Source: Amylostereum areolatum
Taxonomy: Eukaryota > Basidiomycota > Agaricomycetes > Russulales > Stereaceae
Assembly (NCBI GenBank): GCA_012932865.1
Contig: SAXG01000001.1
Coordinates: 2,717,693 to 2,781,692 of the forward strand
Direction: 5' to 3'
Length of the DNA stretch: 64,000 bases
Part shown: in pieces, positions 1 to 64,000 of the stretch
Layout: each line of letters starts with the position of its first letter
How positions within the stretch are numbered: position 1 is the stretch's first letter
Notes under the pieces: model-generated
What the model saw: only the letters and a program-made list of their open reading frames with translations
Database searches by the model: none
What the model was told of the DNA's origin: nothing
Translations under genes and position numbers: made by a program

Positions 1-1059
1 AGGGCCCCTCTCGAGAGGATGCTAGGGTGGATCCTCTAGATGAGGCGTTCATATCCCCGCGCGAAAAGGAACATGCAGATGCATGATTGGAAAGCGATGC
101 GAGGGTCGTCTGTTTCGGCTGTGTACAATTCAAAGTTTCTGTTACGAACTGATCCGACCCACCTATGTGATATCCATGCATATCTTATGGACTCCAGGCG
201 TGAGGAGAACGTGTGTTCAAGATGAGAAGGCATTGTGCTATGTGCTCCGCTCGTCCCAGCGACTAGCGAGCTCACGGTGTGTAAGGGGATTGACGTCGGA
301 CGACGGCGGCGTTGACGAGCTGATGACGACGATGGGGTAACGAGCGTGAGAACTTATCACTATGCCCCCCGCCTCCGCCTACTAGTGACGGCGTCCGTTG
401 TTCAACGTTCAACGTCCACGTTCAACTGAAGTTACTGAACACGCCCTCGCCGACTCACTCGCCATCCTTCGTGTTTCCCCCTCATGTAACTAAACCTCAA
501 ATACCATGCGAAAAGTGCAATCCCGGATGGCTGCTTGTCTCACGAAAGTCTCTCCGCTTCCCTCTTCAATCCTTCTTGCATATGCACGGCCAACCAGTGC
601 GGAACGTTTCGACCGGCCTATAGCCAGTGTACGTTCACGTTCTGGCTTGGTTACCATCTCCTCGTCGATTCTCCAAAGGAGAAAAGATACTTACTTCGTC
701 ATTCTTCTCGGCCTCAGGATGCTCGTATCTGGCGTTAACACCTCTGGCTTGGGAGTTGCACAATACTCGCCAACGATCGCACAGCCCTGGTGAGAACCGT
801 CATATCACATGCCGCCCCCATGTGTGGCGGCAGACTCCATTTCCGATCCAAATATCCTTGTTCTGGTTCCCGACCATCTTTGCCTTCTAAGAAACCGTGT
901 CGTATCTCCGTCAATGGGTGATTTGTGGTGATACCGGGGCGGTGCTAGGCGTTGCATCCAGATCCATCATGGAAGCACCGGACTCAACGACGTAAGTTAT
1001 AACGCTCTCGCCCTCACTCTGTACTCAAGTACTCATATCTCAACCACCCCATACCTATG
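1..1059. other. No convincing gene; duplicated remnants
   Basis: Only short overlapping reading frames occur in all directions and none shows a recognisable domain or a convincing splice pattern. The stretch from about 198 to 350 is repeated near 1946-2090. The rest may be the flank of the decayed seven-transmembrane gene that starts at 1060. Confidence 0.5.
198..350 (+). repeat. Diverged direct repeat, copy 1
   Basis: This block resembles 1946-2090. Shared landmarks are GACTAGCGAGCTC, GTGTGTAAGGGG, ACGTCGGACG, GATGGGG and ACGAGCGTGA, in the same order and spacing. The two copies are diverged, and copy 2 directly follows the break of the decayed membrane-protein gene. Neither copy has a coding interpretation I can support. 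They look like remnants of a local duplication. Confidence 0.6.
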
Positions 1060-1905
1060 ATGTCTGGAGGACTCACAGTGCGCGACCAGCTGTCTAACGT
1101 AACAGATTTTCGTATCTTCCCCAACATCATCAAAACTGCACTCTTCTGTGTCCTCCCCAATATCGTTGAAACTGCATTCTTTGGTGAGTGTGCTGTCCTC
1201 TCTGGCCGGGGGAAAAACTGACACGCCGAGCATAGCTAATTTTACGGTTCTGTTCTGTATCTCGACATGTGTCCTCACGTGAGCCTTTCTTCCTTACTTG
1301 CCGGTACTGATGGCTGAGGAAAGCCCATGTCTGCAGCCCTAGGGGCCTTCGCAGTCGTCCTAACTGCATCCTGCTCGCGCTCGCCCTGGTCATGTATACC
1401 GCTTCGGCCACGGTCTGGGCCATCAACCTAAAACTCATGTGGAATGAACTCAAGATTTTCCTTCCTGAATTACTCTCTTCAATCGTCTCACTTGACGCCC
1501 TGGACGAGATGAATAGAAATCTATTGTTCACTGAAAACACCATCTCCTTGGTCAATGTACGCTATCACATCTGCCTCCCCTTTTTCCTACCTTTGAGATG
1601 ATTCCTAGCTCCTGCTTAGCGATGCAGTCGTTCTTTGGACGGCTTGTGTTGTTTGGAATTGGCGAAGGCTGTCATCGCCGTGGCTATATTGATTTTACAT
1701 GTTTGATATTGGTGTGTACAAGTTTGCAACATGCAGAAAATATCACCATTGTTAACCTGATTCAATGGTAGGTTGTAACATACTGTATGTTTTGTCCGAT
1801 GTTGCGCCGTTCTTTCCTTCTCCTTCACAAACCATTCAGAGGATATACCCATTGTAATGTTCTCGGTGTCGGTCTGTGCAAACATGTGGGCAACCAGTAT
1901 TTTCT
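1060..1905 (+). pseudogene. Decayed copy of the seven-transmembrane family
   Basis: The frame starts MSGGLTVRDQLSNVTDFRIF and matches the first exon of the intact copies at 6658, 10033 and 12667. A partial tandem duplication of the end of exon 1 follows (two versions of PNI[IV][KE]TA[LF]F). Further along are the exon with VMYTASATVWAINLKLMWNE (about 1391-1555) and the exon with LLSDAVVLW (from about 1613). The latter loses its frame after VVWNW, where a single-base shift would restore AVIAVAILIL. Homology ends near 1905 at a segment like VCANMWAT, and the last three exons are missing. It is a truncated, frameshifted member of the local family. Confidence 0.75.
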
Positions 1906-1945
1906 GACAAGGTTACGTCAATTTTGATGTTGTATTTTTGGCGCA

Positions 1946-2090
1946 GGGCGTGAGCAGAACATGTGTCCAGCCGACAGCTAGGACAAGAAGGTCTTGTGCT
2001 ACGCTCATCGACTAGCGAGCTCGCAGTGTGTAAGGGGGTGAACGTCGGACGGCGCGGCGATGATGACAATGATGGGGAAACGAGCGTGAA
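1946..2090 (+). repeat. Diverged direct repeat, copy 2
   Basis: Second copy of the block at 198-350. It begins about 40 bp after homology to the seven-transmembrane family stops, so it may mark the breakpoint that truncated that gene. Confidence 0.55.
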
Positions 2091-2395
2091 AAAAAATATT
2101 CGTTGTTCAAGTTTAGGGTTGTACCCGACGCCCCATGGTCACCAGAGGACAACGAGCGGACTTTTGAGCTGATGGGTCAATGCGTCGTTGGTCATTGTCG
2201 GGAACCTTGGGTATCCGGGATGTGCACCTGCCGCTCAAATTTGTGTAGCCGTAGCGTGTATTCTTTCTTTCTCACAGCCCTTTCTATCAAGTTATCCTGT
2301 ACTTTCACGCGTTGATATGTGTCCAGTATGCAAGCGCATGGAGATTGTACGAAGGACATGTGCGTGACAACGACATCCAGCCTAGACCTGCTTCA
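2091..2395. other. Spacer with nothing recognised
   Basis: Short reading frames only. The stretch lies between a decayed gene and the convergent 3' end of the deaminase gene. Confidence 0.4.
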
Positions 2396-4804
2396 CTATA
2401 TGCGTTCGCGGATGGCCTTCTCAATGCTGTCAACGCTAGCTACTGTCAAACCCCCTTCGCCTTCTTGAGGGTCAGCGCTACTCGGCGAGCTCTGATGAGG
2501 TTCAGACTCGTAAGCGCGCCGTCTGACCAGTTTTTCAACCTCCAGGATAAGTTCGTTCTCCATCTCCACCAGGACGCTCCTAGGTATGCCACAGGGCGGG
2601 GGGGTACCAAGGGAAAATAGCGGCGTGGGTGCCACTGAGAGCAAATTGAGGACAGGCCGTAACGTCGGTGTCGTTGAGCTCTCCAAGTAGGGTACGCAGC
2701 TTCCAGCAGCACCAGCAACATAATTTGCTAGCGCCGATCGATACTTCTTGAACCTAAAGATGGTACTTGAGATCGAGTAAACGCCTAAACCCATCGAAGC
2801 GAACTCACTGCAAACATGTCGCGAAGGGAACGCTTCATATTATCGTCCTCGATCGGCACGGCTGGAGGCAAATTTTGAGTGACCTCAGTATTCCAAGAAG
2901 CGCATGCTACGCCCATCAGTGTGGCCTCTGCATGAACAGTGGCGGAACGGATGTTGAATGTTTGTAACTTGAATTGATCATTGGTCGTGATAGGTCCAAG
3001 TCCCTTGGCTGTAACACGATCCTGAAGTCGGTCAAGAAGTCTCTGTTCAAACTGCAGGATCTGATCGTCGCTTCGAATGACGAAGGGGTGCAAGGGGACC
3101 AAGAGCTCATACGGACAGAGGATGACGGAGAGATTCCGCGAAGAGGTAGCCCACGAAAAGGCCTCAATCCAGGCGGCGATCGTCTTGAGGTAACGGAGGA
3201 CATATGTGTGGTGCTTCTCCCCGGGCATGCGCAAACTTTCAGTTGCAACTACGAACAATATTATCAGCAAGGTCTACGGGGCAGACGCGACGGAGCGGAC
3301 GGGTTTCGTTCCGAGTAGTTAGCATGATTCACCAGGATAGCGAGGTCGAAGTCGTACTCACGAATCTTGATGGTGTTATTCTTGTGGTGAGCGTCAACCG
3401 CGCTATCGTAGGAGAATCTGAGAGATTCCAGGAATGCGTTATCTTCGAGGACGAGATCCATAAGCCCCGCCTTCAGAAGGCCATGGAGAATGTGGAGATT
3501 CTTCATGACGGTGATGATGTCTGCTGGGGCCACGCTAACCTTGGATGTTCTTGTTTCGCTCGAGGCCGTCGGTGGTTCGAGAAGGATGTTGTCCAACTCT
3601 TGATACACGTCGCAAAGGAGAAGTAGCCATGAAACGAGGTTGTTTTTGTCGATGATGAAGACCCGGCGGTTGGTCGTGGACGGGAGAAGACCGCGGCCGA
3701 TGATCAAGTCCCTCGTAAAACGAGCGATACCCTTGAGCTTGTATGGAAACATAGCGTCTGGAAGCGATATGGACGGGAGGCTGCTACGCAGAGCGTGGAT
3801 GGGGTGAGTCTTCCACAGGTAGTCGCCTTTGGCCATCCGACAGGAGATCTCAAAGTGCGCGTGGTTTATGATGTAGAGTACGAAGAGGGTAAGTGGATCG
3901 CCTTGCGCTCCGTTGACGCGGAGCCAGTCGAGTATGGTGAAGACGTCGGCGAAGTGATCCTCGAGGCTGACCTCGCAGATCAATATTCGTTTATGAACGC
4001 AGCACCGCGAACACACACCTTCTTTCATCCCAAGCTTGCAATATATTTTGGCCATCCGTTTCCGATTCCAGCCTCCTAACCTCCATGACTTCCCGCGGTG
4101 AGCGCTGAAGATGAGGGCTCCAGGTGACAAGAATCTCCATGGAGTTGTCTTGAGACCTGACCCGTCCTGTGACGGCTATAACCTTGGTGGTGTAATGGTC
4201 TGAATCCTTCTTAGCGGTATCGGGGGTTTTCGGGGCCCCAGGTGTTCCAGTAGTGAGGAGAGTAGTGATGTGTTGCATGACCTTCAGTTTGGAAGTGCCA
4301 GGGCCAGTGGCGCCAGCCTCGTCCGATCCGCCGTGGCCCGCCCGTCGATATTGAGGCGATCCGCTTTGAACGTCGTTGAGGATACACGTGAGCATGCAGA
4401 TGCTCTGGCAGACTTCATCGTAGGTCCTCAGATCAGCTGGAAGGGGATGTGGTTGGGGCATTGGACATGTCGAGGTGGCTATCGTGGGTTGGAGGTGGGT
4501 CACAAGTACAACTGGACGACGACGTCGGGATGTTCACTTCGGAACAAGCGTGAGAATAAATATCGCGAATCGCAGATTTTCGAGCATACGCACTTGTCAT
4601 TTGCAGTGCATCCCCCATCCTTTGCTCAATGTTCTTGTCAGGCCACTCTCTCCAGCTTCGAGCCAACTCGCCTACAATCTCCCCGCCATCATTATAAGCT
4701 TTGGGTATCCGTATAGCCACCTTAAGTATGCTGGGGATTGAAACAAAGTTTCTCTGTTCGTGTTCCAGTTCCACACAGCAGGTTGCGGAAACGTATGCAT
4801 CCAT
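2396..4804 (-). CDS. OTT_1508-like deaminase family protein (frameshifted)
   Basis: The C-terminal half shows the zinc-dependent nucleic-acid deaminase signature. A helix with VHAEATLMGVACA (complement of about 2920-2941) gives the HxE motif. After a 55-nt intron (2754-2808, GTGAGT...TTTAG) comes SIGASKLCCWCCWKL (about 2702-2735), which gives the second pair of zinc ligands in the usual context of the fungal OTT_1508 family. The N-terminal half, read from ATG at 4804, is helical, matches the long N-terminal region of fungal members, and needs at least three introns. The exon joins between 3.2 and 4.1 kb are tentative. After FPWY a seven-C run (2598-2604 on the + strand) breaks the frame. Removing one base restores PPPCGIPRSVLVEMENELIL and a stop at 2396, so this is either an inactivating indel or a homopolymer error. 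Substrate unknown. Confidence 0.7.
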
Positions 4805-6657
4805 GCAACCACTATGATATCCCTGCGCTCTCCCTCATCTCATCCTACGAACGCTTCTACATCCCTCCATCGCTGTCTGTCTCTGTCTTCTGAGAGCGAA
4901 CAGGCGGGGCCTCTAGCCTCAAGTGGGTGAAAGAGCCGAAAACGGGGACGGCAGGAGAGAGAGGCCTCGGGATTATCGTGGGATGTGTTCCGGTAGGGAC
5001 GAGGATGATGGAAGGGCGACGCTTAGGACTCCGCATGCGCTTCGAGGAAGTGCAAGACACTGGCCTAGGCGGTGAGGCTAAAGACATAGATTGTTCTTCT
5101 CTTCGTCAGCGCTGTGGATAAACATGTAGAAAGAGGGACGAATGACCTCATCGTTCGCCCGTGTAGTGTTCATCGAAGAGCGTCGGGCGCTTGAACGGGT
5201 ACATACAGATGTGTTGCAGCAATGTTGGGCGACGAAATGCTTCCGCGCCATCTGACCCTATTTACACGGGCAAGGCATCTAAAGATCAGTGAGAAACCGA
5301 CGGAGTCGGGAGGAAAGAGAGGCTTACAGTGACGGCGACGACTTTAGACGGCGGAGCATTGGATACGACCGAGGACCACTCTATCTCGCGGATAAGATAG
5401 ACAGACAGGGGCGGGGACGAGAAGATAGCGTACCAAACGATCGACAGGGACCAAGAGGGAGAGAGTCGAGGCGTTTGGGGTGGGCCAGATAATTCGGAGA
5501 GGTTTCACTGGAGAAGAAGTCTGAAGATAAGGCGACTCCGAGGTGGGTGTAAGAGTAAGTAGACGCACATTATATCCCACTCGTAGCTCTGAAACCAGTC
5601 CGAAGTCAGTGATTTTCATGATGCATGTAGAGGTCGGGCGTTGAGAGTGCGGTGAGGGCAAGGCTATATGCGTCGTACTTAGGATACAGTTAGTATATGC
5701 TTCTTGAAAGAAAAGAGCACGCACATTAGGGGGTTTGTTGGGGAGGACACTGTACATGAGCGCGAGCACTTTCGATTCTTCGAAGGGTGGATGCGTGGAT
5801 AGGCGTGGATGTCGTCCAGCGCGAAGTCGACAAAGTGATGACGGTCTGCAGGAACAAGCGTGGGAACAAATATCACGACCGAGTCGGTCCGGAAATGAGT
5901 TGCTCGAGAATGTTGCACCCGACGTCCACACCCATTGCTCAGTATGCCCTCTCCGGCTTCTACCTGCTCGCCTAAGTTCACACGGCCATCATCATCAGGT
6001 TTTAACAGAAATACACTCGCCCTCTGCTGATCAAAGCAGGGCTCTTTTGACTTGAAGTTCATTCTTGTGTCATTTGCATTGCGATCATGACTCGGACCCG
6101 TCGACGCTTCGTGCAAACCCGCTGGCAACACGTCCTTGGCTGCCTGAGCCTGCCTCCCTGTGTGGCGATAGACAAAGGTTCCGAATTAAAGATATTGTTC
6201 TTCCTTCCTGATTTCTCTCTTCCCTTACCGCTGAAAACCTTCAAACCGGGACAGTACAGTACAGATCGACGCCCCGACATACCATGACATGACCGCAGCG
6301 ACAAGTCAGCGATGGAAACAATGAGGCTCAATAGTCTCCCGCTGACTGCGAGCTTTATCCATATACACGCGCTGCGTTGATTCCGATGGCTGAGAGGCAC
6401 AAGTACGTATGTATTGGCATCCCTGGTCATCCTCATTTGTGGCTACTGATAATCCTTACAGCTCAAACATATCACAGTTCTAGCTCTAGTCGCTTTCGCT
6501 ATCTGTCAACTGTCAACGATGGCGGTAAGGGCTGTGCTTTATACGGCTGTCATATCCTATCAGCAATGTAACCGCTATGGTAGTTGGGACAGGCGCTCAG
6601 GTATGACCTTCCCGTCGTCCTTCCCGAGGGCTCTCTTGTCCCATTCGAATTACCAGC
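4805..6657. other. Gene-poor stretch with fragments
   Basis: No complete gene could be assembled. A short segment around 5830-6010 resembles the 5' part of the deaminase gene. A piece near 6187-6230 (ATTGTTCTTCCTTCCTGATT) resembles the fourth exon of the seven-transmembrane family. The longest minus-strand frame (5344-5931) has no recognisable domain. Confidence 0.4.
5830..6010 (-). repeat. Partial duplicate of the deaminase 5' region
   Basis: The segment shares GGAACAAGCGTG, AAATATC and a CTCGCCT...CCATCAT block with 4535-4700, in the same order. That region holds exon 1 and intron 1 of the deaminase gene. The copy is short and strongly diverged, and carries no intact reading frame of that gene. 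Confidence 0.45.
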
Positions 6658-8184
6658 ATGTCTGAGGGTCTCACGAACGACGAAGTTCAACAGGTGCGCG
6701 TAAACTTATCCGACATCGCAAAGTTTCGCATTTTCCCTCAGATAGTTCAAACGGCGCTGTTTAGTGAGTGCGACATCCCTCTTTCTCAGGACATTGATGA
6801 CACTTATGTCAACCCCAGCGATGTTCACAGTCTTGATATGTGTTTCGACCGGGGTTCTTATGTATGTTTCTTCTTTTGTTTTCGTTTGTACCTCCTTCGA
6901 CTCACGCACGCAGCTCAAAGGGGCTTCGTCGTGGGAGTAATCGGTCCATGCTTGTACTCACCCTCTTCATGTACTCTGCATCGGCTTTGGAATGGTCCAT
7001 AGGCACCAGAGCCATGTGGAACGAGCTCAACATTTTCCTCCCTGGACTACTATCACCCACGACTCAACCCGGCAGACACATCAAGAGCACTCTGCTCGCG
7101 CTGGACGGTGTTTGGTTCTTTGCCTCCCAAGTCTCTTACCAGATCAACGTACGTCATCATGCTACTTGAATCGGTGCTTGCTTTCTAAATCATCAACCGT
7201 CTCAAGCTGCTGCTCAGCGACGCAGTCGTTCTGTGGAGGGTCTGCGTTGTCTGGGATTGCCACAAGGGCGTTGTCGGTGCGACTGCACTGATCCTCGCAT
7301 GTTTGGTTGGTACGTAGTACTCAAAGCAGCTCTTACTGATGTTGATCGCTAAACGCGTGTTCAGGCGTTAGTCTACTCTACATCCTACCAAACGCCGTGG
7401 TATACCTCCCGTCCACCACGAAGTCACTCGCGCCCTTGTCAAACGACTTGAACACATTCTCTATCGTCTTGTTCTCGTTGTCGACCTTCGCGAACGTATG
7501 GGCAACTGGCATGGTGGCATATAAAGCCTGGTACGCACTCGTCCGAGTCGTGCGCGCGGCGCATTCCTGACGATGCAATAATAGGATCCATCGGCGAAAT
7601 ATTCGCCGATACCTTCAGAATCGCACAGCAAAAGGCGCCGTGGAAAACATTTTGATGTTGTTGGTGGAGTCCGGCATCGTGTACAGCGTGATCACGGTAC
7701 GCGCTTGCCTGTCTTTCCGCCGTCCCTCTGCACCTCTGACGTATTCGCGCAGATAATGTTGCTCCTCATGAGCTGTCCATCCATACACCCCCTCTATTCC
7801 GGTCCCTTCCTTTATTACTGGGACGTTGTTACCGCACAGATTTGTGTGAGTGGGCCAAGTCCGGCACTCTAGATTTTACCCACTCAATGCCGTGCGATCC
7901 TCCCACAGGGCATGTACCCGACGCTGATCATTGTCCTCGTCGCGATGCAAAAGTCGCATTTAGAACATCAGTTCTCGTACGTAGGCAAGGGACCAGACGC
8001 CACGCTCCCTTTCTCCGTCCGCGTTCCTCAGAGCCGACTACCGGAAGGAACCTCCGCTCAAGAGCTTCATGCTGATTTTCAGCTCGAGGCTTCGGACGAT
8101 GTGCTCGACTCTGATGTAGTATCCGAGTCGGATACGAGTCCCGATGTGTTTGCCCCCCAGGAAAAGGGGCCTTTCTCCGCATGA
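6658..8184 (+). CDS. Seven-transmembrane protein, basidiomycete-expanded family, copy A
   Basis: ATG at 6658 opens MSEGLTNDEVQQVRVNL. About eight short exons can be joined with consistent phase: a first hydrophobic helix (TMFTVLICVSTGVL), then RSMLVLTLFMYSASALEW with MWNELNIFLPGL, then LLLSDAVVLWRVCVVW, then VSLLYILPNAVVYL, then FSIVLFSLSTFANVWATGMVAYKAW. The conserved IHRRNIRR and VENILMLLVESGIVYSVI come next, followed by GMYPTLIIVLVAMQKSH and a hydrophilic acidic tail of about 65 residues ending at 8184. The KAW-HRR and VE-x-LLVESG signatures are typical of a very large agaricomycete family of unknown function. It is predicted to be an integral membrane protein. It converges with copy B, separated by about 325 bp. 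Confidence 0.8.
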
Positions 8185-8509
8185 AACGAGTAGCCTGTTT
8201 GTATCGTATAGTTCCTTCTTTATGGCCATTGTTATTTCCTTACCATTCGGTCTGCAGTCACATTGGCCAATAACGACGCAAAATTACTCCTTGTTAGGTG
8301 TTGATGCTAGCGGGTAGTTGCGCGCACGTATGTATATGCGCCGGCTGTGTCGTACACACATTCAATTTCAATTCTCAATAAGCAAGAATCGCCTAAAGAA
8401 GTTATATTGTGCACACATAATATATCATCAATCGAGCATGACGCAGACAGAGGAAGGGAAAGGAATAGATCTGGGAGGCATACTAAGCCGCGACAGGGGA
8501 ACAATCTTT
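8185..8509. other. Convergent 3' spacer between copies A and B
   Basis: AT-rich 3' flank shared by two convergent genes. It contains AATAAG- and ATATAAT-like stretches but no reading frame of note. Confidence 0.5.
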
Positions 8510-10033
8510 TCAGGTATCGAAATGCGTCTTTTCCTGCGGGGTAAGCTCATCAGCACTGGTTCCCCTCGAGCGATGCGCTGTTGGGATATCCTGAGACGAT
8601 GCAAGCTGGAGGGATGACGTGCGCGCCCTTGGCTGAACGCGTACGAAAAAAGGGAGGGTGGCATTCGGCCCTTTGTCCATGAACGAGAACTGATGTTCGC
8701 AGTGCGACTTTTGAAGCGCGACAAGAATGATGATTAGTGTGGGATACATGCCCTACGGGAGAAGACCGGTATCAGTAATTGGAGCTTGGAGGATATGGGC
8801 CGAGACGATTCGCTTACGGCGACTTGAGTTACAACGACACTCCAATAATAAACAGACGCGGTCCCGAGCAGTGGTTTGAAGGGGGATCCGGAGAGAACGT
8901 ATATTACCTATGGAACACGGTCGATAAGGTCTAATTGGGTCGCACAAGAGAGTAGGCCATACCATGATGATGCTGTATATGACGCCGGACTCCACCAGTA
9001 ATACCATAACATTCTCTACGACACTTTTGGGCGCTTGTTTCTGAAAATAACGACTGATTTCTCGACGATGGATCCTGCAGGGATTCGATTCATGTTGTCA
9101 GATGACGGTGTCTGTCGCTTTGCGATTCGAAGAGGGGGACGCACCATGCCCTATAGGCCACCATGCTAGTCGCCCAGACGTTTGTGCAGGCTGACAATGA
9201 GAAAAGAGCAACATCCACGTCCGCGAAGTCGCTTGCTGCAGGGAGTCTGGATCCGGGCGCGATAGTAGGAAAGTACGTGGTGACCTCTGTTAGTATATAG
9301 AATATGTTAAGACCTGCATCGAAGCGTCGAGTTAACGACGATGACGAGCGGTTTTAGATGATAAAAGCGTACCAAGTAACGACACTAGGAATAGCACTGT
9401 GACACAGATAACGCCTCTGTGCCAATTCCAGACAAGGCAGGCCCTCCAGAGAACGATTGCGTCGCTGAGCAGGATCTTCGTGCTATGTCAGAGGTAAGAA
9501 CTTGTGGCAAAACCATCGCGTTACGTACGTTGATCTGAGAAAGGACGCAGTAGCTGAATATCCACCTGCCGTCCAGCGCAATCAAAGCACCGTCGATGTC
9601 TTCACCGACTTGGGTTGTTGGGGAGAGTAGCCCAGGGAGGAAGATGTTGAGTTCGTTCCACATAATCTTCAAGTCACAGGCCCAAGCGCACGCGGAGGAA
9701 GCATACATGAAGAGAGTGAGCATAAACATGGCCCTGCTCATCCAATTGCGAAGGCCTTTTGTGCTGGAGGGGCGACCTTCGGTTAGTCGTGGCGAGTCGA
9801 GGGCACTGGGAAAGAGAAAAGCAACGCTTACAGGTGAATTCCGGTCGAGACGCAGATCAAAACCGTAAACGTTGCTGGGTTTGATATCATGTCGGTTAGG
9901 TCTCGAAGGATAGGAGAGAGCACTCACCGAAAAGCGCGGTTTCGACGATTTCGGGGAAAATACGATCATTCGTCACGCTAGACAGCGTATCGTGCACGAG
10001 TTGAACTTGATCATCGGTGAGTCCTCCTGACAT
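8510..10033 (-). CDS. Seven-transmembrane protein, same family, copy B
   Basis: ATG at 10033 gives MSGGLTDDQVQLVHDTLSSV and exon 1 ends ...PEIVETALFG. Further exons on the minus strand match copy A one for one: FTVLICVSTG, MFMLTLFMYASSACAWACDL with MWNELNIFLPGL, LLSDAIVLWRACLVWNW, FSLSACTNVWATSMVAYRAW, IHRREISRYFQKQ with VVENVMVLLVESGVIYSII, and the last exon MYPTLIIILVALQKSH ending at 8510. The tail is shorter than in copy A. No stop or frameshift was noticed in the exons checked. Function unknown, predicted membrane protein. Confidence 0.78.
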
Positions 10034-11105
10034 GATGGGTGCGAGGTTCTTGAGAGAGCCAAGTGGATCAGTTAAGGGCCTTTATATGGGAGCGTTGACC
10101 GGATCCTGTGTTTAGACATACTGTACAAAGAGCGCTTCGCAATTCAGTACTATGGACCCTGTACCACCGCTCATGACCGATTGTGCTCGGACCCGGATAG
10201 CCTGCTGTTGATTCTGCCACTACGAATGTTGGGTTAGAATCCCCAAAGGTTCATGGCTAGCTGTTGGAGTTAGATAGCACCCCCTAACGAGGTTGGAGTT
10301 ATCCCGTCGGGGTAAATTGTGGGATCTTACTGGGGGAGAGTACCGCTGTCGGCAGGGCGCGAGGGAGGCGTTCCGCGCCGTCCGCGTCGCGTTATATTCA
10401 GAGCACGGCGCCAACGCGGCGTAAAGTTTCTATGAAACGAAACCTCCGTCAGTGGCATCTGGTGCCAGTTTCGAAGGTGATCACAATCGCCGCTAGTTCA
10501 TAATACGCATCTCCGAATCAGCTAGCCTGACTGTTGAATTGGCAAGCGCCCCTGTGGTCCTGCTGGACGGAAACCCGAAGAGAAGAACGGATCAAAGATA
10601 TGTGGTACGATGCCACTGACCATTTCGAGATGCCACTGACCATGCCGCTGGTACCAGGCCACCAACCATGCCCGCAGATGGTGATGAGGGAAGATTCAAA
10701 AATGACCTGACACTGATAGCCTCGGCGGTGCCAGCAAGTTGGTGTCGAGCTGAGCGTGAGCCGTGTGTGGGGGTGGGTATCGAAGGGGCTGGAGATAAGA
10801 AAGATACTCCATTGAATCCCGTTTCAGCCACAGCCAGTTGTATGAAAGGAGTAGCCAGAGCAGATGAGATACATAACAAAACGTGCCTTCGCAACGGTCG
10901 ACCTCGCGAAACGTTGACGCCGGTTGCCGGTCCGGGATTCCGTCGTTCCAACCAGCCGACAACCACCTACAGTCACAACAGGAAGCCATGATATTAAGTA
11001 GATCATCTGGCATGAATAATCGGTAAGTTGGCTACAATTGAAGTCTACATTATACTTAGAGACCGTCTACTGGGAAGTGGGAACCGTTACCGTGTTATTA
11101 TGTTT
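10034..11105. other. Intergenic stretch, no gene supported
   Basis: Upstream region of copy B and downstream region of copy C. Minus- and plus-strand frames near 10592-11013 have no recognisable domain and overlap each other. A short direct repeat, GATGCCACTGACCAT, occurs twice near 10610-10645. Confidence 0.45.
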
Positions 11106-12667
11106 CTATACATCCGCCGCCCTCTTTTCATGCGGGGGATACATATCGCGGCTCGGATTAGACGAGGCATCTGGGTCAGACAAATCCTGTGAGACATCGA
11201 GAAGCAGCGATGTATGTGCTCTCGGAGCCGAGTTGAACGCTATAGACGTGAGACTTTGCGGAGCGCGGACGGAGAAGGGCAGCGTGTTGTCCGGTTCTTT
11301 GGCCTCAAATGAGAATTGGTGCTCTAAATGCGACCGTTGCAGTGCAACGAGCACGATGATCAGTGTCGGGTACATGCCCTGCCAGTTGGTTGCACAACCG
11401 TGGCCTGAGTGAGAAGAGTCAAGGGAGCGGTGACGAGTTTATCACGTACAGATATCTGGTTCATGACGTTCCCCCAGTAGTACGTGAAGGGGCCGGAGTA
11501 GACAGGACCCAGAGACGGTATGTCTGTCAGCAGTAGTAGTATCTGCGAATGCCGTAGGGGTTTGGTGAGGCGTGTCGAGGGAACGATAACGTGAGAATGG
11601 AGCGTACAACGAAAATGCTGTAAACGGTGCCAGATTCGACCAATAGCGTGAGGACACTTTCCACGGCGCTGCTTGTGGTACGCTTCTTGAGGTATCGACG
11701 GATATCTCGTCGATGGATCCTGTTGCATCACAATTGATAAGAAATCGTCACGAGCGCGTATGTGCCTCGGCGCACCATGCTTTGCACGCCACCGTTCCAG
11801 TAGCGAATATGTTTGCGAAGGCCGAAAGCGAAAAGAGAGCGAGGCCGATTTGGTCCAAGTCGCTTGATAACGAGAGGACGGGTGTCGGCACGTGGGTTAG
11901 GTAGTATCCTGAGAATGACAGGATATCGAGTATGCAGACGCCTGGGTTGAAATAAAAGAATCAAACTGAGGAGGATCAGAGCAATGTTATATTGCTGACG
12001 TACCAAGCAAGGATAAGAGAATCAGGATAGTTGCACCCACGATAGCCTTATGGCGATTCCACACCACGCACGCTCTCCAGAGAACGACCGCATCACTCAG
12101 CACAATCTGGACGCTATTTCAGTAGGGTGCGGGCAAGGCAGTTACATGACGTACATTGATCTGCGAGAAGACATCGGAGGTAAACAACAAGACACCGACG
12201 CCGTCCAGTGGGTTCGACGTCGCGTCGGCGTCTTCGCCGTCCACGCGCGTTGGAGAGAGTAATTCAGGAATGTAAACGTTTAGTTCATTCCACATGATCT
12301 TGATGTCGACGGCCCACGCCAACGCAGATACCGCATACATGAAGAGCGTAAGCGCGAGCATGACGCGGCTCGGCCAATTGCGACGACCCTTTGATCTGCG
12401 AGAACGAACCGCTTGTCAGCTGGAAGAAGTAGGCAATGGACTTCGGGACCGGGTACTAGGGACTCACATGAGAACGTAGGAAGAGACACATATCAGAACC
12501 GTGAATATCGCTACGTCAACACGTCAGCATCGTCTCCAAGAAAAGAGGATAGTATACTCACCAAAGAGCACCGTCTCGACAATCTCGGGTAGGACTCGAA
12601 ACCTCGTCACGCTGGATAGCTGGTCCCTGGCGAATTGGACTTGGGCATCGGTGAGTCCTCCAGACAT
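11106..12667 (-). CDS. Seven-transmembrane protein, same family, copy C
   Basis: ATG at 12667 gives MSGGLTDAQVQFARDQLSSV and exon 1 ends near VETVLFG. Recognisable exons follow: MLALTLFMYAVSALAWAVDI with MWNELNVYIPELL, then a segment equivalent to LLSDAVVLWR, the FANVWAT-like segment near 11800, the IHRRDIRRYLKK and VESVLTLLVESGTVYSIF region near 11640-11710, and the last exon GMYPTLIIVLVALQRSH with a serine-rich tail ending at 11106. The exon order equals copies A and B. Copies B and C lie in the same orientation about 1 kb apart, as expected for a tandem duplication. Confidence 0.75.
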
Positions 12668-13861
12668 GGCGCTACGTGCGGGTCTCTAGGGAAATCGGGA
12701 GAACACGATTAGAATTTAGCATAGGGCTTTATACCCGAGCGCTGGCTGGAGTGACCCGCTGAATGCCCTTACTTTTGTTTATGAGTTGCAACCCCCAGGC
12801 ACGGACGATCTGAGCTATGCTCACGCCACCGATCAATGAAAGCTCTGCACGATTGATGTATCGTAAGAATAATGCCCTGGAAACTTACGTGCTCAACGTA
12901 CAAGTAAAGGCGCCGGGTACGGGTGAAGCCCAGCGCCCTGGGAGGTCCTGGGTAACGCGCGCACGGCGCACGCGAGGCGATAAGCACAAACTCAACACAG
13001 ATGACTCGGAAGGCGGTGCATGCATCAACTACAGGGTAACGCCGCTCAATATAATGGAATAGGACACAACCAGACGACACTCACCGTCAAACATGAGTAG
13101 CCCAATGGGGCGCTTCGGAACATCGTCAGGTTTTCATGAGCACATTTGATCATCAGACGGATTTTCTCCATAAGTCGACCATTGCGCCAATCTCTTCGCA
13201 CCTGCGATACGATATCTGGATTGTCATTGCGGTTTGCCGGCTCTATCACTCCTACATCATGTGTGCGAAATGGCGCCCCGATTGTATAATTTGTACGCGT
13301 GCTGGGAAGGAAGGTACCAATATGATATTAGTGTCAATGAGGGAGAAGCAAGGACAGACCACCTCTGTACGGTGCCCATAGTAAGGCTACGCCAGTCGTT
13401 ACGTGGTGACAGAAGCTCAGCATGAGCAGAGCAGAGCCAGAGAGGCCTAGAGAGGAGTTGAGTCGATCGCGAAGTTCGACGGCGCGAAGAACTGTGGGAA
13501 TATTCGGCGAACACCGGCCCGGGTTGTTACACCCACCCACACATACTTTCTCTTTCTCCCCTCACATCCGCAACGACGTCCACCGCATCCCTTCACTAAT
13601 GCTGGCGGGCTTACAGAACTCGAAAAAACATCGATATAGACCGACTTCCGATGGGTTCAAGTCCACCTCACGGTTCCTGGGACCCATAGCATCGTCTCAG
13701 TCCGCATCTCCCGCCATCGTTTTAATCCAGACCACCGCCCGTTTCAAAATCTCCTCCGCAATGCCTATAAAACTCGGGCGTCGGAATACAGCACCCCTCA
13801 TCATCTCTCCACAGCGCTGCGCGCCCCCTTTCGAACCACCACGCCCTTCATTTGACACACC
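12668..13861. other. Intergenic stretch upstream of the HSP20-like gene
   Basis: No coding region could be supported. Overlapping short frames occur on both strands. The last 300 bp before 13862 are pyrimidine-rich on the + strand (runs such as CTTTCTCTTTCTCCCCTC) and contain CCTATAAAAC near 13762, which could serve as a core promoter. Confidence 0.4.
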
Positions 13862-15012
13862 ATGTCCTTCTCTTCCACCGCGCGCCTGGCTGCCCGCCCA
13901 CGCTCCTTCACGAACCCCAACCAGGTTCGACACCGTCTCAGCAGCGGGTCTCTTTCGACTCGCGCCCCAACGGACAAAGGACCTTCTGCAACCCCCCTAG
14001 GAAAAACCAAAGAGACGAAGCTGCATCGGTACTCTCTGCTTTCGCGCACGAGCGGAGCTTCTACTCCCGGTACGTTTTCGCCAATAATGTGTTTCTATCG
14101 TCTGCTTATGCAGGTGCTTCACATATAGCTCTCGATCGTAGTGCATGCATGTCACCTCTACGCCAGGCCTTGAACGCCTCCCCACGCCTCCCGTCTCCCG
14201 CCCTTCTCCAAGTGCACATGAACGATCGGCGGGTTCATTCAAGCTCAGCATGCTTTCCACCTTCCTCCCTATCCCAACCCCTCGTCGACGATGTCGCTAA
14301 ACCCAAAGATGAGCCCATGTCCGCGACCTCGGGCACCCGCGTTGCACTGCCCCCGCTGAAGACCGATTTCGAAAAACTCGCTCCGCTGGACCTGGTCATG
14401 CCTCCTTTGACGTCGGGGTCCACCGCGCCGATCACCTCGTTCCCGCCCACGCCCACCTCCACCCACTACATGAGTTCACCCTTCTTCTCCACCCCTCCAT
14501 CGTCTCCCTACGCTATCAACGCATCCTCTGTACACCAACCTGCACCTTCCCCTACACCTCCGGAATCCCCACCACCCCCGGAATCCCCTCTCGCCCACGC
14601 TCGTCGTGCTGCCCCGCCTCCACCGCATGCTCCGCTCCTTTTCTCCACCACGCGTTCCGCTCTCCGCGTACACATCCCGCTTCCTCACCCAAACGGCGAC
14701 GCGCGTTTCCGGTTCGCACCCGAGATGGTCACCGTCAGCGCCAAGCGCGGAAACAGGCTGGACGTGGTGGCCGATGCGTGGCATCTAGAAAGGGATTGTG
14801 AGTGTGGTTCCTCTTCTCCGTTTCGTGCGTCTCTCTGTATACGACTCCTCGCCGACTCACGCCTCCCTTACACAGGCCACTTTGAATGGCACGTCGTACT
14901 TCCCGCGCACGGCGTCGATATGCGTGCCGTGCGTGCGCGCTTCGACGATGCGGGCGACCTCGATATATGTGTGCCGCGGCGCACTTGGGAAGGGGGCATG
15001 TCCGGGGTGTAA
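13862..15012 (+). CDS. HSP20-like (alpha-crystallin-type) domain protein
   Basis: ATG at 13862 (CACACCATGTCC) starts MSFSSTARLAARPRSFTNP. Intron 1 is 14070-14113 (GTACGT...TGCAG). The middle of the protein is rich in Pro and Ser, with several PPxSP tracts. The last third holds a beta-rich segment: ALRVHIPLPHPNGDARFRF, MVTVSAKRGNRLDVVADAWH, and after intron 2 (14798-14875, GTGAGT...CACAG) CHFEWHVVLPAHGVDMRAVR and DAGDLDICVPRR. This matches the alpha-crystallin fold, with a final strand like the I-x-V motif replaced by ICV. Small HSPs are ATP-independent holdases. The long disordered N-terminus suggests a specialised basidiomycete member. A further intron near 14212-14248 is possible. Confidence 0.65.
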
Positions 15013-15264
15013 GGTCGTCTTGCAATTCGACTCAACTCATGCGAGGCGGTGGACGATGAATCGACGAGGCCCTAGACTCCTTGTATTTTTTCATGAAGCA
15101 ACTCTCGTACAACTAAGTATCATGTTACCGCATCCACGGTGTTGACGGAAACGCACTCAACCTAGACTCGCGGACAGAGTCGCCGTTCACCTGCAAAGAT
15201 CGAAGGATCAGATTATGGACTGTAGTCTGTAGTTATTGCTGCGAGAAAGCAGGAAGGAATATCC

Positions 15265-16043
15265 TTACACCGTCGCAATATGTCGATTGACCTGCAAGAT
15301 CGGCATCCATCTCCCAGCGGTGACATGAAGAATCCCAATGATTGCGATATCATCGCGTGTGATGCCCTGGCCTCGATATTTGCTGACCTTCCAGTTTGGG
15401 TCAGTAGGTTGTACGTTGGCCTTCTCCTCGATAAACATGTCAACGACGCTACCGATACGTCGGGCGAGTCGGTCCATCGAGATCGGCGCATGATGTGACT
15501 GGATTTCGACCTGGCGAGTGAATTCTCCATATCCTGGCCACTATGATGGAAAGGGGTCATTCGCGAAGCAAGGGGGGGGCAACGACAACGTACATTGAGG
15601 CAGAAATGGGCTGTAGTTTTACTACCCATGGGAGCCTGCGCGGTTGCATTATAAAGGCCCTGGGTGACGCCCCCTGCTGCCCAAGCCAAAGGTATCCCTA
15701 CTGCGCCCGTGCTCTGCACGAAGAAGATAGGCATCTGGAGTTGAGCGCCCGCAACGTGTCTCTGAAAATCTCCTGGTGCGGTAGGCACCCAAATCTGCTG
15801 AGGTACGATGGTACCCAAGCGGACATTCGCGGCCAAGTCGAGAAGGTAGCGCGGACGGTCGTACGCGTCCATCGACGTCGGGGTCGTGGGCACGGAAGGG
15901 GGGTTATAGGAGAGGAAACGGCCATGTTCAGAGACGATGCTCAGCCGGCTGGGTTCTGTCTTCAAGAGACAGCGTAGGTAGTAGTCGGTACCGCGTGGGC
16001 ATAGAGTATAGGCGATATATCCGTCGACCGCGATTGGGGCCAT
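15265..16043 (-). CDS. Conserved agaricomycete protein of unknown function
   Basis: ATG at 16043 begins MAPIAVDGYIAYTLCPRGTD. Exon 1 runs to about 15596 and includes RPRYLLDLAANVRLGTIVPQ and QIWVPTAPGDFQRHVAG. Removing an intron of about 55 nt (GTACGT...CATAG) joins HFCLN to WPGYGEFTRQVEIQSHHAPI, which leads through MDRLARRIGSVVDMFIEEK and KYRGQGITRDDIAIIG to a stop at 15265. The result is a compact protein of about 240 residues without transmembrane segments. The pattern is familiar from other mushroom genomes as a hypothetical protein. No catalytic motif was seen and no function is proposed. Confidence 0.65.
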
Positions 16044-18608
16044 GTCTTACTTGGGAGGTAAGGAGACGAGGACAGGTCGAGTCGTCTGCGGGGTATGCAG
16101 TATTTATATGATATCGCAGGCGGAACAGAGACCGCTCAGCTTTCCGTTAGGCCCATACATAGACCGTGCATGCACTGCCATGACCTTCCGAATTTCGTTG
16201 AATTCAGGCGGTGTCGTTCTCTGAAGAATATCCAGGAATAACAAGGTTCGGATGTCGTGCTTACTGCAAACGCTGTTCCGAGTACACCAATTGTCGTGAT
16301 CGTCTTTACGGCCACTGAATCCATCTTCGCCTCCGCATAGCATGGCGTAGATTTCCCTGGAGGCAACTTTGTCAGTGAAAAGTCGTTGTATGTCGACGGG
16401 GAAAGTATCGGTACATGATCAGACAGAGAGGGGGAGAAACACATCTGAGCGGCCTCGTTGACGAACTCTCGCACGCATCTCTTTTAGGTCACGAACTTGA
16501 AGTGAAACGAACCTGGTGGGTCTCGTGTACCTCAGTCCGACGGGCTTCGGCGAGCTCGTCAGGACTCAGAGTACTCGTAAGTACTCAGATCTCAGAGCGC
16601 ACGACGGCCGCCCGGCGAGGAGTTTGACAACGCCGAGACCGTGACGCACGTGGCTTCGCCGTTCGGCGACGGCCGAAGTCGGAAGCGCCCGTCGTCGTCA
16701 AAGCAAATTACACTGTACTTACAGTCACCCATCGTCGTCCCCAGCCCCGCCTCAAAAAGTCGTTTCTGCTGGTGAACCACCAAAGATGGGGCCATCTCAC
16801 TTCTCTATCCCACATATGCTCTTCTTCCTCGTCATCTAGTTCTACCCGAACATCTCGGTCGACTTTTTCTCACCAGGAATTGAACTTTACATGAATATAT
16901 GCTCGCAGAGTCTTTGGGTATGATCGCCATCGCGAGGATTGTTTCCGCCACGTCGTGCGCCCCCTCTGGGATGTTCAAGACCACTGACGTATGAAGTCAA
17001 AAGGCGTCAATGCGCCACGCGAATACCCTGTCCCCCCTGGGTACGCACTCATCGTACTCATCGCCTCTGTCGTTCTCTGTCGCCGACGCACACTCTTGCA
17101 GGTGGGAAAGCATGCTGGTTGCCGTGTACTCTACTCGTCATCCTTCCCCTCTCGGCTCCTTTTTCTGGAAGTCATTCCAAGTGACCAGTACGAGCACTTA
17201 AGCACTCAAGCGTCGTCTGCATTCACACCCTCTTACCCCATCGGAGTACAACCCCCCGCGGCACTCCCGTGCGTTTCCCCTTCCCTTCAGCGGAATATAT
17301 GGCTAACGTGGTACGACAGAAGGTACGGGACCCGGCCCAGAGCACGGGCGGCACGATCGGGAGCTTCAGCGGAGACCTCTAGGACTTCCTCGACGTGTGT
17401 CCCGTGTCGTAGCGCCACTATCGCATCCACGCGTCTACTTATCGAAGACCCCACCTTTCCTGCGCTTATTCCGTTGGACCCGCTCATACTCCTGACATTG
17501 GCGTCCTAGTCGCCTTTTTCTCATCCAAATCCTCCTTCCGCCACGATAAACCCGCCATTTCGGATCCTCTCGTTCTCCCTATGCCTTTCCACCAATATCA
17601 CACCCCACTTCTCCCCTGCGTCGCCTGCACTCGCCACCTCTCGAGCACACTATCCGCCTATTCCTTCTAGAGTATGGAGTGTGGAGAGCTCGACCATGGG
17701 GCCAGTGGTGCCAACGACAGCATCTCCGTCCTTAGCATCATACGTGGTCCCTTCGACCCCCAACGTCAACACGAACTGTGCGCCGGCTCGAGAACCTCTA
17801 CCTTCGAAAGTCCCCGAACTTTGGACGCGAACGGGCCCAGCTGAGTCGTCGAAGATCAATACAATGCGGAAGGATCGCGATCGCGGCGAGGATAACGACG
17901 ACGGGAAGCTCCGATCGCGGCATCAATGTGGAGAAAAGCCGCAGAGCCAGACGGGATCTACCCAGTCGGATGAGGAAAACATGGATCCGACCGCTACAAG
18001 AGCGTATATGTACCACCCACACCTCCCCCTCGTCACCACGTCATAGTACGCCAGCTAACGGCTCGACGTCAACGCGCGATGGCATTCGGTCAACGGCACG
18101 GGCACGAACCCGATGGCGATCTCCTGGCAGCGAGAGAGGAACCGGGCGATCGGACTGGCGGCGTAGGGTTTCGAGAACATTCAGATTCGGAGATTGAGGT
18201 GGCGGATGCGTAAGTACGAAGGGAGACGATGACGTAGCGTAGCACTTATATTAGCTTTTAAAGTTACCCATCCTCGTCGATGACGTGCGTACCCGTTCAG
18301 GCAGCCCACCTTCCCTTCGTGGCCTCAGACGTCATCGTTCGTTCGTTCTTCCCAAGTTCGTTCACCGTCTACAGACCCGGCAGAGATAGAGATCTATGTA
18401 GTGGTATGTATGCGATGTCGCGGCGGTTCGCCGCGTCTTTTCAACCTCGAACATCTAACCTACACAACGCGTGTACGTATGTACAGCGCCAGACACAGAA
18501 GCCCCGCGCGCGAAGAAAGAGAATTACGTCAAGAAACGTAGGGTATCCAGTAGAATAGAGCTGCTGTAGAGTAGAATGCCACGTCCCCCCCTTTTCCCTC
18601 CCACACAC
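16044..18608. other. 2.5-kb stretch without a supported gene
   Basis: Several frames of 60-170 codons exist, for example minus 16592-16795 (starts MAPSLVVHQQKRLFEAG), plus 16991-17509 and plus 17681-18046. None shows a domain or a consistent exon chain. A small unrecognised gene cannot be excluded. Confidence 0.35.
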
Positions 18609-20127
18609 TCACCCCAACAGCGGCTCCCTCTCGCCCCTCCGCCTCTCGCCCCCCTTCTTCCCCTTCTTCTCCGGCCAGAAAACCGCACAGAACGCGAGCT
18701 TCACCCCGTCCACCGCCCGCCCAAACGCCCAGTCCCGCGCGCGCCACACCGCGTGCTGCCGACTGTCGATGCGCTCCGAGCGTATGCGGTGCTGCTCGTC
18801 GACGCAGATGAGGAGCGCGAGGACGGTGGTGATGATGGACGCGAGCGCGGAGGAGGCCGCGATCATGAACATGATGACCATTTGGAGACGGGCGGCTTGT
18901 TGGACGGAGGACCCGCCGAGGATGGCGCCCGTCATCATGCCTGGGATCGCGATAATGCCCAACACGCTGGACGAGGAGCGTCAGTGGCGTGCTTTCGGAC
19001 GGATGAGCGAGAATAGAGCCGCGAGGCGCACCTCATCTGGTTGATGGTCGGCGTGAGCGCGAGACGGAGCGCTCCTTTGGCAACGGGTTTGCACGCCTCG
19101 AAGCGCGTCGCGCCAAACGCGAGGTAGGTCTCGATCTTGTCCCGGTTCTCGTCGAGCTCCTTGAGCACGTAGGCGACGGAGACGGCGATGTTCGAGATAG
19201 TGCTTCCGCAAAGCATGCCGACGATCGGGACTGTTCCAACCGCGGAGGACGTGGGGATAAGACAGAGCGTATAGACGAGGGATGGGAGGGCGTTTGCGAG
19301 GGCGGGAGAAGGAGACGGAGATGAAAAGAAGAGAGGGCGTCAGTGAGCGCGGGCGCGGCGAGCGGGCGGTCAATGAGCAACGCACTGTATTGTTCCGGTT
19401 TCCAGAACGGACGGATGCCCATCGCGAAGCGCACGCCGAGGATGGAGGTCGGGATGGTCGAGCACATCATGCCCAGCAACACCGCCGGGAACTGCAAGAG
19501 AAAATGGTAAAGTCAGTGATCGTCGGGAGTGAATCGGGAAGGGGTGCGTGGGCGAGGGGTGCAAACGACGACCATGGACGCGGTGGTGCCCTTGGTGGCA
19601 GGTGACGGCATGAGCGCCTTGCCCTGCACCCCGCGTTCGCGCTCGTGGATCCGAGAGCGTCATCGTGACGGGTATGGGGGGATGCTCACCATGTGTCGGT
19701 AGCGCCGCGGGCTTTTGTTCACGACTGTGAAGGGCAAGGGAGGATGTACGATGTCAGCGGGGGTGCGAACGGCAGCAAGTAAGTTGGCAAACGACTCACC
19801 CGTCTCGAACGTGCCCATCAAGTTGAGCAGCACTGTCCCGCCCGACCCACCGCCATCAGCACACGAGAGAATATTAACATAGGCGGGGCAAAGCGCACCT
19901 GCGATGCCTGCGACGGCGGCGAAATGGTCTGTTTTGAAGACGCGCTCGAGGATGGAGGCGACGAGGGTGAGTTGGATGATGCAGCGGGCGGCGGCGGTGA
20001 GGAGGGAGCGGCCGACGCCGAGGCCAAGGGAGGAGGAGAGGGCGGCGTCGAACAGGACGAAACAGAGGCCGAGTCCGACATTGGACCATTCCAGGTGCGT
20101 CTTCGAGTCGGGGTGGGTGTCGGCCAT
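18609..20127 (-). CDS. UPF0014 / FetB-like membrane protein
   Basis: ATG at 20127 opens MADTHPDSKTHLEWSNVGLG. Six short exons join into a protein of about 300 residues with multiple hydrophobic segments: CFVLFDAALSSSLGLGVGRS, IIQLTLVASILERVF, then VLLNLMGTFET, VVNKSPRRYRHM, FPAVLLGMMCSTIPTSILG, VGMLCGSTISNIAVSVAYVL, YLAFGATRFEACKPVAKGAL, LTPTINQMSVLGIIAIPGMM and TGAILGGSSVQQAARLQMVI. The IPGMMTG-x-ILGG block and the E-A-x-x-P cytoplasmic loop are hallmarks of UPF0014 (bacterial FetB, plant ALS3/STAR2), membrane subunits of ABC-type exporters of iron or other metals or metabolites. The fungal substrate is not established. It is transcribed away from the PLP-homeostasis gene. A decayed second copy lies at 51555-52375. 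Confidence 0.85.
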
Positions 20128-20643
20128 GGGGGCGGGGAGGATAGGGTGTGCTTGTAACTTATGACGCAGTTCCTGCGGGTTCAGTTTCTCTCCGCCGTCG
20201 CGCGCGAGAGGGTGGGACCGAGGGCGGGTGGGAGTAGGAGGGTAGATGTGGGGAAGAGGACAAGGACGAGAACCGCTGTTTCATTTTTGAAGGGCCCGCG
20301 ATATAGAAAGCTTTTGCGTTTTCTGACCTTGTCTTGCCCCCGATCGAATTGGGAACCGCCAATCGCGCATTACGTCGGCCCCCTGGGCCTCCTCGACCAG
20401 CCAATCGCATGCGCTCGATTTCACCGTCGCGCGTCGGCTAACGGTCAACTGCTTTGCCTCGAGGCGCGGGGGGTTCGGATAGGGAGCAGGGCATGCTCGC
20501 CACTGGGAGGGGCTGGGTCTGGCTGGGTGCGGGGTAAGGATGCACTGACACTGGCGCGTGGGTTGTTCTCAGCCTTCCTCAGAACTTCTCGTTATAACCT
20601 CGACAGCGCCCGAGAGCCCGTCGTGGGAGCGGCACGACGCGAC
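20128..20643. other. Shared upstream region of the FetB-like and PLP genes
   Basis: Non-coding by inspection. It precedes the MITE and probably holds part of the divergent promoter. A frame open through 20161-20685 has no recognisable features. Confidence 0.45.
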
Positions 20644-21720
<1,077 letters not shown>

Positions 21721-21786
21721 CACACCTTATGGTAGGGTACCTTAGATAGATATGTAGGACCGCAGGTGTACATATTTCGTCAGTAT

Positions 21787-21808
21787 CGGCTCGACCGCTT
21801 GCGGCCGC
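21787..21808 (+). repeat. Left subterminal inverted repeat of the KDZ element
   Basis: Begins CGGCTCGACCGCTTG and ends with a NotI-like GCGGCCGC. It is the perfect reverse complement of 39689-39710. Its near-equal distance from each terminus (66 and 64 bp) suggests a binding site used in transposition. Confidence 0.85.
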
Positions 21809-21943
21809 TGCCCCCCCCCTCCAGGTACAACCCCACGTAATCTCTATTCTCTCCCGACACTCATTCGGGAGCGGCCAAATGATCGGGTAGGGAGAACTAC
21901 CGAAGCCGATCATCCCTTCCCCTCGTTAGGATTCCCTTTCCCG

Positions 21944-22102
21944 TCGGTACGCACTCCCCCATCGGTACGCACTCCCCCGTCGGTACGCACTCCCCCGTCG
22001 GTACGCACTCCCCTGTCGGTACGCACTCCCCTGTCGGTACGTGTTCCCCTGTCGGTACGTGTTCCCCCGTCGGTACGCTTTTGTACCCTCGCCACTCGGT
22101 AC
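21944..22102 (+). repeat. 18-bp tandem array of TCGGTAC units
   Basis: TCGGTAC occurs at 21944, 21962, 21980, 21998, 22016, 22034, 22052 and 22070, exactly 18 bp apart, with the spacer GCACTCCCCYGT changing to GTGTTCCCCYGT in later units. A ninth copy is at 22096. The array lies in the left subterminal part of the KDZ element, just beyond the 3' end of the first element gene. It may be a cluster of binding sites. Confidence 0.9.
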
Positions 22103-22162
22103 ACTTTCACTTTTGTTACACTCGCCACACCGCAATAGAAACTACTCTGTCTTCCAAAGTAG

Positions 22163-23123
22163 CTATGAAACAATGGAGCTCGTACCGTCCTCCATCTCCA
22201 CATCCCCGTCCCCACCCAGTTTACCACCTGAGTTACCTGCCGTCACCTTGACTTCAGCCATCGCACTCGCCACGACTTTCCACCTTAGTGTGACCTTTGC
22301 CAAACGCTCGGCATAGTCCTTCCGTTGCTCAACAGCCCAGTCTCGCTGCTCTCCCACCTCCTCGGCAACCTCTATGATGGCGGTGCGAAGAGCCTCAGCC
22401 CTTTGAAGCCATTCTTCAAGCCCATCCAACCCAGGGTCCTGAACAATGTCAGCTACGAGTCGCCCGAGGAAAAGCAAATGTACCGAAAGCATCGCGTTCT
22501 CCAGGAACTCGATGAAACCATCCACTGCATCGTACGTCTTCCCGGCCTCCGCAAAAAACCACCACCCAGGCAGAACAACCATCGCCTCCGGGGGCTCTCC
22601 CAGCTCAAGGGCAAGGCGAGGGATGTCGCTCCATAAGCCCGGTTCCCCCCCAAAAGACAGGTATTGATGAGCATTCCGTACAATTTGATTTGGTTGAAGG
22701 GCCATTCCTCGCATGCGTGCTACCCCGATCACTGTCATGATCAGGTTCTAAGACAGGTAAGCCAACATTCCAGAAACACATAGAACGACCCACCAGCTCA
22801 TGTTGTACACAAACTTTGACGTATGGATCATGATCCCATGCACTTTTGAAGTCACCACTCTCGGGATCCTCGTCGGTACACCGTCGGGACGAGGTTTCGG
22901 ATAACCACCGAGCTGCTTGCCCTATCCGAGAACCTAGGTATTCAACCATATCCGCTGCACACATTTCGATCAAGGAGGATTGGGACACAGAAGGCGGAAT
23001 AGGGGATGCCATGGAGGGAGGAAAGCAGAGGGGCGTGATGTGGCAGATGTGACAGAAATGCTCTGGACACAAGACAAATGCCCAGCCCTTCGGGACACCA
23101 GGCAATTCCCGAACACTTCTCAT
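22163..23123 (-). CDS. KDZ-element gene 1, unknown protein
   Basis: ATG at 23123 (MRSVRELPGVPKGWAFVLCP) opens an exon with a small Cys/His cluster (CPEHFCHICHITPLC). A 47-nt intron with GTGGGT donor and CTTAG acceptor joins VQHEL to NLIMTVIGVARMRGMALQPN. The second half is predicted helical, with VVLPGWWFFAEAGKTYDAVD and a long charged helix around EEVGEQRDWAVEQRKDYAER, ending in acidic VEMEDGTSSIVS at 22163. Length is about 300 residues. No known domain was recognised. The Cys cluster could bind zinc. It is transcribed divergently from gene 2, with only about 40 bp between start codons. Confidence 0.6.
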
Positions 23124-23161
23124 AATCGGATTGCAGACCTCTCTCTTGACCACTTGCACTC

Positions 23162-24154
23162 ATGTCAACCGTTGCCACCATCGTTCTCGACCCCTCCTAC
23201 GAAGAATTCATTCATGTTGCCGAGATATATGCTGCCACATCTTGGCTACGCCGTATGCGCCAAGACCTCGCCACGCCTAGGAACATCCCGGATTGTTTTC
23301 GCGAGGGTCTTCGTGCCGAGGCGGTAGGTTATGTCTTTCCCCACTTAAACACAAATCTCTCATGATCTCTCAGAGTGACATAATCAGACTGACCGGCCAG
23401 TTTTTGGTCGAGACGCCCCAGCATTTGAGCCAGAATCCCTGGCTCGTGGATATATACAATCTCTGCAATGCTCCTCCGCCAAACGTAACTTTAGAAGACC
23501 TAGACGTACTTTTACCGAAGGGTCCGTTGACCCGTGCCGAGGTTCAGGGATGCCGAACAACCGTCAACGACTGGTGGACCGAGCATTTTGTCATCCAGAG
23601 TGGCAGAGGCCGGTCCGCCATTCGGGCGGTTGAAATGTGGCTCAAAAATCCAGTGAGTTCTTTCGAATTCAAGCCCATTGCCCATCTTCTAACAAAGGTA
23701 GCCTCTTCGAGCTCGTCAGTACTACAAAGAGATGCAGGAAAGACATGCAAGCGGAACCTCCCAGGAGCCCAGGATCCTGCCAGATGTGGCAGAAGTCTCA
23801 TCGGGTGAGTTTGTCTTCTCCTGCTGGTTCTGTCCTAAACTGTCGGTAGGATTGGGACAAGCCCGTCGCAACATTGAAAGGGTCCTTCGCCAGCATGAAG
23901 ACCTTGTCAACAACTCTCTCGAACGACGAACCGACCTTGTTAACCACCTGAAGGACACCGTGGAGAAGGAGTCGCAAGTTCTCAAAGACATGCATAGAAT
24001 GTGGGTGTTGACAGGAGCAAACCACCTTGCTTGGCAGGGAATTGGCGAGGAGAATCCTGGCGAGGAGAATTCTGGCGAGGAGAATTCTGGCGAGGAGAAT
24101 TCTGGCGAGGGGTCTTTGGCAGGTGATACCATTTCTCCCAAGATGGAGATGTAG
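23162..24154 (+). CDS. KDZ-element gene 2, coiled-coil protein with GEENS repeats
   Basis: ATG at 23162 begins MSTVATIVLDPSYEEFIHVA. Three introns can be placed, the last ending in TCGGTAG. Exons join as AEA-SDIIRLTGQFLVETPQ, then WLKNP-YYKEMQERHASGT, then SSG-LGQARRNIERVLRQHED. The helix continues to about HRMWVLTGANHLAW and looks like a coiled coil. The C-terminus holds four near-perfect GEEN[PS] pentapeptides encoded by a 15-bp tandem repeat (about 24047-24110). Total length is about 260 residues. Function unknown. Its position next to the dioxygenase suggests a role in the element's life cycle, which is inference only. Confidence 0.65.
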
Positions 24155-24333
24155 CGCCGGGTGTGCTGTACCGAACCCTCTTAAGTAGTAGAGTACCACA
24201 ATGTGACGATTGATATCGGCAATCATTACCTCATGTCCGATTGTTATAAGATCTCAATCTTCAAACATCCACTTTCAGACCCCCACCCACCCATTTGATC
24301 TCCAAATTCAATCACCCTCGTTTTTATCTATTC

Positions 24334-25628
24334 ATGGGCTGGAAGCCAGCCGACGAGTGCACGTCACCTATTCCTTCGGACTGGCAGCTGCTCCTTTCTG
24401 ATTCGGCAGCAGAGTACCTCGTCGGCTGCTTTCATGCAGAGCTTGCATCCCGTTCCCATCTCCCTATCCCTGAAGTACCCCATCCCCCGGTCATCAGTCG
24501 GCAGCTTGCGCAAGAGCTTCGGACTATTGCTGTAGACCTTGCCGAAGCCCTCGGGAGAGAAAGTAAGTCCCCAGTCCTCAATGTGCTGCCGAGGTACTCA
24601 TACATCGCCAGTCGTCATCCCTTTTGATGCCGCACAGTACGTTGCCAGCATTGGAGCACAGGACGGAAGAAATCCGCTTGCCGAGGCAGACTTCATCAAA
24701 GCATTCCCTCCCTTGGCAGAGTCCGTCAACTGGGCGTGTGTTGTCACCGACCGAACCGGCAAACTTCTCGCTTGGCTTCTCCCGGGCTTACTCTCTGAGA
24801 AAACCCAGGTATTCCCCCTTCTCATAATCTCCCCACATTGTCTCACATCCTTCAAGGCTCGATTACTAGCATCGGTACATCATATACGCGATGCAATGGA
24901 GTCCCATGCGCCCCAGGTCAGGCCTAGCGACACGGCAAGTCACTGGCGAGACAACGAAGCCTATTACATGCCTGCCGAGCAAGCAAAGACTGTGCCGAGA
25001 GGGTCAGCGAACTTCACCCCCGCATGGCACCATCTTGCACAAAATGTAACACATTTATTCACATCCTTTTCCTTCTAGCTTAATGTCTTGTAGGGCTTCT
25101 CATCCAAAATCCAACCCTCAAAAGATCTTCGCAAGCACTGGACTAGTGTTGCCAGCTGGATGGAAGAAGTTGCCGAGGATGCTGCCCTGCTTTCAGCTAT
25201 CCTGGCTGTTGTCCACCCTCAACTGTACGCGGTGACCAGAGAATGTCTCGTTAGGCTTGGACAACATCCAGAGTTTGCAGACCATTTGCAACATTGGGCA
25301 TTTGTTTTCAATGTAGTTGCAGTCATCGGCAACCGAGCCTCGCCAGCCCACCGAGACCATGCGAGTAGTCGTCCCGAGTGGTATGACTTGGTTCTGTCAC
25401 TCGGCGGCTCTCCGGACACAGTTCTTGAGCTTCACTCGTTCGGTGTCAGATGCTTATGGCCTTCAGGGCTCAGTAGCCCTTTTCTCAGGTTATTTCGTCC
25501 TCCACGGTGTCTCGGCAAGTTTAGAAGAACGTTTGTGTATTGCAGGATACATGAGACAGCCATTACACACAGCTTGCTCTCTCCCCTATCCACAATGGTC
25601 TTATGTCGGAGATTTCTTACATCGATAG
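24334..25628 (+). CDS. TET/JBP-family 2-oxoglutarate dioxygenase (frameshifted)
   Basis: ATG at 24334 starts MGWKPADECTSPIPSDWQLL. Introns at 24563-24611, about 24811-24859 and about 25046-25093 give a continuous N-terminal region with NWACVVTDRTGKLLAWLLPG. The catalytic core contains NRASPAHRDHASSRPEWYDL, with the HxD iron ligands (HRD near 25350), then LVLSLGGSPDTVLELHSFGV, then in a shifted frame AYGLQGSVALFSGYFVLHGV with the distal histidine, and EERLCIAGYMRQ with the arginine expected to bind 2-oxoglutarate. This is the TET/JBP fold of enzymes that oxidise 5-methylcytosine or thymine in DNA. One extra base near 25450 breaks the frame between GVR and AYG. It is either a true lesion or a sequencing indel. 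Confidence 0.8.
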
Positions 25629-25722
25629 CAGATAGTATTGTGCCTTGGCCTGAAGTCTCTATATACCTTACCTTCCTAATTTCAGTTATTCCTTTCCCTT
25701 TCCCCCCTTCTTCTGTCAAACC

Positions 25723-28700
25723 ATGCGTCGTAATCGAAGTCGCCGCGAGTCCCCCTCCTCTAGCGAATATAGCGAGAGAGAGTCGTACAATTCAAGAGGT
25801 GCTCGTATCAAAACCAGGGTTAAGTCCAAGAAAGCCGAGAAGTTGATACCCTGGGACTGACAAGCCAAAAGCAAAGCGTGGACGATCCCAGAAGGCCTCT
25901 CCACAGCCGCAGGCAGGCCCGTCCCAGGCAGGCCCATCCCAGGCAGGACCGTCCGCCCCAGGCCCTACCCACCTGCCTCCCGTTGACTCGTATGGGATTC
26001 CACAGGAGTTTCTCGTTGACAACTACTGGGATGATGAGGAGGACTTTGGCGTTAGGGAGACGAGCACACAAGGAAAGGTGCGTAGCTTGGGCTGTATGCC
26101 TTAAGATTCATCTGACAGGGATGCTCGGCAGACATCAGTCATGTATATGCGAGAGTGGCTGGACGTAGAGGCCTCGTACCTTCACAAGATTGTTGAAAGA
26201 GATGCCCCTCCCCCGGACAAGCTCTGCCGACGGTGCAAAAATCACGAGGCAACTTGGCGATGCAGCAACTGCTTTCGCGGTCGGCACATGTGCTCTTTCT
26301 GCCTTCGGGAAACCCATGTGTACACGCCCTTCCACCGAGTACAAAGGTGGAATGGTAAGTTCTATGCTCCCGCCTGGCTCCGTGATGCTGGAGTATGCAT
26401 CTGTGTGGGCCACGACGGAGACGAATGTCCTCTGAATCCAATTCCCGAGCTCTCCCGACAGGTTGAAGTTCAAATCCAGGGCTCTTGGGATACCTCGGCC
26501 ACATCTTCGGCAGCATCCTCGTCAGCAGCGTTTAAGGATTTGTCAATGTGCGCCCTTGTTCCCGAAGAGGAGGGCCTCACTGTTGACGATGACGATGACC
26601 CTGATGACCCTCGCGTACCAGTCGAGCCCCCCGATTACGCCAAGGATCCTGCCGATGATACCGAGGATGCTGCCGAAGTCGAGGCTGAGGCGGATGCAAA
26701 GGAGGGAGATACCACCGATGGTCCCATACCGAACAATGAAGCGCCAATGACAGACCTTTTTCAAAATAGAGTCATGGTGCTTGTCGACCCTTCAGGCTGC
26801 ATCATATTGGTGTGCGCTTCTGTGTTTGCGGACCTCCTCGGGAGCCAGAGGATCGCCAACTTCTTTCCTGCGGACTGTACCCGGCAAGTCAAGATGTGCC
26901 GAAGACCGCATTCACCTTTCGGTGTCTCGACGATGCACAGTTAGACAACCTCGAGTGCAAGACGGTTACAAATGCATACATGCGAAAGATTCGACGAGTG
27001 ACGAAGCCTGAAGCCCCCAACACAACAAAGGTATTTTCTTTCTCTCCACGTCTCGGTAGCAGATTCTGACTCTCGGTAGACTCGGCTGATCGAGCTATTG
27101 AGGATCCGTCGGCAGTGGCTTGACCTCGGGAATCTGCAACAGTTTGGGATTTGCACACACTCTAATCTTCAAGCGACCTTCCAATGGCGAGCTGGCCTGG
27201 TTTTGTGTTACCTGTCCTCAAGTAGGAGTGAACTTGTTCCCGGGGTGGGAGAAGGAGCCAGATTCGTAAGTTCCTCACCCACCTCCTGGAAGAGGAGCTC
27301 ACATTGTCCTCTAGGTGGAAATTCATACGCTCGGTAGCCATGGATGCGAACATGAGTGCACAGCATGTCAAGTCCCGTGTGCCGGGCAATGATATCGACT
27401 GGACGGCTGGCAATGGCTTCATGGTGTCGCCAGGGCCGTACAAGGAGCACCTCGCTGTGGCAGTGGAAGATGACCCGGTAAGCTTTTAGTCGCTACGTGG
27501 AAACCTACTTCATTGTCGGTAGACTTGGGAGAAAGCGGATTGTCATGACCACACGGCGAGCAAGCACAAAGGGAAGTCGGACAAGAAACACCTGGATGTG
27601 ACAGGTCTTGCGGCTGCCGCCTGTGGTCGGCACGGGTGCTTTGTGCCACACTGCGCTTGTGACCTGCAGAAAGGCGAAAAGTATGTGCCTTGTTCTCGTC
27701 ATTTTATCTCTCTCTGATAAAGTTTAGGCAAGCGAACATGGACTACACCCTAACGCATGCCTTGAACCACAAGATGGAGGGAATACTCCGGGAAATCTAC
27801 CTCTATGATGTAGCCTGCCAGCACTACATCAACCTGTCCAAGCGCATCGGCAAGTCACCACATCTCAACCTGCCAAAGTTCGAAGTGTTTCTTCAAGGCG
27901 TCGGCATCTGGCACATATATGCCCACGTCAATGTCTGCCACCCTCGGTTCTATCCTCTATATATCCCAGGCATAGGACTGATTGATGGCGAAATCCTGGA
28001 AACCCCTCTGGGCTTTGCTCAACTTGATTTCTACATGCTGCCGAATGATGTCGCTGGCGAACCGAGCGGAAACTCTCAACGCTCACATGAATGACAGCAA
28101 TTGGAAGAAAATGACCCAGATGAGTAGGTTATATTTCTGTCTTGATATCTAGGCTCACTGTCTCAGTCCCGACCCTCATCCGCAAATGGCGCAAGGCTCA
28201 GAAGGTACTTCGCCAGCGCACGAAGGCCCTCGCCAAGCTTGACGAAACAATTACCAAAGAGGAGATTGCCGACTGGACAGAAGAGATTCGGCAGGCGATG
28301 CAGGAGCGCTTGAAAGACCCCAAGTCCATGGACAAGTTTATGCCGACGAATATAAAATGTATGCTTCCCCCGAGCTCAGGACGTCCATTCAGTTTGCTAA
28401 CATGTCGGCAGACGTATCTCGAAAGGAAGTTGAGATTGAGCTCATCTCTGAGGAGGTTCGCAACAGCGAGAACCCTGGCGATGCGAAATGCATCATTGAG
28501 GGGATTGCCCTCCAAGAAGAGCAGTGAGTCCATCATCAAACTATGTTCGGCAGACATTAATTCTTTGCCAGGCTCCAGCTCCAGGCTTATGTCAGTCAGA
28601 TGCCCGATACTGAGCGAGAGCATTCCAATGTAGCCCTCTGGTGTCATAAGCTGGCGACCAAGGTGCAAAAACATAACGAGATGGCCAGGGAGCGACTTGG

Positions 28701-29624
28701 ACACCCGCCCAACCGTCTTCATACGGTTCGCCTTCGGAAGCTTCATACCGAGGACGAATGGGGCTCGGTATCAGCAACACTTTCTGCCGAGGGTCAGCAG
28801 CCAGAGTACAGAGCCGTTGATATTCCTTCGGCACGAGACAAGACCTGGTGCGACAACCCTGATCACAGAAAGTTTGCTGACATGGAGCTCCGACTTCGGG
28901 AAACGAGTGCCGACCACCACCTGCAGCAAATCCGTCTTGGCTTGGTCGACAAAGCCAACCAGTATCGAGTGGCAATTCGCAAAGTGCAGAATGTTGCCAG
29001 AGGGGTCTCGTCACACACCCGGGGTATGAATGCCGTGCATTCCCTCAACAAGACGGTCCGGCTGCATGCGCAGCAGTATGCATGCTGCCGAGAAGACATG
29101 GAGCGATTGGGTTGGACCTCGGCACAGAAAGAACGTTTCCAGGCAATGAAAAAAGAAGATATGCTCATCTCAACCAGGAGTATCGATCCAAACGATCCCA
29201 TGAGCTGGAAAATGAATCTCGCCTGGTTTTGGACGATGGATATACCTAGCGATTCAGATGAGAGTCAGTACCTTGGCGAATGTTGGTACTTCTTTTTGTC
29301 TCATGGATGCGCTTGACGAATTCTCTAGTCTTCAAGAAAAAGTGGCTGGAGACTAGAATGTCTCTAGACCGAGTGGAGGAGGAGATTATCATCTTGAAGG
29401 CAGAAATGGGTATGACCTACTCCAGCTTCCGATTTCTGGCGAAGGAGTGGGAAGGCCGTCGAGACACAATGCTGTCAGCTCGCCCAAAAGCCCCGGGACA
29501 CATCTGCACTGCCGAGAGGATGATGGCGAATTGGACTGAGTATGCCGAGAGAGCCCGTACCGCATTTGATGGCGAGCTTGGCCCCGGGGTTATTCGGTAC
29601 TGGGATCCTCACGACGTAGATTAA
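25723..29624 (+). pseudogene. KDZ transposase with CxC2-type cysteine cluster (frameshifted)
   Basis: ATG at 25723 starts MRRNRSRRESPSSSEYSERE. A 46-nt intron joins IKTR to PKAKRGRSQKA. The Cys cluster region (about 26200-26450) reads CRRCKNHEATWRCSNCFRGR...CSFCLRETH...HDGDECP. KDZ core segments follow: VRFCVCGPPREPEDRQLLSC, FCVTCPQVGVNLFPGW, RSVAMDANMSAQHVKSRVPG, ARHG-like CGRHGCFVPHC, MEGILREIYLYDVACQHYIN, and GIGLIDGEILETPLGF with HMNDSNWKKM. A long helical C-terminus ends at 29624. The predicted catalytic acids lie in AMDAN, LYDVACQ and DGEILET. Three frame changes near 26795, 27181 and 28035 cannot be explained by introns, so this copy looks inactive unless these are assembly errors. Confidence 0.85.
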
Positions 29625-30289
29625 ATCTCTCGAATGTTTAGCTCGTTCCCATGCCTCGGTACGAGATGAACGTGCTGCCAGGGGGTGAATGTCGTTGAGG
29701 TAGATTTGATTGCAACATCCCTTGCTCTAACACAGCCTGCCTTGGTTCCAGCAGCTCTGAAGACCGAAGAGCTCGAAATTCCAAAGTTGTCTCACATTCA
29801 TTCTGTCGAAGGGCAAGGCGCACAAAGTCACCCTACCCCCAATCGACCTTCGGTACGAGAATTAGGCACCGTATCTACAAACGACTCCTGCCCTTCATTA
29901 CCCCATTCCGCAGATTTGGACATTTGAAAAACCTGCAAGACGCGCAATTAGAGACGTGTTCGGCTCGGCAGGACTTTCTTGGTAGGAATCACAAACATTG
30001 CACCGTTGGAGTTGTTCTCCCCTGAGTTTGAGGCACCAGCGAGACTTGAGCTTCTTGGACTTTGGGGTGGGTGGGGGTGGTCATGATGGTTTGAGATAAG
30101 TTGGTTATCGATGAGTGCACCTGCTCCCTGTATAAGTGATACCGGCTGTACCTACTACCAAGATTTCATGTCTAGACCCCTAGGGACACCTCGTGGTCCC
30201 AACGTGTTATTCTGTTTATATGGAGGCTCTGAATAGACCGGGATCTGTTTTCCTCTTCCGCTCTTCCCAAAAACGCTACCACAGTGTCC
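29625..30289. other. Spacer inside the KDZ element
   Basis: Between the transposase stop and the start of gene 5. It contains several TCGG[TC]A copies and no supported gene. A frame at 29685-29927 is open but has no features. Confidence 0.45.
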
Positions 30290-33200
30290 ATGTCAGGCAC
30301 CCAGAATCCTCCCCCTGGACCTCCCAACGCTGCCGAGACCTCCCTCACTCCCAATGGCCCTCATGGACCTGCCCCACTTCTCACAGTGGCCATGCTCGAC
30401 CTCATGGATAAAAACATCACTGCATACATCGACACCCCAGCTGCCGGCCGACCAACCTGGATCAAGACATTTTTCCCCCGAGTGTGGGAGGTTACTCACC
30501 CGGGATGGGACTGGGATGCCGACGATGAGGATCTGAGTGAAGCGGAGGAAGAATTGCTCGGTAGAACTAAGGATGTGAGTGATGACTGGTCTTTCATTGA
30601 CCTTCGCGTATATTGACAGCTTGGCAGGCAGTCAATCGGTGGTTCTCGCAGCACGGTCGTGTGGCGAAGATCCGAACCTTTCTTCGGTTGACTCGAAGGT
30701 GGACAGTGAGAACGGCTTACGGCGCTCTGTTCAAGCAGCATCTCGACGAGGTCATCAAAGCCATTGACGAGGATGCTATCCCCCCATCGGGAGCGTATCT
30801 CCGACTATATCAAACAGGAATCACTCGGGGCTTAGGACTGCTGCCGGACGGGGAGTATGAAGCCTTGGTTGCGCTGGCAAAGACTTGGAACAGAGTTGGG
30901 CCGCCTCGCAAGGTAAAACAAAGGTTCGCAGTGTTCGTCCCTCGCACCGTACCAAGCAACATATTTACCTGCTCGGTAGGCGACTGCGACGATTTTTCCG
31001 TGATGCATGCCGTGAATTCATCACTTGGTGCGCACGTGAGATCGGTGTATGGGCGTTTGTGCTGTACGGTGTTGATCCCGAGTTGGAGGGGAAAGCAGAC
31101 ATGTGAGCATTAACTTTCTGTGCCCTAGTTTCTAACTCAAGCGCCTGTCCGGTAGCATGGACTTTTCAGTCCAGCTTGGCCTCTCAAAAAAGCCGTTCAA
31201 GAAAATATTCTCTCTGAAACCCCTATTCAAAAAGGTTGACGACTTCATCGAGGACGCGACCAGTGAGCCCCCCTTATGGTCATGGTACCGAGCGAGGCTG
31301 ACCGAGATATCAGACGAACTAGACGGCAAACTCCCCGAGCCCCAGCTGGGTCCGCAAGAGTCCCCCATCCCTATAACACATGACGGAAAGAAAATCACAA
31401 TCCCTGCCGAGGTGGACTTCGCCAAGGTGAAGAAAAACAAAGGGTTGAATCGGTGGTTGAGGCATGCAATCTAGAAGGGCGTCGGTACGTTTTCATCTAT
31501 CTCAGTGTGCAAATTACGCTCTAACCCCCCTCGGTAGCCGTCCTTTGCGATAACGAACATATACAACCCCCATGGAAATTGCTCCGTGATCAGACCTTCA
31601 CCTTCTTCGATGAACAAGACATTCCCTACTGGATCTGCAAGGGGGTGCGTAAGCGGGTCGTCATACAGGACCCCGAGAAGATGTGGATCGCGGAGAAGAC
31701 CGCTCTCTTCTGGCACTTCCATTCTCGGGGTGGTTTTACGATGAAGGTGTACTACGACAGGGACCAAATTTACGAACCTCTCCCCGACCATCAGTGCTTT
31801 TGGCACTCTCAGTTCGTGCCGACACCAAAACAAGTCTCGAAGAAGACCCCTGCCGATAGCGATGAGTGGGAGGATGTCGAAGATGACGAGGAAGTCCATG
31901 ACCCTGGCGATCCCGAGCTTGCGCCTGGCCTTGCCGAGGCTCCCGACCTTCTCCCTCTCGCTAGGATGCCTGTCAACCCAGACTGGCCGGGTGTCCCCCC
32001 CGTATCCGTGCCGGCCACTCCGAATGCATACCTCACTTGGGTGAGAGACACATTGCAGGGTGAAGTGCCCGAGCTTGAGCGTGCTGCCGAAACACTCGCA
32101 TGTCTACCTGTGAGTGTTTTTCTACTAGGGGAAGATGTCAGAATCTAACATGTACTAGCTGTCGAGTGTAGACACGCCCCATGGTGCGCTGGATCCAAAC
32201 ATCCAGGCACCTTTAACTTGGACATGGGTGAAAGCATGGCTACCGCCAATGTATCTGGAAGAGAATGGCGAACATTTACAGAGACTGGAGGAATGGCTGG
32301 ACAAAGATCCGTGGAAGCGTGAGGCTGGCGAGAGACATATCTTCCTTGGCTTTCGCCAGGCTTGGGATGTTATCCTTCTCGGCATGCTGTATGCGCGTTG
32401 CTACCAGGCCAAGGCAGAGCTTATGAACGATCCACCTGGCACGCTGTACCCCCCTCACCCTGTTTGGAAGGGGGCCATTGGCAGCTCAACATTCAACCCT
32501 ACCGAGCGACAAGAAACCTGGCTTAACGCGGTCTTTGGTGCCATGGCAGACGACATTCAGGTGGTGGTGGATTATTACGCCTGGCCCGGCATCTCCATCA
32601 CCGAGCGTTCACCGAGCGAGTCCAGAATCAAGTTCATGCGACGTTTGTGGGATGATCAAAACTACCAAGAACTGATTACCATAATCTGCCGACAGCTAGT
32701 AAGTGTCCAGCGCCTTATGTTCTGCAACCACGTCTAACATCCGGCAGGTTCACAATCCGCACCAGAGAGATTCTCTACCTATGCCGAGGGCGTGGGGATC
32801 ATTCTCATGGCCAAGAAGAGGTTTACCTGACCTGCTGCATAAAGACATGTACAAGCTCCGGCAGTTTCTCAATGACATGGACACTCAACAAGTCGTCCAA
32901 CATAATAAGCCGGTGTCTCGGGAGGTGGCTCTCTCCTTTGCCCTCAAGCTCGGGCTTGCTGCTGCCGACTGCCAACTTGTGAAGGACTACCAAGAGCATC
33001 CCCACACGTTTGTCCCGATTAGCGATCACGCAAAGAAGATCCTCTCGTCTTCGGTGCTATTGCAGACCGACACACTGCAGGACTTGGAGGCGGCAGCAGG
33101 GACGGCGCTTGCCGACCTTCGGCAAATTCTCCCCCCCCTGCCGAAGGACCCGGTACATCGTCGTCGCATTCGAGTCCCGGCGAACATCAATGTCTCTGCA

Positions 33201-33608
33201 CCCACTACAAGCGTGGAGGACGCTGCAGCAGCATTAAATGAGGGTGAGACAACGGGGGACCGAGCTAGAGCCATTGCCTTGGAGCGGCAGGCTCAGGTTG
33301 CCGACAGGGTAAATATCAACCGTGCCGAGAAGGCAAAGAGACGGAAGGGGATGGTTGTTGACCTGGACCTTGGGGAGGAGGGGGACGATGATGAGGAGGA
33401 GCCAGATAATCCTGAAGATGACGATCACATTCCCCAGGTAGGGATGTCTGCATTCTTAGGGGACGAAGAAATCAATAAAAGGAGGCCTCAGGCGGCAGCG
33501 AAAAAGCCAAGGCCAAAACCAAAACCCGTGCCAAAGAAAGTGGCAGTTCCTGCCGAGGGTGTGGAAGGAGAGCCGCAAAAGAAGAAGAGGAAGAGGAAGA
33601 GGACTTAA
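30290..33608 (+). pseudogene. KDZ-element gene 5, large accessory protein with in-frame stop
   Basis: ATG at 30290 starts MSGTQNPPPGPPNAAETSLT. Exons join through GRTKD-AVNRWFSQHGRVAK, GKAD-IMDFSVQLGLSKKPF, VAVLCDNEHIQPPWKLLRDQ, LACLP-LSSVDTPHGALDPN and IICRQL-VHNPHQRDSLPMPR. The whole would be about 900 residues with an acidic middle (DSDEWEDVEDDEEVHDPG) and a lysine-rich tail (QKKKRKRKRT) that resembles a nuclear localisation signal. A TAG codon at about 31472-31474 (HAI-stop-KGVA) interrupts an otherwise open frame; the flanking splice sites agree in phase. One junction near 30905-30995 is not resolved. No known domain. Four introns end in CGG[TC]AG. Confidence 0.6.
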
Positions 33609-33871
33609 GAGACTAAGCCCACTCCATTAAAACTTGTAAAGGCCATTTTTATTTGTGTATATGCACGGGCCTATAAATAATACACCTCGGTAGCACAATG
33701 CTACCGAGTAACACGCGCACGCGCAAGCAAAACCCGAAGTACAAGTATGGAAACCAAACACCCCAACCGGCAGGCGATACAAGACGGGTAGCCAGACACT
33801 ACCGAGAAAAACGGATGAAAGCATACAAGATCCCAACGCCAAAGCGTAACCTACCGAAGCCAACATACCAT

Positions 33872-34688
33872 CTAATTTCCTCCCCGGCCCTTGCCACTCT
33901 TTGGCTTATTCTGCCCGCGTGCAGTGACAGATGCCGACGGCTCTGCAGAGCCAGATGGTCCTGCGACGGGGTCTTCTCCCCTCTTCTGAGCTTGTTGCTG
34001 AGTTAGTGCAGGCTCTGCATTGCTGGGGGTATTTTTCCCCTTGCCCTTGCCTCTCCCCCCCCTCCCTGTGCTGCCTCCCCTCTTTGCCTTCTTGGGAAGC
34101 TCAGGCATGTCCGCCTCGGGGTCTTCTTCAATGATCATGCGCTCCTCAGGACTCAAGGCGGCCCAAGATGCGGGGGATAATCCGCCATGCTTGTCCTCGG
34201 CAGCGTCCTCGCCCACACGCTTGCGCTTTGCAGGCACCCGCGCACCGCCTTCGTCCTCGGTAGACATAGTGAGCGCCGACACGTGAGACGCGACCGAGCG
34301 ATGCTCGGAGCCCTGGCGAGAACCACCTTCGCGGGACGGGCGAATCGAGCCTTCTCGGGATGGACGAAGGGATCCTTCTCGGGACGGGCGAGTTGCCGGT
34401 GCCAAGTTGGGTCCGTCATCGCCATCTGAAAAGCCCTCGGCCTGGGGTCCCCAGGTAGCCTTGCTGAGTGAGGGGGCAGCTGGAGAGGGAGCCGATGGAG
34501 AGGATGAGGAGTCAAAAAACAAGGGTTGCTTGGGTTGCAAGCCAAGGAGGGGGGCGGTGGTCGAGGGACCGGACTGGGGAGGCGTGAAGGCATCGTCCCG
34601 AGGGGAAATCGGCAGGAAATTAGGGTCAAACTCGAAGTCCATAAGGTTGAAGTTGCCCTGGGCAGCGGGTTCGGGAGGAGGCGCGGGG

Positions 34689-34721
<33 letters not shown>

Positions 34722-37531
34722 TGCTGTTGCTGCTGCTGCTGCTGTTGGTGCTGCTGCATGGCCTGCCACATGGGGTCGTCCACCCCAAACGCCCCTACCT
34801 GATTCCCGACCTGATTGGGGATGTTGCCGAGGAAGATCTGGACGAGCTGCTGGGTGATTCCTGTCAAGGATGCAACGACAGTTGCTTGGCGCTGCTGTGC
34901 CGACGTCTCTAACATGTTCCCCTGGCTTGAGATCCGGCCTGTGATAGCTTGGGAGACCTTCTGCCAGTCGTCAGCAGCCGAGAGGAATGACTTCCTCGTT
35001 GAAGTCGCCAGCGCGTCTGTGGCCTGGGTCACGTCTGTGAGCTTCGTCGATGTAGCGGTGTGGAAGTCGATGAGGTCCTGGGAGAGGGAAGTCCGGAACA
35101 CCTTGACCTGGTCGGCAGTGGCAAATCTCTCGGCGGTGCTGCCGAGGGCTGCAAGACTCTCTAGTGCCGTGTCAAGCTGCCTGTCGAGGCTCTCCAAGGC
35201 TTCCTTTGACGTGTCGTCCCGGTCTACCTGCTCGTGGGATTTGTCGACAACGAGGACGTGGAGATTCTTGACGTTTTCGTGGATTGCCTCCACGATCTCG
35301 AAGATTTCCTGAACCTTGCTGCCGTCGGGAGCCTGACCTTGGGATGCTGCCATCTCGGGGGGTACGGACTGGCGCAAGAGAGAAGGGAGGCCGTTTTGCA
35401 ACTCGGCCATGGTCGCTTGTAGCTCGGCAAACTTTGCGTTCGTGCCCTCGACCTGCCGACGAACGTCCCGGACGCCATCTTCCACAATCTTGACGATGCG
35501 AGCCTCGTGTGCCGACAGCAATGGCGATAGCATCTGGGCGAGGGCGGTTGTGTCGAGAACGACTCCTGGTGTGGGAGCGGGGACGGAGGTGCTGGCTCGG
35601 GGGAAGGAGATGGAGGAAACACGGGCGGGGGTCGGTACGTCTGATGCTGGGGGAGGACTTTGCGAGGGGGGGCCGTAGCTGGAGGGGTGCAGCTGGTCCA
35701 CCATGTCGATGTCCTGATCATCTTCATCTTGAACTACTGGTTTCGCTAGAATAATCTATCATTAGCAAGTGACTGGGGAGGATGTGCATGGAATACTAAC
35801 GGTGAGGGGGTCGGGGAAGAAACTCACCGGGACGCGCAGGCTGGACGATAGCACGAGGGGGGTCTGCCTGGTGAGATGACGACGCTGCCGATCTTGCCCC
35901 TTTGGCAGGAGTCCTATCGGGCATCTCAATGGTCGGCACAGGGCGAGGCTTTGGAGGTTTGGAGGCTGCCCGGCTTGGCGGTTTGTCCTTCTTGCTAGCC
36001 TTAGCGGCCGCTTTCTTAGCGGGAGCTTTCTTCGCCTCCTCAGCAGTCGTCTTCTCCTCGGCAGCCTTCTTCGATGTGGTCTTCTCCTCGGCAGCCTTCT
36101 TCGACGCGGTCTTCTTCGCCTTGCTCATTGCCTGGCCCTGGCCTTGCCATTCGGCGACGGTGGGCATCGGTTGCTCGGAAAACTCTGAGGTAATGTTAGT
36201 TGAATTCGTACCGAGCATGCAAAGAGTTCTTACCCGGGTACTGGAGCACCGGCTGAGTCAACCTTGCCGAGAGCGCCTTCAGGCTTTCCTCGGTCAGCCT
36301 GCCAGTCTCGGTGAGCCTGCGGACGAAGGCTCCGCGACGATCCTTGTTCCAATGCCATCCTCGGTGGAGGGCTGTGTACGTTGCGGCACTGTTGTGGCTG
36401 CACTTGATATTGCGCAGGCTGCAGGGGCTGCAAGAACCAGAGACACCCCAGTAGCAGGGGTAGTCGCCTGCTTCACAGTTTGTGCAAGGTTCCTGTAAGT
36501 CGGTAAGTCGACAGAAATGGAGCGGAGGAGATCGGTACGGGACGTACCTCATGTGCCGGGTGGTCTGGGTGCAAACCCCAGCATTCGGGATGCTGCCGAA
36601 TGTTGTTGTAGATGTAGTTTTCGCCCTGCGGGGTATTCCACATCCTGTTTTTGCGCTCGACAAGATCGGCAAGGTGCTCGGCAGACTGGTCGTCGGGAGG
36701 GTTGATGGGTCCGGTGACCTGCGCCCGGTGCCTCTTGCCTTTGGCCTTCCCGGCACCTTTGCCTTTCTCGCCAGCTGCCTCGGCGTCCTCGTCCGCGTCC
36801 TCGTTCGGCAGATCTTGTGCCTGTTGTTGAGTGTTGTCCTCTTCATCGGAATCTTCCACTGTCGCCTTGCTGATGTTGCGCCTAGGCGTGGTTGACCTTT
36901 GGCGGGAAGGGCGAGACGGGGTAGCGGGGGTGCGAGAGACAGACTTGTCCCGAGTGTGGCGACGGCCGCGTGTTGGGGGGTCGGTAGATGGTGAAGTCGC
37001 GGAGGCGGCATCGATGGCCCGCGGGGTACGGGAATGTGAACCCGTTGGCTGGAGTGCCAGATCGGCGGACTCTTCTGCAGTAAACATGAGACGAATGAGA
37101 TAAGATCAGTTGGCGGCGACGTACCAAGCGCTATCCACCACTGATCTGGGCCCGGGTCCGCAATCTCCTCTGGTGGCTGATCGAGGAAAGGGGGGGCGGT
37201 GGCAAATCGGTTCGCCATGACATCTGCCGTGATAGTATCCCCCTCTCCAGGGTTGCAGGTTTGGTCGTAGACGTAGCGAACGAACTTGTGCCAGTTTTGC
37301 GGTTCCGCTGCACGATGCTGTGGATATAATGAGGATCTGAAAACGGGAGACAATCGGCAGACGCACCCATTCCTCCACAAACTTCCCAATCCACTTAAAA
37401 CGAACCTCTGGCGAAGCGTGCTTGAGTGCGAGCCACGCTCGGTACGTTCGGTAGGCCGTTACACGGTTGATGATGAGGGAGCCCCGGTTGGCAAAGGCTT
37501 CCCATGCTCTGCTCGTGGCGGCGGCGGACAT
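33872..37531 (-). CDS. KDZ-element gene 6, Cys-cluster, coiled-coil and poly-Gln protein
   Basis: ATG at 37531 (CTCACCATGTCC) starts MSAAATSRAWEAFANRGSLI. Five introns with matching phases join six exons: EEW-HRAAEPQNWHKFVR, AL-EESADLALQP, AHE-EPCTNCEAG, QYPE-FSEQPMPTVAEW and ARP-AKPVVQDEDDQD. The product has about 1,000 residues. In order it shows a short helical N-terminus, a Ser/Arg/acidic linker, a cluster CX2CX6CX7CX2CX6C (EPCTNCEAGDYPCYWGV and on), Lys/Ala repeats (KKAAEEKTTSKKAAEEKTTA), a predicted coiled coil (about residues 550-750), a poly-Gln tract, and an Arg/Ser-rich end with RPSREGS repeats. No frame lesion was seen. It resembles a chromatin or DNA-binding accessory protein. Function is inferred only. 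Confidence 0.75.
34690..34760 (-). repeat. CAG/CAA repeat coding poly-glutamine
   Basis: About 20 glutamine codons in a row within gene 6, mostly CAG with interspersed CAA (read as CTG and TTG on the + strand). Such tracts vary in length between copies. The + strand reading of the same repeat gives poly-Leu or poly-Cys frames that are artefacts. Confidence 0.9.
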
Positions 37532-37895
37532 GGTGAGGAAAATGATGCGATGGGGGCAGAACAGAGAGGGTTCAAAACTGTAAAGTATAAGGCAGAGACA
37601 TTTGCACTCCGCTCGGCAGATGGGTCCGGTGCGGGCCCGGACTGATAACAATCGGGCGAGCAAACACACTTTTGACAACTTCACCGTACTCGGCAGCCTT
37701 GACAGATTGTTGCCGAACTCAGGCACATGTTGCTTACTTCGACGCGTTGTCGCTTACGGTGCCAGAAAAGGGAATGATTTAGGCTCGGATCGGCATATGT
37801 TATGTCACGTGGCGAAGTCTTGCCTCTGCATCTTCACGCGACTTATTTTCCGTCCACCACCTGCCACGTCGACCACCGAAAGCCTCACCCCAAAC

Positions 37896-39186
37896 ATGCC
37901 CACCTCAACCCCCTTCACCATTCGTCGGCCTCCTGATCATGAAGTTCCTTCACCTGGTGTCCCTCCCCCTCGGTACGTGATTCGGCGCCCACCGCCTGAA
38001 ACCGAAGAACTGGCGAGAGGTATGAACACCTCTCCGGTACCTTCCCCAAACCCTACCCCCGCGCAGTTCACCATCCGGCGACCCGCTCCCTCTCAGCCAT
38101 CCCCTCACCCCGTCCAATACACAATGCAGGGGCCTCACAAACAGGTCGAACCTGAGGGAATGCCAGCTGCCGAGGAGGCCTCGGCACGGCGCATACGTCA
38201 TCCCGCCTTCACAATTCGCCGGCCACCTCAACATGTTCCCCCCTCTTCCCTTTCTACCTCCCCTCCCACGGTGTTTACCTTTTGGCGGCCCCCACCAGAT
38301 GCAAGAGACGAAGATGCTTCTGGGCAGCTAGACCCCGCTTCCTCGGCAGCAGCTGGTATGCCTGGGCCTTCTGTGGGATGCTACGTCATCCGGCGTCCGC
38401 CTGAAACAAATGCCTCGGCAGGATCAAGGCCTGGGGCCGGGGGCTGGACTTTCCCCTCTGCCCCGTCCTCACCGCCCAAGTCTCTTGTGCCGCCCATGTC
38501 CCCCACTCGACCGCGGATTCGCAACCGACAAGCGACCCCGTCCCGGGGGATCCTGACGAGGTCTGACCCCGACCTGTCTCCCGAGCACGCTGCTCTGATG
38601 AAGGCTTCAAAGCCACGCGCGTCCTGGGACGACTCGGTGACAGGGGTCAGCGGTCGGCCGTCCTTCAGGGTGGGTCGGCAGGAGCGTGCCGATGGGCTTG
38701 CAAACGGTGAGTGGACCCTGCGTATTTCACCTGTTGATCTAACAACTCTCAGAATCCTGGCCTATCGCCGCCAAACCCTCCAACGGCACCCTGGACGCGG
38801 CATTGGAGGGATCCAACTTGCCAGGTGAGTTTTTTTTTGATTGTGCTGCCGACGGGTATGGATTTGACCATCCGGCAGAGCACGAATCGTATCAAGAGTG
38901 GCTCAATTTCCTGGATCGCTCTCCCGAGGCTCCAGCCCTACCGGACGATGTCATGGACGCTGCCGGTCCTCAGCTTACCTCGGCGTGGATGAGCATCTAC
39001 CGAGACGCTCGGCGGATTGCTCAGAACCTGAAGACGTACGACCACATGCTGAGTGTCCTCACCCAAGATGAGAATACCCTACATCGTATGAAGGAGGAGC
39101 TGGTGGCTCTGATGCGTGCCCGGTATGTTAGTGGAGTGGAGGATATCAGGGAAGAGGGTCGAGACAGAAAGCGGTCCCGAATGTAG
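37896..39186 (+). CDS. KDZ-element gene 7, IRRPP-repeat protein
   Basis: ATG at 37896 starts MPTSTPFTIRRPPDHEVPSP. Introns at 38707-38752 and 38825-38878 give a continuous frame of about 395 residues ending RKRSRM. The N-terminal half repeats a motif [FY]-x-[IF]-x-RRP-[PA]: FTIRRPPD, YVIRRPPP, FTIRRPAP, FTIRRPPQ, FTFWRPPP and YVIRRPPE, spaced by Pro/Ser linkers. The C-terminal part, after the second intron (acceptor CCGGCAG), is helical with EHESYQEWLNFLDRSPEAPA and a basic end. Nothing in known families was recognised. The repeats look like short linear binding motifs. It lies at the right end of the element, divergent from gene 6. Confidence 0.7.
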
Positions 39187-39286
39187 GATTCCTCGGTACA
39201 GTGTTGTTTTCGCTTGTAGTTTCCTGGGGGAGGTTTTAGCGCGGCGGGAGGACAGACAAAGTCATCTGTTTGGGATGATTGGCTAC

Positions 39287-39360
39287 CCTCGGTAGGTGGA
39301 GCGGTCTGCCGACTGCGAGGAACGAGTGGTTCGGCAGACCACTCCGCCTACCGAGGGTTC
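39287..39360. repeat. Near-perfect hairpin carrying four TCGGYA motifs
   Basis: The left arm begins ACCCTCGGTAGGTGGAGCGG and ends TCTGCCGA; the right arm begins TCGGCAGACC and ends CTACCGAGGGT. The arms are about 28 bp with two mismatches and a loop of about 18 bp. Each arm contains two copies of TCGG[TC]A or its complement. It is placed about 100 bp after the stop codon of gene 7, in the right subterminal part of the KDZ element. Confidence 0.85.
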
Positions 39361-39688
39361 ATCTCGAACGGACGATTTCATATTGCCTGCCGCCGAGTGT
39401 AGGGGTTCATTATTGGTCATAGTATATTTGTTGTACCCTATTCAAATCTTGGTAGCATGTTTGTAACACGGATGTATTGGAAATAAAACATGGGATACAT
39501 GGTACCGACACAGTAATTCTAGCGAGCGGTGGCTAGGGGATGTGTAGCGAGGACATCCTGGCGAATGGTAAATTAGACCGAGGTCCTGGCGAAGCGGATA
39601 CCGGCAGAGGGGGTGCTGGGAGACAACCGAGGGGGCGGCCGCGCCGTTTGGATCGAAACACGCTGGGGGGTGGAAAATCCTCTCATAT

Positions 39689-39710
39689 GCGGCCGCAAGC
39701 GGTCGAGCCG
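39689..39710 (-). repeat. Right subterminal inverted repeat of the KDZ element
   Basis: Perfect reverse complement of 21787-21808 over 22 bp, at 64 bp from the right terminus. Confidence 0.85.
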
Positions 39711-39774
39711 TTACTCACACAGGATGTAAAGCGCGAGTGACCTGTATAGTATGGAGATCACTGCCATATATGGT

Positions 39775-40286
39775 CAGCCGCCTCCGCCCTCCACAAAGCC
39801 CTCCCCGAATCCCGCACATCCGCACTGCTCCACGTCCTCCTCCAAGTCAATACCTCCGGCGAGGACGCCAAGTCCGGTTTACCACCCCCTTCTCCGCCTC
39901 TCCAGTCGTCCGCCGCTGGTGAATCCGAATCGGAGCTCGTCGCCCTCGCGCGCCACATCCTCACCGCTTGTCCGCGTCTCCACCTCCACGGGCTCATGAC
40001 CATCGGCTCGCTCTCCTCCTCGCTCTCCACCACCACCACCCCCGACACAGTGAACTCCGACTTCGCAACCCTCCTCCGCACGCGCGATGCGCTCCAATCG
40101 CACCTGCTAACCCTAGAAACCGATGGCATTCCTGTGGGGAGGGAACGGTGGGGCGACGGCGTGGGAAAGTTGGTCGTGAGTATGGGGATGTCGGCCAATT
40201 TCGAGGCGGCGTTGAGGGCGGGGAGCGATATCGTGCGCGTCGGGACGGGGGTGTTCGGATCGAGACAATTGAAGGGTGAGACGTAG
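39775..40286 (+). pseudogene. PLP-homeostasis protein (YggS/PLPBP type), 3' part
   Basis: The frame resumes as AASALHKALPESRTSALLHV and continues LLQVNTSGEDAKSGL, HLHGLMTIGS, WGDGVGKLVVSMGMSANFEA and GSDIVRVGTGVFGSRQL to the stop at 40286. The segments GLMTIGS, LSMGMS-like VSMGMS and VRVGTGVFG are conserved parts of the PLP barrel in this family. An insertion-like low-complexity piece (PPPSPPLQSSAAGESESE) lies between them. No stop or shift is seen in this part, which suggests that the KDZ insertion is recent. Confidence 0.85.
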
Positions 40287-40838
40287 GCCAGGTGTCGGCA
40301 CCACTCCATTGATAAAATGTGTATGTGTGTTGTGCGCTGGAAAATCAGTATGAGTGCCGCTTGATGCTCACCGATATTCTTTGCAGGTTGTTCGATGGTG
40401 TACGATTGTGCAGTGGGACCGCTAGCGACGACTGCTCGCAGAATTGATGTTCGATGTTCGGCATCTGTTCTCTGAATAGCACACCCAGCCGTTGATCCAT
40501 GCTGCCGTTTCACTCACATGCGAAAATGCACAGTCGCAGGTCAAGAAGAACAAACACTCCCACCAAATCACGCTACATGGTCGTGTCGCACCCAGTCCGC
40601 CGAAATCAGCATGTAGCGTAGGTACCCTGGGGTTATTCTATAAACTGTATCATACATTGACATTGTTTCAGTGGTCCTACATATAATCATGGCAGCGGGG
40701 CGGTATCAAATCGAGACGGGAGATGGGAGATGGGAGGTAAGTTGTAAGAGGCAGCAGTGATCACGAAAGTGGAGGTAGTATTCAGTACAATGACTTGTAT
40801 AACTGCTTGGGGGAATGTGTGCAACACCATACCGACTA
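40287..40838. other. 3' flank duplicated at 55.9-56.1 kb
   Basis: No gene is seen. The part from about 40290 to 40555 is similar to 55860-56135, with shared strings such as GATAAAATGTGTAT, CACCGATATTCTT and GGTGTACGATTGTGC, which shows that the duplication of the PLP gene included its 3' flank. Confidence 0.7.
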
Positions 40839-43800
40839 TTACATCAAAGTTTCTCCCTCACCAGAGTCAACATAGCACTCGTGCCAGTCCGGTCCATGTG
40901 CAAAGTCACTCAAGTCAAGCTGTATGGGCACACCTGCACCAATCACAAGCTCCACCTGAGGATGCCAAGGTAGCTGTTTCCTATTGTCACCAGGGACCCA
41001 CAGTAGCAACTGTGATCGTGGGCCAACGAGCCATCCATCCTCCAACAGCTTAACTTCATGCCAACTATCATCTTTGAACTTACTCCAGAATGAACTGAGC
41101 AAAGATTCACTTGAGGATGACCTGAGCAAGGCTTCAGGATTGGTGAGAGCATGGTTTGGATTGCATGAGAGGATGACAGATTCTAAATAAAATGATAAGC
41201 ATTCATCTATCCCCCAAACTGCTTACAAGTATAGATCCACTTTACCTCTTTGCTCATCATCTGCATTCCACAAATGGACAGTCCCGTCATCAGATCCTGA
41301 GACAATGTGGTGGCCATCTGTTGAGAATGCCACAGAATTAACTGAATAAGTGTGGCCTTGAAAGGGTGCACCAATGGCCTCTCCAGTCTCTGCATTCCAC
41401 AGACAAACAGTGGAGTCCCCAGATCCTGAGACAATGTGGTGGCTATTGGGTGAAAATGCCACAGAATAAACTGCATTAGTGTGGCCTTGAAGGGGTGCAC
41501 CAATGGCCTCTCCTGTCTCTGCATTCCACAGACGGACAGTGTTGTCCCAAGATCCTGAGACAATGTGGTGGCCATCTGGTGAAAATGCCACAGACCGCAC
41601 TGCATCAGTGTGGCCTTGAAGGGGTGCACCAATGGCCTCTCCTGTCTCTGCATTCCACAGACGCACAGTCTTGTCCCCAGATCCTGAGATAATGCGGTGG
41701 CCATCTGGTGAAAATGCCACAGACCACACTGCATCAGTGTGGCCTTGAAGGGGTGCACCAATGGCCTCTCCAGTCTCTGCATTCCACAGACGGACAGTCC
41801 AGTCCTTAGATCCTGAGACAATGTGGTGGCCATCTGTTGAGAATGCCACAGACCACAATGCATCAGTGTGGCCTTGAAGTGGTGCACCAATGGCCTCTCC
41901 GGTCTCTGCATTCCACAGACGGACAGTCTTGTCCCAAGATCCTGAGATAATGCGGTGGCCATCTGGTGAAAATGCCACAGACCACACTGCATCAGTGTGG
42001 CCTTGAAGGGGTGCACCAATGGCCTCTCCAGTCTCTGCATTCCACAGATGGACAGTCTTGTCACTAGATCCTGAGACAATGTGGTGACCATCTGTTGAGA
42101 ATGCCATAGAATTAACTAAATCACTGTGGCCTTGAAAGGGTGCACCAATGGCCTCTCCAGTCTCTGCATTCCACAAACGGACAGTCCTGTCACTAGATCC
42201 TGAGACAATGCGGTGGCCATCTGTTGAGAATGCCACAGAATCAACTGTACTAGTGTGACCTTGAAAGGGTGCATCAATTGCCTCTCCAGTCTCTGCATTC
42301 CACAGACGGACAGTCTTGTCCCAAGATCCTGAGATAATGTGGTGGCCATCTGGTGAAAATGCCACAGACCGCACTGCATCAGTGTGGCCTTGAAGGGGTG
42401 CACCAATGGCCTCTCCAGTCTCTGCATTCCACAGATGGACAGTCTTGTCACTAGATCCTGAGACAATGTGGTGGCCATCTGTTGAGAATGCCACAGACCA
42501 CACTTTATCAGTGTGGCCTTGAAGTGGTGCACCAATGGCCTCTCCGGTCTCTGCATTCCACAGACGCACAGTCTTGTCCCAAGATCCTGAGATAATGCGG
42601 TGGCCATCTGGTGAAAATGCCACAGACCACACACTATCAGTGTGGCCTTGAAGTGGTGCACCAATGGCCTCTCCAGTCTCTGCATTCCACAGACGGACAG
42701 TCTTGTCACCAGATCCTGAGACAATGTAGTGGCCATCTGGTGAAAATGCCACAGAGTGCACTATAAGAGTGTGGCCATAAAGAGGTGCACCAATGGCTTC
42801 TCCTGTCTCTGCATTCCACAAACGGACAGTCATGTCCACTGATCCTGAGATAATGCAGTGGCCATCTGGTGAGAATGCCACAGAGAAAACTGGATAAGTG
42901 TGACCTTGAAGGGGTGCACCAATTGCCTCTCCTGTCTCTGCATTACACAAATAGATGTTGTTATTATAACATCCTAAGACAATGCAATGGCCATTTGGGG
43001 AGATTGCAACAGAGGTAACCCCATGAGTGTGCTGGAGAGTCATCTGGAGCCGAGGCCAGTCTTTTTGTCTTCCAGTGGAGACCTGTGGTATGTGTGGAAA
43101 GTATGATTCATAGTGCTTAGAGATAAGGGAGCCTTCAGGAGAGAATGGCAAGGCAGACAGATACAGATGGGGAGCAGACTGGGCAATAGGGACTCCAAAT
43201 CTGCGCACAAAGTTGATTGCATCATGGGCCATCCTTTCTCCATCTTCTGCTATGTATTGTCCCTTAAATAAACATGTATCATTTAGAAAATTATTGAAAT
43301 CAAAGAAGCACTTCATCTATAAAGATACCAAACCCACCTTGGTCCATTGCACAACATTGCTTAGCATAGCAGCCACTCTCCCAACTTCTCCTAGAAGACT
43401 CAAGGCCTCGAGCCAGAAGAGAAGCTTCTTGAAGAGAAAGCAATGAAGTTGCTTATAGATTGCCTCATTGAATTCTGTAGCTTTCAAGTGGGTGGCCCAA
43501 AAGCAGCATGCATAAGATACTGAGGATGGTATGAAGTCATGTATTTTGTGCTCTAGGCCTTGAACATCCCTGTTGAAGGTGTATGAGGTCTCAAGTTGAC
43601 AGATGTTGAATTCAAGGTGGGTCTGCATGATTTTGAGGCATGCAGATGCCAATTTGTTATGATAGTCCCCAAGATTAATGTAGAATTCAGAGCTATGGTC
43701 CTTCTTGACAAGGAAGTCATGAAAAGAGGTGTGAAGTGGGCGTATGGGAATGGAAGAGTCATAAACACCACTAAGCAAGGATCCCATGCATTCTGTGACT

Positions 43801-46415
43801 GAGGTGATAGCTTTAAGTGGGTCACTGTCATCAGCAGGAACATATAATCTTGCCAAAGATGAGGTAGAGAGTGGCTCAAACACTGCAAGCACTGACCCCA
43901 TCACAGACTTGAAGGCTTGTTCAACATCAGGGTCTTCCATATCAAAATGCTGCCGCAGAACCTCCAAATATAGTGTATATAACACTCCATCAGGTCCAGT
44001 TTTCACAGATTGGTGGAGAAGACGGTCAAAGCGAACTGGTATAGAGAGCCCCCCTTTGGAAGAATCATTGAGATAGCTACAGGCAACAGCAGCCCACTGG
44101 AACAACCGCTCCGCTTTTCGTGCAAGTAGGCCACAATTTTCATTGCTGAGATACTGCTGGAGCTCGTCTGTGAAGGTAGTGCGCTGGGCATATATGTAAG
44201 CCAAGATGTCCAGGGTTGTTTCATTTGTCAAGTCATCATTGTCCATCCGAAGAAAATGGGCAGGTTTGCCCTCAAAGGCCTGGCTTATATCAGGCTCAGG
44301 TCGGGAAGTGATCAGAATACGAAAGGATGATGGAAGCTCAGACATCCTAGTGGCCAATAGCACCAGCATCTTCCGCCGCGCATTTGCGTCAGCACTCTCA
44401 TCCAAGGCATCAATGACAATGACAGTCGGCCCAATCATACTCAAGCTTTGTGCTGGCCGCAAGATGAGATCGTCAAACTGCCGGATAGGATCCTTCGTGT
44501 GGCGTAGGTCCGTGTCGTTGTAGATGAGGTGGCCTAACGCTCGCTTGAAACACGGTTCGCGGTCGGCCAGATCTCGTGCCATGCTCGAGAACAGATGCTC
44601 GGGACGACGGGACATTTGGTTGGTACGATCGAAGCAGAATGACGAGCCCAGGCGTCCTAATTTCCTGAACCGGTCTGCAATCTCGTGCGCAATCGACGAT
44701 TTGCCTGTACCTGCAGGCCCAAAAACAACGCAGACGCGGCGAGGGTCGTCCAAGTCGTTGATCCAGTGTTCGATCTTCGTCAGAACCGCTTTACGAGTCC
44801 CCGGCAAGCAACCTTTCTCCAGCTCGAATCCAGCGCCGGCGTACGGAATGTCCCTCAAGTTTGAGTTGATTTCTAGATATTGTAGGATGAGCCGAGTCTG
44901 GTACCATGGGGGGAAGACGCAAGGCTCACCAGAATCCTGGATGCCCTTGGCTATATCTTCAACACTATCCAGAACACGGAGGACGACGATTTCGGTCTCG
45001 AGAACCGCGCGCTCCTGAAAGGCCGTTTTGAGCTCGCGGAATTTGGCCTGGTACTTTTCTATTTGCGCGTCCGTCTTGCTCGCGATCGCGTTCCTCGCGG
45101 CCCGTTTCACTGATGAATGCCACCGCCAAACTACGTAAGAAATACGACGGACATTTGCAATGGATCGTCTTACCGAAACTTGCATCCTGCGCATAGTCGC
45201 GAATAAAGTGCGCGCAATCCACCGTCTGCTTGGCGATCACCGCAAGGATTTTCTGCTGAGATTTGTCGATCGTGTCCTTCCAGTTGTTGAGAGGTTCCGC
45301 GTCTTTGACGAAGGAATAGATGTCGCTGATGACTTCCAGCAGGACTCTGATTTTCTCGTCGCGGTTGATCTGATCGCAAAGCGTCTGACCGTATGCATGG
45401 TGACGTCAATAATCGAGTGAATCGAACGAGAAGAAAATGGAACGAACCTTGGGAATGAACGACAGGATACTCCACGCCATCTTCGCGTATGGATGAACCT
45501 GCGAGCAATCCTGTCAAGAGACGTCGCTCCCATTCGAAGTTGCGAGACCGTACCTCCGCAATTCCGTCCGCGAGTTTGACCCATGCGTCGATGTTATCCA
45601 AAACCGGATTCCAGACGTCAGAAAACGCGGCTAAACCTTCGGACACCGCCTTCGCACTCTCGATGACCGAACCAGCCGTTTCAATCAACCGGGGCGTGGA
45701 CTGCATCGCGTCCACAGCTATGATGGCTTCTCGCAACTCGCCCCCCGTTCCCGACTGTCCAGCACTTAGGACGCCTTGTGCGGTTTCCGTGACAGGAGGA
45801 GGGACGGTAGATGCCTTAGCCTCGCTTTCCTCCTGGATGTTGGGAGCGCTTCCTGGAGATATCGTTTGGGGTTGGGGATCGGCAGTATCCGACTGCCTCT
45901 TGATGATTAGACTGAGAGAAGCCATTCCGAATGTGTGGGTGATGTGCTCTAGGGAGCCTCGAATCAAACCTATAGTCAAAATGAACGAGCATGACGGTCG
46001 GCGTACCTTCAGCATGTGACAAGGCATGGACAGATGCGACGTCAAACTGCCCGACTAGCTTGTCTTTGCACGTCCCTTTAGCGTAAACCTCGACTTTGAA
46101 CGTGGATGACGCATAGACGCGGCTGAGTCGAATTTAGGATGGAGATCTAGAAACTATGGGATGCAACTCACAAGCCATCAAGCGTCTCATTCCACTTAGG
46201 GTCTCTCCCCCGCCCCGATGACTTGGTGACCTTCTTGGTATCGTCCACGGTTACCACAATGAAGAATTTTCTTTTCCGTCTAAGGCTTCCAACGCGAGGA
46301 AAGCCACGCCCTCCGACCACTACACACGGACGACATTGAGTCCTGGAAACGAAAAGGAGTCGGCGCAAGGGAGCGCACCTGTCACGGTCAATGGAATGCC
46401 CTCGGTCGTCGCCAT
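40839..46415 (-). CDS. C2-NACHT-WD40 receptor-like protein (NWD/HET-E type)
   Basis: ATG at 46415 starts [12 protein letters not shown]. Short exons build a C2-like domain ([49 protein letters not shown]) and a helical linker. The long exon 43317-45194 carries the NACHT NTPase: [16 protein letters not shown] (Walker A), [20 protein letters not shown] (Walker B) and [15 protein letters not shown]. After an intron come 14 WD40 repeats of 43 residues (41240-43035). An intron with GTAAGC donor then joins LYL to [15 protein letters not shown], and the protein ends with [16 protein letters not shown] at 40839. Length is about 1,700 residues. Fungal NWD proteins act as NLR-like receptors in heterokaryon incompatibility or defence. 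The last 3.5 kb are strikingly CpG-poor. Confidence 0.88.
41240..43035 (-). repeat. Array of 14 WD40 repeats, 129-bp unit
   Basis: Fourteen units read [43 protein letters not shown]. Units 2 to 13 are nearly identical. Differences concentrate at a few positions: two residues after HT, one before SVAFS, one after SGS, one after the following D, and R/H/C before LW. The first and last units are more diverged. High identity points to ongoing exchange between repeats. Confidence 0.92.
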
Positions 46416-49400
46416 CGCGCTGATCAGCCCCCGCTTTCATGTGAGCAAGACTTCATACATCTCAAAATCGACGGTAAGACTCACGATATGACGGTCGGTG
46501 AACCATCGCTAGCTTCACTGGTGGGTTCGGTAGTTGTGTTCATGGAGTGATATGTGTCGTCGTCGTGGTCTTTGGCAAGAGTGAAAGCGACACGCAAGCG
46601 GGCACGAGGCGTGGCTGAGCTGGCGGCAGTGCCCGCGTCTGTCATCATTGCGCCGTCCCTTTTGAGAACCTGTCTCCGGGACAGACACCGCTGGAGACAG
46701 ACTTCCGATGATAACTATGAACATCCTTGGAAAAGCTGAGGATGGCGATAAGGTACGAAAAAAGAGGAAACCTGGCGTAGAAAAAAGAGGGAGGTGGATA
46801 AGACAGAACATGAAAGAACCCAGGGTCAGAAAGGCATCGAACCCCACATCCGGTATGGTATGACAACCCTTCTCGTTGAACGCACGGACCTCCTGCACAA
46901 AAGTACGACCAGCGCGAACCAACAGAAGTCCCGCACTCGGCCTTCCCTCCTTTTCGCTACGTCTCCTCGTGAGCGCGAACTTGGTCTCCAATCTACAGAC
47001 AGGCGCATGCGAATCTAAACCTCCGGGTACGCGCGCGTCCAGCACCAGGTGACAACCTCACCCTTAAAGACGTCCTTGGTGTGGGGCATGTTGATCCTTC
47101 CCTCGCACTCCCTGATCCACCATGAGCCCTGTCCCACGATGCAACGTCGTCGAGGACGACATGCCGTTCTGCCTGGCCGTATCCGTCTTCGAAGGCGTGA
47201 GGATCGTCGGCCTCACGTCCGGCAGGGAGCATAATCTCGCACTCGCGGCCGCGGACATGCGTGATACCCAGCGTGAGCAGCATAGGCACTCGGACCTTGG
47301 CTATCGGATAACCTGAGCATGAGAATGAGCATTGGGCTACGTAAGAAAACACGTTTGGAGGATACTCACCTGTTGCCGTGGTAAAATGACGACAAAATCT
47401 GTCCAAGGATGCCGCCGTCGAAGCGCAGGGCGTCGACGGTTTATAGCGAGGAGAAAGGGCAGGAGCGTTCGCCCAAGGGAGTTGCGACACTAGGGAAGGT
47501 TAAGCCGCACTTGATGAAGTGGCTCAGGAGCGAGTTGTGCGCGCCGGCCGGGAGAGGGGCACGGAAGGCGCCAGGCTGTGCGCGTGTATAGGATCCAGCG
47601 GAGGAGGCCTGCACCTCGATGTCGATGACCATGACCTTCGTCTCGGCACAGGGGGTTGGGGTCTGGGGTCTGGGTGGCAAACAAGTTGCGTTCTTGGAAG
47701 CTTGCGACCTGCACGTCGAGAGCACAAGCGTTAGCCGGCGGTTGAGCGAAGGCTGGCAAGATACACACCTGACGCTCGGGATACATTTACGAAGATTAGC
47801 CCTCGAGCGCGTCCGGATTCGCGCAGCGCCGTACGCTAAACGTCTTGAGCGTCTTGTCCGACGTGAGGATGTGCTGGAGGACCCAAAACGAGAGAGCGAC
47901 ACGTCCAACGATCGTGCTCGACGAGCGGGAGAACGGAGAGATTTGGATGGGCTGACGGGTCCGGGGAGAAGGAGGAGAGCGCAAGCTCAGGATGAGACAG
48001 GAGGGGAGCAACGGGGACATGGTAGTGAGATATGTGAGCATGGAAGAAAGGGTGGTAGAGCTCGCGCTCGTTATGGTCGGAGAGCACTTGTAGATGAAGG
48101 AAGGCGGGGCGCTGTCGGAAGTGATGAGGGCACACGGCGAGCGAGAGGATGGATGTATGCGTTCTCGTGCTAGGGTATGTATTGTTCTTATTTCCTCTAC
48201 GTAGACATCCACGGCCCACTACGAGCGTCTACACCATGAACCGGGCCAGCTCGACCTCGTCGTCGTCGCCTTCATCCGCGAGATCCTCCAAGTTCGGGAC
48301 CTCTGTGGGGCGACGACGGCCGACCTTGATCACGGCGTACAAGGCCCTGAGGGAGTTCTGTGTTTTTTAATCACATCCGAGGTCGTTGGGGAGGGGGGGT
48401 GCGAAGGGGGATGAGCTCGCTGGGACTGGTTTCGGAGGGCCGCGAACCACGAGGCGAATTGACCATGGGGAAGACGGCGGGGAGACGAAGGCGCGGGGGT
48501 GAGGAAACATGGGATTTTGGAGGATTATTGTAGCGTCGGAACAGGGCGACGGGATTATCGTCGTCAGCCGGTCGTCAGTCGCTCTGGTCCACATTCTTCC
48601 ACCTTCGAGGGTGTCTCCTACGCCTGGCGTTTCGTCGCGGTCGCGGGTACGTACACCTTCGAGGCACAGGGAGGAGGAGCGCGGGATCCCGGAGAGAATG
48701 CGAACATCGAATATTGAACGTCGCTATCGAAGGGAAGTCAAACAGTCTTCTGAATCTGGCTTGGGCGAACGAAAGGCGGCGCGTTGTGTTTAGATTTGCG
48801 AGGTTTGTCCACGGTACCGTGCGTGAGAGTTCGCTAGAGGAATTCGGGCAGAGGAACGGCATGTTCGTATTGAGCTGAAGTGGAGGTGGGCGATCACGGC
48901 AAGGTGGGACCCGGGGGGGAGGCGGGGAGAGAGAAGGAACGGGCGAAGAAGGGATGAACGTGGAGGGGGGAAGGTGATGAGCGCCACGGTCGCCGCCAAT
49001 CCCGACGGTGCCATGGTCGGATGGGGATGTTCGATGGCGGAGAGACCGCGAGAAGGCGGGCACATGCTCGGGTTGGGGGGTCGGCCAGAATGATGAAGGA
49101 CGGGAATGGAGGCAATGCTCGAAAGGCCAGATGTGAGTGGAAAAGGAGATGCGGGAAAAATGAAGAGCGGAGATCCAACGACTGCGAGTTCAGGAGGCGA
49201 GGGGGAGATTCCTTGGAAGGAAAGGCTGTGGCGAGGAAAGGGCGCGGTGGATTTCGACGTTAAGGACACATGGATAAATTCACCCCAATCAATGGCCCTC
49301 GGAAGTTTGACTGGCAGAGGAGGGAAGGGAAAAGGCGGAGTCGGGGCCGTGTGCTTTGAGGGGTCGGCTGGACGTGCGCGAGCGGGTCGTTTGTGTTGGC

Positions 49401-51554
49401 GTGAGTGAGGGAGAGAGCCTATGGGCTGCGCAAGGCATATGCAGCCTGTATGCATTTACTTGTTGTAATCTGTGTATCTTCGTCAAAAAACGACAGAAAC
49501 GATGCCGGCGACGCGTTCGTACCTCGAGATGACAAGACGGTCGCGGCGTGGGGGGGAAGCAATCGGCCCTGGTCTGGCGAACTTGAAGACTAGGATTGAA
49601 GAAGGTGATCAACGAGACTATCCTCGCGGTATCCATCGCGGCCAAAGAGGCGAGGCTGGCGAGCGTTCATGCATCATGAGCTAGCCGCTGGAAAAACTTG
49701 ACGTCGACGGAGAGCTTTGGGCCGGAAAGAGAGCAGATGCGTGAGAGTGATACGGACGGTAAATTGGTGCGAGACGATCGTGGTTCGTCGGTATGACAGG
49801 AGGCAGCGGCGGGGAGTCGGGGGCGGGAGACGGCGACGATGAGTTGTGTTGGATGTTTGGCGGCGATTGGCGCCGCCGCCGACGCTCTCCGACGCTCTCC
49901 GACGCTGGGCGGGCTTCGGCCATCGCCGAGCTCGCCGAGTCGGCTGCTCTTCGGCGTCCTCGACTCCAACTCGTCCCTGCTTGCTCCTTGCCTCCTTGCC
50001 TCCTTGCCTCCTAGTACTTACCTTACCCCCCGAGCGATGTCCAAGAAAGCTGCAAGTTCCCTCGCTCACTAGCACTGTGAGTGTTTATTGGACAAATCCC
50101 CGGTGGTAAGCGGTTATTTATTTACATAAGTACATACGTACCCTTGCAACATCCATCTCTCGAAATCCACCAGCGGATTTATTCATTCATGTCGTCCTGG
50201 GCACCTGGGCAGTCAACCTCGCAAACTACCATGACAAGTATGACATCCCGGGCGATGGGAAGATTTCGGTGCGGTCATCTCTCTTATATCGTACTCTATG
50301 GTCGCTGAGTAGTCTTGCAGCCTTGACCATTCTTTCCATCCGTCTTTCGCCCACTCCTTTCCAAAGGCTCAAGCTTGCAGAATCATGATCACAGCGAGGG
50401 TGTACTACTAGTATTGTACGTCCCCATATGTATGTTCGCCGCCTTGTCTCACCGCTGCCCAGGTCTCTTTCACCCTCCCCAAGGCCTCATTGCTTACGCC
50501 AACGTCCCGCTCATGGCCCCACTTTTCCCGCTCGCTCCCCTCAGCCTTGTCAGCACACACTCGGGCACAAGCAGCGAAGTGTTTATTATACACGCGGTGT
50601 CGGTGTTTGATGTTGGTCAATTTCGCCTTCATTGTGAGCATTTTCTTCTCCCTCCGCCATCTCCGATGAACGCCTTCTCGTCGCAGGCTCATCAACGTTC
50701 TTCTTCGACCTTCGACCGGTGCACGAGTCGCTCTCTGGGAAAGCTTACCTTTCCGCCGTCTGCCGTGACTCACCTCGCGCTCAAACCCGCGGTGACTTCG
50801 TTCTCTACCCAAATTCCCTTCGCGAACTATCCCAACGGCCGCGCGATCCACGCGGACGAATCTACGTATGTCTCCCCCCTCCTTTTTGCAACGTCCAGCG
50901 CTGATGGGACTGTAGACGCAGCGCATGTCCGCGTCTCCAACCTCGCCGCGCAGGCCGGCCGGCGGCGTCTCTCTCACTCGTCGAGCGTCGTCTTGCTCAC
51001 TCTCGCGGTATGCCCAAACGCAACCAAATACACCGCAAAACGGCCCCTTGTCCCGTCCTGAACAAGGGCGCATATACGCGGATACTCAGCTGAACGAATG
51101 CTCATCATGGGTGGCGGAAGGGAGATGCAATGAGGCAGATCAGGACGCGTTGGTAGAGGGAGGGGCGAGCGTGCTGGATGCTGTACTAGCCATCGTGTAC
51201 GTACTATTTCGGAGGACGCGGAGAACGCATTGGACAGGTTATCATTAACTTTGGATGGTATGTACATCATACGACGCAGAGAGCAAAGTGGACGGAAGAA
51301 GTTGTGAAAAAGCTAATCCATCCTCCGTTTCTGACTCTTGCAGAGTTGGTACTTCTTGCAGTTGAAGCTCGCCAAGCCCTTGGTCTCTTCCCTAGAAAGT
51401 CCCAGAAGTCTTTCTCTGAGGTTAGCATATGCGCATCAAAGAGGAAGATACAGACACACCGTCGCGACTGTCCACGCCGCAGACAGACAATCCTGGGACA
51501 CCACGATCGTGGCCACGCAACGTGGGTGTCGTCTCGCATGGAGTGAGATCGCCG
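46416..51554. other. 5-kb GC-rich stretch without a supported gene
   Basis: Many overlapping frames of 60-230 codons occur on both strands, for example minus 46993-47490, minus 47441-47908, minus 48790-49455, plus 50375-51061 and minus 50408-51073. Most are Pro/Ser/Arg-rich, as expected of chance frames in GC-rich DNA. Minus 46993-48212 might hold a real but unrecognised multi-exon gene (segments VALSFWVLQHILTSDKTLKT and AHNSLLSHFIKCGLTFPS). Short tandem repeats occur near 49885-49910 (CCGACGCTCT) and 49985-50010 (CTTGCCTC). Confidence 0.35.
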
Positions 51555-52375
51555 GGGTCGGTATAGGGTGTCCAGAACTCGCCAAACGCGAGGTCAGTCT
51601 CCCCGTCGTCCCGATTCTTGTCCAGGTCTTTGAGCACATAGGTTCCAACCGAAATGGCGATGTTCGATAGGGCGTGATCCGCAGAGGATGACGACGACCC
51701 GGACTGCCCAGGCGCGGAGGAAGCGAGGATGGGAGGAGCGGAAAAGCGACAGACGAGGGAATGGGAGGGCGTTTGCGAAGGAGAAGAAGACGGAGATAAA
51801 AAGGAGAGTGAAAGGAGAGACATCAGTAAGCGCGGACACGGAGAGCGGGTGAAACTGGCACGCACAGTATCACTCCAGTTTTCTGAACAGACGAAGGTCC
51901 ATCGCGAAGCGCAGGCGTCGGACTCGTAGGGAGCCGCAGCAGACGATGGACGTGGTGGTGCCCTTGGACGGTGCAGGTGACACCACGAGCGTTTTTCCCT
52001 GCACCCCGCATTCGCGCCCACGGATCGAGAGGTGGAGGGGGGGCGTCGTCGGGATGAGTGTGGGGAGACGCTCACCACCGTGTGTCTATAACGCCGCGGG
52101 CTTTTGGACTCTCGAACGCGCCCGCCAAGTTGAGTAGCACCGTCCCGCACATCTCACCACAATCAACACTCGAAAGAGGATACGGAGAAGGGGGAAACGC
52201 ACCTTCGATGGCCGCGACGGCGGTGTTTTGAAGACGCGCTCCGATGTGAGTGAGTTGGAGTTAGACTCGGAGGATCCTGGGAGCTTGAGAAGGTTTGACG
52301 TAAGTGTTTTGTCCATCTCGGGGAGACTAGGGAGAGGATGAGTTGGAGAGTGCAGCGGGGGGCAGGGGACGCCTA
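51555..52375 (-). pseudogene. Decayed second copy of the UPF0014/FetB-like gene
   Basis: Minus-strand reading gives SNIAISVGTYVLKDLDKNRD, matching SNIAVSVAYVLKELDENRD of the intact gene, then TDLAFGEF in place of TYLAFGATRFE. Further upstream the nucleotide sequence follows introns and exons of the intact copy: GCCCTTGG, the GTGGTGG block near 51945, TTTTGAAGACGCGCTCC near 52228, and AACGCGCCCGCCAAGTTGAGTAG near 52120. The exon with the PGMMTG signature and most of exon 1 are missing, and several frame changes are present. Together with the PLP-gene remnant at 54.9 kb it reproduces the divergent arrangement of the locus at 18.6-40.3 kb. Confidence 0.8.
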
Positions 52376-52390
52376 AATTGCAGCCCGCGA

Positions 52391-52428
52391 GTGGAGGCAG
52401 GTGGAGGCAGGTGGAGGCGGGCGGACGG
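52391..52428 (+). repeat. Short GTGGAGGCAG tandem repeat
   Basis: Three to four units of GTGGAGGCAG or GTGGAGGCGG in a row near the end of the decayed FetB-like copy. Confidence 0.7.
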
Positions 52429-52527
52429 GCGGTGTCTTTCCTGGCACTAGGCAGCCCAGAGGCCGGCGGGCCGCCGTGGAGCGGTCGAACGCGACCGACG
52501 CGTTCTTTCCTTAGGGCCTGTTCGGTA

Positions 52528-53188
52528 CAGTGCTGGACAGCCAAAGTCGACAAGTTTGTTCGGCCCCCTCGGAAACCCGCGGAAACGTTTCGAAACGATT
52601 TGTACATGATCCAGTACATCGACGGAGTAAATCCCGTTGAGCTGTGGCCTCTAGAATACGCTTTAGGATTTTGGGACCCCCAAAAATTGGCCGCATCCCT
52701 GTTTTAGCGCCTAAAATCACGCAAAAATCACCAATCGACTCCGTTTGGTGAGCTGGTTGCAGATCTGTTGAAATTAAAAAAATATAGTGTGTATTTTCCC
52801 GGCAATAAAATGATGGCTGCTCAGGCACGGGCACTGCCGGAAGGTCCGCTGCCGGGATGCCGAGCAGCTCTTAGGTAATCCTCGTCCGCTTCGTTGACAT
52901 CCTGATCGCATTTCTGATTTCCAGCAGATCTGATGTCTGTTTGGCTGTAATCCCATGACCGGACAATCTGACACTTTATTTGACCCCTTCCGGGCATGCT
53001 CCAGGCCCATAGGAAGCCCACAAAATAGACTCAAAAAATTGGCCGAATCCAAAATGTCGTGGGAAAAACTTCGGAGGTGTGTTTTTGGACTCCTTTCGCT
53101 TCTCCGATTAAGAATCTGAAATTATCTCATCGAAATACCCATTCTTCAGGGCGCTACTGGACTTGTCGACTTTGGCTGTCTGGCACTG
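52528..53188. mobile_element. 661-bp Tc1/mariner-like MITE
   Basis: The left end reads TA-CAGTGCTGGACAGCC and the right end, on the other strand, TA-CAGTGCCAGACAGCC. The inverted repeat continues through AAAGTCGACAAGT, about 31 bp in all with two mismatches. TA dinucleotides flank both ends. CAGTG-type termini with a TA target duplication are typical of Tc1/mariner. No transposase is encoded. It lies between the two decayed genes of the duplicated FetB/PLP pair. Confidence 0.75.
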
Positions 53189-53709
53189 TAGTCTCGGCTC
53201 CAGACGTTTTCCCACTCAAACCGGCGCGCAAGGACTCGTAGAACGTCTGGGGCATTTCGTCAATGAAATGCACATCGGTGACAGGCTGTCACAGGGGCTG
53301 ATGTTAGTAAGCAATGCACGTGATGATACGCGTCCTCGACACGCCCAATATAATGTAATGTTGAGAGCGTCAGCTGTTGATTTCGACGCGATGCGTCGAA
53401 AATTTCTGCGAAGGACGGCTCCTCCTATTGACCAAAATCACGCCCCCTACTCTCCAACCACTGGCCAGTGTGCTGGACGTCTCATCAGCACATCCGCGTT
53501 GCCTCTGCCGCCGCCTCTGTCATCGCCTTCGAGTCCTCCGCTCCCGAACACCGGCGGTAATCTTGTTAACTCGGAATCAGTGCACGCAGAAGTCCTTGCG
53601 CGTGCGCGCAATTTCACGATCGGGAACATTGTCGTTGCTCGGAACTTCTTGAGGATGCGCACACAAACAGGCCGCTCCAAGATACAACTCAACAGAAGCA
53701 CGGAAGAAA
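53189..53709. other. Spacer before the helicase fragment
   Basis: A frame is open on the + strand from 53163 to 53759 but lacks recognisable features. Nothing else was supported. Confidence 0.4.
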
Positions 53710-53954
53710 ATGTCAGACAAATGCACGACGCGCTCGCAAGAGAAGATTGTACCTCGTGAGTGGCAACTTGACATTGCAGAATGCCTCATTCTCCGACTCG
53801 GTGTGGATTGTGAACTTGTTGCTGCAACTGGGGTGGGAAGGACGATCCTGTTCGCGCTCCCGCTCAGCTGTTCTACCAGCTGAAGAAAATGATAATTGTC
53901 ATCTCGCCACTCAACGCGTTCGAGATGGATCAGGTGTCAGCCGCCTTTTCGTAG
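53710..53954 (+). pseudogene. RecQ-type helicase N-terminal fragment
   Basis: From ATG at 53710 the reading contains PREWQLDIAECLILRLGVDC (Q-motif-like region) and ATGVGRTILFALPL, an altered Walker A where GAGKT is usual in basidiomycete RecQ-like helicases. The frame then shifts near 53868, and FYQLKKMIIVISPLNAFEMD follows in another frame, matching motif Ia of the same family. It stops at TAG 53952-53954 and no later motif is present. The Lys to Arg change in Walker A, the frameshift and the truncation show that it is not functional. Confidence 0.7.
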
Positions 53955-54938
53955 ATTTGCTGTGAGCTCAGGGTTCGATGCGAGTTAATCTCGGATTGTA
54001 GAAGCGGCGCTTTCGAGAACTCGGGCTTTCTGCAAAGGCGGTCAATGGTGAGACCTATAACGACAATGTACATAGAATCTTCGCTATCGTACATGGGGAG
54101 TACAAGTGCAGGAGGGACAAAAGAGAGATTTAAGTATTTCATATGGCTCGTACTTAGGAGCATACATGGGCAAGGCAAATACAAGTTGGCACGGCCGACC
54201 GAGCCGGTGACAGGATGAGGCAAATGGTATGAGTAATAATCACCTGACCGTCACACAGTGTCACCGATGTACCGTGCCTTGACGAAATGCCCCAGACGTT
54301 AGGGAGGGAGTTGTGCAGGGGTTTTTTCAGGGGTATTGTGCGCGGTGTCATACAGTTTCTCGTCATCCCATATAACCTCCTCCTCTGTGATCATCCCCTG
54401 CACAACTCCCTCCCTCACGTCGGGGAACGAGACTACCTGTTCGGTAAACTTGTGGAGTTGCCAGTTGCCGACAACTCACTGTAAATTGTCACGTGTCGGC
54501 AACTGCTGACACGAATCAATAACATCATATTGCGCCCCATCCCGACCGTCTCCGTCATGCGGGCCTGTCTGGTCACTGTCGACATCATCGCGCTCACTGC
54601 TCCTCACAGCGAGGAACGATGTTTTGGAGTGAGGCCTCCAATTGTACAGAGAATATGAACAAAGATCTATCAACATTATAATCTACCTTATCATGTAAAC
54701 CTTGGGTGTTTGAAGGAAAAGGTGTTGCTCGCTGTTGCTGACAGCAAGGAAGATGAGGCCGACGGCGGGGAGCACAGCGGTCTGCCACAGGAAGGCGGGC
54801 AATGACACGAGTGATTTGTGTCAAGAGTTACCACCACGTGACAAATTAGAGGTCACTGCAACTTCGAAAGTTTACCGAACAGACCCTTAGTCCTTTCAAA
54901 AATGTAGTCCCTCTTCTTCTACGGTGGCATGCCCCCCG
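53955..54938. other. Gene-free stretch with a palindromic repeat
   Basis: Apart from the inverted repeat at 54291-54427 no feature was supported. Short minus-strand frames near 54476-54824 have no recognisable domain. Confidence 0.45.
54291..54427. repeat. Small palindromic element
   Basis: AGGGAGGGAGTTGTGCAGGGG near 54300-54320 recurs as its exact complement near 54394-54414, and the match extends outward with one or two differences (CCCCAGACGTT against CCCCGACGTG). The arms are about 30 bp with a loop of about 75 bp. It looks like a tiny MITE. No target duplication was identified with confidence. Confidence 0.7.
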
Positions 54939-55896
54939 GTAGAGCTCACCTTCGACCTCGCAAACGCCCTCGTCGACGTCCGTGCGCGCATCTGCTACGC
55001 GTCATTTCGAGGGACGCCGACACGTCGTGATGTCAAGCCTGCATCCGACGTCCTCGCGTGCTATGCCGCAGGCCAGCGCGATTTTGTAAAGAACTATGTG
55101 CAGGAGCTTGTCGACAAGGTCGCACAGGTGCGTTTCTGTCCGTTTTCTGCTCGCGCTCAGGCTCACGATGGTTCGACGGCGCTGTAGCTGTCTGCCGACA
55201 TACGATGACACTTCATCGGCACACTCCAATTGAATAAAGCGAAACTCCTTGCCTGTACATCGTCCTCGTCTTTGATGCTAATTTATAACACATCAATGTT
55301 CTCGCCATGTAGCCATCCCAAATTTACACACGGTCCAAACCGTCGCCATCTCCACAACCGCCTCCACCCTCCACAAAGCCCACCCCAAATCCCGCACATC
55401 CGCACTGCACCACGTCCTCCTTCAAGTCAAGGCCTCCGGCGAGGACACCAAGTTCGACTTACCTCCCCGTTCTCCGCGTCCTGCCGGTGAAGCTGAATCA
55501 GAATCTGACTCGGAGCTCATCGTCCTGGCGCGCCACATCCTCACCGCTTGTCCGCGTCTCCACCTCCACGGGCTCATGACCATCGGCTCGCTCTCCTCCT
55601 CGCTCTCCACCACCACCACCCCCGACACAGTGAACTCCGACTTCGCGACCCTCCTCCGCACGCGCGATGTGCTTCAAGCGCACCTGCTAACCCTAGAAAC
55701 CGACGGCATCCCAGTGGGGAGGCAACGGTGGGGCGACGGCACGGGGAAGTTGGTCGTGAGTATGGGGATGTCAGCCGACTTTGAGGCGGTGTTGAGGGCG
55801 GGGAGCGATATCGTGCGCGTCGGGACGGGGGGTGTTTGGATCGAGGTGATTGAAGGGCGAGACGTAGGGTGGGTGTCGGCGCCAATCCGTCGATAA
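54939..55896 (+). pseudogene. Decayed second copy of the PLP-homeostasis gene
   Basis: The sequence follows the split gene at 21.2/39.8 kb exon by exon: LACYAAGQRDFVKNYVQELV, then LSADIR-stop-HFIGTLQLNKAKL, IPNLHTVQTVA, LHHVLLQVKASGEDTK-like, HLHGLMTIGS, and WGDGTGKLVVSMGMSADFEA. Lesions include loss of the segment with the PLP lysine (VAVSKYK), a TGA in place of the Trp codon at about 55203-55205, and one extra G near 55830 that shifts the C-terminus. The intron borders are kept. It lacks the KDZ element, so it shows the uninterrupted target site for comparison. Confidence 0.85.
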
Positions 55897-56135
55897 AATG
55901 TGTATCTGTGCTGTGCGCTAGAAATTCAGTATGGATCCCGCTTGATACTACTCACCGATATTCTTCGCAGGCTGTTCAATGGTGTACGATTGTGCGATGC
56001 GACCGCCAGCGGCGACTGCTTGCGGAATTGACGTTCGACGTTCGCCGTCTGTTCTTTCAATGGCACACCCAGTGCTGAGTTATGCTGCCTTTTTTACTCA
56101 CCGCACACGAAAGTGCACAGTCGTACGTCAGAAAA
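55860..56135. repeat. Duplicated 3' flank of the PLP gene
   Basis: Similar to 40287-40555 over about 270 bp (see that entry). The similarity ends near 56135. Confidence 0.7.
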
Positions 56136-57664
56136 ACACGATCGGGGTTATAATTAATTTCTGATTTCGGCCCTTTTGTAACCCTGTTATAAAGTCCCAT
56201 TTCGGGTTCTTACGATTTGTAATCAGAGAGTAATCAGACGGCTGGGCCGTGATAACACATTGTCGGCACATGTCATCTTCCTCTCTCGCCATTATAACGC
56301 GTCGCCAACGGCCATCAACCCCCTCCTTTGCCATAAGAATCCCTCGTCCACGCGTATGAACCGACCAAAGGAGATTAAAACACAGGTATGATTGCCTTTG
56401 ACCTGTCCCTTACGCTTTATAACAGAGTTTATTGCTGTACAACTAAACTCAGTCCTCATTACATGCACCACCCATCCGTGAGGCGACATTCTCGGGTGCA
56501 TGGAGAGCACACCGCGCAGGAAAGCACCACTGCACCCCGCACCTTTTCAAATCAATGGTACACACTCAAAAGTTGCCACACAGGGACTGTACATCATACA
56601 CAGAGAGCGAGCTGGTCACTCATGTAAGTTGCGCTCACTCGCTATCTCCAGTGGCTGACTTACGACTCTGAATAGTAAGGTGCCTTCACACGATACTCCG
56701 GCATCGAGGCCCGAGCGCTTGAGCTCTCACCGGCACTGGGCACATGCACTGGGATGTTGGACTCGATGAGTCTGGGCGACTCTCGAGGGGTTAGCGGAGT
56801 CGGAAATTGGTGGGCGCAGGGCCGCAGGCGGCCCCGCAGCTGTCACAGCTCATCAGGAAAACTCCAAGTACTTGAGCCCTACTTGGACTTGGAACCCACA
56901 CCTTGGACTTGGAGATCCTCCTTGGAGCCGACTTAGACTGGAGCGAGAACACTTGTGCACTTGGTAAAACAATTGATCCTTAGAGATATACTTGGGAATA
57001 AATATACTGACTTGGGGATAAATATACTGACTGGGGGACAAGTAGACTGGCTTGGGGATAAGTAGACTGGCTTGGGGACAAGTAGACTGGCTTGGGGACA
57101 AGTAGATTCACTGGATGACTTGTGCTTATATCAGAAGTCCTGGCCATGTTTGAAGAACTTACAGTTCCTTGAAGCACCTGTCACGGATCGCTCCATTTCT
57201 CTCTTCGTTTGCAGACCTCGTACACGCGACGCGACATGGCACATGACTTTCCTTCGCATCACATGCTTCAATGACGTCATTGCCCGGACTTCCGAGCAGG
57301 GTTCCGCATCCTTATCTATGACATCATTGCTCCGGACCTTCGTCCTCCGCCCCATGACTCTTTTCTTATTGTTCCCCCTGCTCGCACCACTATCGCATCA
57401 CATCGCACCATCGTCCCCACTTGTATATAAGGACAGTGTTTCTCTTCCCTTTTCCCTAGACTATCCATCTCGTCATATGGTACTGTAGCGCACGTTGCAC
57501 TACCCTAGGCCTGACACTCTCGAATCCATCTGTTCTCTCTTGCTCCTCCCATCGTCGCAACTTAGGCGGTTCCATCGGTCTCATAAACTGCGTTTCTGAC
57601 ACCTGGACAGTCTACCCTACACCTACCTCGCACCCCTCTCCCCTATACCCCCCTCGCCGTCTCT
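56136..57664. other. Gene-free stretch upstream of an interrupted gene
   Basis: AT-richer region. It contains a minisatellite at 56970-57112 and a pyrimidine-rich tract at 57600-57660 directly before the ATG at 57665, as in many fungal promoters (CCTCGCACCCCTCTCCCC). The sequence TATATAAGG near 57423 could act as a TATA box. Confidence 0.45.
56970..57112 (+). repeat. Minisatellite of about 19-20 bp
   Basis: Seven or so tandem units of ACTTGGGGATAAATATACTG changing to GCTTGGGGACAAGTAGACTG. The array shows two unit types, with an AAATA type on the left and a CAAGTAG type on the right. Confidence 0.85.
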
Positions 57665-57914
57665 ATGACGTTAAAAACCCCCACCCTGGAACCCACCGCC
57701 GAACCGATCTTTCTCACCTTCAATCTCCAAGCATTCAACCCCAATCGCAACGCCCCGTTCCCCTGGCCCCGAGCAAACGCGGCCACCGTCGATCGCATAC
57801 GAGCTCTCGAATTCCTCTGTAGGGAACATACCTGGAAGGTCCACGGAGTCAATTGCCGCATATACGAGTGGCGCTGGAATCACGATCACGGTAGGCAGAC
57901 AATCCTCTGCCTCT
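57665..57914 (+). pseudogene. Unknown host gene, 5' part, cut by an LTR element
   Basis: ATG at 57665 starts MTLKTPTLEPTAEPIFLTFN and runs as LQAFNPNRNAPFPWPRANAA, IRALEFLCREHTWKVHGVNC and RIYEWRWNHDHGRQTILCL, where the retrotransposon begins. If the element and one CCTCT are removed, the frame continues after 63941 as YARVVACFDVDRNRFEFS to the end of the window. I do not recognise the family. The open frame on both sides supports a real gene. Confidence 0.6.
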
Positions 57915-58210
57915 TGGAAGCCTGCATATAATGCAGGCGACACTAAAATGAGGGAGCGGGAGCGAGGGAGTCGGGTGGTGGAGAACAGGAACGGAACGTA
58001 AATTCGGGGGAAAAGAGAAGAAGAAGGCAACTAGATACAGGCGGGCGGGTAGATATAGGAGCGCTGTTTGTGAGAGACAAATAGAGAGACATGTAAAATG
58101 GAAGGGAACGAGAGAGAAGGCGTCCCCGCAATGGGACAGCTTCGGCTTCGGGCGCGAACCTAGTGCCCGAAGAGGCGGCGCATAGAATGGCTGTAAGCGA
58201 CACACTTACA
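57915..58210 (-). repeat. 3' LTR of the Ty3 element
   Basis: 296 bp. Compared with the other LTR it carries T, A, T, A at four sites where the partner has C, G, C, G. Confidence 0.9.
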
Positions 58211-58228
58211 CTCTCCCCCACCCCAAAA
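58211..58228 (-). promoter_or_regulatory. Polypurine tract
   Basis: On the minus strand TTTTGGGGTGGGGGAGAG lies directly next to the TGTAAG start of the 3' LTR. This is the expected place for the plus-strand primer of reverse transcription. A run of about 17 C on the minus strand lies just upstream (58239-58255). Confidence 0.7.
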
Positions 58229-58378
58229 AATTGGAGCGGGGGGGGGGGGGGGGGGAACAGAATGCGAAACGGGCGAGAAGCGAAACGGGAAGGACAAGAA
58301 ACAAACAAAAGGAGACAACATGAGGGGCACCAGCGGAACCGGACCATCCAACTCCAGGCCCAGCGTGACGGAGGGTGC

Positions 58379-61300
58379 TCAACGACGGCGGGTAGCGCGA
58401 ACAGGCGGTGAGTTGGCAGCGCAAGCGGACTTGATTGAGCGCAGACGGCGGCGGGGGGTGGAGGGTCGGCTTCGGGCCTCCCATATGTCGAGCGCCATGT
58501 TGTCATTGAGTTCGATGGCATTGATCCATTGTGAGTCCTCGAGCCCGTAGCCTCGCCAGGTGACGAGGTACTGCTTGCGCCGGCGGAAGGTACACTCGTC
58601 AACTATGGTATCGATGAGGTACTCCTCCGAGCCGTCGGCGAGGATGACTGGCGCGGGGCGGGATAGGACGTGGTCGGGAGCGAGCTCCGGGTCTGGCTCG
58701 AGGAAGGGCTTGAGAAGGCTGGAATGGAAGGTGGAGAAAAGGTTAGGGTGGGCGGGCATGCCAAGAGTATAAGATGATCTCGCGGGGTTTGCCAGCTTGA
58801 CGACGTAGGGTCCGTCAAAACGCGGCATGAACTTCGCGACTCGCGTCGGGTCGCGGGCCTTGAGATCGCGGCGGCGGTGGAAGGTGGATAGCAGCACGCG
58901 GTTGCCCTCGGCGTAAGGGATTTTGGGTGAGCGGCGGCGGTTGGCGAAGGCGGCCTGGTCAGCTTTGGCGCCAAGGAGCGAATCCGAGGCCTGCTGGAAG
59001 TCGGTCTCGATTCGACGGAGGAGGGCCTCGGCGCGAACGGCATCCGAGGGGTAGTCGACGCGGGTCGAGGAGGAAAGGTCGGCGGTGAAGGGGGGAATCA
59101 GACGAGGCGAGCGCCCGAGGTACACCTGGAAAGGCGAGAAACCTGTGGACGCATTAACGGTCGACATCAGCTCAAAACGGACACGGGGCAGGGACTTCAC
59201 CCAGCCTTGCTGCTGCCGGTTGACATGGAAGCGCAGGCATTGGATAACAGTCTTGTTTGTCCGCTCGCTGGCGCCGTTGGTTTCGGGGTGGTATGAGGAG
59301 GACATGGCAAGCTTGACACCGGTTAGTCGGTTCAGCGCGCGCCAGAAACCGGAGACAAAGAGCTTGTCCCGGTCGGAGACGATTTCCGTCGGCAGGCCGT
59401 TCTCGCAGTACCATCGTTCAAAGAAGAGTGCCGCGAAAGTCTCGGCAGAGCAAGTCGTCCGGCAGGGTATGAGGCGGATGTCGCCGCCCGTGCGGTCAGT
59501 GACAGTGGCGATGCAGTCGTAGCCATCCTCCTCCGGGAGGGGGCCGACGAAGTCGATTGCAATGTTGGAGCCACGCGAGTCGGGGACAGCGAGCGGGTGA
59601 AGGGGACCAGTTGGGCGGCGGGTGGAGGACTTGTTTCGTTGGCAGTCTGCGCACGCAGGAAGATAGATGTTGGCCAAGTCCGCGCACATGGTCGGCCAGT
59701 AGTACGAGTCGCAGAGTGCAGAATAGCACTTGTCGATTCCAAAGTGACTGAGTGAGTCGTGCGCGAGCTCAAAGAGCGTTTGGCGGAGTTTCTGGTAGCA
59801 AGGGATGACGAGGCAGGTGCCGATGAACAGGAGCTGGTCTTTTGAGATCGATGCACCAACCACGCTGTCGATGTTGTCATGGAGCCGGACGCAGAAGGGG
59901 TCCGTCTTGTAACCAGCGCGAATGTCGGCCAGGACCGACAGGTTAGCATGCAGGGTGACCGTCGTCGCAGCGGTTACGGGAGGTGGGGAGGAAAGGGAGA
60001 GGGCGCACGCTGCAAACAGGGGGGATGTCGGTGAGTCAAGGCCAGCCGGGAGGCGAGAAAGTGCGTCGGCAACCGTGTTCTCTTCGCCCGGGACATAGGA
60101 GATGGAGAAATCATAGTCAGCAAAAAACTCCTGCCAACGTGCTTGGCGGCGGGAGAGGTCGCGCTGTGTCAGGAAGTTCTCAAGCGTGCGGTGGTCAGTG
60201 CGGACGATAAACTCGGCCCCGAGTAGATCAGTTCGCCACTTACGCAGCGCCAACATGATGGCAAAAAGTTCCTTGTTGTGCACCGGGTAGTTCAGTTCGG
60301 CACCACGGAGGGCATATGAGTCGAAGGCGACTGGCCGGGCAGTTTCCCATGTCGGGCCCCATGAGAGGACGGCACTGGTACGGAAATCGCTGGCGTCTGT
60401 TGTGACCCATATCTTGTTGTCGCCCGGGTTCTGGTGGTCTATAGTGGTCAGACAGTCGCGTGAGATGACAAGGGCTTTGATGGCATCGAAGGCGCGGTGG
60501 TGCGTGGGCGTCCAGGTGGGGAAGGCCTTGTCGGCTTCCTTCATCGTCAGCGGCGTGAGTATCCACGAGTGCTCAGCCAGGCCCGGAAGGAAGTCGGCGA
60601 GATATCGGACGAGTCCCAGGAATGACCGCACATCGCGCGCGCATCGAGGGACAGGCCAGTCAGAGATGCGGGAGGCTTTCGAGGTGTCGGCCCCAATTCC
60701 CTTCGCGGAGATGGTGTGGCCAAGGAAGTTGAGTTCCGTGCAGAACAGTGCCGTCTTCTTTAGCGAGCAGAAGAGGGACGCCGCACGGAGGGCGTCGAGC
60801 ACCAGTTGGACATTGGTGACATGTTCGTCGATAGTCTGGCTCCAGATGATGATGTCGTCGAGATACACATGACAGATACGGCCAATGAGGTGTCGTAGGG
60901 TGGCCACCATGCGGCGTTGGTGCGTCGACGGTACATTGCGTCACCCCATGGGCATGACTAGCCACTCGTACAGGCCAAGCGGTGTTGTCATCGTGGTGAA
61001 GGCGACGTCGTCAGGGTGCATGCGCATCTGGAAGAACGAGTTAGTCATGTCCATTTTACCCCAGATCTTCCCCTTCGCGCAGTCGGCAAGGATATCGTCA
61101 ACGCGTGGGAGGGGGAACTTGTCGGGAATAGTGTTGGCATTGAGTTGTCGGTAGTCGATTACCATTCGAGGCAGTGCGATGGGGTCGGCCTTTGGAATGA
61201 GGAAGGCGGGGGAGGCAAACGGACTTGACGAAGGGCGTATGCGGCCGGCGGCAAGATGGCCATCCAGCAGGGTGCGCCATGCATCACGGTATTTGCGGGG

Positions 61301-63292
61301 CGAACTGTACTGTCGAGCCTTGATCGTTGCCGATGCATCCTTGAGTCGTATCCGGTGGTAGGTGTGGGTTGGCAGGCGTGTCGTGTGGGGGATGTCAGCG
61401 GGAAAGAGGTCGAAGTTCTTGTGTTTCATTTGCGCATCAAGTTCGGCGAGTTCTTGGATTGCGATGTGCCCGCACAGGAGCGAGGCAAGGTCTACGGGTG
61501 AGACATGGTCAGCAGTACGGGCCACCTCCGCGCGCAAGGGCGGGAGGATGGAGTTGAGTTCTTCGATGACCGCCGCATGCAGCGCACGAACATCAGCAGA
61601 CATTGTCGAAGCTCGAGGGATCGAATCGCGACGACGCGGGGAGGCAGAACGGAAATGAACAGGGATTGTGGGGCACGGAGCAGGCGTGTCGGGGTCCATT
61701 AGGTTGTACCCAGACTCCCGAACGATGCAAGAGCGGTGCGCGGGCGAAATGACAATGTCATTGCGTATCAGCCACGGTAGCCCGAGAAGAACGGGAAAGG
61801 CAAGGCGCGTTACAATAAATGCTTTAACGCTCCGAGCAGTGTACGACCCGTCGGGTGATTTCATACGAAGGCGGACAAACTCGGTGGCGGAAGAAGAGAC
61901 AGTGGAAGTGCTGGAGAAATCGGAAGAATTCGTAGGTATCGTACAGTCCCCCTCCTCGGAGAAAAAGGCAGAGCCGATGGGCATCGGCTTCGGGAGGCGG
62001 TGGCGTCGAAGGCCGAGGGCGGAAACAACACTCTCGCGCACTAGTACGACCTGGGAGCCGTCATCAATAAGTGCAGCAGCGGCGCGTGTGGAACCGGGGC
62101 CGTCGACAACTGCGTGCCACAATAGCAGCTCCGCAACAAGGGGGGAGTCATCCGTGCAGGAAGGAGAACGAGCACGGATGGGGGAGGGTGGTTCGGGCGT
62201 GCGCAAAGAACTGGGCAAGGGCGAAGGGGGGCGCGGCGCCGTCGATAACGTAGCGGTGCACAGGGGGAACAGGGGCGAAGGAGGAACCACGTACTCGTCG
62301 AGGACGCAGGGGTACGTGTAGTCTTCAGTCCCGTCGACCAGGATCGTGTTCGTCGTTGGGATGGCAGGCGGGTTCCCCTGTCTGCAATCGAAGGCGGCCT
62401 TGGCGGCGGCGGCCATGGAGCTGGTGATGACAGGCGTGTCGGCCGGCGGGGGCGAGGACTTGGAAGGGCAGTCCGATGCCATGTGTCCCGCATAGAACTT
62501 GCGGCACCCAAAGCATCCCTGGTGGGTCATGAGGAGGGAGCGTTCGTCCTCTGTGAGCTTCAGCGGCATCGCACGAGGGCAACCGGTGGTCTGTTGGTTC
62601 TGCGAGGACGACGGGTGGGACTGTGAAGACGACGGGCGGGAGGACGAGGCGGTGCGAGATCCCGATATGTTAGCGCTGCCGCCAAAGGTGCCGGCGCGCG
62701 CGGAGCGAGCAGCGGCATTGGCGGACTTGACCAACTTGATGCGCGCAAGGTCGAGATCGTTGACCTGCGTAAACCAGAGGTCAGGGGTCAGCGGCTGGAC
62801 AACGCCCTGGGAGGTTGCGTCGGTGACCATCTCGAGGAGGTCGATGTTGAGGCGGGATTGGATGGTGATCATGAGCGTAGCGTCGTCCATGTGGAGCGGC
62901 GACCCGGTGAGGTGAGCATTGGCCGAGCGAAGCTCATTGGCGAAGGCTTCGAACGGCATCGAGCCCTGAGTCTTTGACAAGATGCTGGTGTAGAGCTTGG
63001 CATCCCAGTTGTGACCGAGGAGGCGAGGGCGGACGAGGGCGAAGAAGGCGCTGAAGGAGAGGGTTTTGATTAGGGCACGGTTTGCGCGTACCCAGTCGTT
63101 GGTGACCTTGTCCGCGATGTACATGCAGACCTTGTCGGCCAGTTTGTTGTTGGGGACTTCGCGCTCGTCCTGGTACTTAACCACCCCGGTTTCCCACTCC
63201 GATAGCGTTTCGACCGAGCAGAAGCCGGCCGTAAGCTGGGGGGGGTGCCGGGCGTTGGCTTGGGTGACTATAGCGTAAGACGGAGGTGCCAT
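58379..63292 (-). CDS. Gag-Pol polyprotein of a Ty3/gypsy chromovirus-type element
   Basis: ATG at 63292 (CACCATGGCA) starts MAPPSYAIVTQANARHPP. In order the frame shows a Gag region, a zinc knuckle CFGCRKFYAGHMASDC with CX2CX6HX4C spacing, a retropepsin-like AALIDDGSQVVLVRE with DDG instead of D[ST]G, and RT segments YRQLNANTIPDKFPLPRVDD and CHVYLDDIIIWS. RNase H follows (VTTDASDFRTSAVLSWG, NKELFAIMLALRKW), then an integrase with LAHDSLSHFGIDKCY, ACADCQRNKSS, AIDFVGPLPEEDG and SSYHPETNGASERTN, and a chromodomain YLVTWRGYGLEDSQWI near the end. TGA at 60941-60943 falls in the RT after VMPMG; the rest is open, about 1,630 codons in all. Most likely a TGG to TGA change has silenced this copy. 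Confidence 0.9.
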
Positions 63293-63645
63293 GGTGCGGA
63301 CGTCGGCGAGATCGGAGTCGGAAGACAAAGAGGATGAGTGGGAGCGGGATGGGGAACGACGGAGGTCGGGGCCGGCGTCCAGGGAGGGCGGTGTGAGGGT
63401 TGAACGGTCGGGTGAGGGCGGGAGAGGGGTGAGAATGGAAGGGTCGGGCGAGGGGGACGGCGGTAGGACTAGTCGCGTTCGCGACCAGGTGACGGGACGA
63501 GAAATTTTAAGGGCGGGGGGGGGGGGGAAGGGAAAAAAACGGGGGGGGACGGCGGGGCGGCGGAAAAGGGCGGGGACGGCGGGAACGGCGGGAACGGTGG
63601 GAAGAAGACGGCGGGAGAACGAGGCGTTCGGAGTTCAAAAAAAAG

Positions 63646-63941
63646 TGGAAGCCTGCATATAATGCAGGCGACACTAAAATGAGGGAGCGGGAGCGAGGGA
63701 GTCGGGCGGTGGAGAACAGGAACGGAACGTAAATTCGGGGGAAAAGAGAAGAAGAAGGCAACTAGATACAGGCGGGCGGGTAGATATAGGAGCGCTGTTT
63801 GTGAGAGACAAATAGAGAGACATGTAAAATGGAAGGGAACGAGAGAGAAGGCGTCCCCGCAATGGGACGGCTTCGGCTTCGGGCGCGAACCTAGTGCCCG
63901 AAGAGGCGGCGCATAGAACGGCTGTAAGCGACACGCTTACA
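63646..63941 (-). repeat. 5' LTR of the Ty3 element
   Basis: 296 bp, 292 of them identical to the 3' LTR by eye. Confidence 0.9.
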
Positions 63942-64000
63942 CCTCTACGCTCGTGTCGTTGCGTGCTTTGACGTAGATCGGAACCGGTTCGAGTTCTCGA
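63942..64000 (+). pseudogene. Unknown host gene, continuation after the LTR element
   Basis: Starts with the second CCTCT target copy. Read in the frame set by the 5' part, it is open to the window end (YARVVACFDVDRNRFEFS). Too short to identify. Confidence 0.5.

Follow-up and report, generated by a model that had tools for sequence, protein, structure and literature searches.

A TET-carrying KDZ transposon of Amylostereum areolatum and the recurrence of its seven-gene set in a diverged family

Results

A KDZ element with a seven-gene set

The window, a stretch of 64,000 bp of the Amylostereum areolatum genome (C1:2717693-2781692), most probably holds a TET-carrying KDZ DNA transposon close to Kyakuja that has kept a seven-gene module; we put the probability of this reading at about 0.75. 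The complete seven-gene set is known from two families only, that of the window and a distantly related sister element in the same genome. The new part is this gene set, and we make no claim that it is absent from the published literature, which was covered in part. The element as a whole had been described before in the original prediction, made from the letters of the window, and that observation was confirmed, while the interpretation given with it was supported in part, as detailed below.

Boundaries, copies and target-site duplications

We searched the assembly from which the window was taken (57.1 Mb in 182 contigs). The element and the features of its ends are:

21714..21720, unstranded: left target-site duplication AGCCGCC, 7 bp, read directly; one copy only in the empty allele
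21721..39775, plus strand: element of 18,055 bp, 5'-CACACC...GGTC-3', with ends common to other copies and similar termini in the sister
21787..21808, plus strand: left arm of a 22-bp subterminal inverted repeat
21940..22078, unstranded: 18-bp tandem repeat of about 7.7 units, its length varying among copies
39689..39710, minus strand: right arm of the 22-bp subterminal inverted repeat
39776..39782, unstranded: right target-site duplication AGCCGCC, 7 bp, read directly; single in the empty allele

The first 180 bp of the element gave eight matches, all eight covering the query from base 1, and the last 275 bp gave seven, consisting of six distinct 3' ends and one internal piece. Past the element ends the flanking DNA is unlike between copies, except for a left flank that the C69 and C128 copies have in common. 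Other copies therefore end at the same bases, as had been anticipated, and similarity does not run on beyond them. A C follows ..ATATATGGT at 6/6 of the three-prime ends of the window family, so that the element spans 21721-39775 and the duplication is the 7-bp AGCCGCC; the start had been placed correctly, but the end had been set at 39774. The 5' CA was present at all eight window-family starts and in the sister, and the 3' TC at all six ends and in the sister. We also inspected the 5' stretches of two remoter families, where no terminus was decidable.

The very ends of the element show imperfect similarity over only ~15 bp, and the perfect 22-bp inverted repeat is subterminal. It sits 66 and 65 bp from the corrected ends (66 and 64 bp had been counted earlier), and it is present in four of the five complete copies, being shortened to 15 bp in C128; among 197 random pairs of 200-bp window stretches, used as a control, inverted repeats were no longer than 12 bp. 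The 18-bp tandem array differs in length by 36 bp in C45 and C161. As a guess, this array may be a protein-binding one, and the inverted repeats together with the array could be putative sites of the gene 6 protein or of the transposase.

Five complete copies were delimited, those of the window (18.05 kb), C45 (15.8 kb), C14 (25.6 kb), C161 (47.1 kb) and C128 (42.8 kb). The last four are flanked by 7-bp duplications of GTCCGGG (C45), GTTCGAT (C14), CATTGCA (C161) and GAGGTCT (C128). Duplications of 7-8 bp had been predicted for other copies; the shorter length held, while a duplication of 8 bp was rejected, since two of the five copies would then have to carry a mutation and both empty alleles demand 7 bp.

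Empty alleles and the interrupted gene

The uninterrupted target gene lies on C115, where the flanks of the element join with a single AGCCGCC, with no alignment gap around the site and with a reading frame open across it. We regard C115 as an allele and not a paralogue because it is syntenic: window positions 44000-44800 have their match there 3.69 kb away, the corresponding distance in the window being 3.70 kb. The C45 insertion has an empty allele as well (C154:138082-138674), in which 593/593 joined bases are identical. These empty alleles established a 7-bp-duplicating insertion. Given that both insertions have an empty counterpart in one assembly, we infer that the element has moved recently.

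The target gene matched the NCBIfam model TIGR00044 (YggS PLP family) with an E value of 4.2e-19 and 69.1 bits, under the curated cut-off of 106.25; the interrupted gene thus resembles a YggS-type PLP gene by a family match that falls short of the model cut-off. At this strength the proposed insertion into a PLP-homeostasis gene was borne out, both of its halves joining open on C115, and so was the expectation that an empty version of the gene would be found.

Size variation among copies

The complete copies span 15.8 to 47.1 kb with identical ends, as they might if the 42-47 kb copies were a giant cargo element of the Starship kind and the window copy a reduced form of it. Starships are cargo-carrying giant elements. 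We find this reading barely credible, since the transposase is of the KDZ class and insertions with direct terminal repeats of 336-542 bp, placed differently in each copy, account for most of the extra length. Among the five copies, that of the window alone has neither a nested insertion nor a large deletion; C14 has one insertion, C161 has three large ones, C128 has several as well as losses, and a stretch of 2.3 kb holding nearly all of genes 2 and 3 is missing from C45. We examined ten insertions, nine in the window family and one in the sister: seven have direct terminal repeats in the above size range that are 92-100% identical, and three (305, 483 and 1641 bp) have no such repeats. With these LTR-retrotransposon-like repeats a Starship-type cargo element was rejected for the copies read, and the 42-47 kb copies look like the same element filled mainly by nested LTR-retrotransposon-like insertions.

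The seven genes

Gene models were derived from copies with open frames, and that of gene 5 was later amended for a missed intron, within which the apparent gene-5 frame differences among copies fall. The genes are:

22163..23012, minus strand: gene 1, 267 aa, two exons; relatives adjoin TET-KDZ loci elsewhere in the genome
23162..24154, plus strand: gene 2, 282 aa in the window, four exons
24334..25628, plus strand: gene 3, TET/JBP dioxygenase, 398 aa in C14; PF12851 (E 1.3e-11) and CcTet matches
25723..29624, plus strand: gene 4, KDZ transposase with CxC2 cluster, 1154 aa in C14; PF18758 and PF18803
30290..33608, plus strand: gene 5, seven exons, 1001 codons in the window
33872..37531, minus strand: gene 6, 1130 aa, six exons, open
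37896..39186, plus strand: gene 7, 414 aa, two exons, open

The gene 4 protein of C14 matched PF18758 with an E value of 6.6e-44 (150.6 bits, cut-off 26.6) and its cysteine cluster is CxC2 (PF18803, E 1.2e-19), so that both the domain and the CxC cluster of the KDZ superfamily are present. Together with the Tet_JBP domain and the ends found in other copies, these matches upheld the description of a seven-gene KDZ transposon. Gene 3 matched CcTet of Coprinopsis cinerea (PDB 7vpn, 7w5p, 8jkk) with E values of 2.8e-18 and 2.6e-18, the two being homologous across the catalytic domain. The metal-binding HxD, the second His and the equivalent of D337 are retained in the C14 copy and the sister. Gene 3 departs from CcTet where G331 is replaced by Ser, in a loop that is one residue longer. 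With HxD, second His, Asp at CcTet 337 and Gly/Ser at 331, gene 3 of C14 and of the sister is of the AG type of TET/JBP, following the residue positions of section 3.4 of PMC12730594; the window copy is frameshifted.

Genes 1, 2, 5, 6 and 7 gave nothing above cut-off in Pfam. Solved-structure matches of gene 5 (designed Pizza proteins, best E 0.008; REV1, E 0.059), gene 1 (best E 0.059) and gene 6 (E 0.012) were taken as chance, and an AlphaFold model of one gene-5 exon had too low a confidence to be of use (pLDDT 44). Zn(II)2Cys6 DNA-binding proteins follow a six-cysteine spacing rule. Gene 6 has a Zn2Cys6-like cluster, CX2CX6CX7CX2CX6C, from residue 298, and its six cysteines are all kept in the sister; although the spacing is present, the cluster has no Pfam match up to an E value of 1.

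The window copy had been put forward as a reference copy for the superfamily, which is too strong in view of its frames. Genes 1, 2, 6 and 7 are open, but frameshifts disrupt the TET gene (one) and the transposase gene (four), and gene 5 contains an in-frame stop. C14 has genes 1-5 and 7 open, but its gene 6 carries both an interruption and a stop; in C45, genes 1, 5, 6 and 7 are open and gene 4 has a stop. All seven frames are open in none of the five complete copies (C94, C171 and C1:2645045 lie outside that count). Assembly errors could have broken the frames of a window copy that is in fact intact: its five single-base length differences are clustered in 2.5 kb and are all private to the window, as judged against two copies at the gene 3 site and four copies at the gene 4 sites. 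Moreover, ten short length differences from the window occur within 2.4 kb of C69, which has the same left flank as C128, and none is seen there in C128, a pattern as in poorly polished sequence. We nevertheless consider this somewhat unlikely, because the gene-5 stop is a substitution and not a length difference, and because no other window-private single-base difference was seen in the rest of the element.

A sister element with all seven genes

The following element emerged when the genome was searched with the KDZ and Tet_JBP models and with genes 1, 2, 5, 6 and 7:

C128:646405-671861: sister element of 25,457 bp, starting with CACACCTTAT and ending in GGGTC, with ATACCCC flanking both sides

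The sister has relatives of all seven window genes, termini similar to those of the window family and a 7-bp duplication, and it carries a 6.9-kb LTR-type insertion inside its transposase gene. The catalytic motifs of its TET enzyme and transposase are retained. Its gene order is 1 (-), 2 (+), KDZ (-), TET (-), 5 (+), 6 (-), 7 (+), and in the window family the TET (+) and KDZ (+) genes stand in the middle as they would after one inversion of the two-gene block. That the whole set recurs in a diverged family whose TET-transposase block is turned the other way had been missed by the original prediction, and it is the more interesting point.

For genes 1 to 4, 216/267, 219/287, 378/398 and 1028/1154 codons could be aligned with the sister, and for genes 5 to 7, 892/1016 (with the uncorrected gene 5 model), 754/1136 and 132/414; in gene 7 only the C-terminal 134 aa are alignable. 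Over the aligned codons amino-acid identity is 0.34-0.70 and pS 0.75-0.82 in all seven genes, with pN at 0.19-0.48, a value biased downwards by protein-similarity alignment, which favours conserved stretches. The comparison showed that for all seven genes the synonymous sites are saturated and the amino-acid sites constrained, over the codons that align.

Within the window family we compared nonsynonymous and synonymous changes among the five copies (effectively three for gene 3, and with the uncorrected model for gene 5). The test included dead copies and scored nonsense changes as nonsynonymous, which pulls the ratios towards 1. Ratios were below neutral for gene 3 (0.19, p 2.3e-4), gene 4 (0.44, p 3.4e-4), gene 5 (0.45, p 1e-4) and gene 6 (0.44, p 4e-6), and were not significant among copies for gene 1 (0.51, p 0.09), gene 2 (0.59, p 0.21) and gene 7 (0.78, p 0.30).

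TET and gene 5 loci elsewhere in the genome

The genome has 27 TET matches, four of them in the window family. Within 15 kb of the 23 others lie KDZ (18 loci), gene 5 (10), gene 1 (10) and gene 2 (4), counts in which several loci are near-identical copies, the independent families being fewer, perhaps three or four by our estimate. Wherever TET and gene 5 occur together outside the window family, gene 5 is divergent and 1.9-3.5 kb upstream of TET (10/10), and this common layout suggests that the gene order of the window family is the derived one. Conversely, gene 5 has 14 loci outside the window family, and at 4 of them no TET match lies closer than 15 kb.

Relatives of genes 6 and 7 were found in this genome only in the window family and the sister. 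This restricted distribution, like the empty Pfam search, would suit genes 1, 2, 5, 6 and 7 being captured host cargo with no role in transposition, passed from one ancestor to both families. We consider that improbable: the sister retains all seven genes, their alignable codons combining synonymous saturation with amino-acid constraint, and gene 5 holds its divergent position beside TET in every other locus with both genes. Because a distant relative in the same genome has kept all five, these genes probably contribute to how the element works and are not passengers.

Discussion

Relation to known elements

Among known elements, the nearest counterparts of this TET-carrying KDZ transposon are probably those of the Kyakuja group. 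TET-positive Kyakuja (KDZ) transposons of Agaricomycetes with 7-bp duplications, some TET-carrying KDZ elements with exact ends among them, are already in print (Kojima 2025, PMC12730594), where TET enzymes on fungal transposons are explained as anti-silencing tools. Our element shares with these the pairing of a KDZ transposase and an AG-type TET/JBP gene, duplications of 7 bp (in five window-family copies and the sister, the length being fixed by two empty alleles), a 5' CA and, apparently, the lack of a long terminal inverted repeat. Kyakuja is characterised by having no terminal inverted repeats, and here the very ends show the imperfect similarity of ~15 bp described above. For two Laccaria Kyakuja families 5'-CA..TG-3' termini are given (PMC12730594), whereas the 3' TG is replaced here by TC at all window-family ends and in the sister; for this reason we call the element Kyakuja-like and do not file it as Kyakuja. 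It also differs in its short imperfect terminal similarity and its 22-bp subterminal inverted repeat. A third protein in PHISTA and an alpha-kinase in IS3EU are described in that paper as companion genes of other lineages, and none is named for Kyakuja in the sections concerned (PMC12730594). The 7-bp length also sets the element apart from Zisupton, which is marked by 8-bp duplications.

A working model

We infer every biochemical role in the model that follows. The KDZ transposase (gene 4) would recognise the terminal CACACC/GGTC motifs and the GC-rich subterminal inverted repeats, excise the element and reinsert it with a 7-bp duplication, the cut-and-paste mode being suggested by the transposase class. 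Given its homology with CcTet and its conserved catalytic residues, the gene 3 enzyme would oxidise methylated bases on the element and so counter silencing. The cysteine cluster suggests that the gene 6 protein may bind element DNA, for example at the subterminal repeats, and genes 1, 2, 5 and 7 would be required by the element in ways that the model leaves general.

A comparable arrangement exists in the plant En/Spm (CACTA) elements, where a TnpD transposase is accompanied by TnpA, a DNA-binding protein that acts on subterminal repeats and on methylation. Transposase, subterminal-repeat binder and methylation effect would correspond to what we propose for genes 4, 6 and 3. CACTA elements have an unrelated transposase, short exact termini and 3-bp duplications, and we know of none with a TET gene.

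The C45 copy is deficient in genes 2 and 3, yet its empty allele is identical over the joined bases, so TET may not be needed in cis. Provided that the two genes were not lost following the C45 insertion, this copy points to TET and gene 2 being either dispensable or able to work in trans. Only tentatively would we go as far as to see the seven genes as one obligate machine, in which a transposase has partners dedicated to it, chiefly genes 5 and 6, and a demethylation arm of its own. KDZ families would have passed on this unit over a time beyond the reach of synonymous sites, with one TET-transposase inversion in the window family.

In the literature covered, the remaining genes of TET-bearing fungal transposons have received little attention. 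The divergent TET/gene 5 pair of other families offers a concrete partner to test, and with a full boundary, two empty alleles and a seven-gene sister, the five uncharacterised genes become candidate parts of a machinery for transposition and counter-silencing.

Nested and neighboring insertions and domain abundance

Comparison with the element-free allele of the YggS-type PLP-homeostasis gene on contig C115 of the same assembly revealed a further insertion in the window, absent from that allele:

Window 20644-21147: 504-bp insertion, immediately upstream of the PLP gene

It carries AGGACCCCTGAAATTCCCTATA as terminal inverted repeats, apparently together with an 8-bp duplication, GACGCGAC, and resembles a short hAT-type element. 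A second copy of the PLP gene, free of the transposon, lies at window 55360-55880, with 89% identity across the 521-bp query.

Nested within the copy of the transposon on contig C128 we observed a 1641-bp insertion (C128:73327-74967) whose termini, CATCAGCAAATT..AAATTGCTGATG, are similar to the CATCA..TGATG ends of PlavakaB, as these are given in PMC12730594.

Finally, in our search of the A. areolatum genome the KDZ transposase domain had no fewer than 155 exon-level matches, versus 27 for the Tet_JBP dioxygenase domain, so the majority of the KDZ matches are without a TET match of their own.
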